NCBI GenBank assembly: GCA_025200525.1
Contig: CM045758.1
Span: forward strand, 62,680,598-62,744,597
DNA: 64,000 nucleotides
DNA from: Camellia lanceoleosa
Lineage: Eukaryota > Streptophyta > Magnoliopsida > Ericales > Theaceae
Direction of reading: 5' to 3'
Below the pieces are notes generated by a model. It was not told where the DNA came from and did no database searches. It saw only the letters and a list, made by a program, of their open reading frames with translations. This document shows positions 1-64,000 of the stretch, piece by piece. Position 1 is the first letter of the stretch; every line of letters begins with the position of its first letter. Both the position numbers and the translations under genes were made by a program.

Positions 1-1294
1 ACATTTTGCTCTCAAAATAGAGATGTTGCCCATCTATAAGCTCCAAGACTGGATAATCACTTTGGATGGCTCGGAAAAGGTGAACCTTTGTGGTTTCGGC
101 CTAAACATTCTTTTTCCATTGAGCCGTACTTCACTTTGTTTTCCATTTCTCCATGCTGAAATCCAATCATGCATGTATTCCGTTTTGGTTCACAAGAGAT
201 GTGTCTGACACTTGAAGAATTTCAAGCATTGATGGAATCTCAACATGATAAGGAAATCATGCTTCAACCCTGTTTTGGCCATGCTCAAGCTTTAGGACAG
301 ATGTGTGGGCTTACTTTGCACGAGACTCGATCCTTGGCTCACAATGGGGGATTAGGCATTCTGGATTTGATTAGTCGATTTTCCCCTACCGGTGATAAAG
401 AAAACCTCTTTTGGTAGGGTTATCGTCATCATGCCCTCTGCTTATGGTTACTTGCACACTTCCTTCTTGCCCCTAGTCACGGTGGAGCTAGTATTAAACT
501 GATCAAAGTAGCCCAATGTCTTAAGGAGGGTAAGAGTTGTATGGGCTTAGTGTTAGCCGAGACTTTGATAGGTTTAGATGCTTTTCATCAACGAGAGACT
601 ACTCATTTTGCGGGGAGTCCATTACTTCTCTAGGTATTATTTCCTACCCTTCTTATTTATGTCACTCACATCACTTGGCACACAATCTCTGTTTTTCTCT
701 CGGAATCCTTTTTTTACTTTTCCCTCAACATACATCTCTCTATTCTTTTGTTCTCTCTTATTTTCCTTCTCTCCCCAGGTATGGTTAATGGATAATCTAA
801 AAATAATAAACCCCCGCCTCGAGTACTCAGCCAGAGCTTATTCTCTTTGCTCACAGCTAGTAAAGTTCTCCTCAGAGGGAATGTGGTGTGATTGGATGCG
901 TAGCAAGTCCGCGACTGACATTGCTTGGCGTAGCCCCTAGCTTAGTTTGGCTAAGATGAGTTACAACATGTTCCAGCAACCAGGCATACAGTTGATTGGC
1001 CTTACACACTGTGTGTTCTATTTTCCATCCAGGTTCAGACACCAGTTTGAACATGATCAAACTTGTCTGGATAAAGGGGTAAAGTACCCAGCTTCATTTC
1101 CTATTCGTAGTTTATACTTGCCTCGATGCCTCACTGCTTGAAGCACAAGAGAATTTCTAACTCCAGCCCTGAATTTTAGTTGCATCCTTCCTAGCAAGTA
1201 CTTAGTTTGGCCCGAGGACGAGGAACAAGTTAGGCCGACTTCGGTTACAGAGACTTCCATGGGTACAAGAAAGAGACAGAGAATTGACACTTGA
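1..1294 (+). pseudogene. DUF7745-type plant gene carried antisense in Tat copy 1 (5' part cut by window edge)
   Basis: Two coding blocks, about 1-633 and 779-1294, flank a 145-bp intron with GT at 634 and CCCCAG ending at 778. Exon 1 has words such as LDGSEKVNLCGFG and LEEFQALMES, which I recognise from the plant DUF7745 family, whose function is unknown. Exon 2 begins YGLMDNLK-like and the tail ends RKRQRIDT. The matching gene in copy 2 (36427-35153) has the same exon order, an intron of 143 bp and a similar C-terminus (PT.TSE.S...R...T). It runs opposite to the pol of its host element. Stops and frameshifts break both exons, for example after LFW near 417. Strong as homology to the copy 2 gene; the family name is from memory. 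Confidence 0.75.
634..778 (+). other. Intron kept inside the antisense DUF7745 gene
   Basis: The segment begins GTATTATTTCC, is rich in T and C, and ends CTTCTCTCCCCAG. Joining the flanks continues the protein frame (VHYF..| WLMDNLK). Copy 2 has an equivalent 143-bp segment (35798-35656) beginning GTAATG and ending CCCCAG. Since the element's genomic RNA is the other strand, this intron would not be removed during retrotransposition. Confidence 0.75.
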
Positions 1295-1920
1295 CTCATC
1301 TATGCCACTAGTTTATTGCTTCGTCTTCTTTTTTTTTTTTAATGTAAAAAAAACTTTGTTTTGGAGAATGTACCTGCGTTAAAATCAATAAAATTAAAGT
1401 GAGTACTAAAAAGTTTCCTTTTGTGTTATAAAAAGTAAAATTGTGAGAAACTTTTCAAACCCATTTTCGGAAATGGTCACCATCGGATACACATGGAATC
1501 AATCCTAAACTATACAACCCAAATCGAAAAAATCATAACTGCTCCTCAAATTACATTGATCATTACTGCTTCATCTTGTGATTGACCTTTCTGCTTGAAT
1601 GGAAGCAACACAACAAAGCTGACAAACGATAGAGAATGATGGATTGATTAAACCAGATAAACAGGATAGTTGAGTTGAAAATGGTTTTGGCCGAACTTCG
1701 GGAGGAAGTTTCCTACGTGTCCCAAAGATGAGAATCAGGCCTTACATAGTTCGGTGAGGGTTCACTCGAGTATTTATTCTCTCCTTTTGCACTCTAATTA
1801 TTGTCAAGGTTGCCCTTTCGGGTTTTTGGCCTTGTAAACTCAATTTTTCTTTATTTGTAATTTTTCATGCTCTAACTTTTGCCGGGGTCAACCTTTCGAG
1901 TTTTCAGCCTAGCGAGCCTC
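1295..1920. other. Tail-to-tail spacer between the DUF7745 gene and pol in Tat copy 1
   Basis: No coding region is visible. The stretch holds an A/T-rich tract around 1328-1350 and sequence matching the equivalent spacer of copy 2 (34502-35150), including the block about Tat preceding 'stop of integrase' with words such as GGCCGAACTTCGG near 1690. Confidence 0.6.
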
Positions 1921-3468
1921 TCAGGGATAATATTTCTTCAACTTGTCCATGTTGATCAGTTGTGAAAACTCCAAGCCATCCAAATCCATAAGAATAATTG
2001 CTCTTCTAGAGCAAATTGACTTAATGATATAAGGGCCAGTCCAATTGGGTCTGAACTTGCCCCTAGGGTCATGGATGGGGGCTTGGTTATCTTTGAGCAC
2101 CATGTCTCCTTCTTTAAGATTTCTGGACTTGACTTTCTTATTAAAAGCCCTAGCAATTCTACGCTAGTTGTCTTGGATGTGATACAATGCCTTTAACCTC
2201 CTTTCGTCGAACAACATCAATTCTTCAAATCTGCTCTGTTGCCAATCCGCCTCTGCTATCTGACATTCGGCCATAATTCTTAGTGATTGTACTTTAATCT
2301 CGATTGGTAGAACAGCTTCCTTCCCATAGACTAGAGAATAGGGGGTTGCCCTGTAGATGTTCGGATTGACGTTCTGTAGCCCCAGAGTGCAAATGGCAAT
2401 TTCTCCGACCAGTCTTTGTAGGTTTCCACTATTTTCTGCAAGATTCTCTTGATATTTTTGTTTGCAGCCTCAACGGCTCCATTGGTCTGCAATCTATATG
2501 TTGATGACTTACGAAAAGCCACGTTATATTTCTCAAGTAGGTCTATCACCTCTTTCTTGAAATGTGAGTCGTTATCTGAGATGATCTCATTAGGCACCCC
2601 ATACCTACAAATGATGTTATTTTTGATGAACTTGGCTACATGTGATGCTTTTAGCATGGAATAGGACTGGGCTTCCACCCACTTTGTGAAGTAGTCAATT
2701 GCTACTAAAATGAACTCGTGCTTGTTTGACCCTTTTAGCGTGATTGCACCGATAACATCGATTTCCTAAACTGAGAATGGCCAGGGCGAAGTCATATAGT
2801 AAAGCTTTGACGGCGGAATGTTCATGCGATTGGCATGGATCTGACATTTGTGGCATCGTCGTATGAAGCCAATACAGTCTTCTTCCATGGTTGACCAGTA
2901 CTAGCCTTGTCTAAGGATTTTCTAAGTTAGCATTACACCATTCATGTGAGCTCCGCACTCTCCTCCGTGAATAGCTTCCATAAGGCGTCTTGATTCTTCT
3001 TCCTCAACACATAGCTTATGCATTCCCAGATGGCCTCTTTTGTACAACTTGTTTCCGCAGATGATAAATTGGATGGCTAGCTGCCGTATTCCCCTTTTAT
3101 CCTTGGCATTTGCCCCTAGTGGATACTCCTCTTTTTCTAGGAAATTCCAAATGTTGTAATACCAGGGGTTCGTATCTTGAACCTCATTTATCACGGCAAT
3201 GGTCTCATAAGCCGGCATATACTTCTGTTCAATAACAATCGGGCGCCTTTTTACTCCAAGCGGGATGTCCACCATGGAAGATAGAGTTGCTAAAGCATCA
3301 GCAAACTGATTATTCTCTCTTAGCAGATGGGTGAATGTTAATTTTTCAAACCTCGGAATTAGCACATCCAGGGCCTGATGATAAACCTTCATTTTCTCTT
3401 CTTTAACTCGCCAATCTCTATTGGCTTAAGAGACAACCAAATTCGAATCCCCAATGACGTGCAACCTT
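1921..3468 (-). pseudogene. Tat copy 1 pol 3' part: tail of second RNase H plus integrase
   Basis: Reading down from 3468: VIGDSNLVVS (last catalytic Asp region of the archaeal-type RNase H), then a linker with HLLRENNQFADALATL, then integrase. The integrase shows the zinc module (HGGECGAHMNG ... CHKCQ), the core words AIDYFTKWVEA and SDNDSHF, the VEAANKN segment with the third acidic residue, and the C-terminal GPYIIKSI...INMDKLKKYYP ending at 1921. Stops appear after MLT (about 2920), SV (about 2768) and PPIL (about 2331), and the C-terminal third is split between frames. The ribonuclease would cut RNA in the RNA/DNA hybrid and the integrase would join cDNA to the chromosome; neither can be made here. 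Confidence 0.9.
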
Positions 3469-3804
3469 CTTCAACATCCACATTTGCAGCCATGCCTTGA
3501 TCAGTATTAATGTTCAAGTTTATCTGCTCATCTTCCTCTTCTAGTAACTGGTGCCCGAAGAAGATCTCGAACCCGAGATATATTGTCTTTGTCTCCTAGT
3601 TAAACCAAGGCTCTAGAAGTCCACAAAAGGGAAAATCTTCCCCTTGGTGAACAAAGCGTCCATTCAAGGTTCCGTGTATTGGCTTGTGGACTAACTCGTA
3701 CTGTTTCCCAGCCTTTTTTGCTTTAATTCTTCTTCTCAACTCAGCTCCCTTCCTTTGCCAATCTTCTGCAGTAGGTTTGTATCCCAGCCCAAAAGCATGG
3801 GGAT
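3469..3804 (-). pseudogene. Protease-RT linker remnant of Tat copy 1
   Basis: Reading frame words NPHAFGLGYKPTAEDW and FVHQGEDFPFCGLLEPWFN match the linker that follows the protease in copy 2 (30340-30580: NPYTFGLGYLPTKED, FYGFPEPWLNEERW). At about 3468 the match jumps directly to the end of the second RNase H, so RT, RNase H and most of the second RNase H (about 2.3 kb, judged from copy 2) are deleted. At 3804 the frame is cut by a solo LTR and resumes at 5370. Confidence 0.8.
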
Positions 3805-4145
3805 TGTCACATCCCAAACCCGCCCCTAGAAGTTTGGGCATGACCAATCGCTAACAGTCGCCAAAAATCAGTAATTATACAATATGGGGCCTGAACGGAA
3901 GCAATTATCAACTTAAAATAACATCCATTGAGTTAGCATCTACATGCCAGGATCACAGAACAACTCATAACCTGAATCTATACATAATAAAGCACACACA
4001 TAAGTGATAGCTATATACATGCATATACATACAGTTCCAACCCCACAACGGGGTATAATCAGAATATTAATAGTGGAGGTTATACACGCATAACAATGCA
4101 TGGCCAAAGTCCAGGCCAATGCTAGGAGTCAGGATAGGACTTCAC

Positions 4146-4170
4146 AAAAATAAATAAATAAATAAATAAA
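4146..4170. repeat. (TAAA)n microsatellite
   Basis: A run of TAAA units in the solo LTR, five to six units. Confidence 0.85.
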
Positions 4171-4395
4171 CTCATCTAGCTTCTTAGGCTCCACGGGGTT
4201 GACAAAAGAAAAGCTACCAAAGCTAGGCTAAAACTGACCACCGGGTTGGTTATCTACAGAGACAGACATAACACGGAGTGAGCATGGCTCAGTGAATAAT
4301 AGTATGTAAGAAATTTCAGGTGAACCTTTATGAATTACAATGCACATAAACGTATAGATTACATAATTAATCTTGTTCTGTAAACATTTCCAAAA

Positions 4396-4500
4396 CGGCC
4401 TTAGGCCCAATAGTTAAAAAACGGCCTCAGGCCCAATATCATACAGAACGGCCTTAGGCCCAACATATTGTACAGAACGGCCTCGGGCCCACATCTCGAC
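4396..4500 (-). repeat. Minisatellite of GGCCT(C/T)GGGCCCA units in the solo LTR
   Basis: Four spaced units of the form AACGGCCTCAGGCCCAA lie about 30 bp apart, with another near 4668-4684. The related LTRs carry the same type of array (44430-44640 and 54713-54810), so it belongs to the family. Confidence 0.75.
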
Positions 4501-5369
4501 AACTGCCACACTTTGGAAGAAAGGTAGGACATCGACATGCACACTACTTCCCTTGGCCTCTGGCCATGAATTATAATTGATCTGAATCAGATTAGGGTCG
4601 GTGAGACATCGACATGTCATCACCTCTCTCATTTCCAGAGTTGTCCACATTTAGTGGCTGATAATTGAACGGCCTCGGGCCCATCGTTAACAAAGCAGAA
4701 TAATTTCAAGTTCTTAAGGATCTCATCATTCAATCATGCATATAAGTTTCCACTTGTTCAACATGACACGACATAATTAACTTACAGAGAACAGAACATT
4801 AATAAGAGCTATAAACAATAGACGAAGTATGTCATTACAGTACTATTACTCACAGTGCTGTGATGGAGCTATAGTCCCTTCCGGTATGTGACCTCAAGTT
4901 CAAACCTCTACACTTCCTCTCAATTCCTCAAGCTTCTTCCTTGTTGAACTTCTTCTCATTTAGCTCCTCTTCTCTACACTCTCTCCTTCTCTCAGAAGAT
5001 ATTTTCATATATAATATCCAAAGTGGCTAAGTGATGAGCTTAAGAGAGTTTTATAAGAGTTGACAAAAATTTAATCAATTTAATCATTCCGAATCAAATT
5101 TTTACAGAAATTCACATTATGATCCAAAAATCATGCTGATCACAATTATATCATCAATTTCGAATTATTAAGCTTCTAAGGCTTTCAATTACAGGTTTAA
5201 ACATCACAATTGTAACAGATTTTTCTCATCATTAACAGCTATAAACACATAACCATGTAATTTGCACAAATAACCTGAATTTCATATGGAATTTCGCATT
5301 AAACACATATGTGCACAATATAAGAAACAGAAGGCATACCAGAAAACACATAGGAGGGTCGGGTTATCA

Positions 5370-6030
5370 TGGGGATTGTGAATCATCTCCTTAGCAACAG
5401 GACCTCCTTGCTTGTCACTCCTGCCCAGTCACTCCTGCCTAGTCCTGATCTAGGCATATGTCCCTATTTGTTCATCATATAGATGGACTGAGCACTCACA
5501 TGAGTTCCGTCACTTTTTGCCATGATGGTTTGAACCACCCAGGCCTCTGCTAGCAAGAAGCCAGAAAGGAACATATCTTCTTCCCCATGCATGATTTCCA
5601 ACACTAGTGTGGTAGTCCCCTGGGGAGGATAGATTGCAAAATTACCGTACATAGTAGCAATTCCATCTTTAAAGGGGTATTTCACCAACTGATGAACTGT
5701 TGATAACACAGCCTTTATCTGATGCGATCAAGGCCTTCTCAGTAGTAGATTGAAAGTTGCCAGTACATCCATTACATGGAATTCGACCTCATGTTCGGAG
5801 GGGCCAATCAGGATATGGCTTTTGAACGTTTCCATAACATCTCGGCTCGTGTTGTCATAAGCTCGAATGGATTGGGTTGTGGGCGTGAAGTCAACAAGCT
5901 TCAAACCTATGGCATAAGCAATCCGTATCGGGCACACATTAATTGCTGATCCAGTATCCACTAACACCTCCAGAATCCACTTTTTTTTTTGCTCTCTGGA
6001 GTCATAACAAGGGTCGGTTCTGGTTGGCAC
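5370..6030 (-). pseudogene. Tat copy 1 aspartic protease
   Basis: The minus-strand frame holds the retropepsin motif LVDTGSAINVCP near 5990-5955, followed by IRAYDNTSRDVMETFK and ATFNLLLRRP, then KYPFKDGIATMYGNFAIYPP and EDMFLSGFLLAEAW. This is the enzyme that would cut the Gag-Pol polyprotein. It lies between the gag-pro spacer and the interrupted linker. The Asp-Thr-Gly triad is kept, but a stop splits the domain near 5728 and a poly-T tract near 5981 marks a likely frame problem. Confidence 0.9.
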
Positions 6031-7137
6031 CCTCAGGTGGTAGCTCTTTATCCGTGAAAGATATCACTAGTGTAACATCTCCGGATGTGACTAACGACAC
6101 TAGTTGATCAGTGGTAGTGCCAATAGGCAGTTTGATTCGATTCATTGCCTCTAGCAGTGCTTGTCTATGCTCCCAGGAAGTCATTATCAGTCCCCAGATT
6201 GATACATCTGCCTGAATCTTCTTGAGTTGCTTCAAGACCAGGTTCGCTTCACAATCCTTCTCTTTTGTGTTCACAACCTCTTTGTTGGAGGATTCTAGTT
6301 GATCTAAAGCCGCAGGTTTGAAGTACCGACCACTCTGGGTCATGTAATTGATCTTGGCCATATACCACTTATTGTCAGGGGTATCAAATTTCCACCCTTC
6401 ATCCGTGTATGCGTAACTCAAATCATTATCTTGCTACCACTCACCTGTAGTCATGGCCAGGTTTTTGTCAAGCTTTATGTGGAGCATGTTCACATCATAC
6501 CTCTCATCAACAGCATGCCATTCCTTTTCCACTATGATTTTGGTTTCTGCATTCCAGAATAACATTTTTTTGTTATCAATTCCTCGCTCTGAGGCCATCT
6601 TCCTTTGGTTTGCTTTCATTCTTTCCTGCTAGAATTGTTCCAACACTTGTTCTGTGCTAATCAAGGATATAGCCTCGGTATTTTCCTCCTTGACCCCTCT
6701 TATCTGTTCTGTCTCATCTAGCTCTTTGTTACTAAGCCAACCGTTGTTTATTTATGGCTGATTTGAATCCCACCAGCCTATCTGGAGACTGTTTGTATCC
6801 TTCTCGTCAAAGAAGTAGAGATTGGCTAGGTTTTCTTCCATCCGGGCTAGGTCTTCCTCCCACTCGACCAAGTCATTTAGGCTTTGTTCAAGCCAATCGT
6901 CCTGGTGTTGCCCTAATTGGCCTTCCCCGATAGCATTGACACTGAGAATATCTGGCAATATGACCACTGGTTTTGGCTGATCAATGGCCACAATGTAAAA
7001 GCAAGGATCATACTCCTCTGCAAGTGAGGCCCTCTTTTCTATGACACAGGTACCAGACAGCCCGGCCTTTGGTGTATTCTTCCGTTTCTCTGTTTCTGCC
7101 ATCACATTCTTGGGTTGGATTTTTAGGGTTAAGTCTA
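6002..7137 (-). pseudogene. Tat copy 1 gag-protease spacer
   Basis: Broken minus-strand frames between gag and protease, with words such as ELPPEGANQNRPL, DDWLEQSLNDLVEWEEDLARMEENLANLYFF and YFKPAALDQLESS. They match the spacer of copy 2 (28689-29560), which has GQWLNDLTGLEEGIANLQFFEE and YFKPPHLDQQKAS. I know of no enzymatic role; it is acidic and may be partly coiled. Confidence 0.75.
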
Positions 7138-8760
7138 TCATGCACATGTTTGTGCCTTCTGGAATAGCCACCTCCGGTTTTGGTAGGTGGGACGAGATAA
7201 TATATATGCTGGGGTTGAAGGTAGGTGGTAGTGTTTGGATATGGTTAATATTTCTGGGGAGGGAACTTGGTTATGTGCGGGAAGTGGGTTGGTTGTCACA
7301 TTTGGTTTAGGAGGGGCGATGACTTTGTTGTCAATGAGATTCTGGATCTTATGACGTAGACGAATTTGTGAGTTTGTAGGATGGCAGTGTTGTTGGTGGA
7401 AGGAACAATATTGATTTGGGTCGTGTCTAGCTGGCAGTGGGTTTAGGACAGGTCGTGGATCGAGAGGCTTGAGATGCCCCCTTTCCAGCAACATCTTGAG
7501 GGCACAAGTCAAACTCATATGGAGAGGGGTGAAAGTTCTTTGGTACCAAGGTTGACCATTTTGTGCGGTTTGTGTGTTTGTAGCAGCAGCAAAGGGATCG
7601 GTCATCTTGGACGACGATGTAGCCAAGGTACTAACATCTACAGACCGTGGAATAGTGCTAGTACCAACATTGGTACTCCGAGTGGATGGCCTTTTTGTAG
7701 GTTCACTAGCTCTATGGATAATCCCCTTCTTGAATGCACTTTCAATTTGGACCCCCAACTCGTGTAGTGAAGCAAATGTAGACAACGGAGTGACTATCAT
7801 CCTTTGTAGCATATCAGGCTTGAGATTATGGACCACTAGCTTGACTTGCTCCCTTTTAGAGGGCCTGTTTGTCATCCAAGCTGCCTTTCTTCTCCATCTG
7901 GCGACAAAGTCAATAAAAGGTTCTTTGGGGTTCTAGCTAGTTGCCTCCAACTCACTGGTAGTTTGCCTCTAACTCACTGATGGTTACCTCGATCTGAGTG
8001 TTATATGAATACTGGTTAACAAACCCCTCAGATAATTCTTCCCAGTTCTATTTCATAGAATCCTCTAGTTTCGCATCCCAGATTGCTGCTACATCAAACA
8101 GAGTTCTCCTAAACAACGACGGTTTCTAAGCACGAGAAAGACCCATTGGCTTCAAAACATTTGAAAACAGGCGGACATGTACAATTGGATTCCCACTTCC
8201 ATCGAATCTGTCGATGTGGGGCATTTTAAACTTCTCAGGTAGTCTGACTGAAGCCTTAGTGTACCTATCTTCAATGTCTAGAATGGAATTGAAGCCTTGG
8301 GATTTTTTTAGCACTTTCTCTAGCCTGGAAATTTTTATCATGGGTAGATCATCGTTGATGTCAAAGGGAGGGAGTTCCCCCTGTGGTTGTGCCAAGGGCC
8401 TATAAGCTGGAGCCTGTGGAAACACCTCTTAGGGATCTGGGACCTGGGGATTTTCCACTAGTGGAGAAAGATAGGGATTTGGCTGAGTAGTAGGGATTGG
8501 ATGCACTGTAGATGTAAATGCCCCAGATGGGCGTCACATATCAGCGATGACCTCATCCTGTGCGGTCATCCATTGACTTACGGCATCCATGGTTCTCTGA
8601 ACAACTGCCATCATGGAAGCAAGTTCTTCTACATTCTATGCCATCCTTGTTCTATGTGGGTGAGATATTGGTGAATTATATGCACGAACAGGTGTTGGCG
8701 GAGCGCTCTGTACCGATTCCGATGCCTGTTTGTTCCTTCTTCGTCAAGTAACTGGTGGGA
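7138..8760 (-). pseudogene. Tat copy 1 gag
   Basis: The N-terminal part (8425-8126) has MIKISRLEKVLKK and FKMPHIDRFDGSGNP, the usual opening of the retrotransposon gag domain. After several stops it continues at 7875 with LVVHNLKPDMLQRMIV, then a Ser/Thr-rich stretch, then QYCSFHQQHCHPTNSQIR, a Cys/His-rich remnant of the nucleic-acid-binding end. Gag forms the particle that packages the RNA. Copy 2 shows the same order. The exact start is not clear upstream of 8425. Confidence 0.85.
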
Positions 8761-9530
8761 GAGAAACTAACACTAGCTGACTGTTAACAAGATCTTACGT
8801 TTTACACAGTCTACAGGAACGAGTCCATACAACTTGAGGGATATCGGGTCTTTTTGAAGCTATGATGAAAAACTACCTAGCAAAAGCAAGAAGGAAGAAA
8901 AAAACAAACTCATAAATCGGACAACACTTCGGCCCCAATTTCCAAAATCACAACACGCAGCGGAACTGTGATCCCCACTTAACTTTGTTCTCAAACTAAC
9001 TGCTCATTTGTACCACTGATATGAAACACCCTATACAATTTCACTGTAAAAACACATACCATGTGAAAGAACCAAAACACCCCTATGAGGGGGGTAAGGT
9101 TACCCTGTCCTAGATTTTGACATGATCTAGGTTGCACTATTTCAAGCAAATTGTTTCATAACATCATGTAGGGGTGGCATCCTGTCCTAATTTGGAATAG
9201 TCACTAGAGCGCACTATATGCATTAGGTCAAATAGTCATAGAGGGTACCTCAGCAAGACTACCTAATATACCTCTCACAACTAACACCGAGAAGTGAAAG
9301 GAGGATTAAATGGTACAGTGGTAATCCAGATCCAAGGGTTATGTTCCCAACATGGCAGAGCCCATAACCGGTCAGCCTTTTGGCAAACTTTGTAAGAAAG
9401 CCTCCGGCAAACCGTCTAGGAATAGCAGATGGCAATCACAAGGATTTAAGCGCACTAATGCAAATGCAATGTAAGTAACATATAACTGTAGATAAAAATT
9501 CACATCATAAATTTTGAGTCAAGTTCTCTA
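8761..9530 (-). other. Untranslated leader of Tat copy 1
   Basis: No credible ORF. The stretch 9340-9430 (reversed) matches copy 2 at 26400-26530 around the words GGCTGACCGGTTA and GGGCTCTGCCA, although the rest of the leader has drifted. Confidence 0.65.
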
Positions 9531-9550
9531 AATCCCCAGTAGAGTCACAA
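9531..9550 (-). other. Primer binding site (tRNA-Arg type), decayed
   Basis: Minus strand reads TTGTGACTCTACTGGGGATT. The complement of plant tRNA-Arg(ACG) plus CCA is TGGCGACTCCGCTGGGGAT, so the differences fit decay from that site. It lies 5 bases inside the LTR end, as in copy 2. Confidence 0.75.
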
Positions 9551-9555
9551 GAAAC

Positions 9556-12500
9556 TGTAGCTTGGCATTTCGCGCCCCCTTTCGGAAGAATGAATAGCCC
9601 TTATAGTTCGGACTCCATTTGTGTTGGTTCTGAATCTGATTTCACAAGTGCAATGTGAAACAGTGGAAACACAAAAAGAGTCCAAATCCGGCAATTTCTT
9701 TTGGAAAATCGATGTTTGAATCAAATGCCAAAAATAGACTGCTTTGGCAGATTTCAAAGTCACCACCTAAATATTTATTTTGGAAAATTTAGGAAACCCG
9801 TGACTCGTGCCAAAGGCCACTAGTCCGTTGTTACCAAAGTATCTTGGTTCTAGAACTTAGGTATGAGAGGGGAAGGTCAATAATGAGCGCCTTACTCACC
9901 CGATCAAAGATCGGCCTCTACTCATTATGATGTGATTCTTATGTATAGTATATGTTCTTATTTTATTTTTAACATACAAGTGTAGACTAATTTCACTAAC
10001 AGTTGGAACGTTTGATTTCATGTTTGTTTTGAAAAACAAGTGTTTTGCATATGTATCATTTGAAAAAGTGATCTCATATATATACATTAATCAAATTATC
10101 CTAATGTCAGTGAATAGCCTTCATCCACAGGCATTCAAGCAGTTTAACAATTAAGCATTTAGCCTCATGGTAGTATGTTTGGTACGACAACAATCACACT
10201 TACGCAATATGCTAAAGCATAAAAACTTACATCGTATTCCAAGCCAAAAAAGGAACTAGTTAGAAAAATGTATGATCCTAACTATGTAATATGGCTAATG
10301 CAACACATACAATATGCAATTAGTAAGCTCGGCTACTAGCATGGCATGCAAGTCAATTCAAGGCATGTGATAGCGCACGTATTCAAGTAAAGGGTTTGAA
10401 TTTGACATTTGAATAATATGATGAGCCGAACTTTTATGCATGCAATATAAGTGGATGCAAACATGAGTATGCTAAATTAAATATGATGTCCTTAAACTAA
10501 CCACCATAAGTTGGTAAATAAAAGGAATAAAGACGTGGGGTTGGAAGACATACACATTATTACAAGTTCGCCTGCCCTCGTGCAGGAGGGTCCAAATATC
10601 CAAGTGTCCGAATAAATAATTATTACAAATCCAAATGAATAATAATAACTAAAAGGGGGCTGTCGAATTTATTATAACAAATAATACATAATGATTGCGT
10701 GATGCTACTCAGGAATACTCTGTCTGCCTTGTTAGGATTTGTTCTGTTTCACCCCTAGTCATTGATTTCGACCAAAAGTGTATTGTTTTGAAATTTATTG
10801 AAGCCTTGCTGACCCAATATGCGACTTAGTCGAGCCCCAAATAAATCCAATCATACCTTGTTTTCTTTGCAGAAATCTATTTTTTGTGCCTAAGGTGAAA
10901 CAGTGCAGACAGGGTATTTCTAGCCATGTTTGTCTCTTCTACCCTTCTCTATCATAAAAAATACTCAAGAGAGGAGCGAACTCGGTTCTCAAACCATCAA
11001 TGGTTGCAAGTTGATTTGCATGATGATTTTGGACACTATAGGACAAAGATCAATAAATGCAATGCATAATAACCACCCCTTCTTCCTATCATGAAGTGAA
11101 TTCAAGAAGGGAAGTAGAGACGCTTCAAGGTTCATCAAATTATCATGAATTGATGTAAGACAAGCCTTGACACAATAGACTCCAGCATAACGTCTGGCCG
11201 TAACGACACTTCAAGATTCATCAAAACATCATGAATTGATGTAAGACAAGCCTAGACACAATAACTTGGTATAACATCCGACCGAATTCAATCAATCATA
11301 TTGGTTCTTTATATCGATTGATTTATTTTAAACTCAATTTTATTAGCCTCTTTTATATTACCTTTCCTTTTCTTTAATCCATTAAGACCACAGTGATATT
11401 TACATCCATTAAGTCCGAAACATATTAAAGGGAAACAAGTGTCAACTTAACCCAAGGAAATAAACCTTATTTTCTTTGGGGGAAATTACAAAGGAAGAGT
11501 CAAACTTATTTACAAGTTAGGGATTTCAAGTCAAACCCAAGATGCACAACAAGAACTAGTCAAACTCAGAAGAGTGATAATGACTTAGAAAAACCCAAAG
11601 TGAGTGATAATGACTTGAAATCTAAACTTGATAATAAATGATAATGACACTTTCCTTGGTGATTTCCAAGGGTCCATTAGTCCCTTAAAAGTAAACACAC
11701 CGGTGATAAAAAGAAATAAAAAATAAAAGATTGGCTTTAGTATAAGAAACATGTATGCTTTTGGTAATGAACCTTCGAAGAGATTAAACCATTAAGTATG
11801 AAAAAATTTCTTTCTTATACTTGAATAACAACCTTAATTTTTCACAACTTTTTAATCAAAATAATCACAGAATGGAGGGAGATTGCAGAGATGATTATGC
11901 AAAGTTGATTAATTGGTTATTATAGCACAAACGTAATATGTAAAACAAACTTATTGAAATAAATTAAACATCCCCTAAATAGCATAAAATAGTGGTGAAA
12001 TTAAGCTAACAAAGGTGAACAACTATGAATAGATTAAAGCTAGTAAACAAGTTTAAGGAAGGGTGGCTAACCCCTCCATTTGTACAAGTTCAAATTACAT
12101 AGCTTAGATGTCGAAGAACAGCCCCAAAACAGTCCCAAATCAGCCCCAAAACAGTGGCAAAAACTGGTGAAAACAAGTGGGAAACACAAGGATTTAAGCT
12201 AGGAGTAAGGTTCAAGCAAGGGGGATTAACCCTTTCACCTTTTGGTAGCTTTTCATCACAAGTTTCAGCCCTCAAAACAGTCCAAAAATAATATGAAAAC
12301 ACAAGAAAAAAGATGAACAAAAATTGAAATATAAGCAAGAAAGCTTTACCTCTTGTAGAGAAGGTGTTCTTGTTGTAAATCAAACTTGATTCCAAAGCAC
12401 TCTCAAGTTTGAGTATGATTTTCAATTCTTAAATCAAGTTCAAGTTCAAGCTCTTGAATTGTATGTATGGATGATATGAAAGCTTCAAGGCTATGGAAGA

Positions 12501-13016
12501 ACAAAGATGAACTCAACTATTGTATAGTTCTCACATTTCTTTGATATTTCTCTTGGATATTTCTATATTCGATCTTTGTAACTAATATCACTCATTGATG
12601 ATAGTAATCTCTAACCCCTCTTACAGCAGGTTCAGCCCTGCATTTATAGGCCTCGAACAGGTTTGACACAAATATCTACAAAATTGGGCAACTGGCAGAA
12701 CACTGCTGATTTTGTCTAAAAAGTCAAGAGGTCTAGCTGGATGTTGGTATCTTTGGTCGGATATACTGAGATCCAGCCAAACTTTAGTGTATTTTCACTA
12801 TCTCTTACTTTCAGGTTCAATACAGGTTGATACAAGGTGCAATAGTGAAATTCTGGGATAGAAATACAGTGGGTATGGCAGGTTGGAATTGTTTAGAGCT
12901 CGAACTCAAATTCTTTTATTGAGAATTTAAACCACTGACTCAATGTAATCGTCATCATCAAGTGCTCGGAATCAAGAACCTAAGTCTTACGAGCGATCAA
13001 AATTGGGGTGTCTGCA
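9556..13016 (-). repeat. 5' LTR of Tat copy 1 (3.46 kb)
   Basis: Minus strand begins TGCAGACACCCC at 13016 and ends AAGCTACA at 9556, next to the primer site. It shares with the other Tat LTRs the block near its end (9750-9920 reversed), the CCCTC/GAGGG hairpin at 10575-10590 and the following ATGTCTTCCAACCCC word at 10540-10556. It is shorter and much more diverged than the 4.4 kb LTRs of copy 2. The plus-strand side flank at 13017 is copia A sequence. Confidence 0.85.
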
Positions 13017-13846
13017 AGAAGTCACATAAAAAGAAGCACTAGAATCAATCACCCGATTGCTCTTTTGGCCCCACAAAATTAATACAATCATCTTCACAAA
13101 CAACCATAAGATCATTAGTAGTAACCGCCATTGTGTCTTCTTGCTTCTTATCCACACTTTTGTCATGCCTTTTCTCCTTGTTCTTGAGCTTTTGGCATTC
13201 CCGCTTCATGTGCCCTTTCTCATGACAATAATGACACTCAATGTCTTTCTTTGAAAAAGAATCATCTCTTGATTTGTCATGGCTTTGATCACGACCATGA
13301 GGACTCTTACTACTCCCCCTTGTTTTGTTTCGGCCTCTCACAACATATGCTTCCAAATGATAGGAACCCGCTGATTTTTCTCTAGTTTCTTCATTCAATA
13401 AACTACTAGTGACTTAGCTCATTGTGACAAGTCAATTGGGCATCGAATTATTAACCGTCACAACCAAAGTCTCCCAATTTTCGGGCAAAGAACTAAGTAG
13501 CATCAAAGCCTGCAACTCATCATCAAAAATAATTTTCATAGAAGCAAGTTGGTTAATAGTACTCTTTATTTCATTCAAATGTCCAGAATAGGGCTGCCAT
13601 CTTTATATTTTAAATTAACCAAATTTTGAAACAGAAAACTTTATTTGTAGTTGATTTTCTATCTTAAAGACCTTATAATTTTTTCCATAAATTATGTGTC
13701 GAAGTTTCAGTAGCAACATGATGAAACACACTGTCATCAATCTATTAACGGATAACACCAACAATTTTTCGATTAAGCATCTTCCATTCATCATCTTTCA
13801 TACTCTCGAGTTTGTCACTATCACCTTTAATAGGCCCATACAAATC
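13017..13846 (-). pseudogene. Copia A gag (zinc knuckle) and start of protease
   Basis: Minus-strand gag continues from the 63.8 kb piece with GPIKGDSDKLESMKDDEW, then broken helical gag, then LPENWETLVV and MNEETREKSAGSYHLEA, a basic stretch and the CCHC knuckle CHYCHEKGHMKREC near 13245-13200. After a frameshift at about 13060 the words VIDSSASFYVTS are the start of the copia protease (usual VIDSGAS), and at 13017 the frame ends where Tat copy 1 is inserted. Several stops and frameshifts make it a pseudogene. Confidence 0.88.
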
Positions 13847-14754
13847 TATTAGGACCTTACTTATTGTCAACTCCGTAAACAAACATGGGTTTCATTGAGT
13901 TTTATTTTTCTTATGTTTTTGGCCTTCTCGCTCGAGTGGGGAACGTGGCGCTCAAGCGAAGTTTCCACCATCGCAGTACTTTGGCTTGACTAAAAAAATA
14001 TTATGTGGTGTGATTTGACGCTCAAGCATAAGTTTTTACACTCGAGCATGAACCCTGGTTTGGAACACACGTTTTAGTGTCCTTGCTCGAGCGTCCATTC
14101 CTACGCTCGAGTGGACCTCGCAATTTTAGCAGCTATAAAACTGCAAGTTGCTCCAAATCTGGGGTACGTTTTTTAGATATTCTTTAAGGGATTTAGGGTT
14201 TTCTTTTGGGGCTATTTTGCTGGTTCTCCTTGATGTTTTATTGAGTATTGAACTCATGTTTTGATAAGCACAGATCAAGGAGTTTGATTGTTCTTCTTTA
14301 AAAGTGTTCTTCTTCGGTGGAATCCGAAGATTCAAGCGCAGAGTTATCGAAGGAGTTTGATAATGTGTGTAGTCGTTGGTTCGACAATGGATGTTGTGGT
14401 TGTGGATTCAACATTAATCTGATGAATTCCGAGACGAAGGTTGCGGTGAAAGATTTACAGAGGTTGGAAGACAAATTGACAGCATTTTGGTAATTTGTTT
14501 GGTATATTTGTAATCTTTCTTTCTTCAGTAGTGGATTGATTTGTAGCGTTTCACCCGTGGTTTTTTAATCAGAATTGGAGGTGTTCCAATAGTGATTTTT
14601 TCCACGTAAAAATCCTTTGTGTCTATTTATTGTTTCTGAAACAACAATCTAAATCACTTTTGTACGTGCTTGATAATTTAGATTGTGAGTTTTAATTAGT
14701 TAGGAATTGACATAATTAGATCTTGATCTAGTCACGAATCACTTAGGTTTTTCA
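13847..14754 (+). repeat. 5' LTR of copia B (908 bp)
   Basis: Begins TATTAGGACCTTACTTATTG (the 3' LTR begins TGTTAGG) and ends GGTTTTTCA just before the primer site. It holds five or six CTCGAG-centred motifs at 13925-14115, a TATA-like GCTATAAAACTGC at 14131-14143 and then a T-rich stretch. The 3' LTR is 901 bp; about a dozen differences are visible in the first 140 bases, so insertion is not recent. Confidence 0.93.
13925..14143 (+). promoter_or_regulatory. Copia B LTR promoter region: CTCGAG-motif cluster and TATA box
   Basis: Units GCTCGAGTGG, GCTCAAGC, CACTCGAGC, GCTCGAGCG and CGCTCGAGTGG occur at irregular spacing, followed by CTATAAAA. The 3' LTR repeats this at 62998-63208, and a similar cluster lies internally at 53330-53510. 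Placement before a TATA box suggests a transcription-factor array; the factor is unknown. Confidence 0.6.
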
Positions 14755-14755
14755 A

Positions 14756-14768
14756 TTGGTATCAGAGC
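14756..14768 (+). other. Primer binding site of copia B (tRNA-iMet)
   Basis: TTGGTATCAGAGC, the standard plant copia site complementary to the 3' end of initiator tRNA-Met, one base after the LTR. Confidence 0.95.
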
Positions 14769-14824
14769 AAGTCACTCTTTGTTTTGTCAAAACTATAAGA
14801 GTGTGATTTTGTGTGATTGGTGAT

Positions 14825-15850
14825 ATGGATTCAATTCGTGAAGGTAACTCGACCCATAGACCTCTGTTACTTGATGGTACAAACTATTCTTATTGGAAAG
14901 CTCGTATAAGAGCGTTTTTAAAATCTATCGATGAGAAAGTTTGGCACTGTGTGATCTATGGGTGGAGTGAACCTGTTGTCACCATTGATGGTGTTGGTAT
15001 TTCCAAACCTCTTGATAAATGGGTCACATTTGATTATCAAAATTTGAGTTGGAACAGTAAGGCTCTCAACTCCCTCTTTTGCTCCGTCACACCAGAAGAG
15101 TTTTGTCGTATCTGTACTTGTGAGGTAACAAAAGATGCTTGGGATATTCTTGAAACTGTTCACAACGGTACTACTTCTGTTAAAAGGTCAAAACTTCAAC
15201 GTCTCACCTCCGCCTTTGAAACTCTTTTTATGCATGATGATGAGACGTTTGATGATTTCTATGCTAAACTTAGTGACATCATGAATTCTTGTTTCACACT
15301 CGGTGAAAAAATCGTTGAAGCTAAGGTTGTTGGAAAACTTTTGAGGTCTTTACCCGAGAGGTTCCAATCAAAAGTGATAGCTATTGAGGAGGCTCAGGAT
15401 GTTGACACCCTCAAGCTTGATCAGTTGGTTGGAAACTTGCAAACTTATGAAACCCACCAAATTTCTAAGAAAAAATAAAAAGACAGTGTGGCTTTCACTA
15501 GTGCTCATGAGACTGTAAAAACCCCTGAGATTGAGTTTGATCTAGAGTCTGAGATGACGGCTATGTTTACTAAATAGTTCAAAAAAAAAATTAAAGAAAA
15601 GAAGCCTAATTTCAAGGACTCGATTTCAAAAGATAAGAGTAATGAAAAATCCAAAACTTTTCCACCAAAACTTGCTCCAAAAACTGAAAAGAAGATTGTG
15701 AAGGAATAAGGGGTCAAGTGTTACGAGTGTCAAGGGTTTGGACATATTGCTCTTGAATGTCCTTTGAAAAAGAACCGAAAGAAAGTCTATACAGTGACGT
15801 GGGATGATGAAAGTGGGTCAGAGCAAGAACCCAATGAAACCGAATCTGGT
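14825..15850 (+). pseudogene. Copia B gag with UBN2 domain and first zinc knuckle
   Basis: ATG at 14825 gives MDSIREGNSTHRPLLLDGTN, then a UBN2-type gag domain (YWKARIRAFLKS, SKALNSLFC, AWDILETVHNGT, FYAKLSDIMNS, LLRSLPERF) to about 15475. A stop at 15476 and another near 15575 break the frame, which continues through a Lys-rich stretch to the CCHC knuckle CYECQGFGHIALEC at 15719-15760 and an acidic tail. This is the particle protein. I chose 14825 because the conserved HRPLLLDGTN follows closely; upstream codons of the same open frame are not ATG. Confidence 0.9.
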
Positions 15851-15924
15851 GAAGACGGAGGTAGTACATACATGGAATTCTGGTCTACTATCACTCAACC
15901 TCCTTCAAAGACAGTGGAATTTGC

Positions 15925-16200
15925 TTGCGGTTAGAATCTGCACCGTGCTCCTACCGTTGATGGGAGTAATTGCTTGTATTGGAAGATCAAAATGAAGATG
16001 TTTCTGAGAGCTTACGACCCTAAGGGCTGGCAAGCCATCAAAGAGCATGTTGAAAGCACTGACAATCTGAGCAATTAGAGAGTTCTGACTACCATTCGTG
16101 AAGTAATTTCTGACGAAGAACAGCAACGAGTTGCTTATTGCACAAAGGCCAAAGATGCATGGGATGTTCTGAGTCAATTTCATGAAAGAGGAGAGTCATC
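15925..16200 (+). pseudogene. Second, partial UBN2-like gag segment in copia B
   Basis: After the zinc knuckle and acidic tail a second copy-like stretch reads HRAPTVDGSNCLYWKIKMKM, FLRAYDPKGWQAIKEH, ISDEEQQRVAYCTKAKDAWD and VLSQFHERGESS. This matches the first UBN2 segment in pattern (HRPLLLDGTNYSYWKARIRAF ... AKDAWDIL) but not closely in sequence. It has stops at about 15935 and 16078. It may be a captured piece from another copia gag or an old internal duplication. Confidence 0.7.
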
Positions 16201-16762
16201 TTCACCACCACCTATCACCTTTCCTACCTTAGTTGCTCAACTAGATGAGGTCCAGGAGAAAGAAAAGCAAAAAGAATATGATGAAACATCAGAAGACAAT
16301 GATGAGATTGATAGTAATGATTTGCAACAAGCTTACGAAAAGCTTTACGATGAATCTCTGAATTTGTCCAAGATCAATGACAAACTCACTCTCAAGCTCA
16401 AAGCATGTGAAAACGAGAATATCAAGCTAAATGGAGAAATTACAACAGCAAAGCAGAATGTTATCAAGATCTCTAATGACAGGCAAGACCTATGTGGGAA
16501 ATTTTTATCTTGTGAGACCGAAAAGAATGAACTTTTGAAAATATATGCCACATATGAAGAGAAGATTGAAAACCTTGAGATGTCACAAGCTACTTTGGAA
16601 AAGATGGTTGGTCAAAAAGATGAAGAACTCAGAGATGCTAGAGCCACAATTGCCATGTGGAACAAAGGTTCCAAGACATTAGAAGACATCCTCGGGTCTC
16701 AACAAATAGGTTGTGACAAAAGTGGTCTAGGCTACGGTAATGCGACAATTCACAAGGGATAG
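16201..16762 (+). pseudogene. Copia B gag coiled-coil segment
   Basis: One open frame, acidic at first (EYDETSEDNDEIDSND), then heptad-rich helix: LQQAYEKLYDESLNLSKIND, KLTLKLKACENENIKLNGEI, CETEKNELLKIYATYEEKIE, LEKMVGQKDEELRD, ending in a stop at 16760. A long coiled coil between two zinc knuckles is usual in SIRE-like gag proteins and would help particle assembly. Confidence 0.8.
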
Positions 16763-16780
16763 GCCTCTACATCACATGAC

Positions 16781-17391
16781 TTGAAGACTCAAACAAAGGG
16801 AAAGCTGAAGGTGCAACAGGGTGATCTCTCTTTTTGTCTGCCTAACGGGGGTAAGATCAACAAAAGGGAGGTAAAACCTGTTTTTGTTTGCCATCATTGT
16901 GGTAGGTATGGCCACATTCGTCCTTATTACTTTGAGTTTTTTGGTAAGGTGTCTCAAAAGGGTAGAAATTCTACTACTTTTTGGGTTAGTAGACAACCTT
17001 ACATGTCTAGGTGGAACACCAAGTTTCATGAGGGTGTTCACAACGTTATGATGTTTGCCAAGACCGCCAGTCCTGATTTTGTTAAGACCAAAAAGATATG
17101 GGTGAGAAAGGGTGACTTAACTTGTTTTGTTGTTCACACTACTCTAAAAGCATGTGACTCACACATGTGGTACCTTGATAGTGGGTGCTCTCGTCACATG
17201 TTAAGTGACAAACCCTACTTCACCTCCCTTGAAAAATATGAAGGAGGAATTGTTATCTTTGGAGATGGTGGCACTTCTAGAGTCATTGGTAAGGGCTCTA
17301 TAAGTGCAGCTGGTCTTCCCAAGCTAAAAAATACATTACTTGTTAATGACCTTAAAGCAAATCTTTTGAGCATCAGTTAAATGTATGATTC
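16781..17391 (+). pseudogene. Copia B second zinc knuckle and protease
   Basis: The frame has CHHCGRYGHIRPYYFEF starting at 16889, a knuckle whose last Cys has been lost, then a basic linker, then the protease motif WYLDSGCSRHM with the catalytic Asp codon at 17177, followed by FGDGGTSRVIGKGSI and LLVNDLKANLLSIS, the usual end of copia protease. A stop follows at 17378 and Tat copy 2 is inserted at 17397. The protein continues beyond it at 49452. Confidence 0.9.
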
Positions 17392-17954
17392 CCACCTGTA
17401 GACACCCCATTTTTGACCAGTCGTAAGACTCAGACGTCATCGATTGAGCGCTCGGTGATTGCGCATGTTTGTGCTCATTTCGAGTTTTCAGGGTTTTCGG
17501 CTAAGTGCCTTGCCTCCGGGCCTCTGAATTCTTCGTGTTTTGGCTCGGTTTGTGGACCAAGCCTTGTTGACCTTTCCTGGAGGTACACAAAGGTCTTGAA
17601 GACCACTTTTTTTGTGGTCGTAGAGCACTTTTCCCTCTTGGAGACCAGTTTCTGATTTTCGGAGCCTTCGACCGCGTGCCTTGTCTCGAGACTACTTAAC
17701 GTTCTCCTTTTGGCCTGGTTTTCGGACCACGCCTTGTTGCCTTGGTCTAGAGGGGCACTGAGGTCTTGGAGACCACTTTTGGTGCCCGTAGACTAGTTTT
17801 CGAGGCTTCCGGCTGCGCGCCTCGACCACCGGACTCTTGTCTTGCATCCTTTTTGGTTTGTTTTTGGCACAAACCTTGTTTTCCTTGCTTGGAAGGTGGA
17901 ATGAGGGTGGGAGACCAGTTTCTCTCCCTGAAAATCACTTTTCTTCCCACCAGC

Positions 17955-18300
17955 CAGTTTTCTGGTCGGCCAACTGGTCATGGTGGTCTTTGGACCACCA
18001 AAAGTGGTCTCCCACCATGCCATTACCTTGCTTTCTTGGTGGAGACCACCTCTCCCCCCCTGCCGACCACTTTGTCTCCTTGGAGAACACTTCCACTGGT
18101 CGGACGACCAGTGTAAGTAGCTAGCCGACCACTTTAAGTGGTCGGCAGCTTTCTTGTAGATTTTGCAGAGTTTGTGGATGCCAGCTGTGCCAGTTGGAGG
18201 GCACAGACTGCATCCTCCATACACGTTATGGAGGGATTTAACCAAGCTTCTAGCTTCTCCAAGAAGCTTGAAGCTTAGAGTTCTATAAGAGAGAGGCTCT
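17955..18300 (+). promoter_or_regulatory. Tat LTR promoter region: GGTCGGCC palindromes, TATA-like box
   Basis: Words CTGGTCGGCCAACTGGTC, CACTGGTCGGACGACCAGTG and CCGACCACTTTAAGTGGTCGG lie at 17958-18150, followed by TTCTATAAGAGAGAGGCTC with the TATA-like part at 18282-18288. The 3' LTR has the exact 20-bp palindrome CACTGGTCGGCCGACCAGTG at 45730-45749. Promoter role is inferred from position; no start site is known. Confidence 0.55.
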
Positions 18301-18674
18301 CCCTCCCTTCTCCAGGTTCAGAAAAACTCCATTAGAGCTATAGATATATCTCCCTCTCTATATTCCCCTCTCTCTCTCTATATTGGTGCCTTAAAGTGTG
18401 TTGTTTCTTCACTTTTGCACTACAACTCCTAGCCACACACCATCATCTCTGAGCTGAGATCCTTAAAGGTGGTATTTGGGTCACAAAAGCTGGTTTTGGG
18501 CTAAAGAAGGTGTTGTTGTAGCAGTGCTTCAAGGGTAACCCATTTCCCCATTTTTAAGCTTTGTTTTGCTTATACGTTTGGCCATCTTTGCATGATGTTT
18601 TAGGCCTAACTTTAAACTAAAAAGGGCTTCATTTTCCAGTGTTTGAAATGCTTGTTTAAGGCCACTTAAGTGTT

Positions 18675-18841
18675 GGGGGTGGTCTACCCCCCTTTTGTGC
18701 CTTATTTTTCCTTGTTTTGAGTTCTCTCTTTAAGCCTTTGAGATCACCTTCTTTTGGCCTTTTAACCACTGAAATCCAGTGGATTTTCAGTGGCGGAAGT
18801 GTGGTTTTAAGGCCTAAAATGAGAGGGGGTGGTCCCCCCTC
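18675..18841 (+). other. LTR hairpin set, copy a (H1 18675-18691, H2 18766-18793, H3 18823-18841)
   Basis: H1 is GGGGGT, loop GGTCT, ACCCCC. H2 is CCACTGAAATCCA paired with TGGATTTTCAGTGG. H3 is GAGGGGG, loop TGGTC, CCCCCTC. The same three occur in the same order and spacing in the LTRs at 21993, 46311 and 55732 with changed but still paired stems. Confidence 0.7.
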
Positions 18842-19740
18842 CTCTTGTCTTGTTTGTATGCGTTGAGGGCCTATCAAATGAGCATGTTTTTACACTTTTT
18901 TGTGGCTTTGTTTCAGCTTGTTTTTGTGACTTTTGGGACCAGTTATGACTCTGTTTTTGGTTGGTTTGGTTGTCTCTCGAGTGGTTCATACACTTGTAGT
19001 GTAATTCCACATTGCTAGCCTAACATGCTCTATACTTTGGACCATCATTCTAGCCTATTTTGACTACACTCCAGCATGGTTTTATCCATGTTTTTCCATG
19101 CTTAAGCTCTGTTTTAAGTGCTCTAGGTCATGCATGCCTTGCTTTGTATAGCCTTAGTGCATTTTTGCTCACTAGCTTTGAGTTTCATGTTACCTAACAT
19201 GGCTTACTTGAGTTGTTTGCATGCTTTGGCCTCATCTCTAACATGATTTTAGTGTGTGTAATGTGGCCATATTCTCTCATGTTTCACCATTTCAATGCTT
19301 TCGGTGAGTTGTGCTTTATGCCTTAAAAGTGAGCCATTGTGTATGCTTGTTTGCCTAAGCTCTTAAGCTCCATTTCAGCATGTTCTTGATCCTTAACTTG
19401 GCATGGTTAAGCTCTATCCAGAGCTGGTTTAGTGGTTTAAGCTCAGTATTGCGTGCTCTTTGTGTATTGCTCTTAACTAGCCTCATGCTCTAGGCCTTCT
19501 AGCATGCCTCATTTGTGTTGTTTGGATGATTTGGCATTATTTAACACCTCATTTCAGAGCATGTAGCATTGTCATATTCTCATGCATGTCACTCTTTAAT
19601 TGCGCTTAAGGGTTGTGCCTTTATGCTTTGCTTGTGAGCCATGAGTTGAATGTGCATTTCATGCTCATTGTGCCTAGGTTTTGTTGAGTTTTGGCCACTG
19701 TTTTGGACATGATTGAGGTCTGTCCATATTCGTTTTAAGT

Positions 19741-19835
19741 CCAATTTGCATGTTGTTGCATGCTTGTTGCATTCCATGATATTTGCATGCTTGTCTCATT
19801 GCATTGTGTATGCATGCATTGCATTGTGTTTGGAT
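19741..19835 (+). repeat. CATGC-rich imperfect tandem repeat in the 5' LTR
   Basis: Units of about 30 bp such as TTGCATGTTGTTGCATGCTT. The 3' LTR (47385-47490) has one extra unit, and the solo LTR at 57096-57240 has four or more. Confidence 0.7.
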
Positions 19836-19853
19836 AGGGAGTTAATCCAAACA

Positions 19854-19907
19854 CGAGAAATGAGAGACGTTTCATACTTGAAGTGATGAAACGTGCCTCA
19901 ATTCTCG
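19854..19907 (+). other. 54-bp imperfect palindrome in the Tat LTR
   Basis: Outer arms CGAGAAATGAG and CTCAATTCTCG, inner arms ACGTTTCAT and ATGAAACGT, centre ACTTGAAGTG. Equivalents are at about 23480, 47517 and 57440. It is among the best kept parts of these otherwise drifting LTRs. Confidence 0.75.
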
Positions 19908-20159
19908 GTCGCCGACCCTCTTGATCATGCATGATAGAGTTTAAGGCTTTTATGTGTTATTTGTGCATTCATTCACATTGATTGTGCAATCTTGACTTCT
20001 TAGCCATCGTGCATTGCGATGCCAGATTGGTGGCTCGAGAGTCGAGAACTACACTCCCTTGAGCTCATGAAATGATAAGGAGAGTGGTTGTGCACACATA
20101 CCTTGCAAATACATTGCCATGCACCTTTTTGTTCTCTGTTGTAACAAATTGGAAGTGTG

Positions 20160-20280
20160 TAGGATTTTCTGGTTGGCAGACCAGTAAAACTGGCTGGCCG
20201 ACCACTTTTTATGGTCTCCAGCAAAGTTGGTTGGTCGGCAGGTGGTCTACACCACTATAAACTGGTCGGCCACCCTTCTG
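20160..20280 (+). repeat. Second GGTCGGCC cluster in the 5' LTR
   Basis: Words CTGGTTGGCAGACCAG, CTGGCTGGCCGACCAC, GGTTGGTCGGCAGG and CTGGTCGGCCACC. The 3' LTR has the matching cluster at 47830-47940 and the solo LTR has a GCCGGCC-type one at 57757-57848. Confidence 0.65.
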
Positions 20281-20617
20281 AGAGTCCGTAAGATGGAATA
20301 AAAGCTATCTAGAGCTTTGTGCAGAGTTCTGAGAACAAATGAAAACAGAGGCAAATTGGGGCATCGCAATGAATTTCTGAATGAGGCGACCGAGCATGCA
20401 TCCTTTATCATTCAAGGTAGAGCTGAGGCAGCCTACTTCATGTAGTTTACATGTTTAATTAGTTGCTAACTCAGTTAATTTGTTAATTAATTAAAAGTTG
20501 TGTAATAATTAGTTGTAGCTAGTTATTCAATTTGTTGTGTAATAATTAGTTTAATTAGGTTAATTAGATTAGTTAGGTAGATTAGCTTAGATTTAGCTAG
20601 TTAGCTTATCATTCGGA

Positions 20618-20660
20618 CCCTCCGTCGAGAGGGCCAATTGTTGTAATAAGTGTGCGTGTG
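20618..20660 (+). other. Conserved CCCTC/GAGGG hairpin followed by AATAAG and a GT-rich run
   Basis: CCCTCCGTCGAGAGGG at 20618-20633, then TTGTAATAAGTGTGCGTGTG. The same arrangement stands at 24062-24075, 48281-48296, 58174-58189 and, reversed, 10590-10575. AATAA plus a GT-rich run resembles a 3'-end processing signal, so this may be where LTR transcripts end; that is inference. Confidence 0.5.
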
Positions 20661-20711
20661 TGTGATGCATGTCTTCCAACCCCCATTTCTTTCTCCCTTT
20701 TATTTACTAGC

Positions 20712-23700
20712 TGTAGACACCCCATTTTGACCGACCTTAAGACTCAGACATCATCGATTGAGCACTCAGTGATGGTGCATGTTGTGCTCGTTCTGAGGTT
20801 TCGGAGTTTCGGCTGAGAGCCTTACTCCCGGACCTCGAGACCCTTTTGTGCTTTGCCTCAGTTTGCGAACCAGGTCTTGTTTTCTCTTCCCGAATGGAGG
20901 GGGTGGTCTCGTAGACCATCTCAGTGGCCATAGGCTACTTTTCGTGGTCGCAGGCCACTGTTCCTGTTTGGAGACCAGTTTTTGATTTTCGGAGCTGTCG
21001 GCCGCACGCCTCGGTTCGGGACCGCTTAACTTTCTTCATTTGCTCCGGTTTTTGGCACATACCTTGTTTCCTCTCTCTAGAGGGACACTGTGGCCCGGGA
21101 GACCACCTTCGTGGTCGCACACCACTTTCAATGCTTAACAGTCAGTTTTCGGGGCACCCGGCTACGCATTTTGGCCCCTGAACCCTCGTTTTCCATCCGT
21201 CTTGGTTCATTTTGGCATGGACCCTATTTTCATTGTTTGGAAGGTGTACAAGGGTGGGAGGCCACCTTTACTCCTTGGAGACCACCTTGCTCTTCGCCGG
21301 CCATTTTTCTTGACAGGAAGCTGGTTTCCTTGGTTTTTGGGCCACATTTGCTGGTCTCCCACCACACCACTAGCTTGCATTCAATGGGGAGACCACCAAA
21401 TGGGTCTACTGACCACCTGACCCTTTTGAACTGGTCGGTCGACCAGGGGAAGTGGTCGGCCGACCACTTGAACTGGTCGGCCTGCCTCCCTCAGTCTTGT
21501 CTCTATGAGTGTGTGCCAGCTGTGCTAACTGGGAGGCACAGACTGCATCCTCATGTATGGAGGATGTTCGCCCTTGGTTTTAAGCTTCTAGGAGAAGCTT
21601 TAGTCCCTCTTGTCTATAAAGGAAGGGCTCCCCTTCCTTGTAGAGGGTTCTAATTTGGCTGAAGCATACACACATACATCTCCCCATTGTCTCTATATTT
21701 TGGGTTCAAAAGTGCTAAGTTCTTGCCCCTTTGCACACTACCTCTTAGCCTAACACCTCCAACACCAACCCAAGCTTCTTGGAGGGTCTTTAGAGGTCCT
21801 AAGGAGCTGCATTTTGTGTCCATAAGCTGCTGGAGTTGCTGAGTTACAAGGGTAACACCCTATTCCCTCTTTTGGGCTTTATTTTGCTTCATTTTTTAGC
21901 TATACTTGAGAGCATATTTGAGCTTCGGTGTAGACTAAAAAAAGTCTTATTTTGAGGTCCTTAACATGTTTGTTTAAGATCATTTTTCTGTTGGGGGTCA
22001 TCTACCCCCTTGCATGCTTCATTTTACCTTGTTTTGAGCCATGCCTTAGAGCATTTGTGTTGGCTTTTGTTTGGCCTCTTAGCCACTGAAATCTAGTGGA
22101 TTTTTAGTGGCTAGCATGCTGTTTTGAGTGCCAAAATCAGAGAGGGGTGCCCCTCTCTCTCCTTGTTTTGTTTTCTAGCATTTTTGGCCTTACAAAGGAG
22201 CCCTTATTTGCATGCTTCCAAGCCATGTTTTAGGCCATTTTTTATGAGTTTTACGACCTGAATAGGCTCTGCCAGAGCTTGTTTTGCCATATTGGATGTC
22301 CATCTTGCATGTGTAAAATAACCCTCTTCATAGCATATCAAAGGAGCATCTCATTCTTGCATGCATTAACCATGTTTCAGTGGGTTTTTGGGCTTTATTT
22401 GGCATGTCATACCTCTAAATTTTGCTGGTTTAGTGGCCTCTTGATTTCCTCACATGCTTGTAGTGCAAATCCTCTTTACTAGCTTACATTGCATGCTATT
22501 TTGGCCTTTGATTCTAGCACTTTTTAGCTATGCCTTAAACTAATTTTGTGCATGTTTTGCACTGCCTTAGCTCTGTTTTTGGGCCTCATGGTCGAATGAT
22601 GTTTGCTATGCATGGTTGTAGTTCAATACCCTTGCCTAGCTTTGAGTTTTGAAGCCTATTGCATGCGTATTTTGAGGTGTTTCCATGTTTTGGCATCATT
22701 GTGAATCATATTTCAGAGCTTATATGTATGCCATATTCCCATGTTTTCTACTCTTTAAATGTGTTTGAGAGTTATGCATGAGTACCTCATTTCTGGACCA
22801 TTGCATGAGCTTCATTTCCACGCTTTGCGAGCCATCATTTTAGTCCATATTTGCTACTGTTTTGGCCTGCATAGGGACTATTTGGGTCTGGTTTGTCCAT
22901 TTGAGTATTGCTTTGCATGTCTATAGTGTAATCTACTTCACTAGTTTCGGTATTTGGGCCATCTAGCATGCATTGTGTGAGGTGTTTGCATGATTCGGGA
23001 CCATCTTGCATGTCATTTCAGAGCTGGAAAATATGTGATTGTATGCCATGTTTCATGCTTACCATGCTTTGGTGGAGTTGCACTTTGTGCCTTAGGTTTG
23101 GTCCCTTGCATTTGTGCATGTTTGTATGTGTGTTGTTACTTCATTTTCATCATGTATGGCCACTGATTTGACTGTGGCTCAGGCTCATTCATTTTAGTTT
23201 AAGTCCATCTTGCATTATGTATGCCATATCCATGTTGTCGCATGCTTGATCGTCGCATTGTGTATGCCTTGTTCATGTCTTCGTGCATGTCCATCTTCGT
23301 ATGTGCATTGCATATGCCATATAGTCCATGTGCATTGTGTATGCTAGTTGCATGTTTGCATATCACCCCTCGTATGCTAGCATGATTAGGTTGCATTGCG
23401 TTTAGGGTTGCATTCTAGTTATATTGTGTATGCCATGTATATTGCATTGTGTTTGGAATAGGGTTTAGTCCAAACATGGGAAACGAGGGACATTTCATGC
23501 TCCAAGTGACGAAACGTGCCTCGATTCTCGGTCGCCGACATCCGGATTACCCATGATGGAGTTTAGGCCTTTTTGTGTTTATATGTTCATTCATTTTACA
23601 TCGAGTCATGCAATCTGACTCCTCGACCATCATGCATCGAGATGCATGATCGGTGGCATGAGGATCGAGGACTATACTCCCTGGAGCTTGTGCAATAATG

Positions 23701-25210
23701 GGGAGAGTGGTCATGCACACATATGTTGAAAATACTTTGCCATGCCCCTTTCTCGCTCTCTGTTGCAGCAAACTAGAAACCAGCAACAAGAACTGGTCAG
23801 CAGCCTTCTGGAGCTTTGTACAGTGTTCTGGGACCAGTTGCAAACAGAGGCAAATCGGGGCATCGCGATGGATTTCCCGACAAGGCGACTTGAGCATGCA
23901 TGAATCCCTATCATTTGGAACAGAGCCGAGGTAGTCCATTTTGTTTAATTGGCATGCTAGTTTCCTTACTTACTTAGTTAATTCGTTAATTAATTAATGT
24001 TGTGTAATAATTAGTTTAATTAGCTTAGATTAGCTAGTTTATTCTGTACTATTCATTCGGACCCTCCGATGAGGGCAATGTTGTAATAAGTGTGCGTGTG
24101 TGTGTGATGCATGTCTTCCAACCCCACGTCTTTCTCCCTTTTATTTACCAGCTTATGATGATTAGTTTTAGGGCATGTTTCAATTAGCATCCTTATGCTC
24201 GCATGATTGCATCCATTCATCTGTCTTGCATACACCGGGCTTGGCGCATCATACTAACTGCATTGTATTTCAGTTCCAAGTTGAATACATGTTATTTGTA
24301 ACATCTCATATGCCATTTTAGAATAGCCGAGCCTATCTTAGTTGCATCCTGCATGTGTTGCATTAGGCATTCTTGACATAGCTAGGATCATGCATTGTTT
24401 TCTAACATAGCTCTTGTTTTGGCTCGGAGTACTCGGTGAGTGTTTATGCTTTAGCATCCTTGCATGTGTGTGAGTAATTGCCATGATAGCATGCTTGCCA
24501 TGTGGCTAACTGATTATGTGATATACCTGCCTGAATGCCTGTGGGTGAAGGTTGGATTACTTGAATTGGAACAATTCATCGATTGCAAGTTTTAAGCCCA
24601 CTTGAGAGTGGCAAATCACCCTGTTTTCTAAGCCCACTTGAGGGTGGAAAATCCACGTCTTAGCCTACTTACGAGTAGCACCATCAAACCATTTTCAAAA
24701 AAACAAACATGAAATGTTTTGTTTCAACTCAGAAGATCTAGTCTATACTTGTATGTCGTGCGCATAACATAGTAATTCTAGGCTAATAACCGAAATAAGA
24801 GCACATGTGTTTTCAAAAACAACATATCATGTTAGTAAAGGCCGATCTTTGATCGGGCAAGTGGGGGTGTTCATTGCATGACCTTCCCCTCTCGTACCCA
24901 AGTTCCTAAGCCGAGGCAACTTTGGTGATGACGGACACGTGGCCTTAGGCATGAGTCAGGGTTTCCGAAATTCCCCAAAAATAAAATATTTAGGTGGTGA
25001 CTCTGTACCTGGCAAAGCAGTCCATGTTTGGCACTTCTTTCTAAAAATCAGTTTTTCAAAAAGATTTGCTGGATTTGGATTCTTTGGTGATTTATTGATC
25101 TTGCATTGCACTTTGTAGGATTAGATTCAAAACCGTGACATTGAGTCCGAACTGTAGTAAGCCCAATGAACAAAACGAGATTTCTCTCGGGACGTTCGGG
25201 GACGTCTACA
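20712..25210 (+). mobile_element. Tat solo LTR nested in the 5' LTR of Tat copy 2 (4.5 kb)
   Basis: Starts TGTAGACACCCC and ends GACGTCTACA, flanked by CTAGC (20707-20711) and CCAGC (25211-25215). The uninterrupted 3' LTR reads CCAGC at 48384, so the left copy carries one change. It contains no coding domains. It belongs to a different subfamily than its host: TATA-like TCTATAAAGG at 21613-21622, the exact 20-bp palindrome AAGTGGTCGGCCGACCACTT in 21450-21470, hairpins H1-H3 at 21993-22158, and the 54-bp palindrome near 23480. Confidence 0.92.
21993..22158 (+). other. LTR hairpin set, copy b (H1 21993-22009, H2 22083-22110, H3 22139-22158)
   Basis: H1 GGGGGT, loop CATCT, ACCCCC. H2 as in copy a with C-to-T changes. 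H3 AGAGAGGGG against CCCCTCTCT, sequence different from copy a but fully paired. Confidence 0.7.
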
Positions 25211-26280
25211 CCAGCTTTCGATGGTTAGTTTTAGGGCATGTTTCAATTAGCATACTTATGCTCGCATGTTTGCATTTATTCATCTGTCTTACACGTATCG
25301 AGCTTGGCGCATCATAACAACTACATTGTATTTCAATTCCTATTTGAATACATGTACCAATTGTTGCATTCTTATGCCATCTTAGAATAGCCGAGCCTAT
25401 CTTAGCTGCATTTTTTCATGTGTTGTATTAGGCATTGTTGACATAGCTAGGATCATGCATTGATTACTAACTAGCTTCTTTTTTGGCTTGGAGTACACTG
25501 TGAGTGTTTACGCTTTAGCATACTGCATGAGATGTGTATGTTGCCATGTATAGTATGCTTGCCGTGAGGCTATTTTCTTAACTGATATAACCGTATGAAT
25601 GCCTGTGGATGAAGGCTTGATTGCCTGGATTGGAACAACTCGATGATTGAGAGTTTTAAGTCCACTTGAAGTGGCAAAATTATGTTTTCTAAGCCCACTT
25701 GAGGGTGGAAAATCCGCGTCTTAGCCTACTTGCGAGTAGCAACTTCAAACCATTTTCGAAAAACAAACATGAGTTGTTTTGTTCCAATCCGCGTGATTGA
25801 GTCTATACTTGTATGTTGTGCGCATCACATAGTAAGCTAGCTAATAAACTGGAATAAGACCACATGTGTTTTCAAAAACAACATATCATGTTAGTAAAGG
25901 CCGATCCTTTGATCGGGCGAGCAGGGGTGCTCATTGCATGACTTTCCCTCTCGTACCCAAGTTCCCGAGCCGAGGCAACTCTGGTGATGACGGACACATG
26001 GCCTTAGACACGAGTCAGGGTTTCCTAAATTTCTCAAAAACAAAACATTTAGGTGGCGACTTTGAAATCTGGCAAAACAGTCCATGTTTGGCGCTTTTTG
26101 ATTAAAATCGATTTTCCAAAACGATTTGCCGAATTTGCACCCTTTGGTGATTTATCAGTCTTACATTGTACTTTATGAGATTATATTCAGAACCATGATA
26201 GGAGTCCAAACTGTAGTAGCTAAGAACTAACAATTCGCGCCCTCGCGCGTGGAGCAGAGTTCCGGGCGGTCTATAGTTTC

Positions 26281-26302
26281 TGGCGACTCTGCTGAGGATT
26301 TA
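26281..26302 (+). other. Primer binding site of Tat copy 2 (tRNA-Arg)
   Basis: TGGCGACTCTGCTGAGGAT, five bases after the LTR. It matches the complement of plant tRNA-Arg(ACG) with CCA at all but about two positions. The tRNA-Arg primer is typical of Ogre/Tat elements. Confidence 0.88.
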
Positions 26303-27050
26303 GAGAACTTGACTCAAAATCATGATATGTTGTTTTGTCTACACTTATGTGTTTCTTTGCATTGCATTTGCATTGGTGTGCCTAAGTCACTGTGTTTACC
26401 GTGTTCTATTCCTGAACGGTTTATCGGAGGCTTGCTTAGAAAAGCGTGCCATAAGGCTGACCGGTTACGGGCTCTGCCACGATGGGAACACAAACCCCGA
26501 TTTTTACCGAGGCACCCTTTTTTACCATTCAACCTAGTGCATATCGGAATCCATAGTGACTATTCCAAACTAGGACAGGTTGCTTACCTGATTGTAGGTT
26601 GTTTGAAACCACTGTGTGCGTAGTGAAACCCTAGTTCTCGATGAAACTAGGACAGGGAAACCATATCCCTCCATAGGGGTCTTTTGGCTCTCATTTGCTT
26701 ACTACGTGCTTTTAGAGTGTGTCTCTGCAGGAATGCATGTATCAGTTTGCAAGTTTGGGTATCAGGCCCATGAACATCGTATTTTAAGAATCGGTTTTAC
26801 ACGAGGGTCAGTTGGCGATGATTTGGGAGCGATGATCGATATTGAGAACAATGTATTCAGCTTACAAATATCAACTGTGTGTTGTGTTTATTTAAGCTGT
26901 TATGTTGTCCGTTTTTCTGGCTATTTGTTTCCTTATTTATGCTTTATTTATCTTTTTGCTAGGGTAGTTTAGCACAATTGCTTCCGACCAGGAAGATATT
27001 CCCCAAGCACTCTAGGTTAGAGGTCGAAGACTTCATCGATCCGAGGATCT
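26303..27050 (+). other. Untranslated leader of Tat copy 2
   Basis: No supported ORF: the open stretches at 26249-26623 and 26616-26972 have no counterpart frame in copy 1. The segment 26400-26530, with TGACCGGTTACGGGCTCTGC, is the part best kept between the two copies and could be a packaging or dimer signal. Confidence 0.6.
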
Positions 27051-28678
27051 GATGGACGGACAACTAGTGTTCTTTTCCTTACCCCCGGTTGCTAGACAGA
27101 GGTCAATTAGGCGCAGTTCATTAGCATAGCAGTTACCAGAACAGTGGTCCTTATCCACCCCGCCAGTGAGTAGTCAGGCTGAGGTTTCAGTTTCCACCGC
27201 AAAGACAGATATGCTGGTTGTTCAGTTAGACCCACATCTTATGGAAAGCATAGAGGGCATGATGCGTCAGCTCCAAGAAACTATGCAAGCCATGCAGCGG
27301 GATCTTTGCGAGCGGTACATTTTAGCGTCAGCGAAGTTGTAACTGCGGAAGCGGATTGCCAAACTTAAACAACGGCAAGCGCAACCTGACAAGCGAAGCA
27401 TCCGCTTCGTACCCACCTCCTCCCTCAGCTAGAGTTCCAACACTCGGGGAGATTGCAAATGTCCAGGAAGATACGGACATCCCAACGGAGCCAGTTCCGC
27501 CATCAGTTCTACCACAGATTTCAAAGTCACCAGCCTTCTCAACAGATGCACCTTTTGAATCTGAGATGGACCCAACTGCTTTGAAAATGAGTAAGCTTGA
27601 GAAGCTGTTCAAACGGGTCTAGGGAGTCAGTTCCATTCCAGACATAGAGGATGGATACACCGATTCGGCGGTGACTTTGTCGGACCGGTTCAAGATGCCA
27701 TATATAGACCGTTTTGATGGTTGTGAGGACCCCATGGTCCATCTGCGATTGTTTTCAGATATCCTAGGGCCAATGGGCCTCTCCAGGTTGCAGAAGCTTT
27801 CCCTATTCGGCCGAACCCTGTCGGGTGTTGCGGCTATTTGATACGCAAAGCTGGAGGACTCTGTCATGAGAAGCTGGGAGGAAATGGCTGAGGCCTTTGT
27901 AGCTCAATACTCCTACAACACGCAGATCAAGATCACAACTTGTGATCTTGAGACAACTAGACAGGAGCCAAAAGAGAGCTTCTCCGACTTTGTAACCTGT
28001 TAGAGGGCCAAAGCTTCTATGATGACCATCAGGCCAACTGACAAAGATCAAATACGAATGGTTGTGCGCAACCTCCAACCCAAACTCATGCAAAAGATGA
28101 TCGTCTTACCCCTCCCTACCTTTGCGGATTTACACGAGATCGGGGTACAGATTGAGGACGCCATGAAGCAGGGTCTCATTGACCATGAGAGAGAGCAGCC
28201 CAAGAGGGCATTTTCTCGCAGTACGAATGCAGGCACGAGTAATGCTGCAGCTTCCAGAACTTCAGATGTGGGCATGGTCACCACCACCCCTCCAAAAACA
28301 CTCATGACCACACCATTCACGGTTAGTGCGTCGAGTAGCTCTAAGCACCAAATATCCACCTCGAGGCTAGAGAACCTTTTCTCCACTATACATGCCCCTG
28401 TCCAAAGCTCTGGGGGTTCTAATCAGGAAAGGGCATTTGAAGCCCCTGGAGCCGCGGCCATTACCAGACAAACTCCATGCTTCCCATAACCTAGCCAAAT
28501 ACTGTGCCTTTCACCAACAGCTTGGTCACAACACCGACCAATATTACAGACTGCGTCACGAGATCCAGGATCTCGTGTACAATAGGGTGATCGTACCTCT
28601 AGAAAAACCAAATGTCACAACCAACCCTCTCCCACCACATAACCAAGCTCCACCACCCAAACGCATCAACCTGATCTA
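27051..28678 (+). pseudogene. Tat copy 2 gag
   Basis: From ATG 27051 a weak N-terminal helix (LMESIEGMMRQLQETMQAM), then a Pro-rich stretch (27356-27560), then the gag core: MSKLEKLFKRV, FKMPYIDRFDG, VHLRLFSDILGPMGLSR, WEEMAEAFVAQYSYN, ETTRQEPKESFSDF, VVRNLQPKLMQKMIV (27590-28150), a Ser/Thr linker, and the Cys/His stretch YCAFHQQLGHNTDQYYRLRH near 28497. Stops occur at about 27145, 27343, 27620, 27840 and 28002, and the frame changes near 28400. Gag would coat and package the RNA. Confidence 0.88.
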
Positions 28679-28688
28679 AACTAGGGTT

Positions 28689-29560
28689 GTGCCATACGAC
28701 CCTAGTATATACATCACACCTTCTCACTTACCCAAGCCGAAGGTGTTCATTCCAGACAGCACGGATTTGTGCATGTTGAGTATCTCCCAAACCCAACCTG
28801 AACCGGTGGTGGTGACTATCGAAAATAGAATTGGGTCAATTCTGGGGGCAGAAGGGAATGATGATTCAGAGCCTAAGAGGTCTACGAGCTTTGAGTATAA
28901 CCCAAGCGGTTATATCACATCAACAGACCAGGCTAGGCCGAGGATAGAGTTGCCAGTTAGGGCAGAGATCAGTATGGTTCGGGAGAATGGACTTGGTCAG
29001 TGGTTAAATGACCTAACAGGGCTGGAAGAGGGCATTGCAAATCTGCAGTTCTTTGAAGAGCAGGACTCAGGGGATTTGGAAATCAGGGAAAATCGTCGAA
29101 GAGCGCCGGTGCTAAGAATTTCGCTTGGGATCCAGTCAGTTTGAATACAGAAGATACTGAACAACAGGCTATATTGAAGCAGTTTGAGCAGCAAAAGATT
29201 GAAGATCTTGAGAGGGCTAGGAAGGCCAAAGCCCCTGTGGGGAGCAAGCGTCTTGTCGCCTGAAAGCAGTTATGTGAACGGACAATTTGTCATGATTCTT
29301 CTTGACGGAATGTGGTGGGAAGACAATGACTTATGTCTTGCCCACACTGACGAAGATTGGGGACAGAACCAACCGAATGATACTTGGTATGTGGAGGAGG
29401 TTGACCACATGACCAGGAGTGGGCAGTATTTCAAGCCGCCACACTTGGATCAACAAAAGGCGTCCGGGAAGGACAAAGAAGCGGAGAGGCAGAAGGAAAA
29501 ACTGCTTGAGGAGGAGGCATCTTTGAAAGCAACTTAAGAAAATCAGCGGAACATCTCCAT
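28689..29560 (+). pseudogene. Tat copy 2 gag-protease spacer
   Basis: Two broken frames: 28689-29144 with an acidic segment (GQWLNDLTGLEEGIANLQFF) and 29184-29537 with DDNDLCLAHTDEDW-like and HMTRSGQYFKPPHLDQQ words. Copy 1 carries the matching spacer at 7137-6002. No enzyme motif is seen. Confidence 0.75.
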
Positions 29561-30225
29561 CTAGAGGCTGATGGTCTCAAGAGTTCACAAACAAAACATC
29601 CTTTTACGCAATGGACAAGGCCAAACTTTCAATCGATACCACGCCCGAGCAGGTTGGTAGGGTTGGTTTTTCCGGGAGGAGCTTCCGACTTTGAGCTTCA
29701 CTCACAAGCGCGCTGAGGGGTCAAATCATAACAAACCACTCTATATCTCTGTCGAGTGTAGAGAGAAATGGGTGCCGGTGGTCCTTGTTGACACAGGATC
29801 TGCTATCAACGTGTCTCCGTCAAGGACGGCATATGCTATCGGGTTGAAGCCCGCTGATTTGGTGCCTACGGTCTAGGTGATACGAACGTAAGACAATACT
29901 AGCAGAAAGGTAATGGGGACTATACAGATTCAGACTTAGGTTGGTCCAGGGCAACAGGATATTGACTTTCACGTCTTGGATGTCCCGGCAACCTTCAATC
30001 TACTCTTGGGGCGGCCGTGGCTGCACCAGGTGAAGGCGATCTCTTCCACTCTCCACCAAATGTTGAAGTATCCCCATGGGAAGGGGGTGGCCATCGTTTT
30101 TTGGAATTCTTCAATCCATCCGCCACTAGAGGTTTCTACACCAGTTCTGGAGATTGAACATGGCGCGGAGGATATGTTTTTGTCAGGATTTACCCTAGCT
30201 GAGGCCCGGGTTATATAGAACATCC
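29561..30225 (+). pseudogene. Tat copy 2 aspartic protease
   Basis: Frame with VPVVLVDTGSAINVSP (Asp codon at 29790), YAIGLKPADLVPT, DNTSRKVMGT, FHVLDVPATFNLLLGRPWLH and EDMFLSGFTLAEARVI. It is a retropepsin-type enzyme that would process the polyprotein. Stops at about 29874, 29890 and 30219 break it. The catalytic triplet is intact. Confidence 0.9.
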
Positions 30226-31102
30226 TAGCTGTGGATGAGGGGCTATACGTCAGCGCACAGTCTGTCTACCTTATGAACAAACTCCAGCACATCCCTGGGA
30301 TGGGATTAGGGCGAAGTGGCCGGAAGGGCATCGCAGCATCGGCCGAAGTGCCACATAACCCATATACCTTTGGTTTAGGTTATCTGCCTACCAAGGAGGA
30401 CTAGGTGAGGAAAGGAAAAGAGATGGTTGGAAGAGCCAGAGCCAAGCAGGCCGAGAAGCATTATGAGTTGATGCACCGACCTATCCAGGGGACCCTAGAC
30501 GGACGCTTTGTCTGGGAGGGGGAAGACTTCCCGTTCTACGGCTTCCCAGAGCCATGGCTGAATGAAGAGAGGTGGCGCTTGCCGAGGTTTGAGATTTTCT
30601 TTGACTTGCAATTGTCCGAGGATAACGTTGCCGAAGAGCAGACAGACCCATCAGCTAAGGCTAAGCAGTGCAAGGAGGAGGATTCTGAGAGCATAGAGAT
30701 TAAAATAGGGGTAGCACTGGCATGTCTACTCTCAGATCCTCAAATCGTACAGGAGTGCTTAGGGGATAATTTCTCAGTGTCCATGATAAGGAATGAAACG
30801 GCTGTGAGCTCATCTTCAAACATTTTGGATGCATCCATCGCACCCTCCCTCGTCTGGTAATACGAAGTGGGCTTTTTATCAAGCAGCACCGGGTCAGGTA
30901 GTGAGCCGGAATCTAATTCCACCGAGTTTGTGGAGTCAGAATCAGGTTCCAGCTCATCTGAGTCTGAGTCTGGTATTCTTGGTGGTGACAACCCGGATGC
31001 CACAGTCCTATCTAGGTCGTCTTTTTCTTTTTCCTTTGAGTCTACTGTAATAGAGGAATCAGGCGGACTGAATGTTATTAATGAAAATGGTACGGCTGTG
31101 GC
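30226..31102 (+). pseudogene. Protease-RT linker of Tat copy 2, with G-patch-like start and acidic Ser-rich part
   Basis: Begins LYVSAQSVYLMNKLQHIPGM and GLGRSGRKGIA, a glycine pattern like the G-patch found after some retroviral-type proteases, then NPYTFGLGYLPTKED, GKEMVGRARAKQAEKHYEL, FPFYGFPEPWLNEE and finally a Ser/Glu-rich run (TGSGSEPESNSTEFVESESG) at 30880-31000. In Ogre elements an intron lies between protease and RT; I looked for clear splice sites here and could not settle on any. Confidence 0.65.
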
Positions 31103-32280
31103 TTGCGAGTACTTTTTGTGCCTTTAATTTATTGCATTAATCAAGACTTTCAAAATTTTGATGAAAACGACGAGGAAGAAATCCCTCCGGTTTTGAAATA
31201 TTTGCTTGATCAAGAGCAGGAGATGTTTGTAAAACCTTTGGTTGATGAAATCACCACAATTAATGTTGGTGCTGAAAAGGACCCGCGGCTAGTCCAGATC
31301 GGGACCACATTGTCTTCGAAGGAGCGCGAGCGCTTAGTCGCTTTATTAAAAGATTTCAAAAATGTTTTCGTGTGGTCCTACGAAGACATGCCTGGAATCG
31401 ATCTTGAGATTGTACAGCACCGGATCCCTCTTGACCCAGAGACCTGACCTGTTAAGCAGAAACTCTGAAGGATCCGCCCGGACTGGGCTTTCCGGGCTCT
31501 GAAGATCAAAGAAGAGGTCACCAAGAAAATTAACGCAGGGTTCCTGTTGGTATCTGAATACCCTACTTGGTTGGCCAATATAGTTCCAGTGCCGAAGAAG
31601 GATGGCAGAATTCGAGTATGTGTGGACTTCAGGGATTTGAACAAAGCCAGTCCGAAGGATGACTTTCCTCTGCCGCATATCGATGAATTAGTGGACTTCA
31701 CTGCTGGGCATACGCTGCTCTCGTTCATGGATGGGTTTTTAGGCTACAATTAGATTTTGATGGCACTTGAAGACCGGGAGAAGACTGCTTTCACCACCAG
31801 TAGAAACCTATTGTTATAGGGTGATGCCGTTTGGGCTAAAATATTTGAGACTCACGTATCAATAAGTGCAAACCACGATTTTCCACGATATGATCCATAA
31901 AGAGGCTGCGGTGTATGTGGACGACATGATTGTCATGTCTAAGCAAACAGAGGGCCACTACACCATCTTGCAGAAATTCTTCCGAAGGATCAGAGAGTAT
32001 CGAGTGCGGCTAAATCCTCATAAATGTACATTTGGTGTCACTGACAGGAAAATCTTTGGGGTTCTTGATCACACAAACAGGTATCGAGGTCGATCCTTCC
32101 AAAATCAAGGCCATCTTAGAAATGCCACCATCAAGGACTGAAAATGAGGTGCGAGGCTTTCTGGGTAAAGTGCAATTCATAAGACGGTTTATTACAAAAT
32201 TAACCTTGACTTGTGAACCACTCTTTGGTCTCTTGAAGAAAGGAAAGAAGTTCCAATGGGACGGGCGATGCTAAGTTGCT
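31103..32280 (+). pseudogene. Tat copy 2 reverse transcriptase
   Basis: Words in order: EEEIPPVLKYLLDQ, DFKNVFVWSYEDMPGID, IVPVPKKDGRIRVCVDFRDL, LPHIDELVDFTAGHTLLSF, MDGFLGYN, then after a stop and frameshift near 31750-31800 IFHDMIHKEAAVYVDDMIVM with the catalytic YVDD at 31914-31925, LNPHKCTFGV and EVRGFLGKVQFIRRFI. The enzyme would copy RNA to DNA. At least three stops and two frameshifts. Confidence 0.9.
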
Positions 32281-32790
32281 TTCGAGCAGATCAAGCAATA
32301 TTTACAGAACCCACCCGTGTTGTCACCACCTGAGCCGAGGAAATCGTTGATTATGTACCTTTCAGTGACTGAAACTGCAATGGGTTGCATGCTTGCACAA
32401 GAGTCTGAGGATAAAGTAGAGAAGGCTATCTACTACTTGAGCAAGAAAATGCTGGATTACGAGACCCGCTATACTCCGCTGGAGAAGGCTTGTTTGGCCT
32501 TGGTATGGGCTACCAGGAAGCCGAGGCACTACCTGTTAGCTCAATCTATAATACTGGTTTCGAGATTAGACCCCATTAAATATCTTTTTAAGAAACCGGC
32601 ACTTACGGGTAGGGTAGCCCGTCGGTTGCTTATGCTTTCTGAATTTGATCTAAAGTACATGACACACAAGTCAGTGAAACGGAGAGCGGTAGCGGAGTTC
32701 CTAGCCAACCACCCAGTTGAAGGGGATGAAGCAGTTGAGTATCTGTTCCCAGACGAGGCCATTCTGTATGTTGAAGAAAAGACTTGGACG
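32281..32790 (+). pseudogene. Tat copy 2 first RNase H
   Basis: From the open frame starting 32317: LSVTETAMGCMLAQES, AIYYLSKKMLDYETRYTPLE, LALVWATRKPRHYLLA, YLFKKPALTGRVARRLLML and MTHKSVKRRAVAEFLANHP. This is the normal Ty3/gypsy RNase H joined to RT. It is the longest undamaged stretch of this pol (32317-33075). Confidence 0.88.
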
Positions 32791-33060
32791 ATGTACTTTG
32801 ACGGAGCGTCAAACCAATACGGGTATGGGATAGGGGTGTTGCTAATAGCACCCGACAATTCCCTTATACCTTTAGCATTCAAACTCCGGTTCAAAGTACC
32901 GAACAATGAGGCAGAATATGAGGCATGTATTGCTGGACTAGAAGCCGCCCTAGAACTAGGGGCAAAACGGTTGGATGTCATCGGGGACTCGAACCTTGTT
33001 GTATCTCAAGCTAAAGGAGATTGGAAAGTTAAAGAAGAAAAGATGAGAATTATCACCAGA
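32791..33060 (+). pseudogene. Tat copy 2 second (archaeal-type) RNase H
   Basis: Same frame: TMYFDGASNQYGYGIGVLLI (Asp codon at 32800), FKVPNNEAEYEACIAGLEAA (Glu) and KRLDVIGDSNLVVSQAKG (Asp). The D-E-D set and position between RNase H and integrase mark the additional RNase H that defines the Tat lineage. A frameshift at about 33045 separates it from the following HLLRENNRFADSLVTL linker. Copy 1 keeps only its last part. Confidence 0.9.
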
Positions 33061-34501
33061 CCTTGGACACTCTGATTCCTCGGTTTGGGAAACTGAATTT
33101 CGCTCATCTGTTAAGAGAGAACAACAGGTTCGCTGATTCATTAGTAACTCTATCTTCTATGATAGACATTCCTTTCGGAGTCCGGATGCATCCAATCATC
33201 ATCGAACAAAAATTCATGCCGGCCTACGAGCTGATTGTTGCCATAGATGAGGTATAAGATGAGAATCCTTGGTATTACGACATCTAGAACTTCTTGGAGA
33301 AGGAAGCGTATCCACCAGGGGCAAATGCCAAAGATAAGAGGGCAATTAGAAGAATGGTACTTTCGATTCATCGTTCTGAGGGGTAAACTGTACAAGAGGG
33401 GTCATCTCGGGATGCATAAGCTGTGTGTTGATGCTGAAGAATCCAAGCGCCTGATGTAGGCCATCCATGGAGGAGAGTGCGGAGCGCATATGAGCGGGGT
33501 GATGCTAGCTCGGAAGATTCTTAGACAGGGTTATTATTAGTCAACTATGGAGAAGGATTGTATTGGCTTCGTCCGGCAATGCCACAAATGTCAGATCCAT
33601 GCAAATCGCATGAACATCCATACGTCAGCTATATAACATGACCGCCATGGCGTTTCGATATGAGGATTGATGTGATTGAAATCACTCCAAAGGGGTCCAA
33701 TGGGCATGAGTACATTTTAGTGGCAATAGACTACTTTACAAAATGGGTTGAGGCCAATCTTACGCGGTGTTGAAGGCATCGCACGTTGCTAAGTTCATTA
33801 GAAACAACATCATCTGTCGCTACGGGGTCCCAAATGAGATTATTTCAGATAATGGTTCCCACTTCAAGAAGCAGGTGATCGACTTGTTGGAGAAGTACAA
33901 CGTGGCTTTTCATAAGTTATCTACATATCGACGCAAACCAACAAAAGGCTTGAAGCGCCAACAAGAACATCAAGCACATTCTGTAGAAGATGGTGGAAAC
34001 CTACAAGGACTAGCCAGATAAGCTGCCATTTGCTCTTTGGGGCTACCGGACTTCAATTCGAACTTCTACTGAGGCAACTCCGTTTTTATTGGTTTATGGG
34101 ATGGAGGCTGTTCTGCCTATCGAAGTTGAGGTTCCGTCATTACGGGTATTGGCTGAGTGTCAGATAGCTGAGGCAGATTGGCAGCAAAGTAGGTTTGAAG
34201 AACTCAGGCTCTTTGATGAAAGAAGGCTAAAAGCACTGTATCACGTTCAGGGTATCAACAAAGAATTACCAGGGCTTTCAACAAAAAGGTTAAGTCCAGG
34301 AATTTGAAAGAGGGGGATCTTGTGCTCAAAGACAACCAAGCTCTCATTCACAACCCTAAGGACAAGTTCAGACCCAATTGGACTGGCCCTTACATCATCA
34401 AGTCTATCTGGTCGGGTGGAGCTGTCGTTTTGATGGACCTAGATGGCCTGGAGTTCTCCCAACCGATCAACATGGACAAGTTGAAGAAATACTATCCCTG
34501 A
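33061..34501 (+). pseudogene. Tat copy 2 integrase
   Basis: Linker (IPRFGKLNFAHLLRENNRFA), zinc module (HGGECGAHMSGVMLA ... CHKCQIHANRMN, 33460-33610), core (VAIDYFTKWVEA at 33718, RYGVPNEIISDNGSHFKK at 33820), damaged third acidic region, LVYGMEAVLPIEVEVPS at 34086, and the C-terminal NWTGPYIIKSIWSGGAVV ... INMDKLKKYYP ending with a stop at 34499-34501. Broken by many stops and frameshifts around 33455-33770 and 33930-34085. Confidence 0.9.
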
Positions 34502-35152
34502 GTGGCTCGCTAGGCCGAAAACCCGAAAGGGCGACCTAGGAAAAAGTTAGAGCATGAAAATTTTGAAATAATAAAAACTGAGCTCGCAAGGTTGAAAACC
34601 CAGAAAGGGCGGCCTTGGCAAAAGTTAGATCGCAAAAGGAGAGTATTAATACACGAGTGAACCTTAGCCGAACTCCGTAGGGCTTGATTCCCATCTTTGG
34701 GATACATAGGCAACTTCATTTTGAAGTCTAGCCATAAACACTTCCCCGATCAACTTTGTCCATGTGATCATGTTGGTCATCTCTGTCTTTTCTACGTTCA
34801 AGAGCTCGGTTGTGATCTCGGTCTGGTGTTATTCGGACTAGGGGCAACTTTCCGATTCTTTGGGATCCGAGGTTGTACATCTCGTGATAGATCTCGGCGT
34901 GTCGGTTGTGATCCATATCGAAAATTGTTTTAAAAAGTTTTAATAAAAGTTGATTTTGCTCAAATTAATCTTTTTACGACTTAGACCATTTTTGGACCAA
35001 ACGAAAAATTTTCAATACCCACAACCTTCAATTACATTGATTTCAGTACAAAGTTCTCCTACTCTTGAATACAAATTGAAGTTGCTTTTTATTACATTCA
35101 TAAAGGAAACTTGAAAGTACTGATAAAGCAATAAATTCAGGGCATAGTCAAG
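34502..35152. other. Tail-to-tail spacer between pol and the antisense DUF7745 gene
   Basis: No coding region. It matches the copy 1 spacer (1295-1920 reversed) in several blocks, for example the words after the integrase stop (CGAAAACCCGAAAGGGCGACC). Confidence 0.6.
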
Positions 35153-36427
35153 TCAGGTGTTCTTGCGCCCCCTCCCAGAACTTGTGGAAGCCTCTGATGT
35201 CAAAGTAGGCCCAACCTGCGCCTCTTCATCAAGCCAAGCTATGCACTCATCAGAGAGGCTACAACTGAAAGTGTGAGTGGGGCCCAGAAACTCTCTCGTC
35301 CTCCATGCTGTGGCATACCGAGCTAACTGTGCGGCCCGGACTGGAAATGCAGCAGGGTACTTTATCCCTTCTTCTGGGCAAGTCTGATCATGTCCAAATT
35401 GGCGCCAGATTCAAAACGGGAAGTAAAAGACACTGTGTGTCAGGCCGATCAACTGAATCCCAGGCTGGCGAGACACATCGCCGGCAGATTGAACCAGGGG
35501 CAGCGCCAAGCAATGCTGACAGCGGATAGACTGCACATCCATTCGCACCACCACCCCTCATTAGGGGCATCGACTAGATGTCGCCAGAAGAAATAGTCGC
35601 GAGCTGAATATGCTGGGCATGAGTCCACAACCTTCAACTTGTCCATCAACCATATCTGGGGAGGGATGAAAAATGAGAGATTAAAGAATAGAGAGATGTA
35701 CGTGGAGAGAAAAGTGAGAAAAGGGTTTTGAGAGAAAAACTGAGCCTGAGGGCCGAGTGATGTGAGAAATATATGTGAGATGAGATGGAAAACATTACCT
35801 GCAGCAGTAGTGGACTCCCCGCGACTCTAGTCGTCTCTCGGCGATGGAAAGCATCCAAACCATCAACGTTTCAGCTAGTGTCATGGCAATGCAACTCTTA
35901 CCCTCTTTTAAGCCTTGGGCAACCTCAATCAAACAGACGCTAGACCCTCCGGAGCCTGAGGCAAGCAAGATATAAGACACCATGCACAAGCAAAGGGCAT
36001 GTCACCAAAAACCCTGCCAATGATGATCATTGCGGTCATCGGCATCAAAAAACTGATGAATCAAGCTGGGGATGTCCAATTCCCCATCACAGATCAAAGA
36101 CCGAGCGTCATGCATAGTAAGCCCACACATCCATCCTAAGGCTTGGACGTGGCTGAAGCGGAATTAAGGCAAAATTTCTTCATCGCACTCGGATTCCATT
36201 AAAGCTTGGAAGTCTTCGAAAGTGGGGCATATCTCTTGTCCGCCAAAGCTGAAAACATGAGTTACCAGATTCCAACACCTTGCCGCGGCATGGAGGAACG
36301 GAAAACGTAGCGGGGTGCAGCTCAGCGTGAATAGTGCATTTATGCCGAACCCCCAGAAATTCAACTTTTCCGAGCCATCCAAGTTAGCAATCCAATTTGT
36401 GAGGTTTTGGACAAGAAATGCCTCCAT
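35153..36427 (-). pseudogene. DUF7745-type plant gene, antisense in Tat copy 2
   Basis: Exon 1 (36427-35799): MEAFLVQNLTNWIANLDGSE, KLNFWGFGINALF, FPFLHAAARCWNLVTHVFSF, FEDFQALMESECDEEILP, then after a stop MCGLTMHDARSLICDGELD, and ESRGVHYCCR at the end. Intron 35798-35656 (143 bp, GTAATG...CCCCAG). Exon 2 (35655-35153): IWLMDKLKVVDSCPAYSARD, YFFWRHLV, FPSRFESGANLDM-like, ending VGPTLTSEASTSSGRGRKNT. About four stops. I recognise the family as DUF7745, a plant group I believe is related to the mobile-domain proteins; its molecular role is unknown. Same strand and order as the mobile-domain gene upstream. Confidence 0.78.
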
Positions 36428-36474
36428 TTGGTGCAAAACTGAGTTAGAATGAGGGAACCATGAAGCTGGAACCT

Positions 36475-36654
36475 TTATGGAGGATAAGGCACTGTTTAGA
36501 GAACATATGGCAACAATCTGGAGGTCCCCAACATAACTGGTTGGCCAGCCAGTTTTTCTGGTCGGCCAGCCACATTTTCTGGTCTGCAGACCAAAAAAGT
36601 GGTCGGCCAGCCCTTTTGATGGTCGGCCATGAGCAAAAAGGTGGTCTGCAACTG
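36475..36654 (-). promoter_or_regulatory. GGTCGGCC motif cluster upstream of the antisense DUF7745 gene
   Basis: Six units within 36537-36654, including CTGGTCGGCCAGCCAC, TGGTCTGCAGACCA, GTGGTCGGCCAGCCC and ATGGTCGGCCATG. On the minus strand the cluster is about 110-230 bp before the ATG at 36427, with CCATAAAGG in between (about 36475). It resembles the cluster upstream of the LTR TATA box. Promoter role inferred. Confidence 0.5.
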
Positions 36655-36767
36655 TTTTTTGTCTCCCGAAGAGAGTCCCTAGCCTTCCTATGTGCTGAGA
36701 GTGCTGAAGGTCTGAGTTTACCTCTGTTTCAGATGCGTTCTGTCTCTTTGTTTATCCAATATGCATT

Positions 36768-36850
36768 TGCTTATCGAGTTGTTACTCTTTGGTTATCGAG
36801 TTGTCGCTCTTTACTTATCGAGTTGTTGCTCATTGTTTATCGAGTTGTTT
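36768..36850. repeat. Short tandem repeat, unit about 25 bp
   Basis: Four units of TTATCGAGTTGTNNCTCTTTG type between the two antisense genes. No gene in 36655-37144. Confidence 0.8.
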
Positions 36851-37144
36851 TTGGTAAGTTGTTTAGTTTGTTACGTTGGTTCGTTACCTGACTCGGCGAT
36901 ACATGATGTTCAATTTCCATTCACTTTCATTTTTGTGCAAAATGATGCAATGCAATGCTCAGAATACAAATACAACACTTTTTGAACAAAAAGTTGTTTT
37001 CATTCCATCGTGTTTTCTGTTTTCAACATTTTACAACAGGGTACAAGTTTTAAAGAAAATAAAACTATCTAACGCTGTACAATGTGCTACAACTACTAGT
37101 CAAAAGAAAATAAAGCAAAAACATCTGCATCTGTGCCATCTGAC

Positions 37145-40100
37145 TCAAGATCGAGAGGCTCTCTTCGTCCTCTTTGGTTGAGTAGCCTCTACACCACCAG
37201 CACCACCGTCTGAATCGAAGCCACCATCCTCGGAATCCTCCTCGGCATCGCCTCCACCCTCTGAACTGGAACCAGAGTCATCATCTTTGCCCGCGGATGT
37301 CTCCGACTAAGGATGAGCTGACTCCTCCTCCTTGCTGGACTCGTCATCCTATCTGGCAGGTGCTCTGCGTCTCCCTCAACCACAAGTTGAGGCCCCTCTC
37401 CCAGCTGCTCGAGAAGGTCTGGATATTTCGGCCTGCAGCGGTGTGACCTAAAAAGGGAGTTTGAATACATCAGCCGGAGTATGTATATCAGATGTAGATG
37501 CAAATATGGTGCATGGAATGTGTGCATGCAGATATAGTATGTGAATGTGATATGTTAGATGTGCTCTACACATGCTGTGAATCAGTATAGTGAAATGTTT
37601 GGTTTTTGTATGTCACCAGAAGTATGATAAATACAAGGAACTTGAAAAGTACCAGAATACCGGAGGCGTACAGTAGCGTCTCCCTCCGTAGGACCATGCT
37701 CTCGAGTGAGGTCACCACCCTGAGCAACCCCTCAGTATATTCTCTGGGAGGCTGCAAATGCAAGTTCAAGCCATCAGTGAATGAATGAATGTCTAAATAT
37801 CTGAATGATAAATGAAAACTGTGGAGCATACCGGTGGTGAATTAGGGTCACTGACATATCGATGATCGGGCAATGGAGGCTCTAGTGGAATCTGGTAAGA
37901 CATCCCGTACTGCCAGCCTGTCAACTCAGTCGGAAGATCTGGCCATCCAGCATAATGCCCAGCAAGGGGCATCCCCCTGGTCCTACCCCTCGATGCGCTG
38001 GTCCCGCTAATCGAAGGAATGTCTGCAACTCGGGTGCGGCTCAAGGAAGGCATATCAGCAGCTCTCCTCGTGGAGGTATAGACACCTCTCAGTGGAGGCA
38101 TCAGGTATGTATGGCGATATGTCGCGTACTCCCCCTCCTCCAAGAAAAGAACTACGTCAACACCCAACATAAGGTTGTCAACCTCCTGGGGAGTGAGGCT
38201 CTCTATAGATCGCATGTCCAGTAGAGGCGGTGAGGGGATCTCCTGAGCAGGATTACCCATCGTCTGACGCATGAAGCGATCCTCGAGAAACTAGGCTTTG
38301 TCGACTGGTCCCTCAAACAAAACCCTGTATCGGGAGGCACCCCATACCCCAGCGAACTGGAATCGAGAATACCCTGGCATGGCTATCCAAGGCTCCCAAG
38401 TAATCTGCGAATAGCAAGTGCATAAACTGATTAGATGTCATCAATATGCAAGATGAATCAAAAGCTGAAAGCATGAAGAATTGAGAGTTCTGGTTTACCT
38501 CCGTCGCCGTCTGCGTGTCAAAGAAGCGCAGAGATATAGCAATGTCTCCGGGGCACAGGCGACATCGACCCTCAAATCTGCGTGAATATGGTATATCTAG
38601 AGGTGCCTCAACCTCCAGCTCAGGGGCGAGTGTCGGGAAATGAGCGAAAACTCACAGCTGTGAAAGGCAAGATAGTGGCTGTTAGAATATAGAATATACA
38701 TAATATGTAGAAGGCTGAGTGTGCAATGCAGGGTACAGAATGTAATGAGTGCAATGTGTGCATGTGCGATGTCTGAGATAATGGCAATGTAAACCAAAAG
38801 GGCAGAATGTACCTCTTAGGCTCTCCAGTAGCCACCTACTATGTTCCCCTGCCCGCGGGAGGTCGCGCTTATGTAGCAATAAAGGGTAGAGAGGCTAGCG
38901 CCACCCCAATCAAAATGCCGGACCTATGATAGGTCTACTACAGCACTGAGAAGATAAAGCCCAACCGTGTTCCCCCTATTGGAGAACAGTGTGGTCCCGA
39001 GAAGGAACATCAGAAATCCCCGGGCATACTACTATGTGGCCTCAAAAGTCTCGGACGTAGTCCTTATGTACTGCTCAGCGAACCAGGTGTACCTGACCCT
39101 GCCTGATGATCTATCGATCGGCAGATGGGCTCTGAGCAGATACGTCCAAGCCGCCTCCCACTTACCCATATCAGTATCGTATAGGATCGGCCGGCCTGCT
39201 ACGTCGAGGCCCGTCAACATCGAGAAGTCATACGGGGTCATCGTCATGTCCCCAACAGCAGAGAAATGGAAGGAGTTGGTGGTGTCCCGCCATCTCTCTA
39301 CAAGTGCACCCAGAAGGGTCCTACTCACCGGATGACGCGATAACCACATGCAAAATGGGCCGAACCCCACCTCATCTACGATATGTCGGACAGCGTCTGG
39401 GAGCTCCATATACCACACCCTCACAATGATCGATCTGTAACCCCATGTGAAACGGGAAGATAGCTGCGTTCAGAATGAACAGATGTGTTCAGTTGCAGAA
39501 TGAGCGGTGTACTGTGTTATGAGCTGTGCGTTCAGAATGAATAGTGTACTATGCTATGAGATGTGTGTTCAAGATGAATAGAATGCTGTGTTTTGAGCTG
39601 TGTGCCCAATGAACAAAGTGTTGTGTTACGAGCTGTGTGTTCAGAATCAATAGAATGGTGTGTTGTGAGCTGTGTGCGCAATGAAAAGAATGTTGTGTTT
39701 TGAGTTGTGTGCCAAATGAACAGAATGCTGTGTTTTGAGCTATGCGCCCAATGAACAGAGTGTTGTGTTATGAGCTGTATGCCAAATGAATAGATTATTG
39801 TGTTTTGAGTTGTGTGCCCAATGAACAAAGTATTGTGTTTTGGGCTGTTTGCCAAGTGAATAGTATGTTGTGTTGTTAGCTGTGTATCGAGTGAGCAGAG
39901 TATTGTGTATGAGCTATGTTCAGAATGAGCAAAATGTTGTGTGCAAGTTGTGTTCAGAATGAGTAAAGTGCTGAGTATGTAAATGTATTCAAAACAAGCA
40001 GGTAAAATACATAACGAAAGCATGAAATGTGCAAGAAATACAAAATACATCGTGGAAAATGTAAAAGTGAAGTACACACCTCGCGTGCCTGATGAGATAA

Positions 40101-40307
40101 GTGGGACTCAGGCTCCCATAATAGCAAGTCTGCGGGCGCTCACTGCGCAAAATCGATGAAATGATGGAAGGTGTTGGGAGATAGTATGTGCTCCTGCGGG
40201 TGGTACCTCTCTGGGTTGAACGGCCGAATCCTCGGAGGCAGTGGCATAATGTCGGGCTCGTCCTCTACTCGTGGAAAACCTCTGCTATGTGGAATAGCAC
40301 CAACCAT
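37145..40307 (-). pseudogene. Plant mobile domain (PMD) gene with introns, antisense in Tat copy 2
   Basis: Exons read on the minus strand: E1 40307-40080 (MVGAIPHSRGFPR, PRIRPFNPERYHP); E2 39434-38813 (VRVWYMELPDAVRHIVDEVG, FGPFCMW, LLGALVERWRDTTNSFHF, MTMTPYDFSMLTGLDVAGRP, WTYLLRAHL, then MFLLGTTLFSNRGN); E3 38657-38499 (LWVFAHFPTLAPELEVEAP); E4 38404-37832 (ITWEPWIAMP, FQFAGVWGASRYRVLFEGPV, SIESLTPQEVDNLMLGVDVV); E5 from 37751 (YTEGLLRVVTSLESMVLRRE); E6 37447-37145, an acidic tail (DDDSGSSSEGGGDAEEDSED) and KRTKRASRS. Splice signals GT/AG flank each. About five stops. E2-E4 are the PMD core (aminotransferase-like, Pfam PF10536), a domain of plant genes and some transposons. Function in the element is unknown. 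Confidence 0.82.
39480..39985. repeat. Tandem repeat field inside the first coding intron of the PMD gene
   Basis: About twelve to fourteen units near 35-37 bp, built on GTTGTGTTATGAGCTGTGTGCCCAATGAACAGA-like sequence with variation. The field fills most of the 39435-40079 intron. A 181-residue minus-strand frame across it (39532-40077) is a product of the repeats. Confidence 0.82.
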
Positions 40308-40624
40308 CTGAAAAAAGGTGCAAAAATGAGCCAAAATGAGCAAAATGAGCCAAAATTGCAAAAAGTCAACAAAAGTCAACCCTCGATAAGGGCTAGTTTG
40401 GCATGTACTAAATAAGCCAAAAAGTCAAAAAGTCACTATCTTATTTAAGTTACATCATCTTATTTAAATCACATCACCTCTCTAACACATCACATCAAAC
40501 CCAACCCAAACCCACCAATAAGTCAAAAAGTGCACTTTTTTAGGACATCCCAAACTAACCCTAAGAGAAAAAGTCAACAAAAGTCAAAGCCCAGGAAAAG
40601 GTGCTAAACTTCGAGAGAAACATA

Positions 40625-40982
40625 CCTCAAGTGGTAAAAATGGAGAAAGAAGCTCTGAAAACAAATTCTGATTGGTTCAAAACGAAGAGAATCAAAAGTT
40701 TTCGCGAAACAACTTCGCATGGAAGAAACACGTATAAAGTGCAAATCTGAGAGGGAAAATGGTCTAGGGAGGAAAAGAAGTCAATTTTGGCACTAGAGGT
40801 GTGAATGAAATGTGTTTTGGAGGTGTACACTTATAGAATTGAGGCTAAAAGACCAAACTGCCCCAAAGTTGTGTAAACTGGTCGGCCAGCCAGTTTTTCT
40901 AGTCGGCCGACCACTTAAGTGGTCTTCAACTGGTCGGCCAGCTAGCTAGGTGGTCGGCCACCCCTCCTGGATGGTCTCCAGG
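40625..40982 (-). promoter_or_regulatory. Putative promoter and 5' leader of the antisense PMD gene
   Basis: A cluster of four GGTCGGCC units at 40877-40980 (CTGGTCGGCCAGCCAG, AGTCGGCCGACCACT, CTGGTCGGCCAGC, GGTGGTCGGCCACC) is followed on the minus strand by TTCTATAAGTG (40836-40830), the same TATA-like word as in the LTR. A leader then runs to GAG|GTATG at 40626/40625, and a 318-bp intron (40625-40308) ends in TTTTTTCAG next to the ATG. This is the layout of a normal plant gene start. Inference from sequence only. Confidence 0.55.
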
Positions 40983-41269
40983 GCCCCATTGTCCTCCCTG
41001 TGTGTTTTTGAGATGACTAGAGTCCTCGGCCCTCGCGAAAGTGCAAGAAAAGTACGCTTTTCAGTTCAAAATGTCCCCGCCGGAACTTCAATTCAAGTCT
41101 TCGGTGCAAGGCTTATCGTTACTCGTCAAGAGCATGGTGTATCCTTTTTAGTGCATTGTGACCCATCCGAGAGGTAAATCGGAGGTTACGATTGAATTGC
41201 TCTCGTTAAGGCTAGTATTTCCTTATTCGGCATTTTGTTTCAAACATACTTTTGAAGTTACACTGAAAA

Positions 41270-42390
41270 TGCATTGTTATGCACATCATTCGTCGCATTG
41301 TTATGCACAACATTTCTCTTCCTTTGTCATGCACTTTTCTTGCGCTGTCGCGCATGTCTTACTTGCATTGTCCTGCACACTTTATTTGCGTTGTCACGCA
41401 CGTTACTTGCATTGTCATGCACACTTTGCTTGCGTTGTCACGCACGTTATTCGCATTATTATGCACATCTTTATTTGCGTTACTCGCATTGTTATGCACA
41501 TCTATCTTGCGTTTTCACGCACGTTACTTGCATTGTCATGCGCACTTTACTTGCGTTGTCGCGCACTTTACTTGCGTTGTCACACACGTTACTTGCATTG
41601 TTATGCACCCTCTTTACTTGCGTTGTCACGCACGTTACTCGCATTGTTATGCACATCTATCTTGCATTGTCATGCACGTTACTCGTATTGTTATGCACAC
41701 TTTACTTGCGTTGTCACGCACGTTACTTGCATTATTATACTTGCATTGTCACGCACATTACTTGCATTGTTATGCACAAATATCTCGCATTGTTATGCTT
41801 GTTACCTGCATTGTTATGCACAAATATCTCACATTGTTATGCTTGTTACTTGCATTGTTATGCGCGTTACTCGCATTGTTATGCGCACTTTATTTGTGTT
41901 GTAACGCATGTTACTCGCATTATTATGCACATCTATCTTGCTTTGTCACGCACGTTACTCGCATTGTTATGCACCCTCTTTACTTGCATTGTCACGCATG
42001 TTGCTCGCATTGTTATGCACATCTATCTTGCGTTGTCACGCACGTTACTCGCATTGTTATGCACATTTACCTTGTGTTGTCATGCACGTTACTTGCATTT
42101 TTATGTACCCTCTTTACTTGCGTTGTCACGCACGTTACTCACATTGTTATGCACATCTGTCTTGCGTTGTCACGCACGTTACCTGCATTGTTATGCACAC
42201 TTTACTTGCATTGTCATGCACGTTACTTGCATTGTTATGCACCTTTTCACTTGTGTTGTCACGCACTTTTCAATTGTATTGTTATCCATCTGTTCACCTG
42301 CATTGTTATGCATGTTTGACCTGCATTGTTATGCGCCTGTTTTGCTTGCATTGCCATGCGACCTTTTCACTTGCATTGTTATGCGCATTC
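41270..42390. repeat. Tandem-repeat field in the 3' untranslated part of Tat copy 2
   Basis: About 1.1 kb of a unit near 44 bp made of two related halves, GTTACTCGCATTGTTATGCA and TTGCGTTGTCACGCAC with ATCTATC between, about 25 units with substitutions. All three forward frames stay open across it (up to 407 codons), because the unit lacks stops, not because it codes. Tat-lineage elements are known for variable tandem repeats in this location. Confidence 0.9.
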
Positions 42391-42717
42391 TACCTACATG
42401 TGTTTCTACTATATTGTATATGTCAAAGTTTCTTTTTGTGCAGGCACGATATTGTATGTACGGTTCATTTGAAGCTGGCACAACTAGACAATGTTGAATG
42501 TGCAGTTAAGTCAGAGGAACTCCGGGTGAGATCAGTCCTCTTTGCATGATCGTAAGTTATGTTCGGCATTGGACATGCCATTTGCATCTTGCCCCTGCCT
42601 GCGGGCGCATCTCTTTGTTATCTTGTCTGTTTGTCTAAGTCTTCGGCCTTGTCAAAACTGGGTTGTCTCTGGGCTTTGACATTCATGCCCGTCACTTCTT
42701 AACTTTCAAGTTCTATC

Positions 42718-42730
42718 AAAGAGGAGCAAC
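42718..42730 (+). other. Polypurine tract of Tat copy 2
   Basis: AAAGAGGAGCAAC immediately before the 3' LTR start TGTAGACACCCC at 42731; the expected place for plus-strand priming. Confidence 0.7.
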
Positions 42731-42979
42731 TGTAGACACCCCATTTTTGACCGGCCTTAAGACTTAGACGTCATCGATTGAGCGCTCAGTGATTGCGCAT
42801 GTTTGTGCTCGTTTCGAGTTTTTGGGGTTTTTAGCTGAGTGCCTTGCCTCCGGGCCTCTGAATTCTTTGTGTTTTGGCTCGGTTTGTGGACCAAGCCTTG
42901 TTGACCTTGCCTGGAGGTACACAGAGGTCTTGGAGACCACTTTTTTGTGGTCGTAGACCACTTTTACTTCTTGGAGACC

Positions 42980-45264
42980 TGTAATAACCCAACCCTCGTA
43001 TGTGATTGTGTGATATATTTTAGTCTGTTATTCTGACCCTTCAAATACTTAATGTGATTTTTTTTTTTTAAAGAGAAATTAAATTTAAGTACATAAATGT
43101 TATGAATCTAACATGTATCTGTTGGGCAATGAGTGTATCTGTCACACTTAGAATGGGTAAATCAGAAATTGAGAGTCTTAGAGACTTGGTAATCTGAAAC
43201 AGACTTCATATTTGGAAACAGCATAATTTTTAGGTAATAATAAGCATATTTGCAGAAATTTGATTCGGGAATGATTAAATGATCGAATTTTGTCTTATTC
43301 ACTCCTTATGGATATATATGTGTGTGTGTTCTTGAATCATTTGATGAAAAACCCTCTAAGTCAAGATAGGTCCTGAGAAGAGGAAAAGAGAGACTAAGGG
43401 AGAAAGATTGAAGGGTTGGGTAGGAGTGCATCAAGAAAGTTGGGGAATCTAGGAACTTAAACTTAAGGTATGAAGATGTTTATATTATCCTTATAATCAT
43501 TGTGGTGCTAAATGTGTGTAAGAAATGAATTGGCAAGATAATCTTATGTTTGCATGATTTGATTCAATTTGGAGTATCTATATAAGAAGTTACACTCTTT
43601 TCTTCAATTTCCTTGCTTGAAATGAAGCATATGGCATGATTTAGTGCCTATGTGTTGATATGAGTGAGTAACTTAGAAAACTCATGAGAAGGAATATGAT
43701 TATGAGTTTATGTTTATGAGTTTATAAATTTAAGAGTAATGATTCAATTTATACTCACTTGATGCATGTATTTTGATTCTTATTCACATGAATTTTGGAC
43801 TTTAGATTATCAATTTATAGTTGAATTTTGAGGCCCTAAACATATCTACAAAAGGATGGAATTGTGCAGAATTTTCGGACTTTTTGATGCAGAATCGCCG
43901 CATGTGCGAGGCCTAAGGCCGCACGTGCGGGAAAAATGGCAAATTTTGGAGTTCAACACTGCTAAAAAGGCACGTGCGGGGCATCACTACATACGTCGGA
44001 GACTTTGTCAAGACGTCACGGGATCCTGCATCGAAACAACCGCCGCGCAAACCCGGGTGGAAAAAACGCCGCACGCAACCTGCATCGAAAACTTGTTGCT
44101 CCATTTTTGCGTCTTTGGACCCTCTAATGTTGTCGAAACCTGCAAATGATGTTATTATGTTCGTTAATTTAGTCGAAGTAAAGTGAATCAAGAATTGATT
44201 TAACAAGAAAATGAGGGACTAATTTATATCTTTGTGCATGTGTAGGACACGTTTCAAGTGGATCAAGTGCCCGCCGCAACACAATGAGTAATAGTACCAT
44301 CGATGTACTTTAATTATAATGCTTATGTTTGATGTTAACGTTATGTTTAATGATTATGCTACTTGGAGATGATGTGTTGTTATGGAATTGAGAAACAATG
44401 TGGAATTGTGGAAACATCGAAGGTTTTTGTGAACTATGAATGTATGAGGCCGAAGGCCTTTTTGTGAACTATGAATATATGAGGCCGAGGGCCTTTTTGT
44501 GAACCATGAATATATGAGGCCGAGGGCCTTTTTGTGAACCATGAATATATGAGGCCGAGGGCCTTTTGTGAACTATGACTTTATGAGGCCGTGGCCTTTT
44601 GTGAAGTAACGAATCTATGAGGCCAAGGGCCATTTTGTGACATTATGAACATATATGGCTGAGTACCACTTAGTGAAGTTGTGAACCGTCAAGATCGTTT
44701 GAACATTTGTACAGAATCAAACTAACTACATGATTTCTACGTTTATTTACGCCTTGAAATGTGTTGTCGTTTAAAATGAATATCGATGCATTTATGTACT
44801 ATTGTTCACTAAGCCTGGCTCACTCTATGTTATGTTTGTTTCTGTAGGTAGCCAACCTGGAGGTCGCCCTAATTCTGATACCGTCACACTTTTGTCAGCC
44901 TAAGCACAACCAGGCACCTGGTCGAAGCCGTGTTTTTGTGGTGTCTTGCTAGATAATGGCTTGCTTTTGGTTATTGACTTAGGATATAATGTATGTAATC
45001 TCTGGTTATATGCCCAACTCTGGGGCTAGTTCTGTATATGTTATGTAGATAACTAGTTTAAAGATGTGTTTTGTCAGCTTCATTCGTCTTGTACAGTAAC
45101 TGTGATCCTGGCATGGTAATAGAAGCTCAATGGATGTCTTACTTTCTTTTATACTATCATATGAATCTATGCTTCCGGTCAGGCCCCATGTTACATAACA
45201 GATTATGTGTCCATTTCTGTATAGGTCATGCCCAAACTTCTAGGGGCAGGTTTGGGGCATGACA
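42980..45264 (+). mobile_element. Solo LTR of the TGTAATAACCC gypsy-like family, nested in the Tat 3' LTR
   Basis: TGTAATAACCC...GGGGCATGACA, 2285 bp, with the 5-bp duplication AGACC on both sides (42975-42979, 45265-45269). No coding domain; open stretches at 43856-44206 are shadows around CG-rich repeats. Contains a palindrome CCGCACGTGCGG at 43919-43930 and the minisatellite at 44430-44640. Confidence 0.9.
44430..44640. repeat. Minisatellite TATGAGGCCGAGGGCCTTTTTGTGAA type
   Basis: Six units of about 33-36 bp in the solo LTR; the same GGCC-type family array as at 4396-4500 and 54713-54810. Confidence 0.88.
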
Positions 45265-46310
45265 AGACCGATTCGGTTTTGAGCCTTGACGCGCACCTTG
45301 TCTCTAGACTGCTTAACGTTCTCCTTTTGGCCTAGTTTTTGGACCACGCCTTGTTGCCTTTGTCTAGAGGGGCGCTAAGGTCTTGGAGACCACTTTTTGT
45401 GGTCGATGACCACTTTTGGTGCCCGTAGAATAGTTTTCGAGGCTTCTGGCTGCGCGCCTCGACCACCGGACTCTTGTCTTGCATCCTTTTTGGTTTTTTT
45501 TTGGCACAAACCTTGTTTTCCTTGCTTGGAAGGTGGAATGAGGGTAGGAGACCATTTCTCCCCCTGAAAACAACTTTTCTTCCCGCCAGCCAGTTTTCTG
45601 GCCGGCCAACTAGTCTTGGTGGTCTTTGGACCACCAAAAGTGGTCTCCCACTATGCCATTACCTTGCATTGTTGGTAAAGACCACCTCTTCCCCCCTGCT
45701 GATCACTTTGTCTCTTTGGAGACCACTTCCACTGGTCGGCCGACCAGTGTAAGTAGCTGCTCGACCACTTTAAGTGGTCGGTAGCTTTCCTGTAGATTTT
45801 GCAGAGTCTGTGGATGCCAGTTGTGCCAGCTACAAGGCACAGACTGCATCCTCCATACATGTGTATGGAGGGATTTAACCAAGCTTCTAGCTTCTCCAAA
45901 AAGCTTGAAGCTTGGAGTTCTACAAGAGGGAGGCTCTCCCTCCCTTCTCCAGGTTCAGAAAAACTCCATTAGAGCTATACATATATCTCCCTTTCTATAT
46001 TCCCCTCTCTCTCTATATTGGTGCCTTAAAGTGTGTTGTTTCTTCACTTTTGCACTACAACTCCTAGCCACACACCATCATCTCTGAGCTGAGATCCTTG
46101 AAGGTGGTATTTGGGTCACAAAAGCTGGTTTTGAATTTGAAGAAGGTGTCAAGTAGCAAAGGCTTCAAGGGTAACCCCTTTTTCCCTTTTTAAGCTTTGT
46201 TTTGCTTATACATTTGGCCATCTTTGCATGATGTTTTAGGCCTAACTTTAAACTAAAAAAGGCTTCATTTTCCAGTGTTTAAAATGTTTGTTTAAGGCCT
46301 CTTAAGTGTT

Positions 46311-46478
46311 GGGGGTGGTCTACCCCCCTTTTGTGCCTTATTTTTCCTTGTTTTGAGTTCTCTCTTTAAGCCTTTGAGATCTCCTTCTCTTGGCCTTTTA
46401 ACCACTGAAATCCAGTGGATTTTCAGTGACGGAAGTGTGGTTTTAAGGCCTGAAATGAGAGGGGGTAATCCCCCCCTC
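46311..46478 (+). other. LTR hairpin set, copy c (H1 46311-46327, H2 46402-46428, H3 46459-46478)
   Basis: H1 GGGGGT, loop GGTCT, ACCCCC; H2 near CCACTGAAATCCA/TGGATTTTCAGTG; H3 GAGGGGG, loop with TAAT, CCCCCTC. Confidence 0.7.
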
Positions 46479-49451
46479 CTCTTGTCTGGTTTGTATGCAT
46501 AGAGGGCCTATCAAATGAGCATCTTTTTACACTTCTTTGTGGCTTTGTTTAAGCTTGTTTTTGTGACTTTTAAGACCAGATATGACTCTGCTTTTGGTTG
46601 GTTTGGTATTCTCTCTAGTGGTTCATACACTTGTAGTGTAATTCCACATTGCTAGCCTAACATGCTCTATACTTTAGACCATCATTCAAGCCTATTTTGA
46701 CTACACCTCAGCATGATTTTATCCATGTTTTACCATGCTTAAGCTCTGTTTTAAGTGCTTTAGGTCATGCATGCCTTGCTTTGTATAGCCTTAGTGCATT
46801 TTTGCTCACTAGCTTTGAGTTTCATGTTACCTAACATGGCTTACTTGAGTTGTTTGCATGCTTTGGCCTCATCTCTAACATGATTTCAGTGTGTGTAATG
46901 TGGCCATATTCTCTCATGTTTCACCATTTCAATACTTTTGGTGAGTTGTGCTTTATGCCTTAAAAGTGAGCCATTGTGTATGCATGTTTGCCTGAGCTCT
47001 TGAGCTCCATTTTAGCATGTTCTTGACCCTTAACTTGGCATGGTTAAGCTCTATCCAAAGCTGGTTTAGTGGTTTAAGCTCAGTATTGCGTGCTCCTTGT
47101 GTATTGCTCTTAACTAGCCTCATGCTCTAGGCCTTCTAGCATGCCTCATTTGTGTTGTTTGGATGATTTGGCATCATTTAACACCTCATTTCAGAGCATG
47201 TAGTATTGCCATATTCTCATGGATGTCACTCTTTAATTGCACTTAAGGGTTGTGCCTTTATGCTTTGCTTGCGAGCCATGAGTTGAATGTGCATTTCATG
47301 CTCATTGTGCCTAGGTTTTGTTGAGTTTTGGCCACTGTTTTGGGCATGATTGAGGTCTGTCCATATTCAGTTTAAGTCCATTTTGCATGTTGTTGTATGC
47401 TTGTTGCATTGCATATTGTTGCATGCTTGTTGCATTCCATGATATTTGCATGCTTGTCTCATTGCATTATGTGTGCATGTATTGCATTGTGTTTGGATAG
47501 GGAGTTAATCCAAACACGAGAAACGAGGGACGTTTCATACTTGAAGTGATGAAACGTGCCTCAATTCTCGGTCGCCGATCTTCTTGATCATGCATGATAG
47601 AGTTTAAGGCTTTTATGTGTTATTTGTGCATTCATTCACATTGATTATGCAATCTTGGCTTCTCGGCCATTGTGCATTGCGATGCTAGGTTGGTGGCCCG
47701 AGAGTCGAGAACTACAGTCCCTTGAGCTCATGAAATGATAGGGAGAGTGGTTGTGCACACATACCTTGCAAATACATTGCCATGCCCCTTTTTGTTCTCT
47801 GTTGTAACAAACTGGAAGTGTGCAGGATTTTCTGGTCGATAAACCAGTAAAACTGGCTAGCCGACCACTTTTTATGGTCTCCAGCAAAGTTGGTTGGTCG
47901 GTAGGTGGTCTACACCACCATAAACTGGTCGGCCACCCTTCTAGGAGTCCCCAAGATGGAATAGAAGCTATCTAGAGCTTTGTGCAGAGTTCTGAGAACA
48001 AATGCAAACAGAGGCAAATTGGGGCATCGCAATGAATTTCCGAACGAGGCGACCGAGCATGCAGCCTTTATCGTTCAAGGCAGAGCTAAGGCAGCCTACT
48101 TCATATAGTTTACATGTTTAGTTAGTTGCTAACTCAGTTAATTTGTTAATTAATTAAAAGTTGTGTAATAATTAGTTATAGCTAGTTATTCAATTTGTTG
48201 TGTAATAATTAATTTAATTAGGTTAATTAGATTAGTTAGGTAGATTAGCTTAGATTCAGCTAGCTAGCTTATCATTCGGACCCTCTATCGAGAGGGCCAA
48301 CTGTTGTAATAAGTGTGCGTGTGTGTGATGCGTGTGTGTGATGCATGTCTTCCAACCCCCATTTCTTTCTCCCTTTTATTTACCAGCTTTCGATAGTTAG
48401 TTTTAGGGCATGTTTCAATTAGCATACTTATGCTCGCATGTTTGCATTCACTCATCTGTTTTACACACACCGGGCTCGGCGCATCATACAAACTACATTG
48501 TATTTCAATTCCTATTTGAATACATGAACCAATTGTTGCATTCTTATGTCATCTTAGAATAGCCAAGCCTATCTTAGCTGCATTTTTTCATGTGTTGTAT
48601 TAGGCATTGTTGACATAGCTAGGATCATGCATTGATTACTAACTAGCTTCTTTTTTGGCTTGGAGTACACTGTGAGTGTTTACGCTTTAGCATACTGCAT
48701 GAGATGTGTATGTTGCCATATATAGCATGCTTGCCATGAGGCTATTTGCTTAACTGATATAACTGCATGAATGCCTGTGGATGAAGGCTTGATTTCCTGG
48801 ATTGGAACAACTCGATGATTGAGAGTTTTAAGTCCACTTGAAGTGGCAAAATCATATTTTCTAAGCCCATTTGAGGGTGGCAAATCCGCGTCTTAGCCTA
48901 CTTGCGAGTAGCAACTTCAAACCATTTTCGAAAAACAAACATGAGTTGTTTTGTTCCAATCCGCGTGATTGAGTCTATACTTGTATGCTGTGCGCATCAC
49001 ATAGTAAGCTAGCTAATAAACTGGAATAAGAACACATATGTTTTCAAAAATAACATATTATGTTAGTAAAGGCCAATCCTTTGATCGGGCGAGCAGGGGT
49101 GCTCATTGCATGACCTTCCCCTCTCGTACCCAAGTTCCCAAGCCGAGGCAACTCTGGTGATGACGGACACGTGGCCTTAGACACGAGTTAGGGTTTCCTA
49201 AATTTCCCAAAAACAAAACATTTAGGTGGCAACTCTGAAATCTGGCAAAACAGTCCATGTTTGGCGCTTTTTGATTAAAATCGATTTTCCAAAATGATTT
49301 GCCGGATTTGGACCCTTTGGTGATTTATCAGTCTTACATTGCACTTTGTGAGATTATATTCAAAACCGTGATAGGAGTTCGAACTGTAGTAGCTAAGAAC
49401 TTAAAATTCAGCCCTCGCCAAGGAGAAGGAGTTAAGGTGGTCTACACCACC

Positions 49452-50285
49452 ATGAAATATTATTTTCAAAAAATAATGTGAACTTTTAGATAAAAATGAA
49501 ATACTGTCATGCATGGGGTTCACACATCTGATAACTGATATGGGATTGTTCCCACTAATGATCTCACTTGCCACTTAACCATCATAAGTAATATTGATCT
49601 ATGGCACCAAAGATTAGATCACGTGAATTTCAAAGACCTAACTAAGATAGCCAACAACGAGCTTGTGAGAGGAATACCAAAATTGGGTAAAAATATGAAC
49701 CATGTGTGTGGGCCATGTCAACTTGGGAAGCAAACCTGTGCCCCTCATAAAAAGGTGAATAGCTTTATAACCCAACGTCCTCTTGAATTGGTTCATATGG
49801 ATCTTATGGAACCCACTCGCACTAAAAGCATTGGAGGTAAAAGATACATTTTTTTAACCGTTGACGATTTTACTCATTTTTCATAGGTAAATTTTTTAAG
49901 AGAAAAATCTGATACGTTTGATGCTTTGCAGGCCTTAGTCCTTAAAATCCAAAATGAATGGGGTGTTTCTATTGGGCATATCATGAGAATCCGAACTAAT
50001 CATGGTCGTGAATTTAAAAATAGTTCGTTTTCAGATTTTTGCGATTCGCATAGAATTAAGCATGAATTTTCTGCACCTATTACTCCACAACAAAATGGAG
50101 TTGATGAGAGAAAGAACAGGGTTGTTCAAAAGGTGGCTAGGGTCATGCTCCTGAGTAAGAAAGTTCCTCCAAAGTTTTGGGCTGAAGCCTTAAATACCGC
50201 TGTTTATGTTGTGAATCATGTGTATTTAAGGCCCGGCACTTTACAAACTCCATATGAATTGTGGAAGGGATTGAAACCTATGTAA
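49452..50285 (+). pseudogene. Copia B integrase
   Basis: Continues copia B after Tat copy 2. Zinc module with LWHQRLDHVNFKDL and CGPCQLGKQ (49600-49740), then RPLELVHMDLMEPTRT, TVDDFTHFS with a TAG in place of Trp, the second acidic site as RTNHGREF (usually an Asp, here Asn), and ITPQQNGVDERKNR with the Glu. GKKVPPKFWAEALNTAVYV and RPGTLQTPYELWKG follow. The second catalytic residue is lost, so the enzyme would be dead even without the stops. Confidence 0.9.
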
Positions 50286-51540
50286 AATACTTCAAAACTT
50301 TTGGGAGTAAATGTTACATTTTCAAAGATAGAGAGCCTTTGGGCAAATTTGACTCCCGAAATGATGAAGGCATTTTTCTAGGGTATTCAACCACTAGTAG
50401 AGCTTTTAATGCCTATAACTTGCGAACTTTATTTTTAATGGAACCGATCAATGTGGTTATAGATGACACAGGTTCTCCTACTTCGGCAATAAATGAAGAA
50501 GAAAATGGTGAGTCTACAACCCTGGATACTGAACCACAAAGTCAGAGAGAAGCTAAGGTCCATGCACAAGAAGGTGAGCCAGCACCAACCTCTAAGGTAA
50601 TTCAGAGTCCAAAGAGTGCACAAAGAGACACCACTCCCGATGCCTCTATCACCACAAGTCTAGAGTTCAAACCATCAGCAAGGGTGAAACTGAATCATCC
50701 GGCTCAACAGGTGATTGGAAGTGTCTCAGATCGAATGAAAACCTAAAGACAAATTAGGGAGGAGGCATCGCATATGTGTTATGTTTCTTTAATTGAACCT
50801 AAGAATATAAAAGAGGCCTTACTAGATGATAGTTGGGTCAATGCTATGCATGAAGAATTAGGTCAATTTGAACGTAACAATGTTTGGACTCTTGTACCCA
50901 GACCTAGAGATAAGAATGTGATAAGTACCAAGTAAATCTTTAAGAATAAATCTGATGAAAATTGTACTATAGTTAGAAATAAAGCTAGGTTGGTTGCTCA
51001 AGGCTATACTCAAGTAGAGGGTGTTGACTATGATGAGAGGTTTGCCCCAGTTGAATGTCTCGAATCTATTCAAATTTTACTTGGTGTTGCATGCTTTCTT
51101 GGCTTCAAATTGTTTCAAATGAATATGAAAAGTGCCTTTCTAAATGGGTACTTGAAAGAAGAGGCTTATGTTGAGCAACCAAAAGGGTTTAAGGACCCAA
51201 AATGTCCAAACCATGTCTACAAGTTAGACAAGGCTTTGTATGGATTGAAACAAACCCATCGGGCTTGGTATGATAGACTTACTACCTTTCTTCTTGATAA
51301 TGATTTTCAAAGGGGTAGTGTGGACAAGACTTTATTTGTGAAACATACTAAGTCTCATATAGCTGTTGCTCAGATTTATGTTGATGATATTGTGTTTGGA
51401 TCCACTACTGATCATCTTGTTAAATACTTTTCAGATTGCATGACACATGCATTTGAGATGAGCATGATGGGAGAGTTGTCTTATTTCTTAGGTCTTCAAA
51501 TTAAACAATCTCCTTCGGGTATGTTTGTTTCTTAGGCTAA
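50286..51540 (+). pseudogene. Copia B integrase tail and reverse transcriptase
   Basis: FKTFGSKCYIFKDREPLGKF and GIFLGYSTTSRAFNAYN end the integrase part; an acidic Pro/Ser linker follows to about 50745. The RT has DSWVNAMHEELGQFERNNVW, LVAQGYTQVEGVDYDERFAP, FQMNMKSAFLNG (usual Asp is Asn here), GLKQTHRAWYDRL and IYVDDIVFGST (51377-51400), then LSYFLGLQIKQSPSGMFVS and a TAG. Stops at 50744, 50934 and 51534 fit loss of Gln, Trp and Gln codons. Would have made element cDNA. Confidence 0.92.
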
Positions 51541-52321
51541 GTATGCCAAAAACCTTGTATCAAAGTTCGGTCTTGAGTCAACCAAACATGCACACATTTC
51601 CATGAGCACCAGTCTTCACCTTTCCAAAGATTCCTCTGGTACTGATGTTGATCCTACCCTATATAGGAGTATGATAGGGAGTCTCTTGTACCTCATAGCC
51701 AGTCGTCCTGACGTTGCATTTAGTGTAGGTATTTGTGCCCATTACCAAGCCTGTCCTAAAGAGTCTCATCTGATTGCAGTCAAACGCATCATTAAGTATG
51801 CTAATGGGACATTAGGTTATGGGATTTGGTTCTCAACTGACACTACAGCTAAAATCACTGGTTTTTCTGATGCCAACTAGATAGGATGTGCTGATGATCG
51901 TAAGAGCACATCTAGAGCGTGTTTTTACCTTGGGAATAATTTGGTTGCCTGGCATAGCAAAAAGAAAAATACTAGTTCTCTTTCAACCATTGAGGCTGAG
52001 TACGTTGTTGCAGGGAGTTGTTGTGCTCAAATGCTGTAGATGAAGCACATGTTTCATGATTATGGTATAGACCAGAACACTCTCACCTTTTTCTGTGATA
52101 ACACAAGTGCCGCTAACATTTCTAAAAATCCTGTCCAACACTCTCGCACCAAAGACATTGACATTCGTCATCATTTCATTCGAGAGTTAGTGGAAGAGGG
52201 CCTTGTTGTTCTTGAACATGTACCCACTGAGCATCAAAAAGCTGATATTTTTACAAAACCCCTTGATCTTCTTAGGTTTGAGTTCCTTAGAAAGACCCTG
52301 GGTGTAGTGCTCAGTCACTAG
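51541..52321 (+). pseudogene. Copia B RNase H
   Basis: YRSMIGSLLYLIASRPDVAF and ITGFSDAN followed by TAG (usual Trp), SLSTIEAEYVVAGSCCAQM followed by TAG, FCDNTSAANISKNPVQHSRT, KDIDIRHHFIRE and KADIFTKPL, ending at 52321. This is the normal copia order after RT. Confidence 0.92.
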
Positions 52322-53324
52322 GGTGTTACCTATTACTTGAGTGGGTGTGAGTGATTGCTTTTTTGTGTACTTGGATGCTATAATCTCATTTTCATTGATT
52401 ATTGTCATCTCTGCATTTAGACTCATATGAACACCCCTCATGCTGCCTGCAAGATTTCATTCTTCTTTGTTCATAGCTCATTCTAAATTCTCATGCTCAT
52501 TGACTTCACGATCTCATTCTATACACATTCTTGAGATAAACTGTTGCAGGGGTTTCCGCACAAGTGATCAAAGTTCTCTATGGACCACTAACAGTGTATC
52601 GTTTACATTATTGGAGAAATTGACCTATACTGGCATATCATGAGTGATGTTGAGTCTCTTAACCATCTACCATCGTTTTCTCACTTCCACGGTTCCTTCC
52701 TCAATTCACTGAAGTCCGGGCATTAGGAAAAGGCTACCTCAGAGGCACCAACCAGGCCATCCTTACTGATTTCATGCTTCTCTGGTTTAGTTTCCATACT
52801 CTTCAGCGTATATGCCACCAGTGAGTAACCACAAGAAAGAAAAGTCAAAAATAACAACAAAATATATATATATATATATATATATAAAGGGACTCATTGA
52901 TTGAGGGGGAGCCTCTGCGTTTACTCAACAAATACCCCTTGATTCTTAATGGTTTGACTTTTCTCTGTGATGTTTAGTTACTCTTGCCGGAGGTCCAGGC
53001 ATCCGATCACTATGAGGATTAACTCTAGCTCTGTGGCCTCTCAAGGATTGCACACACACACATTCATTTTGTGAGCTCTCATGATTGCATTTGAGTTATG
53101 TATTCTCATGTAGCTTATGATCATTGATTAATTTTTATCTGATTTGCTCATGATTTTGTGTTTCATCATGTCAGATTTGCGAGTTTCATGGTTTGTAGAT
53201 TATCCCATCTCAATGTCACATTCTTGCTATTATGCTCACTTTTGTTTGTTACAAGTCACACTTCCAAGGAAGAGTTGGTTTTAATAGCTCAGAAAAGGTG
53301 GTTTTCAGGCATTATTGTTTTTCT
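52322..53324. other. Copia B region after pol, no gene seen
   Basis: No supported ORF. Contains the dinucleotide run (TA)n at about 52860-52886 and GAGGGGGAGCC near 52910, a purine-rich word. Confidence 0.7.
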
Positions 53325-53580
53325 TCCCGGCTCGAGCGGAAACTCTCACGCTCGAGCGTAGATTTCCTTCTTCCAGCATTTTTGCAGAGTTAACAAACTT
53401 CTGAGCGGGTATTTTTGGCGCTTGAGTGCATGATTCCTTGCTCGAGTGTAGCCACGCATGTTTAGGCTCACGCTTGAGCGTTCAAACCCTTACTCGAGCA
53501 GACTAGTTCGATTTAAAAAGCACAACCCTCGACTCTTCAATCCATTTTTTCCCCAAATTCTCTTCTCTCTCTCCTAGGGT
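53325..53580 (+). promoter_or_regulatory. Internal CTCGAG-motif cluster with TATA-like word, before the env-like ORF
   Basis: GGCTCGAGCGG, ACGCTCGAGCGTAG, GCTTGAGTGC, TTGCTCGAGTGTAG, CGCTTGAGCG and TACTCGAGCAG at 53334-53502, then TTCGATTTAAAAAGCAC and a C/T-rich run. The same motif family precedes the TATA box of the copia B LTR. Suggests a second promoter for the downstream ORF. Confidence 0.5.
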
Positions 53581-54132
53581 TCCTTTGGTGACTCTGTTTT
53601 TCATCTCTTCTTGGGTTGTTGATTGGTGTGCTCATTTCAGTTCTTTGTTTCCCGTATTCCATTGTCGTCTCAGGTATGATTCTCTCTTTGTTTGTCAATT
53701 TCTTTTCTTTGTTTGTTTTTGGTTGTTTTTGTTCCTTCTCTCCTTTATCATCCATACTCGTTTGTGTGTTTTTGGGAATACCTTAATACTGCTTTAGTTT
53801 TTTTTTCTCCTTATGTTTGCCTTGATTATTCCTGTTTATGGTCTGTTTGGGTTTGGTCGTGTTTCTTTTTTTTTAATTGGCCCCATTGGGTAATGCCTTC
53901 TAGCTTTTGGGTTTGGTGATTATTTTGCTCTTCATATGCACTATGATCTCACTGTTGTTATTTTGAGTTCTATTTTATGGTTGATTCTACTGATTTTGTT
54001 ACTGTTGTTGACTATTAGATTTGTATCTCTTTGAACTTTGCTACTAATGGTTTGTTTTTTGTTTTTGGATTTTGTTCTTGTCTTTGGTTGGGGGGTTTGT
54101 GGTTTTCTCCTTTGGGTATCCTTGGTTTAGTC
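53581..54132 (+). other. T-rich leader before the env-like ORF
   Basis: Strongly T-rich with no recognisable protein. It could be a leader or an intron. Confidence 0.5.
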
Positions 54133-54191
54133 ATGTCCACCTCTAAACGTAAGAAATCAACTGCCACTCGCCCCTCTTATAATACCGACCG
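54133..54191 (+). pseudogene. Copia B env-like ORF, first part
   Basis: ATG at 54133 followed by MSTSKRKKSTATRPSYNTDR, a short basic start of the kind found in SIRE env-like ORFs. Interrupted at 54192 by a gypsy-like LTR. Confidence 0.65.
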
Positions 54192-55731
54192 TGTCACGAC
54201 CCAAACCCGTCCCCAAAAGTTTGGTACATGATCGGCCTGTACTTAGGCCTTAAAACAAAATTTCAAAAATATTTATTCAAATATGGGACCTTAAGCGGAA
54301 GCAAATACCAAAATAAGAATGTCCATTGAGCTTGTGTCTACATGCCAAGATCATCAAACAATATGTTCTGAAGGTTCATATACACAGTTCATATATACAA
54401 GTATAGTTCATGTACACTAGCAAGACAAAAATTACATATCCATTAGTGTCTAAATAACAAGCTCCAAAAGACTCAACAAATGTGGAGGCGCTTCCCAAAA
54501 GACAAAAGGTTACACTTTCGAGGCTTGAGAAAACCGGTCCCTCAAAAATTCCCCTAAAACTGACCTAGGACTTCCGTCCAACTGATCACCTACATGCACA
54601 TATAAAAACGGAGTGAGCAAGGATCAGTGAAGAATAATAATGTAGGGAGGGTCGGCTGAATAAGCATGTGAATATTCATCTAGCGCACACATAACCTCAT
54701 ATTCATTATTTCTAAATGGCCTCGGGGCCACATAAGACGGAATGGCCTAGGGCCCATTGTAATACAAAATGGCCTCAGGCCCAACGTAATACAAATGGCT
54801 TCGGGCCCAACATATCAATAGTTGTTCAGAACATTAGAGGGTAGATAGAACATCGACATATCTCCACCTCCCTTGGCCTTGGGCCATGAGTCATAAATAA
54901 TTCATATCATTATAGGGTAGTGTAGACACCCCATTTTTTACCGTCCTCAAGACTCAATTGTGCTTGTAGGTACATCCAACCACAAGTTCGATTGCTCGTC
55001 GGGATTCGACTTTCGCGGTGGAACGTCATAGGTTTGAGCTTTCCAAACCCTGCATCTTTTCTGCCCCATTCTTGGACCATGACTTGGTCCTTTCAGAATG
55101 TTTCCCTTGGTGCACTGCCGACCACCTTTTGGCCCTGCCGGCCATGCCTTTATTACTGTCGGCCATTGATAGAGCCTGTCGGCCATCAATGAACCACTGC
55201 CGGCCACCACTGATGGCCGGCAGAACCCTTGTCTCAGCAGGTTTCACGCCAGATCTTTTGAGCTAGCTGGTTTTCACTCATCTCTGAGCCCTTTTCCAAG
55301 CTTGTTTAACAAGCTTTGCATTGTTTTTCTTCTATGTAAGGAGAGGCCCTCTCTCCTTAGCAGAGGTTCAGCCATTTTAGAAGAGTTGTATCTCTCTCTA
55401 TATATTTCTTACTCTCTCTCTATATATTGTTGTTGGTTTTGTGCCTTAAAATCCATTTTTCTTGCACTTTTGCACTACAACACATAGAGACACACCACCA
55501 CCTTTGGACTGAGGTTCTTGGGAATGTTACTTGAGCTCTAAAAGTGAGTTTTTAACCCCTGAGGTTGCTGGTTTTGAAGTTGGACTTCAAGGGTGAGCAT
55601 TTTTCCCTTTTTAGCATTTTTTTGTATCTCATTTTGGTCATCCTTGCATGTTGTTTTAGGCCCTTCTTTCAACTGAAAAAAGTTCTGTATTTAAGTGCTT
55701 TTGGTGTTTGTTTAACGTCTTTTTGGTGTTA

Positions 55732-55886
55732 AGGGTGTTCTACCCTCTTGTATGCCTTGTTTTGAGCCATGCCTTAAGGCCTTCGAGGTAGTCTTGGTTC
55801 GGCCTTTTAGCCACTGAAATCCAGTGGATTTTCAGTGGTAGGCATGTGGTTTTTGAGGCCTCAAATCAGAGGGGGTAACCCCCTCT
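55732..55886 (+). other. LTR hairpin set, copy d (H1 55732-55746, H2 55811-55838, H3 55868-55886)
   Basis: H1 is AGGGT, loop GTTCT, ACCCT: both arms changed relative to copies a-c but still paired, and the loop keeps TCT. H2 as copy a. H3 AGAGGGGG, loop TAA, CCCCCTCT. Confidence 0.72.
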
Positions 55887-57095
55887 CTTTTTGTTTTTGT
55901 TTGTTTGAGTTTTTGGCCTATCAAAGGAGCATATATCCCTATACTTTTGAGGCTTGGTTCAGGCCTTTTTTTGTGACTTTTAGGACCTACCTTGACTCTT
56001 TCCATGGCTAGTTTGGTCATCTTTTGCATGCTTCTTATATGTGTAGTGTAATCCCATTTGTGGCTCATCAAAGTAGCATGTTTGCCTAGCTTATGTTGAG
56101 TCCATTTCAGCATGTTTTTGGTGATGTTTTTCCATGACATAACTCTGTCTAAAGTGGGTTTGGTCATCTTTTGCATGCTCCACATACTTGTAGAACAAAT
56201 CTTGCTTACTAGCCTTATGTGCATGTTGATTTGACTCATCATTCCAGGATATTTTGGCTTTGCTCTAGCATGATTTTATTCTTATTTTGGGTGGTTCTAG
56301 GACTATTTTGGGCTTCCATGGTCATATCACTCATGTTTTATATAACTATAGTGTAAATGCTTTGACTAGCCTTGGGTTTTGAGGCCCCTATCATGCCATA
56401 CATGTGATGTTTGCATGCTTTGCCATCATTTTGAATGTTATTTTAGTCCATGAAATGTGGTCATACACCTGCATTTGACATGCTTTAAATGCCTTGAAGA
56501 GTTTGTGTTTTATGCCTCATGAATAAATCATTGTGTATGCCATTAAGCCTAGGCCTTTGGGTCATCATATCAGTACATTTTTGGTCTTGTTATACCATGA
56601 TGTAACTCTGTTTTATGCTGTCCAAGTCATGCCATGTTTGGTTTTAATAGGTGTAATGTAATACCCCTTTTGTAGCCTTGCACGCTCTTTGTTTTTGACC
56701 TTTGTTCTAGCTTGTATTGGCTAGGTTCAAGCATGTTTTTAGTCTCACCTTGACCTGCCTTGGGACTGTTTTAGATGCCCTTAGTCCTTCGGGGGCTTGC
56801 CTTGCATGGCCATGGTTTAAGTCCCTTTGTTGGCTTGGTACTTTGAGCTTTCTTGCATGCTATGTTTGACTTGTTTGGGTGGTTTGGCATCACTCCTTGC
56901 ATGATTTTAGAGATTACCTCATTACCACATTATCATGATTATCACTCTTTCCTCATGTTCGAGAGTTGTGTCATTATGCTTTAATTCTTGGGCTAATGCA
57001 TTGTGCATGCATACCTTGCTTTTGTGCCCTCATTCCAACACTTATGGCCACTGATTTGGGCACAGCTGAGGTCTGTCCATTTTGGTTTAAGTCCA

Positions 57096-57240
57096 TCTTT
57101 GCATGTTGTTTCATGCTTGTCACCTTGCATGTTGTTGCATGCTTATCCATTTTGCATGTTGTTGCATGCTTGTTACATCACATGTTGTTGCATGATTGAT
57201 ACATTGTTGCATACTTGTTGCATGCCATGTTGTTTACATG
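57096..57240 (+). repeat. CATGC-rich tandem repeat in the solo LTR
   Basis: Four or more units of TTGCATGTTGTTGCATGCTT with spacers of about 10 bp. Confidence 0.8.
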
Positions 57241-59884
57241 TTTAGGTTACATTGCATTGAGTATGCCGTCATTTGCATTGTGCAAGCATTAGCATTGAAC
57301 ATGCCATTAGCCTTGTTAGGTTGTTCATATCGCATTACATGTTTGCATGTTTAAGTCATGTTGCATGTTTGCATGCTTGAGTTACTTCATGTTTGCCATG
57401 CTTGTATTGCATTGTTGTCTGGATTAAGTATTAATCTGAGCACGAGAAACGAGGGACATTTCATACTTCAAGTGATGAAACGTGCCTCAATTCTCGGTCG
57501 CCGACGCTCTTGATGATCCATGATAGAGTTCTAGGCACTTAAGTGTTTTTCTTGTGCATTCATTTCTCATTGATTTGCACAAGTTGGATCTTTGGTCATC
57601 ATGCATCGGGATGCGTGATTGATGATCATGGATCCAATTAAGCCTCACCCTTGATGTTTCGAGGTGATATGGGGTGGCATAGTGCGTACATATCCTTGGG
57701 AGACCCTCCATTTCCTTTGTTTTGTGCTCTACTACAGCTTGGTGTCCCAGCACATCAGTGGCCGGCAGTCCCTCATTCTTGGTCGGCAGTGCTCACTCTT
57801 GGTCGGCAGGATGGTCGGCAGTGGCTCCCCATGGCCGGCAGGCCACTGGTGTATTCCCCAAACTAGTTTTGGTAAGGTTCAGCAGGAATTACTTGAGGAC
57901 ACCCTGCAGACAGAGCCTCTTGAGAGCAATCGAAGCTTTTCGGGACGGGAACCGAGCATGCATCTCTAACTTCTTCAAGGCAGAGCTGAGGCGGCCTAGC
58001 AATCTCATTTTAATGCTTACTTGTTAGTTAGCTTTAATTTGCAATTTAATTAGTTAATGTGTTAATTAATTAAGTGTTGTAATAATTAGTTGTAGCTAGT
58101 TATTCATTCGGTTATGTAATAATTAATTAGCTTGTTAGTTAGTTAGTTAGGTGATTTGTATTATTTATTCGGACCCTCCGTCGAGAGGGCGAATTTTGTA
58201 ATAAGTGTGTGTGAGTGTGTGCATGTCTTCCAACCCCACGTCTTTCTCCCTTTTACTTACCCGCTTACAGTGCTTAGTTTTAGGGCATATTTTGTTTAGC
58301 ATACATTATGCTTCGCATGCGTGCATCCATTTATCTATATTGCATGCACTGGGCTCGGCGCATCATACTAACTGCATTGTACTTTCAATACATTACTTGA
58401 ATACGTGTTCAACAGCATGTTATCAAGTCGTATTTCATATGCCATCTTAAAATATCCAAGCCTATCTAGTTGCATTTTGCATATGCTGCATTAGCCATCT
58501 CAACATGAACTAGGATCATGCATTGATTTCTAACTAGTTCTTTATTTTGGCTCGGAGTACACTGTGAGTGTTTATGCTTTAGCATACTGCATGTGTGTGA
58601 GTGTTGCCATGATAGCATGCTTGCCATGAGGCTATTTGCTTATGTGATATAATTGCATGAATGCCTGTGGGTGAAGGTTGGATTACTTGAATTGGGACAA
58701 TTCATTGAAATCCATGTTTTAGCCTACTTGCGAGTAGTAAACTTCAAACTATTTTCAAGCAAACGGATATGCGATGCTTTGTTCCAAATTAGGCGATCTA
58801 GTCTATACTTGTGTGTTGTGCGCATCACAATAGTAATTCTAGCTAATAACCGGAATAAGAACGCATGTGTTTTCAAAAACAAGATATCATGCTTAGTACA
58901 GGCCGATCTTTGATCAGGCGAGCGGGGGTGCTCATAAATAACCTTCCCCAATCGTACCCAAGTTCCCGAGTCGAGGCAACTTTGGTGATGACGGACACGT
59001 GGCCTTAGGCAACGAGTCAGGGTTTCCTAAATTCCTCCAAAATAAAATATTTAGGTGGCGACTCTGTATCTGGCAAAGCAGTCCATGTTTGGCACTTCTT
59101 TCTTAAAAATCAATTTTCTAAAACGATTTGCTGAATTTGGACTCTTTGGTGATTTATCGGTCTTGCATTACACTTTGCGAGATCAGATTCAAAACCATGA
59201 CATTAAGTCCGAACTGTAGTAGCTCAGAACAAAACGAGATTCGTGCCTTCGCAAGAAGCGCGGATATTGGAGAGTTCCCGGGAGCGCGTCTACAGGTAGA
59301 TGGAACATCAGCATGTCTCCATCTCCCTCGGCCTTAAGGCCACGAGTCATAAGCAATCCATATCATAACGACCTCAGGCCCATCATTATTAATAGAACAA
59401 AATGACCTTAGGTCCATGTCAATGCCATTGTTTAATTATTTCCATCAAAACATAATTCACATAACGTACCCCATTGCAATAAACACAATTCATATTCAAC
59501 AAAAATAGATGAATCCTAGTACTACTCATCCCAAATGTGCCATTCACAATCATAATATATAACCCATAGCACAATGATTCCAACATGCCAAGTACAATCA
59601 AGGTATAATAATCCATAAGCAGAAATACATAAACAAATATATCATTACACTATTATTACTCACAGTGGTCTAGACGAGCAGCAGTCTCGTCCCGCAGGTG
59701 ACCTACACATAGCACATGTACACAACGGGTAAATAATGCATTCTTCCCTTCATTTATTATTTCTTTAATTTCTTTAATCACTTGTTCGATTCGTTTATTC
59801 TCTATTCGTTTTCAAGAATTTTAAAGGGATCAAACACACACATTAACAATTTCAGAGGGTCAAACAGGGAAAAAGAAGCTGATA

Positions 59885-60085
59885 GAATTTCTTCCCACTG
59901 GCCACACATGCGGGAGTCCCCTATCGCACGTGTAGGAAAGTGCGCCGCACGTGCGGCCCACGTGTTCTTTTATTGCAGAATGCCCCAATCCGTCTCCCAT
60001 GTTTTCCACACGTGCGGCTGTGAGCCCCACACGTGCGACTATGTATCCCGCACGTGCGGCCATGAGCCCCACACATGCGGTCGTT
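59885..60085. repeat. Array of CACGTG (G-box) palindromes in the gypsy-like LTR
   Basis: Six or seven units of CCCGCACGTGCGG type in 200 bp, two of them the exact 12-bp palindrome CCGCACGTGCGG (59945-59956, 60048-60059). The sister LTR has one at 43919-43930. G-box elements bind bZIP and bHLH factors in plants; here the link is only by sequence. Confidence 0.75.
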
Positions 60086-61575
60086 AGCTCTGTTTTAGCA
60101 GTCCGAAACTCCAACAATTTCCAGCTTCCAAAAGACAAAAGACATTCATATGGCTCAAGTCAAGCAAAATTCATTCCAAAACATAACATATGAGTATAAT
60201 AAATATGAAATTCAAACCCAATTAGATTATAACTCATCTTAATTGCGCATGTACAACTTAAATTGGCACTCCTCATTCATTTCCTTATCTTTTTATGGTC
60301 TACCAATACATATAACAACATACACAAGGACATACACAAACATATATACATACATGAGTGCAAGGCTTGCAACAATTAGAGATTAGAAGTGATTCCCACA
60401 CAAGACAACCTCAAAATGCTAGAATAGACCTTTAAATCATACAAATGTAAGAAATCTATACTCATCCCATGATATTTGGCCAAGTAAGATCATAACTCAA
60501 AAGCCCTAACTTCCATGGATGCCAAAACTTCATCTCAAGGCTTGATTCCAAAGAAAAATAGAAGAGTAAGAGTAATTTAGTTAATTTCCACTTACCTTGA
60601 GCTAAGTCTTTAAATTAATCCATCAATCCCCTCAATCTCAAAGCTTTTCTCCTTCCTCCCTCTCTTTTCTCTTCTTCCTTTCTCTTGGATGACTCTCTAG
60701 AATTTTCCACTCAAAAATATGAGAGGAAAATGAGTTATAAGGAAAACTTATATCACCTAGCTAGAATACTTGCCAAACAAGCCTTAACAAATCAGACTGG
60801 AACAATTTTCAATTAAACTTCCCAATTAGCTCTAAAAACTCCCCTGAACATATCCATGTACTCAATTTCAGTTCCTAAACTCATTACAGTCATTAATTTC
60901 AATTTCAAGTGTTAACTCTAGGAATTTTAGCCAAATAAAGCCAATTAATTCCTTACGAATCAAAATTTTACAAACCTTCATATTATATCCTAAAAATTAT
61001 GATAATCAACACTGTAAAGTCAATTTTGGTTTATCGCACCTCTAAGGCCCTCAATTTACAGTCCAAAGGTCACTATTTCAATAGATTGCTTCATAACCGA
61101 CAGATACAAATTTATAAACATGTAATTCACGCATTAAAACATGGAATTTCACATCAAGCACATAAGCATATATATAATCGCACATAAGATGAGGGAATTA
61201 AAGCATATAGAGCATTTGAAAGGTCGGGTTATTACACTCTTCCCCCCTTTTGGAAGTTTGGTCCCTCAAACTTACAATGGAACAAGATTAGAAATCTTAG
61301 TCATATGGCTTATCTAGTTCCGTCACGGATGTTCAAGTTCAGTCATTTAGAATTTGAAACCAACTCCATATAGTTACTCCATAGAATCATATGTAAAGTA
61401 AAATAAGGTTGTAGCAATCAAAATCATATATTTCCAATAGTCAACGTTTATAATCTCAAAGTTTCCTATCAATAAGTGACATAGCATCAATTTCCAAGTA
61501 CAGTGGCTTGGTAGTGGTCACTTTCTTAAGCACATACTACATCTCTTCCTGACGACGTTCATAACCAGATTCGGA

Positions 61576-62444
61576 TCAAGTCTTAACAATTATAATCCGA
61601 TCAACGGAAACAATCGTGAGCTTTTGGGTATTGGTCAAGTCTTTCCTTGTTATTATCCTTTCCTTGTTCGACCCACATGTGATTTCAACGAGGTGGCCAC
61701 TGCTTTGTGTGGTACGTCTCGTTCGTGGATCCAAGGCTCTTTGATCAAACAAAATAAGCTTCTTCCCCAGTTCCATTTACTCAATCTCATTGGTTGTGCC
61801 AATATCATCGTGACCACTCACAGCTCCGAAATAAAATCAAGAATAAGATTTTGTCCTTTATTGCATTGCTCACCACCATTCTATTGACCTTGCCACCCTA
61901 ATTATTCAAAAAATGGTTGCTGGTTTTGATCGCAATAACCTAGGTCTTCCTTATAGTTGCCTCATTAACGGCTTCTCACCAAGTTTGAGGTTCCTTCTTT
62001 TGATGAGGATGACTTTGCTTTTCCTACCCAACCATTCACCAAAAAGACTGTCTCTCAGAGTCAGTCTCATGTCAAAGGGGTCCCTTCTGAAGTGGGTAGT
62101 TCTGGTGTAGGTACAGGGGATGCTCCTTTGGCCGAGAAGGCCAAGTATGATGTTCTTCTGCCGGTGAAATTTGCCGGTGAGGGAGCACTTCCTCCAGTGC
62201 GTTCTATCGGAGGCCGCCCACGCCGATGCGATCCATGGTTTCACATTTTGATTGCTTGGAGGGCTAGATGGATATCTTTGAGGCCCAGCTTACTGATCTT
62301 GAGACTACCGTCGATGCCCGGCTTCCTACCTTGGAGGCCTCTTCCAGGCTCATTAAGAAGTTAGTTGCTCAGTCCTCCTTTCAACTTTCCCAAATCTTGT
62401 CCTTTCTTCAGATGCAACCACCTCCACAGCCACCAGCTCTGTGA
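61576..62444 (+). pseudogene. Copia B env-like ORF, second part with C-terminal coiled coil
   Basis: Frame pieces LGIGQVFPCYYPFLVRPTCD and FNEVATALCGTSRSW at 61620-61730, several stops, then a clean end: MDIFEAQLTDLETTVDARLP, TLEASSRLIKKLVAQSSFQL and SQILSFLQMQPPPQPPAL ending at 62444. The position before the polypurine tract and the terminal helix fit SIRE-type env-like proteins. No membrane segment or signal peptide is visible. The function of such ORFs is unproven. Confidence 0.65.
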
Positions 62445-62900
62445 TGCATGTTTTCTTGGCTAGTATATTCTTTACACAGTTTTTTCCCTTGTTTTTTGTT
62501 TCTTTGTCACTTGTGTTTTCCTCCTGGACAAAAAAAAAGGGAGTAGTTATTTTTGGAAAATATTTTTGGCTTGGGTTTGAGGGTTGTGTTGGGTTTTGGG
62601 CATAGATAAGTTTTGATGCATGAACATTGGGATTTGTTTGAAATAGATCTGGTTAGATATATATTGGGCTATTGTGCTTGTCTTATCTAGTCCCACAGTT
62701 TTGGTTTTTATGGTTGTTTCCACATGTGGATTGTTCAAAATGTTCCTACGTGTTTCATTTTCAAATTCAGCTCGTGTGGTTTTGCAGTGATTTTGCTGAT
62801 TTTTGTTTTCATTAATGTCAAGGCTTTTGCTTGTGTTAGTCAGTGTGTTTAGTCGTGTGTTTGATAGGAAAAATTGTTAGAAAAGTTTTGTCTGAGAATT
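62445..62900. other. Copia B 3' untranslated region, no gene seen
   Basis: T-rich, no ORF with support. Confidence 0.7.
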
Positions 62901-62915
62901 GACAAATGGGGAGAT
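62901..62915 (+). other. Polypurine tract of copia B
   Basis: GACAAATGGGGAGAT directly before the 3' LTR TGTTAGG, the usual copia arrangement. Confidence 0.88.
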
Positions 62916-63816
62916 TGTTAGGACCTTACTTATTGTCAATTCCATGAACAAACTTGGGTTTCATTGAGTTGTCTTTTTCTTATGTTTTTGGTCTTCTCGC
63001 TCGAGCGGGGAACGTGGCGCTCAAGCAGAGTTTCCACCATCGTAGTACTTTGGCTTGACTGAAAAAATACTGCGTGGTGTGATTTGACGCTCAAGCTTAA
63101 GTTCTTACACTTGAGTGTGAACCCTGGTTTGGAACACGCATTTTAGCATCCCCACTCGAGCATCCATTCCTACGCTCGAGCGGACCTCGCGATTTTAGCA
63201 GCTATAAAACCGCAGATTGCTCCAAATTTAGGGTACGTTTTTTAGATCTTCTTTAAGGGATTTAGGGTTTTCTTTTGGGGCTATTTTGTTGGTTTTCTTT
63301 GATGTTTTATTGAGTATTGAACTCATGTTTTGATAAGCACACATAATGGAGTTTGATTGTTTTTCTTTAAAAGTGTTCTTCTTCGATGGAATCTGAAGAT
63401 TCAAGCGCAGAGTTATCGAAGGAGTTTGATGCTATGTGCAATCGTTGATTCAACAATGGATGTTGTGGATTCAACATTAATCCAATTAATTCTGAGACGA
63501 AGGTTGCGGTGAAAGATTTACAGAGGTTGGAAGACAAATCGACAACATTTTGGTAATTTGTTTGGTATATTAGTAATCTTTCTTTCTTCAGTAGTGGATT
63601 AATTTGTGGTGTTTCGCCCGTGGTTTTTTAATCACAATTGGAGGTGTTTCAATAATGATTTTTTTCACGTAAAAACCCTTTGTGTCTATTTATTGTTTCT
63701 GAAACAACAATTTGAATCACTTTCGTACATGCTTGATGATTTAGATTATGAGTTTTAATTGGTTGGGAGTTTGCATAATTAAATCTTGATCTAGTCACGA
63801 ATCACTAGGTTTTCCA
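62916..63816 (+). repeat. 3' LTR of copia B (901 bp)
   Basis: Starts TGTTAGGACCTTAC and ends AGGTTTTCCA, followed by AAATC at 63817-63821. Carries the CTCGAG cluster and the TATA-like GCTATAAAACC (63200-63210). Confidence 0.94.
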
Positions 63817-63821
63817 AAATC

Positions 63822-63911
63822 TTTACAAAATAATAGGTCCTCCATTTTAGTTTTCTAAGTTACCCAGTTGCTTCCATTGAAGTTGGACATACGACCCACA
63901 TTCCTCTCCAT
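63822..63911 (-). pseudogene. Copia A gag N-terminus
   Basis: ATG at 63911 gives MERNVGRMSNFNGSNWVT, a TAG, then KTKMEDLLFCKD, the usual copia gag opening. The frame continues across copia B at 13846. Confidence 0.85.
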
Positions 63912-63948
63912 TGATTTACACGAGTAAATAAACCCAAATAAACTGTAA

Positions 63949-63960
63949 GCTCTAATACTA
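63949..63960 (-). other. Primer binding site of copia A, decayed
   Basis: Minus strand reads TAGTATTAGAGC; the intact site would be TGGTATCAGAGC, so two changes, both G-to-A or C-to-T. Confidence 0.75.
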
Positions 63961-63962
63961 GT

Positions 63963-64000
63963 TGTTAGGGAAAATAGATGATTTTTCACAAATAAATCAA
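63963..64000 (-). repeat. End of copia A 5' LTR
   Basis: Plus strand TGTTAGGGAAAATAG begins two bases after the primer site; the minus-strand LTR end reads TTTTCCCTAACA. The rest is beyond the window. Confidence 0.75.

Follow-up and report, generated by a model that had tools for sequence, protein, structure and literature searches.

An antisense PMD and DUF7745-type gene pair in a Camellia Tat-lineage retrotransposon family shares palindromic sites with the LTR

In Camellia, a large family of Tat-lineage retrotransposons bears a two-gene antisense cassette in the stretch from pol to the 3' LTR, and the order, strand and intron positions of this cassette are kept throughout the family. The two genes, one with a plant mobile domain (PMD) and one of DUF7745 type, share palindromes with each other and with the end repeats of the element, hinting at a self-regulating switch. 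We analyzed one copy of this family within a window of 64,000 nt from Camellia lanceoleosa (GCA_025200525.1, CM045758.1, 62,680,598–62,744,597, forward strand), to which all positions refer.

The element occupies 17397–49446 and shows the hallmarks of an LTR retrotransposon, with a pair of ~4.4 kb LTRs flanked by a CCACC target-site duplication at 17392–17396 and 49447–49451. The LTR pair has diverged by a K2P distance of 0.061 over 4369 sites, and TGGCGACTCTGCTGAGGA at position 26281, after the 5' LTR, is a candidate primer-binding site. Within a single pol fragment, RT_RNaseH (residues 21–124) is followed by RVT_3, a second, archaeal-type RNase H (residues 176–258), the order that identifies the Tat lineage of Ty3/gypsy and bears out the original prediction of a Tat element.

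Table 1 Features of the element in the window
Feature	Position	Strand	Remarks
5' LTR	17397–26275	+	related solo LTR nested at about 20712–25210
Related palindromic sites, 5' LTR	17964–18147	+	also 20196–20271
pol fragment with two RNase H domains	32275–33072	+	RT_RNaseH 4.3e-24, RVT_3 1.2e-10
Integrase C-terminal end, end of pol	34220–34501	+	frame runs to stop at 34499–34501
DUF7745-type gene, broken	35153–36427	-	exons 36427–35799 and 35657–35153
GGCCGACC-type palindrome cluster upstream of DUF7745 gene	36530–36650	-	
PMD gene, broken	37145–40307	-	PF10536 match; six exons: 40307–40080, 39463–38813, 38657–38499, 38404–37832, 37751–37661, about 37447–37145
Tandem repeats inside PMD intron 1	39512–39967	-	unit about 35 bp
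GGCCGACC-type palindrome cluster upstream of PMD gene	40875–40960	-	
3' LTR	42731–49446	+	insert interrupts at about 42980–45264
Related palindromic sites, 3' LTR	45600–45780 and 47860–47934		

Both antisense genes were recovered at the coordinates originally predicted (Table 1), with GT/AG junctions in the DUF7745-type intron as well as in PMD introns 1–4 (8/8 junctions); the reading frame of the last PMD exon is unsure. The domain assignments held fully for the PMD gene, which matched PF10536 with 1.2e-23 (84.3 bits against a Pfam cut-off of 34.9), whereas the disabled DUF7745-type copy of the window reached only 19.8 bits against the PF24924 cut-off of 26, a threshold passed by 4/4 Camellia relatives scanned. 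A short-word search named no DUF7745 relatives beyond Camellia in 34 and 92 matches, so that their absence is weakly indicated. With 7 in-frame stops across PMD exons 1–4 and with stops and frame breaks in the DUF7745-type gene, the window copy is dead.

Searching the genome for the same arrangement yielded at least 12 further copies of the pair in identical order and strand among the matches listed (top-150 genome lists), which makes at least 13 pairs among these matches with the window included, compared to 0.15 expected. The refuting outcome named with the original prediction, a family in which no second copy has both genes, therefore did not arise. Integrase lies convergent downstream of DUF7745 in 29/30 loci, and PMD is followed by DUF7745 in seven of eight ten-kb stretches. 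Exceptions were L043, where PMD is present without a DUF7745 match, and L048, in which neither PMD exon 1 nor an LTR palindrome site was found. Both antisense genes exhibited dN/dS values of 0.11–0.22; for the other reading frames used as control, the ratios were 1.97 and 2.63 in same-strand frames and 0.85, 0.31 and 2.40 in opposite-strand frames. The values of 0.11–0.22 identify PMD and DUF7745 as resident element genes under purifying selection rather than as passengers. The original prediction of two plant genes captured by this element gave way accordingly to genes of the whole family, and PMC5418596, in the passages available, reports PMD clades that are exclusive to Gypsy elements. The predicted retention of introns was confirmed: intron positions are identical in two clades at a mean dS near 1, and 52/57 PMD junctions in 8 copies are GT or AG. 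Since the positions agree at such a distance, this pattern fits the suggestion that the antisense orientation may protect the introns.

The predicted motif clusters upstream of both genes also proved real. The window contains 16 sites of GGTCGGCC, with 0.42 expected: 3 precede DUF7745, 4 precede PMD, 6 belong to the LTRs of the element and 3 to the nested solo LTR. Across 30 DUF7745 loci, we counted 99 palindrome sites at most 400 bp upstream of the gene and 0 elsewhere in those loci; 29 of the 30 (mean dS 0.42) contain such sites, with none in the remaining ~3.2 kb per locus, and the one DUF7745 gene that lacks upstream sites is that of L038. The distance to the start codon is about 0.1–0.2 kb for DUF7745 and about 0.4–0.65 kb for PMD. 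An identical 20-mer stands before both genes within one element, and the short modules around the palindromes resemble each other between the places of one element. The 20-bp form has 2,080 exact copies in the genome compared to 0 for the reversed control. Out of 20 genome places chosen by the motif alone, 19 were located in LTRs or in PMD or DUF7745 upstream regions of the family and one was unclear.

The palindrome takes the form GGTGGCCGGCCGGCCACC in one clade and GGTCGGCCGACC in the clade of the window, and the clade's own variant dominates all three places, ahead of each antisense gene as well as within the LTR, a switch that represents a single contrast of two clades and was counted with L050 (upstream of L037) set aside. 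The PMD upstream region of L050 holds 2 GGCCGGCC and 1 GGCCGACC-type site, and two further GGCCGACC-type sites lie outside any feature found. Set aside from the palindrome count for the rest of the element were L043, L040 and L046–L049; in L043, three GGCCGGCC lie next to a forward LTR start, together probably belonging to a nested element, and a fourth falls in PMD exon 2. The core of DREB/CBF sites is CCGAC. We dismissed the idea that the motif generally represents such sites, as the GGCCGGCC of the other clade lacks this core. TATA boxes at fixed spacing were likewise abandoned, the strict pattern yielding little after the motif (4/36 for DUF7745, 2/10 for PMD and 2/7 for the LTR, with 158/3000 in control windows). 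As an uncounted, post hoc observation by eye, many of the regions upstream of DUF7745 show a TATA-like CTCTTTAAAAG some 60 bp beyond the motif.

Turning to the relation between the two antisense proteins, PF10536 aligns to two Camellia DUF7745 relatives across the same residues, but with scores below the PF10536 cut-off. These matches agree with the predicted kinship of the two domain families and support, at the level of profile similarity, the DUF7745 gene as a diverged PMD-like gene. Profile–profile comparison of the PMD and DUF7745 protein sets by hhalign gave no link. AlphaFold models of both proteins were poor (mean pLDDT 33.4 and 30.4), and the best match among solved structures was no better than E 0.2.

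The most likely reading, to which we assign about an even chance, is that the antisense genes encode proteins which regulate the promoters of the element itself. Internal promoters would transcribe the minus strand and their transcripts would be spliced, and the sense genomic RNA would carry the introns reversed, passing them through reverse transcription. One or both proteins would be nuclear regulators recognising the palindrome, probably as dimers, at three element promoters, and would control the element or act against its silencing, in a way similar to that of VANC proteins in VANDAL transposons. In favour of this explanation we counted the arrangement of the pair, the selection, the introns, the palindrome distribution and the VANC and MAIN/MAIL1 models; against it the exceptions L043, L048 and L038, the single clade contrast, the few strict TATA patterns and the hhalign result. 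More tentatively, the system might be an LTR-retrotransposon counterpart of VANC/VANDAL, with sequence-specific anti-silencing or feedback by two paralogous antisense PMD-type proteins that bind the palindrome at the three promoters and co-diverge with it between subfamilies.

It is somewhat unlikely, though a serious contender, that the palindromes are instead sites of host transcription or silencing factors which the element exploits or suffers, with the antisense proteins acting elsewhere in its life cycle. Their promoter-side position before both genes would suit such sites, binding by an element protein is itself a proposal, and 175 PHAS loci reported at tea PMD genes show host targeting (PMC10673657, in the part accessible). 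The near confinement of the motif-picked places to the family makes the palindrome unlike a widespread host promoter motif, and the variant differs between clades inside one host genome. We regard as unlikely that short duplication or conversion spread the palindromes among the three places without any role, the proteins doing something unrelated. The similar modules within one element are in line with such spread, and conversion would account for the agreement within clades; the retention of sites in all but one DUF7745 locus at that mean dS, together with their absence from the rest of each locus, speaks against it.

A role at the RNA level, such as dimerisation or packaging of the genomic RNA, appears very improbable: two RNA molecules can pair through perfect GC-rich palindromes, but packaging fails to explain the like distances before both antisense start codons. 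Hardly credible is the recent capture of two host genes by a single element, or their later insertion into it. PMD does occur in host genes as well (PMC5418596, passages available), yet the identical cassette across many copies in two clades and the purifying selection on both genes oppose this origin, and the other copies with the cassette led us to dismiss it.

The literature, as far as accessible, describes the role of antisense extra ORFs in plant retrotransposons, PMD included, as unknown. The Camellia family offers a specific target here: the palindrome is conserved next to both antisense genes as well as in the LTR, exists as two variants with thousands of natural copies, and is matched by variants of the proteins, so that one binding assay could reveal the role of the proteins. 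It is also a clear example of introns retained within a retroelement, and families of this kind could be the source of the tea PHAS loci.

Abstracts and passages of the open-licence literature yielded nothing on such a pair or palindrome, which is no proof of absence. Close in composition is Ogre, for which the accessible text reports PMD in 57% of elements and which shares the Tat lineage, two RNase H domains, PMD-bearing extra ORFs and very large size; unlike Ogre as described there, the Camellia family has a tandem antisense intron-bearing pair, one member of DUF7745 type, and a palindrome common to both genes and the LTR (PMC6317226). Retand, in the passages seen, resembles it in that antisense ORFs and tandem repeats occupy a long stretch from pol to the 3' LTR, but carries the antisense domain TRP28 (PF04195) and LTRs of 315–1,194 bp instead of PMD, DUF7745 and LTRs of about 4.4 kb (PMC11963269); the two conceptual antisense proteins gave no TRP28 match at E 0.01. 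VANC is reported to bind motifs concentrated in the non-coding parts of VANDAL (PMC5735166, excerpts), and the Camellia palindromes are similarly family-specific, concentrated in non-coding parts and evolving together as variants, in the one two-clade contrast. VANDAL is a DNA transposon with long same-direction arrays, for which binding and demethylation were shown, whereas the Camellia family is a retrotransposon with other protein families and palindromes, for which binding is proposed. MAIN and MAIL1 are host genes rather than element genes; as PMD proteins they belong to the same domain family (PMC7156037, PMC5418596, in part). The passages from PMC5418596 treat it as an open question whether transposons gave rise to the PMD silencing proteins or took PMD over from them. 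Linked to silencing and a promoter motif, MAIN and MAIL1 are needed, according to the same excerpts, both for transposon silencing and for the expression of genes sharing that motif (PMC7156037, PMC5418596).

The gene pair lies within a single, old Tat-lineage LTR retrotransposon, whose 5' and 3' LTRs share their first 22 bases, end in GGTCTATA or GGTCTACA and differ by a K2P distance of 0.061 (4369 aligned sites), with CCACC flanking the element on either side. After subtraction of the inserts, each LTR measures ~4.4 kb and the element ~25 kb. Two RNase H domains were found in pol, the extra RNase H being described as Tat-specific (PMC6317226). A diverged second element of this kind was also observed in the window, its LTR starting near 13016 and its PMD side lying beyond the window edge; one segment of it gives a match to the DUF7745 gene and is placed relative to its own pol as in the main element.

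Features of the element and its surroundings (window coordinates)
Feature	Position	Strand	Observation
Tat-lineage LTR retrotransposon	17397-49446	plus (pol)	
PMD gene	40307-37145	minus	PF10536 match 1.2e-23, six exons
DUF7745-type gene	36427-35153	minus	two exons, GT/AG intron
MITE-like insert in PMD leader	40390-40561		inverted ends GGGCTAGTTTGG, TAA either side
Related solo LTR inside 5' LTR	about 20712-25210		carries GGTCGGCC sites too
Insert within 3' LTR	about 42980-45264		starts TG, ends CA, AGACC both sides
Further related LTR, downstream of element	54921-59250		
Second, diverged element	1-13016	minus	
Integrase of second element	2765-2334		
DUF7745 match of second element	511-795		

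All eight junctions of PMD introns 1–4 are GT/AG. Both antisense genes are dead in the window copy, because PMD exons 1–4 contain seven stops and the DUF7745 gene contains stops and frame breaks. The latter scores below the PF24924 cut-off; at E 0.001 it has 34 protein matches, all named ones from Camellia, and the four scanned among these relatives all passed the cut-off. The MITE-like insert may be the cause of the longer distance between palindrome and start codon in this copy.

The arrangement of pol, DUF7745 and PMD described in the original prediction recurs elsewhere in the host genome (3.0 Gb searched). Among the best 30 loci fetched with an intact DUF7745 relative as query, 29 carried an integrase tail on the opposite strand aimed at the DUF7745 gene (exception, locus L031), and all 30 ran on upstream into the PMD-side sequence of locus L039, which is the same place as L030, with L038 matching only partially. 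Around other copies, eight 10-kb stretches were covered, and seven of them (L039–L042, L051–L053) have PMD followed by DUF7745, the eighth, L043, showing PMD and no DUF7745 hit. In 6-kb stretches further upstream of five DUF7745 loci, PMD exon 1 was complete in L046, L047 and L049, partial in L050 and absent from L048. When the top 150 PMD places were compared with the top 150 DUF7745 places, each list drawn from a far larger set, at least 13 pairs had members no more than 10 kb apart, counting that of the window, versus 0.15 expected; all 13 were same-strand, with DUF7745 about 2.9–3.3 kb 3' of PMD exon 2.

Mean dN/dS (Nei–Gojobori, means of pairs, with dN biased downward by protein-similarity retrieval of the copies) was 0.18 for PMD exon 1 (8 elements; dN < dS in 18 of 28 pairs), 0.15 for exon 2 (6 elements; 14 of 15) and 0.22 for exon 4 (7 elements; 21 of 21), dS being saturated or not larger in the remaining pairs, two cases counted together. 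For DUF7745 exon 1, under the same bias, we obtained 0.11 (7 elements; 21 of 21 pairs) and 0.14 across the 30 loci (435 of 435). Retrieval did not use PMD exon 1 or exon 4 as the query, nor did it use DUF7745 for the window's clade. GT or AG was found at 52 of the 57 PMD junctions placed in eight copies. Mean dS was near 1 in mixed sets with intron positions still the same, and therefore the introns have outlasted a long history of retrotransposition. Their antisense position would offer a simple account of this survival, as had been proposed from the sequence alone.

We counted 16 occurrences of the palindrome GGTCGGCC in the window versus 0.42 expected, with sites before both genes and in the LTRs. 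Across the 30 DUF7745 loci there are 85 GGCCGGCC and 14 GGTCGGCC or GGCCGACC sites, each overlapping site being scored separately. Every one of them falls in the 400 bp preceding the start codon, 29 of the loci having such sites, and the remaining ~3.2 kb of each locus is free of them. L038 (900-1500) has no palindrome before DUF7745 and shows other short repeats there instead. The L039 element carries the 20-mer AGGTGGCCGGCCGGCCACCT before PMD and DUF7745 alike, and four GGCCGGCC in its LTR. Classing GGCCGGCC as the G variant and GGTCGGCC and GGCCGACC as A, the G/A counts for the seven G-clade elements were 18/1 in the LTR, 11/1 upstream of PMD and 23/2 upstream of DUF7745, versus 1/8, 1/15 and 0/14 in the six A-clade elements, window included; G- and A-clade elements with data numbered 5 and 5 for PMD upstream regions and 6 and 4 for LTRs. 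The LTR part of L048 had no site. Outside these three places, about 56 kb of seven elements held two sites, each of them within PMD exon 2. A tree built on DUF7745 exon 1 united the A-clade elements having the exon, five in number, in one clade (support 1.0), with the site-less L038 beside it. Genome-wide, the 20-mer was found at 2,080 exact places and the 14-mer TGGTCGGCCGACCA at 7,083; both reversed controls gave 0. Of 20 places picked by position only from the 50 listed for the 20-mer on contig 1, six lay in LTRs, 11 before PMD and two before DUF7745, and the twentieth place (L073) matched the element family only partially.

We read PMD and DUF7745 as probable diverged paralogues, judging from profile matches and intron placement. 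PF10536 was also matched, under its cut-off, by three of the four scanned DUF7745 relatives, two over the same residues as DUF7745, and the DUF7745 intron, by interpolation from match positions, falls near PMD profile position 180/181, the place of PMD intron 2, both being phase 0. Against paralogy counts an hhalign probability of 1.1 between two small Camellia alignments. Separately, some PMD places in the searched genome align to the full profile in a single open frame, and many others break near positions 181 and 236, close to element introns 2 and 3, a pattern that might say something about which PMD is the older.

Extra ORFs of this kind were reportedly surveyed by Steinbauerova in 2011. 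We found no mention of DUF7745 in the open-licence literature searched and, in the portions of it covered, no description of the PMD–DUF7745 pair or shared palindromes. PMD extra ORFs are reported for 57% of Ogre elements (PMC6317226), PMD ranked first among the atypical domains of one survey (PMC9289625), and some PMD clades are encoded by Gypsy elements only, their ancestry being called open (PMC5418596). Antisense ORFs are described in general (PMC7264820), in Retand (PMC11963269) and, as ORF2, in 15 gypsy families of bean (PMC4093653); extra ORFs are conserved in sunflower elements (PMC11728184).

What the copies show is the arrangement, selection on both genes, and palindromes that are common to the three places and clade-specific. 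We consider it an even call that the pair's proteins act on their own element through the palindrome. Promoters on the antisense strand would drive both genes and their mRNAs would be spliced, the introns travelling unspliced within sense genomic RNA, and the proteins would act via the palindrome on the element's own three promoters. The strongest form of this proposal, a co-evolving anti-silencing pair, seems rather doubtful. Neutral spread of the palindromes is quite improbable in our estimation; in its favour, the variant switch is one contrast between two clades, and conversion among the three places could give it. A host factor reading the palindrome is somewhat likelier than neutral spread and still unlikely.

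The host PMD proteins MAIN and MAIL1 have a role in silencing, and the genes requiring them have a promoter motif in common, for which no reader is known (PMC7156037). VANC and VANDAL come nearest to a working model for the proposed self-regulation by the antisense pair (PMC5735166).
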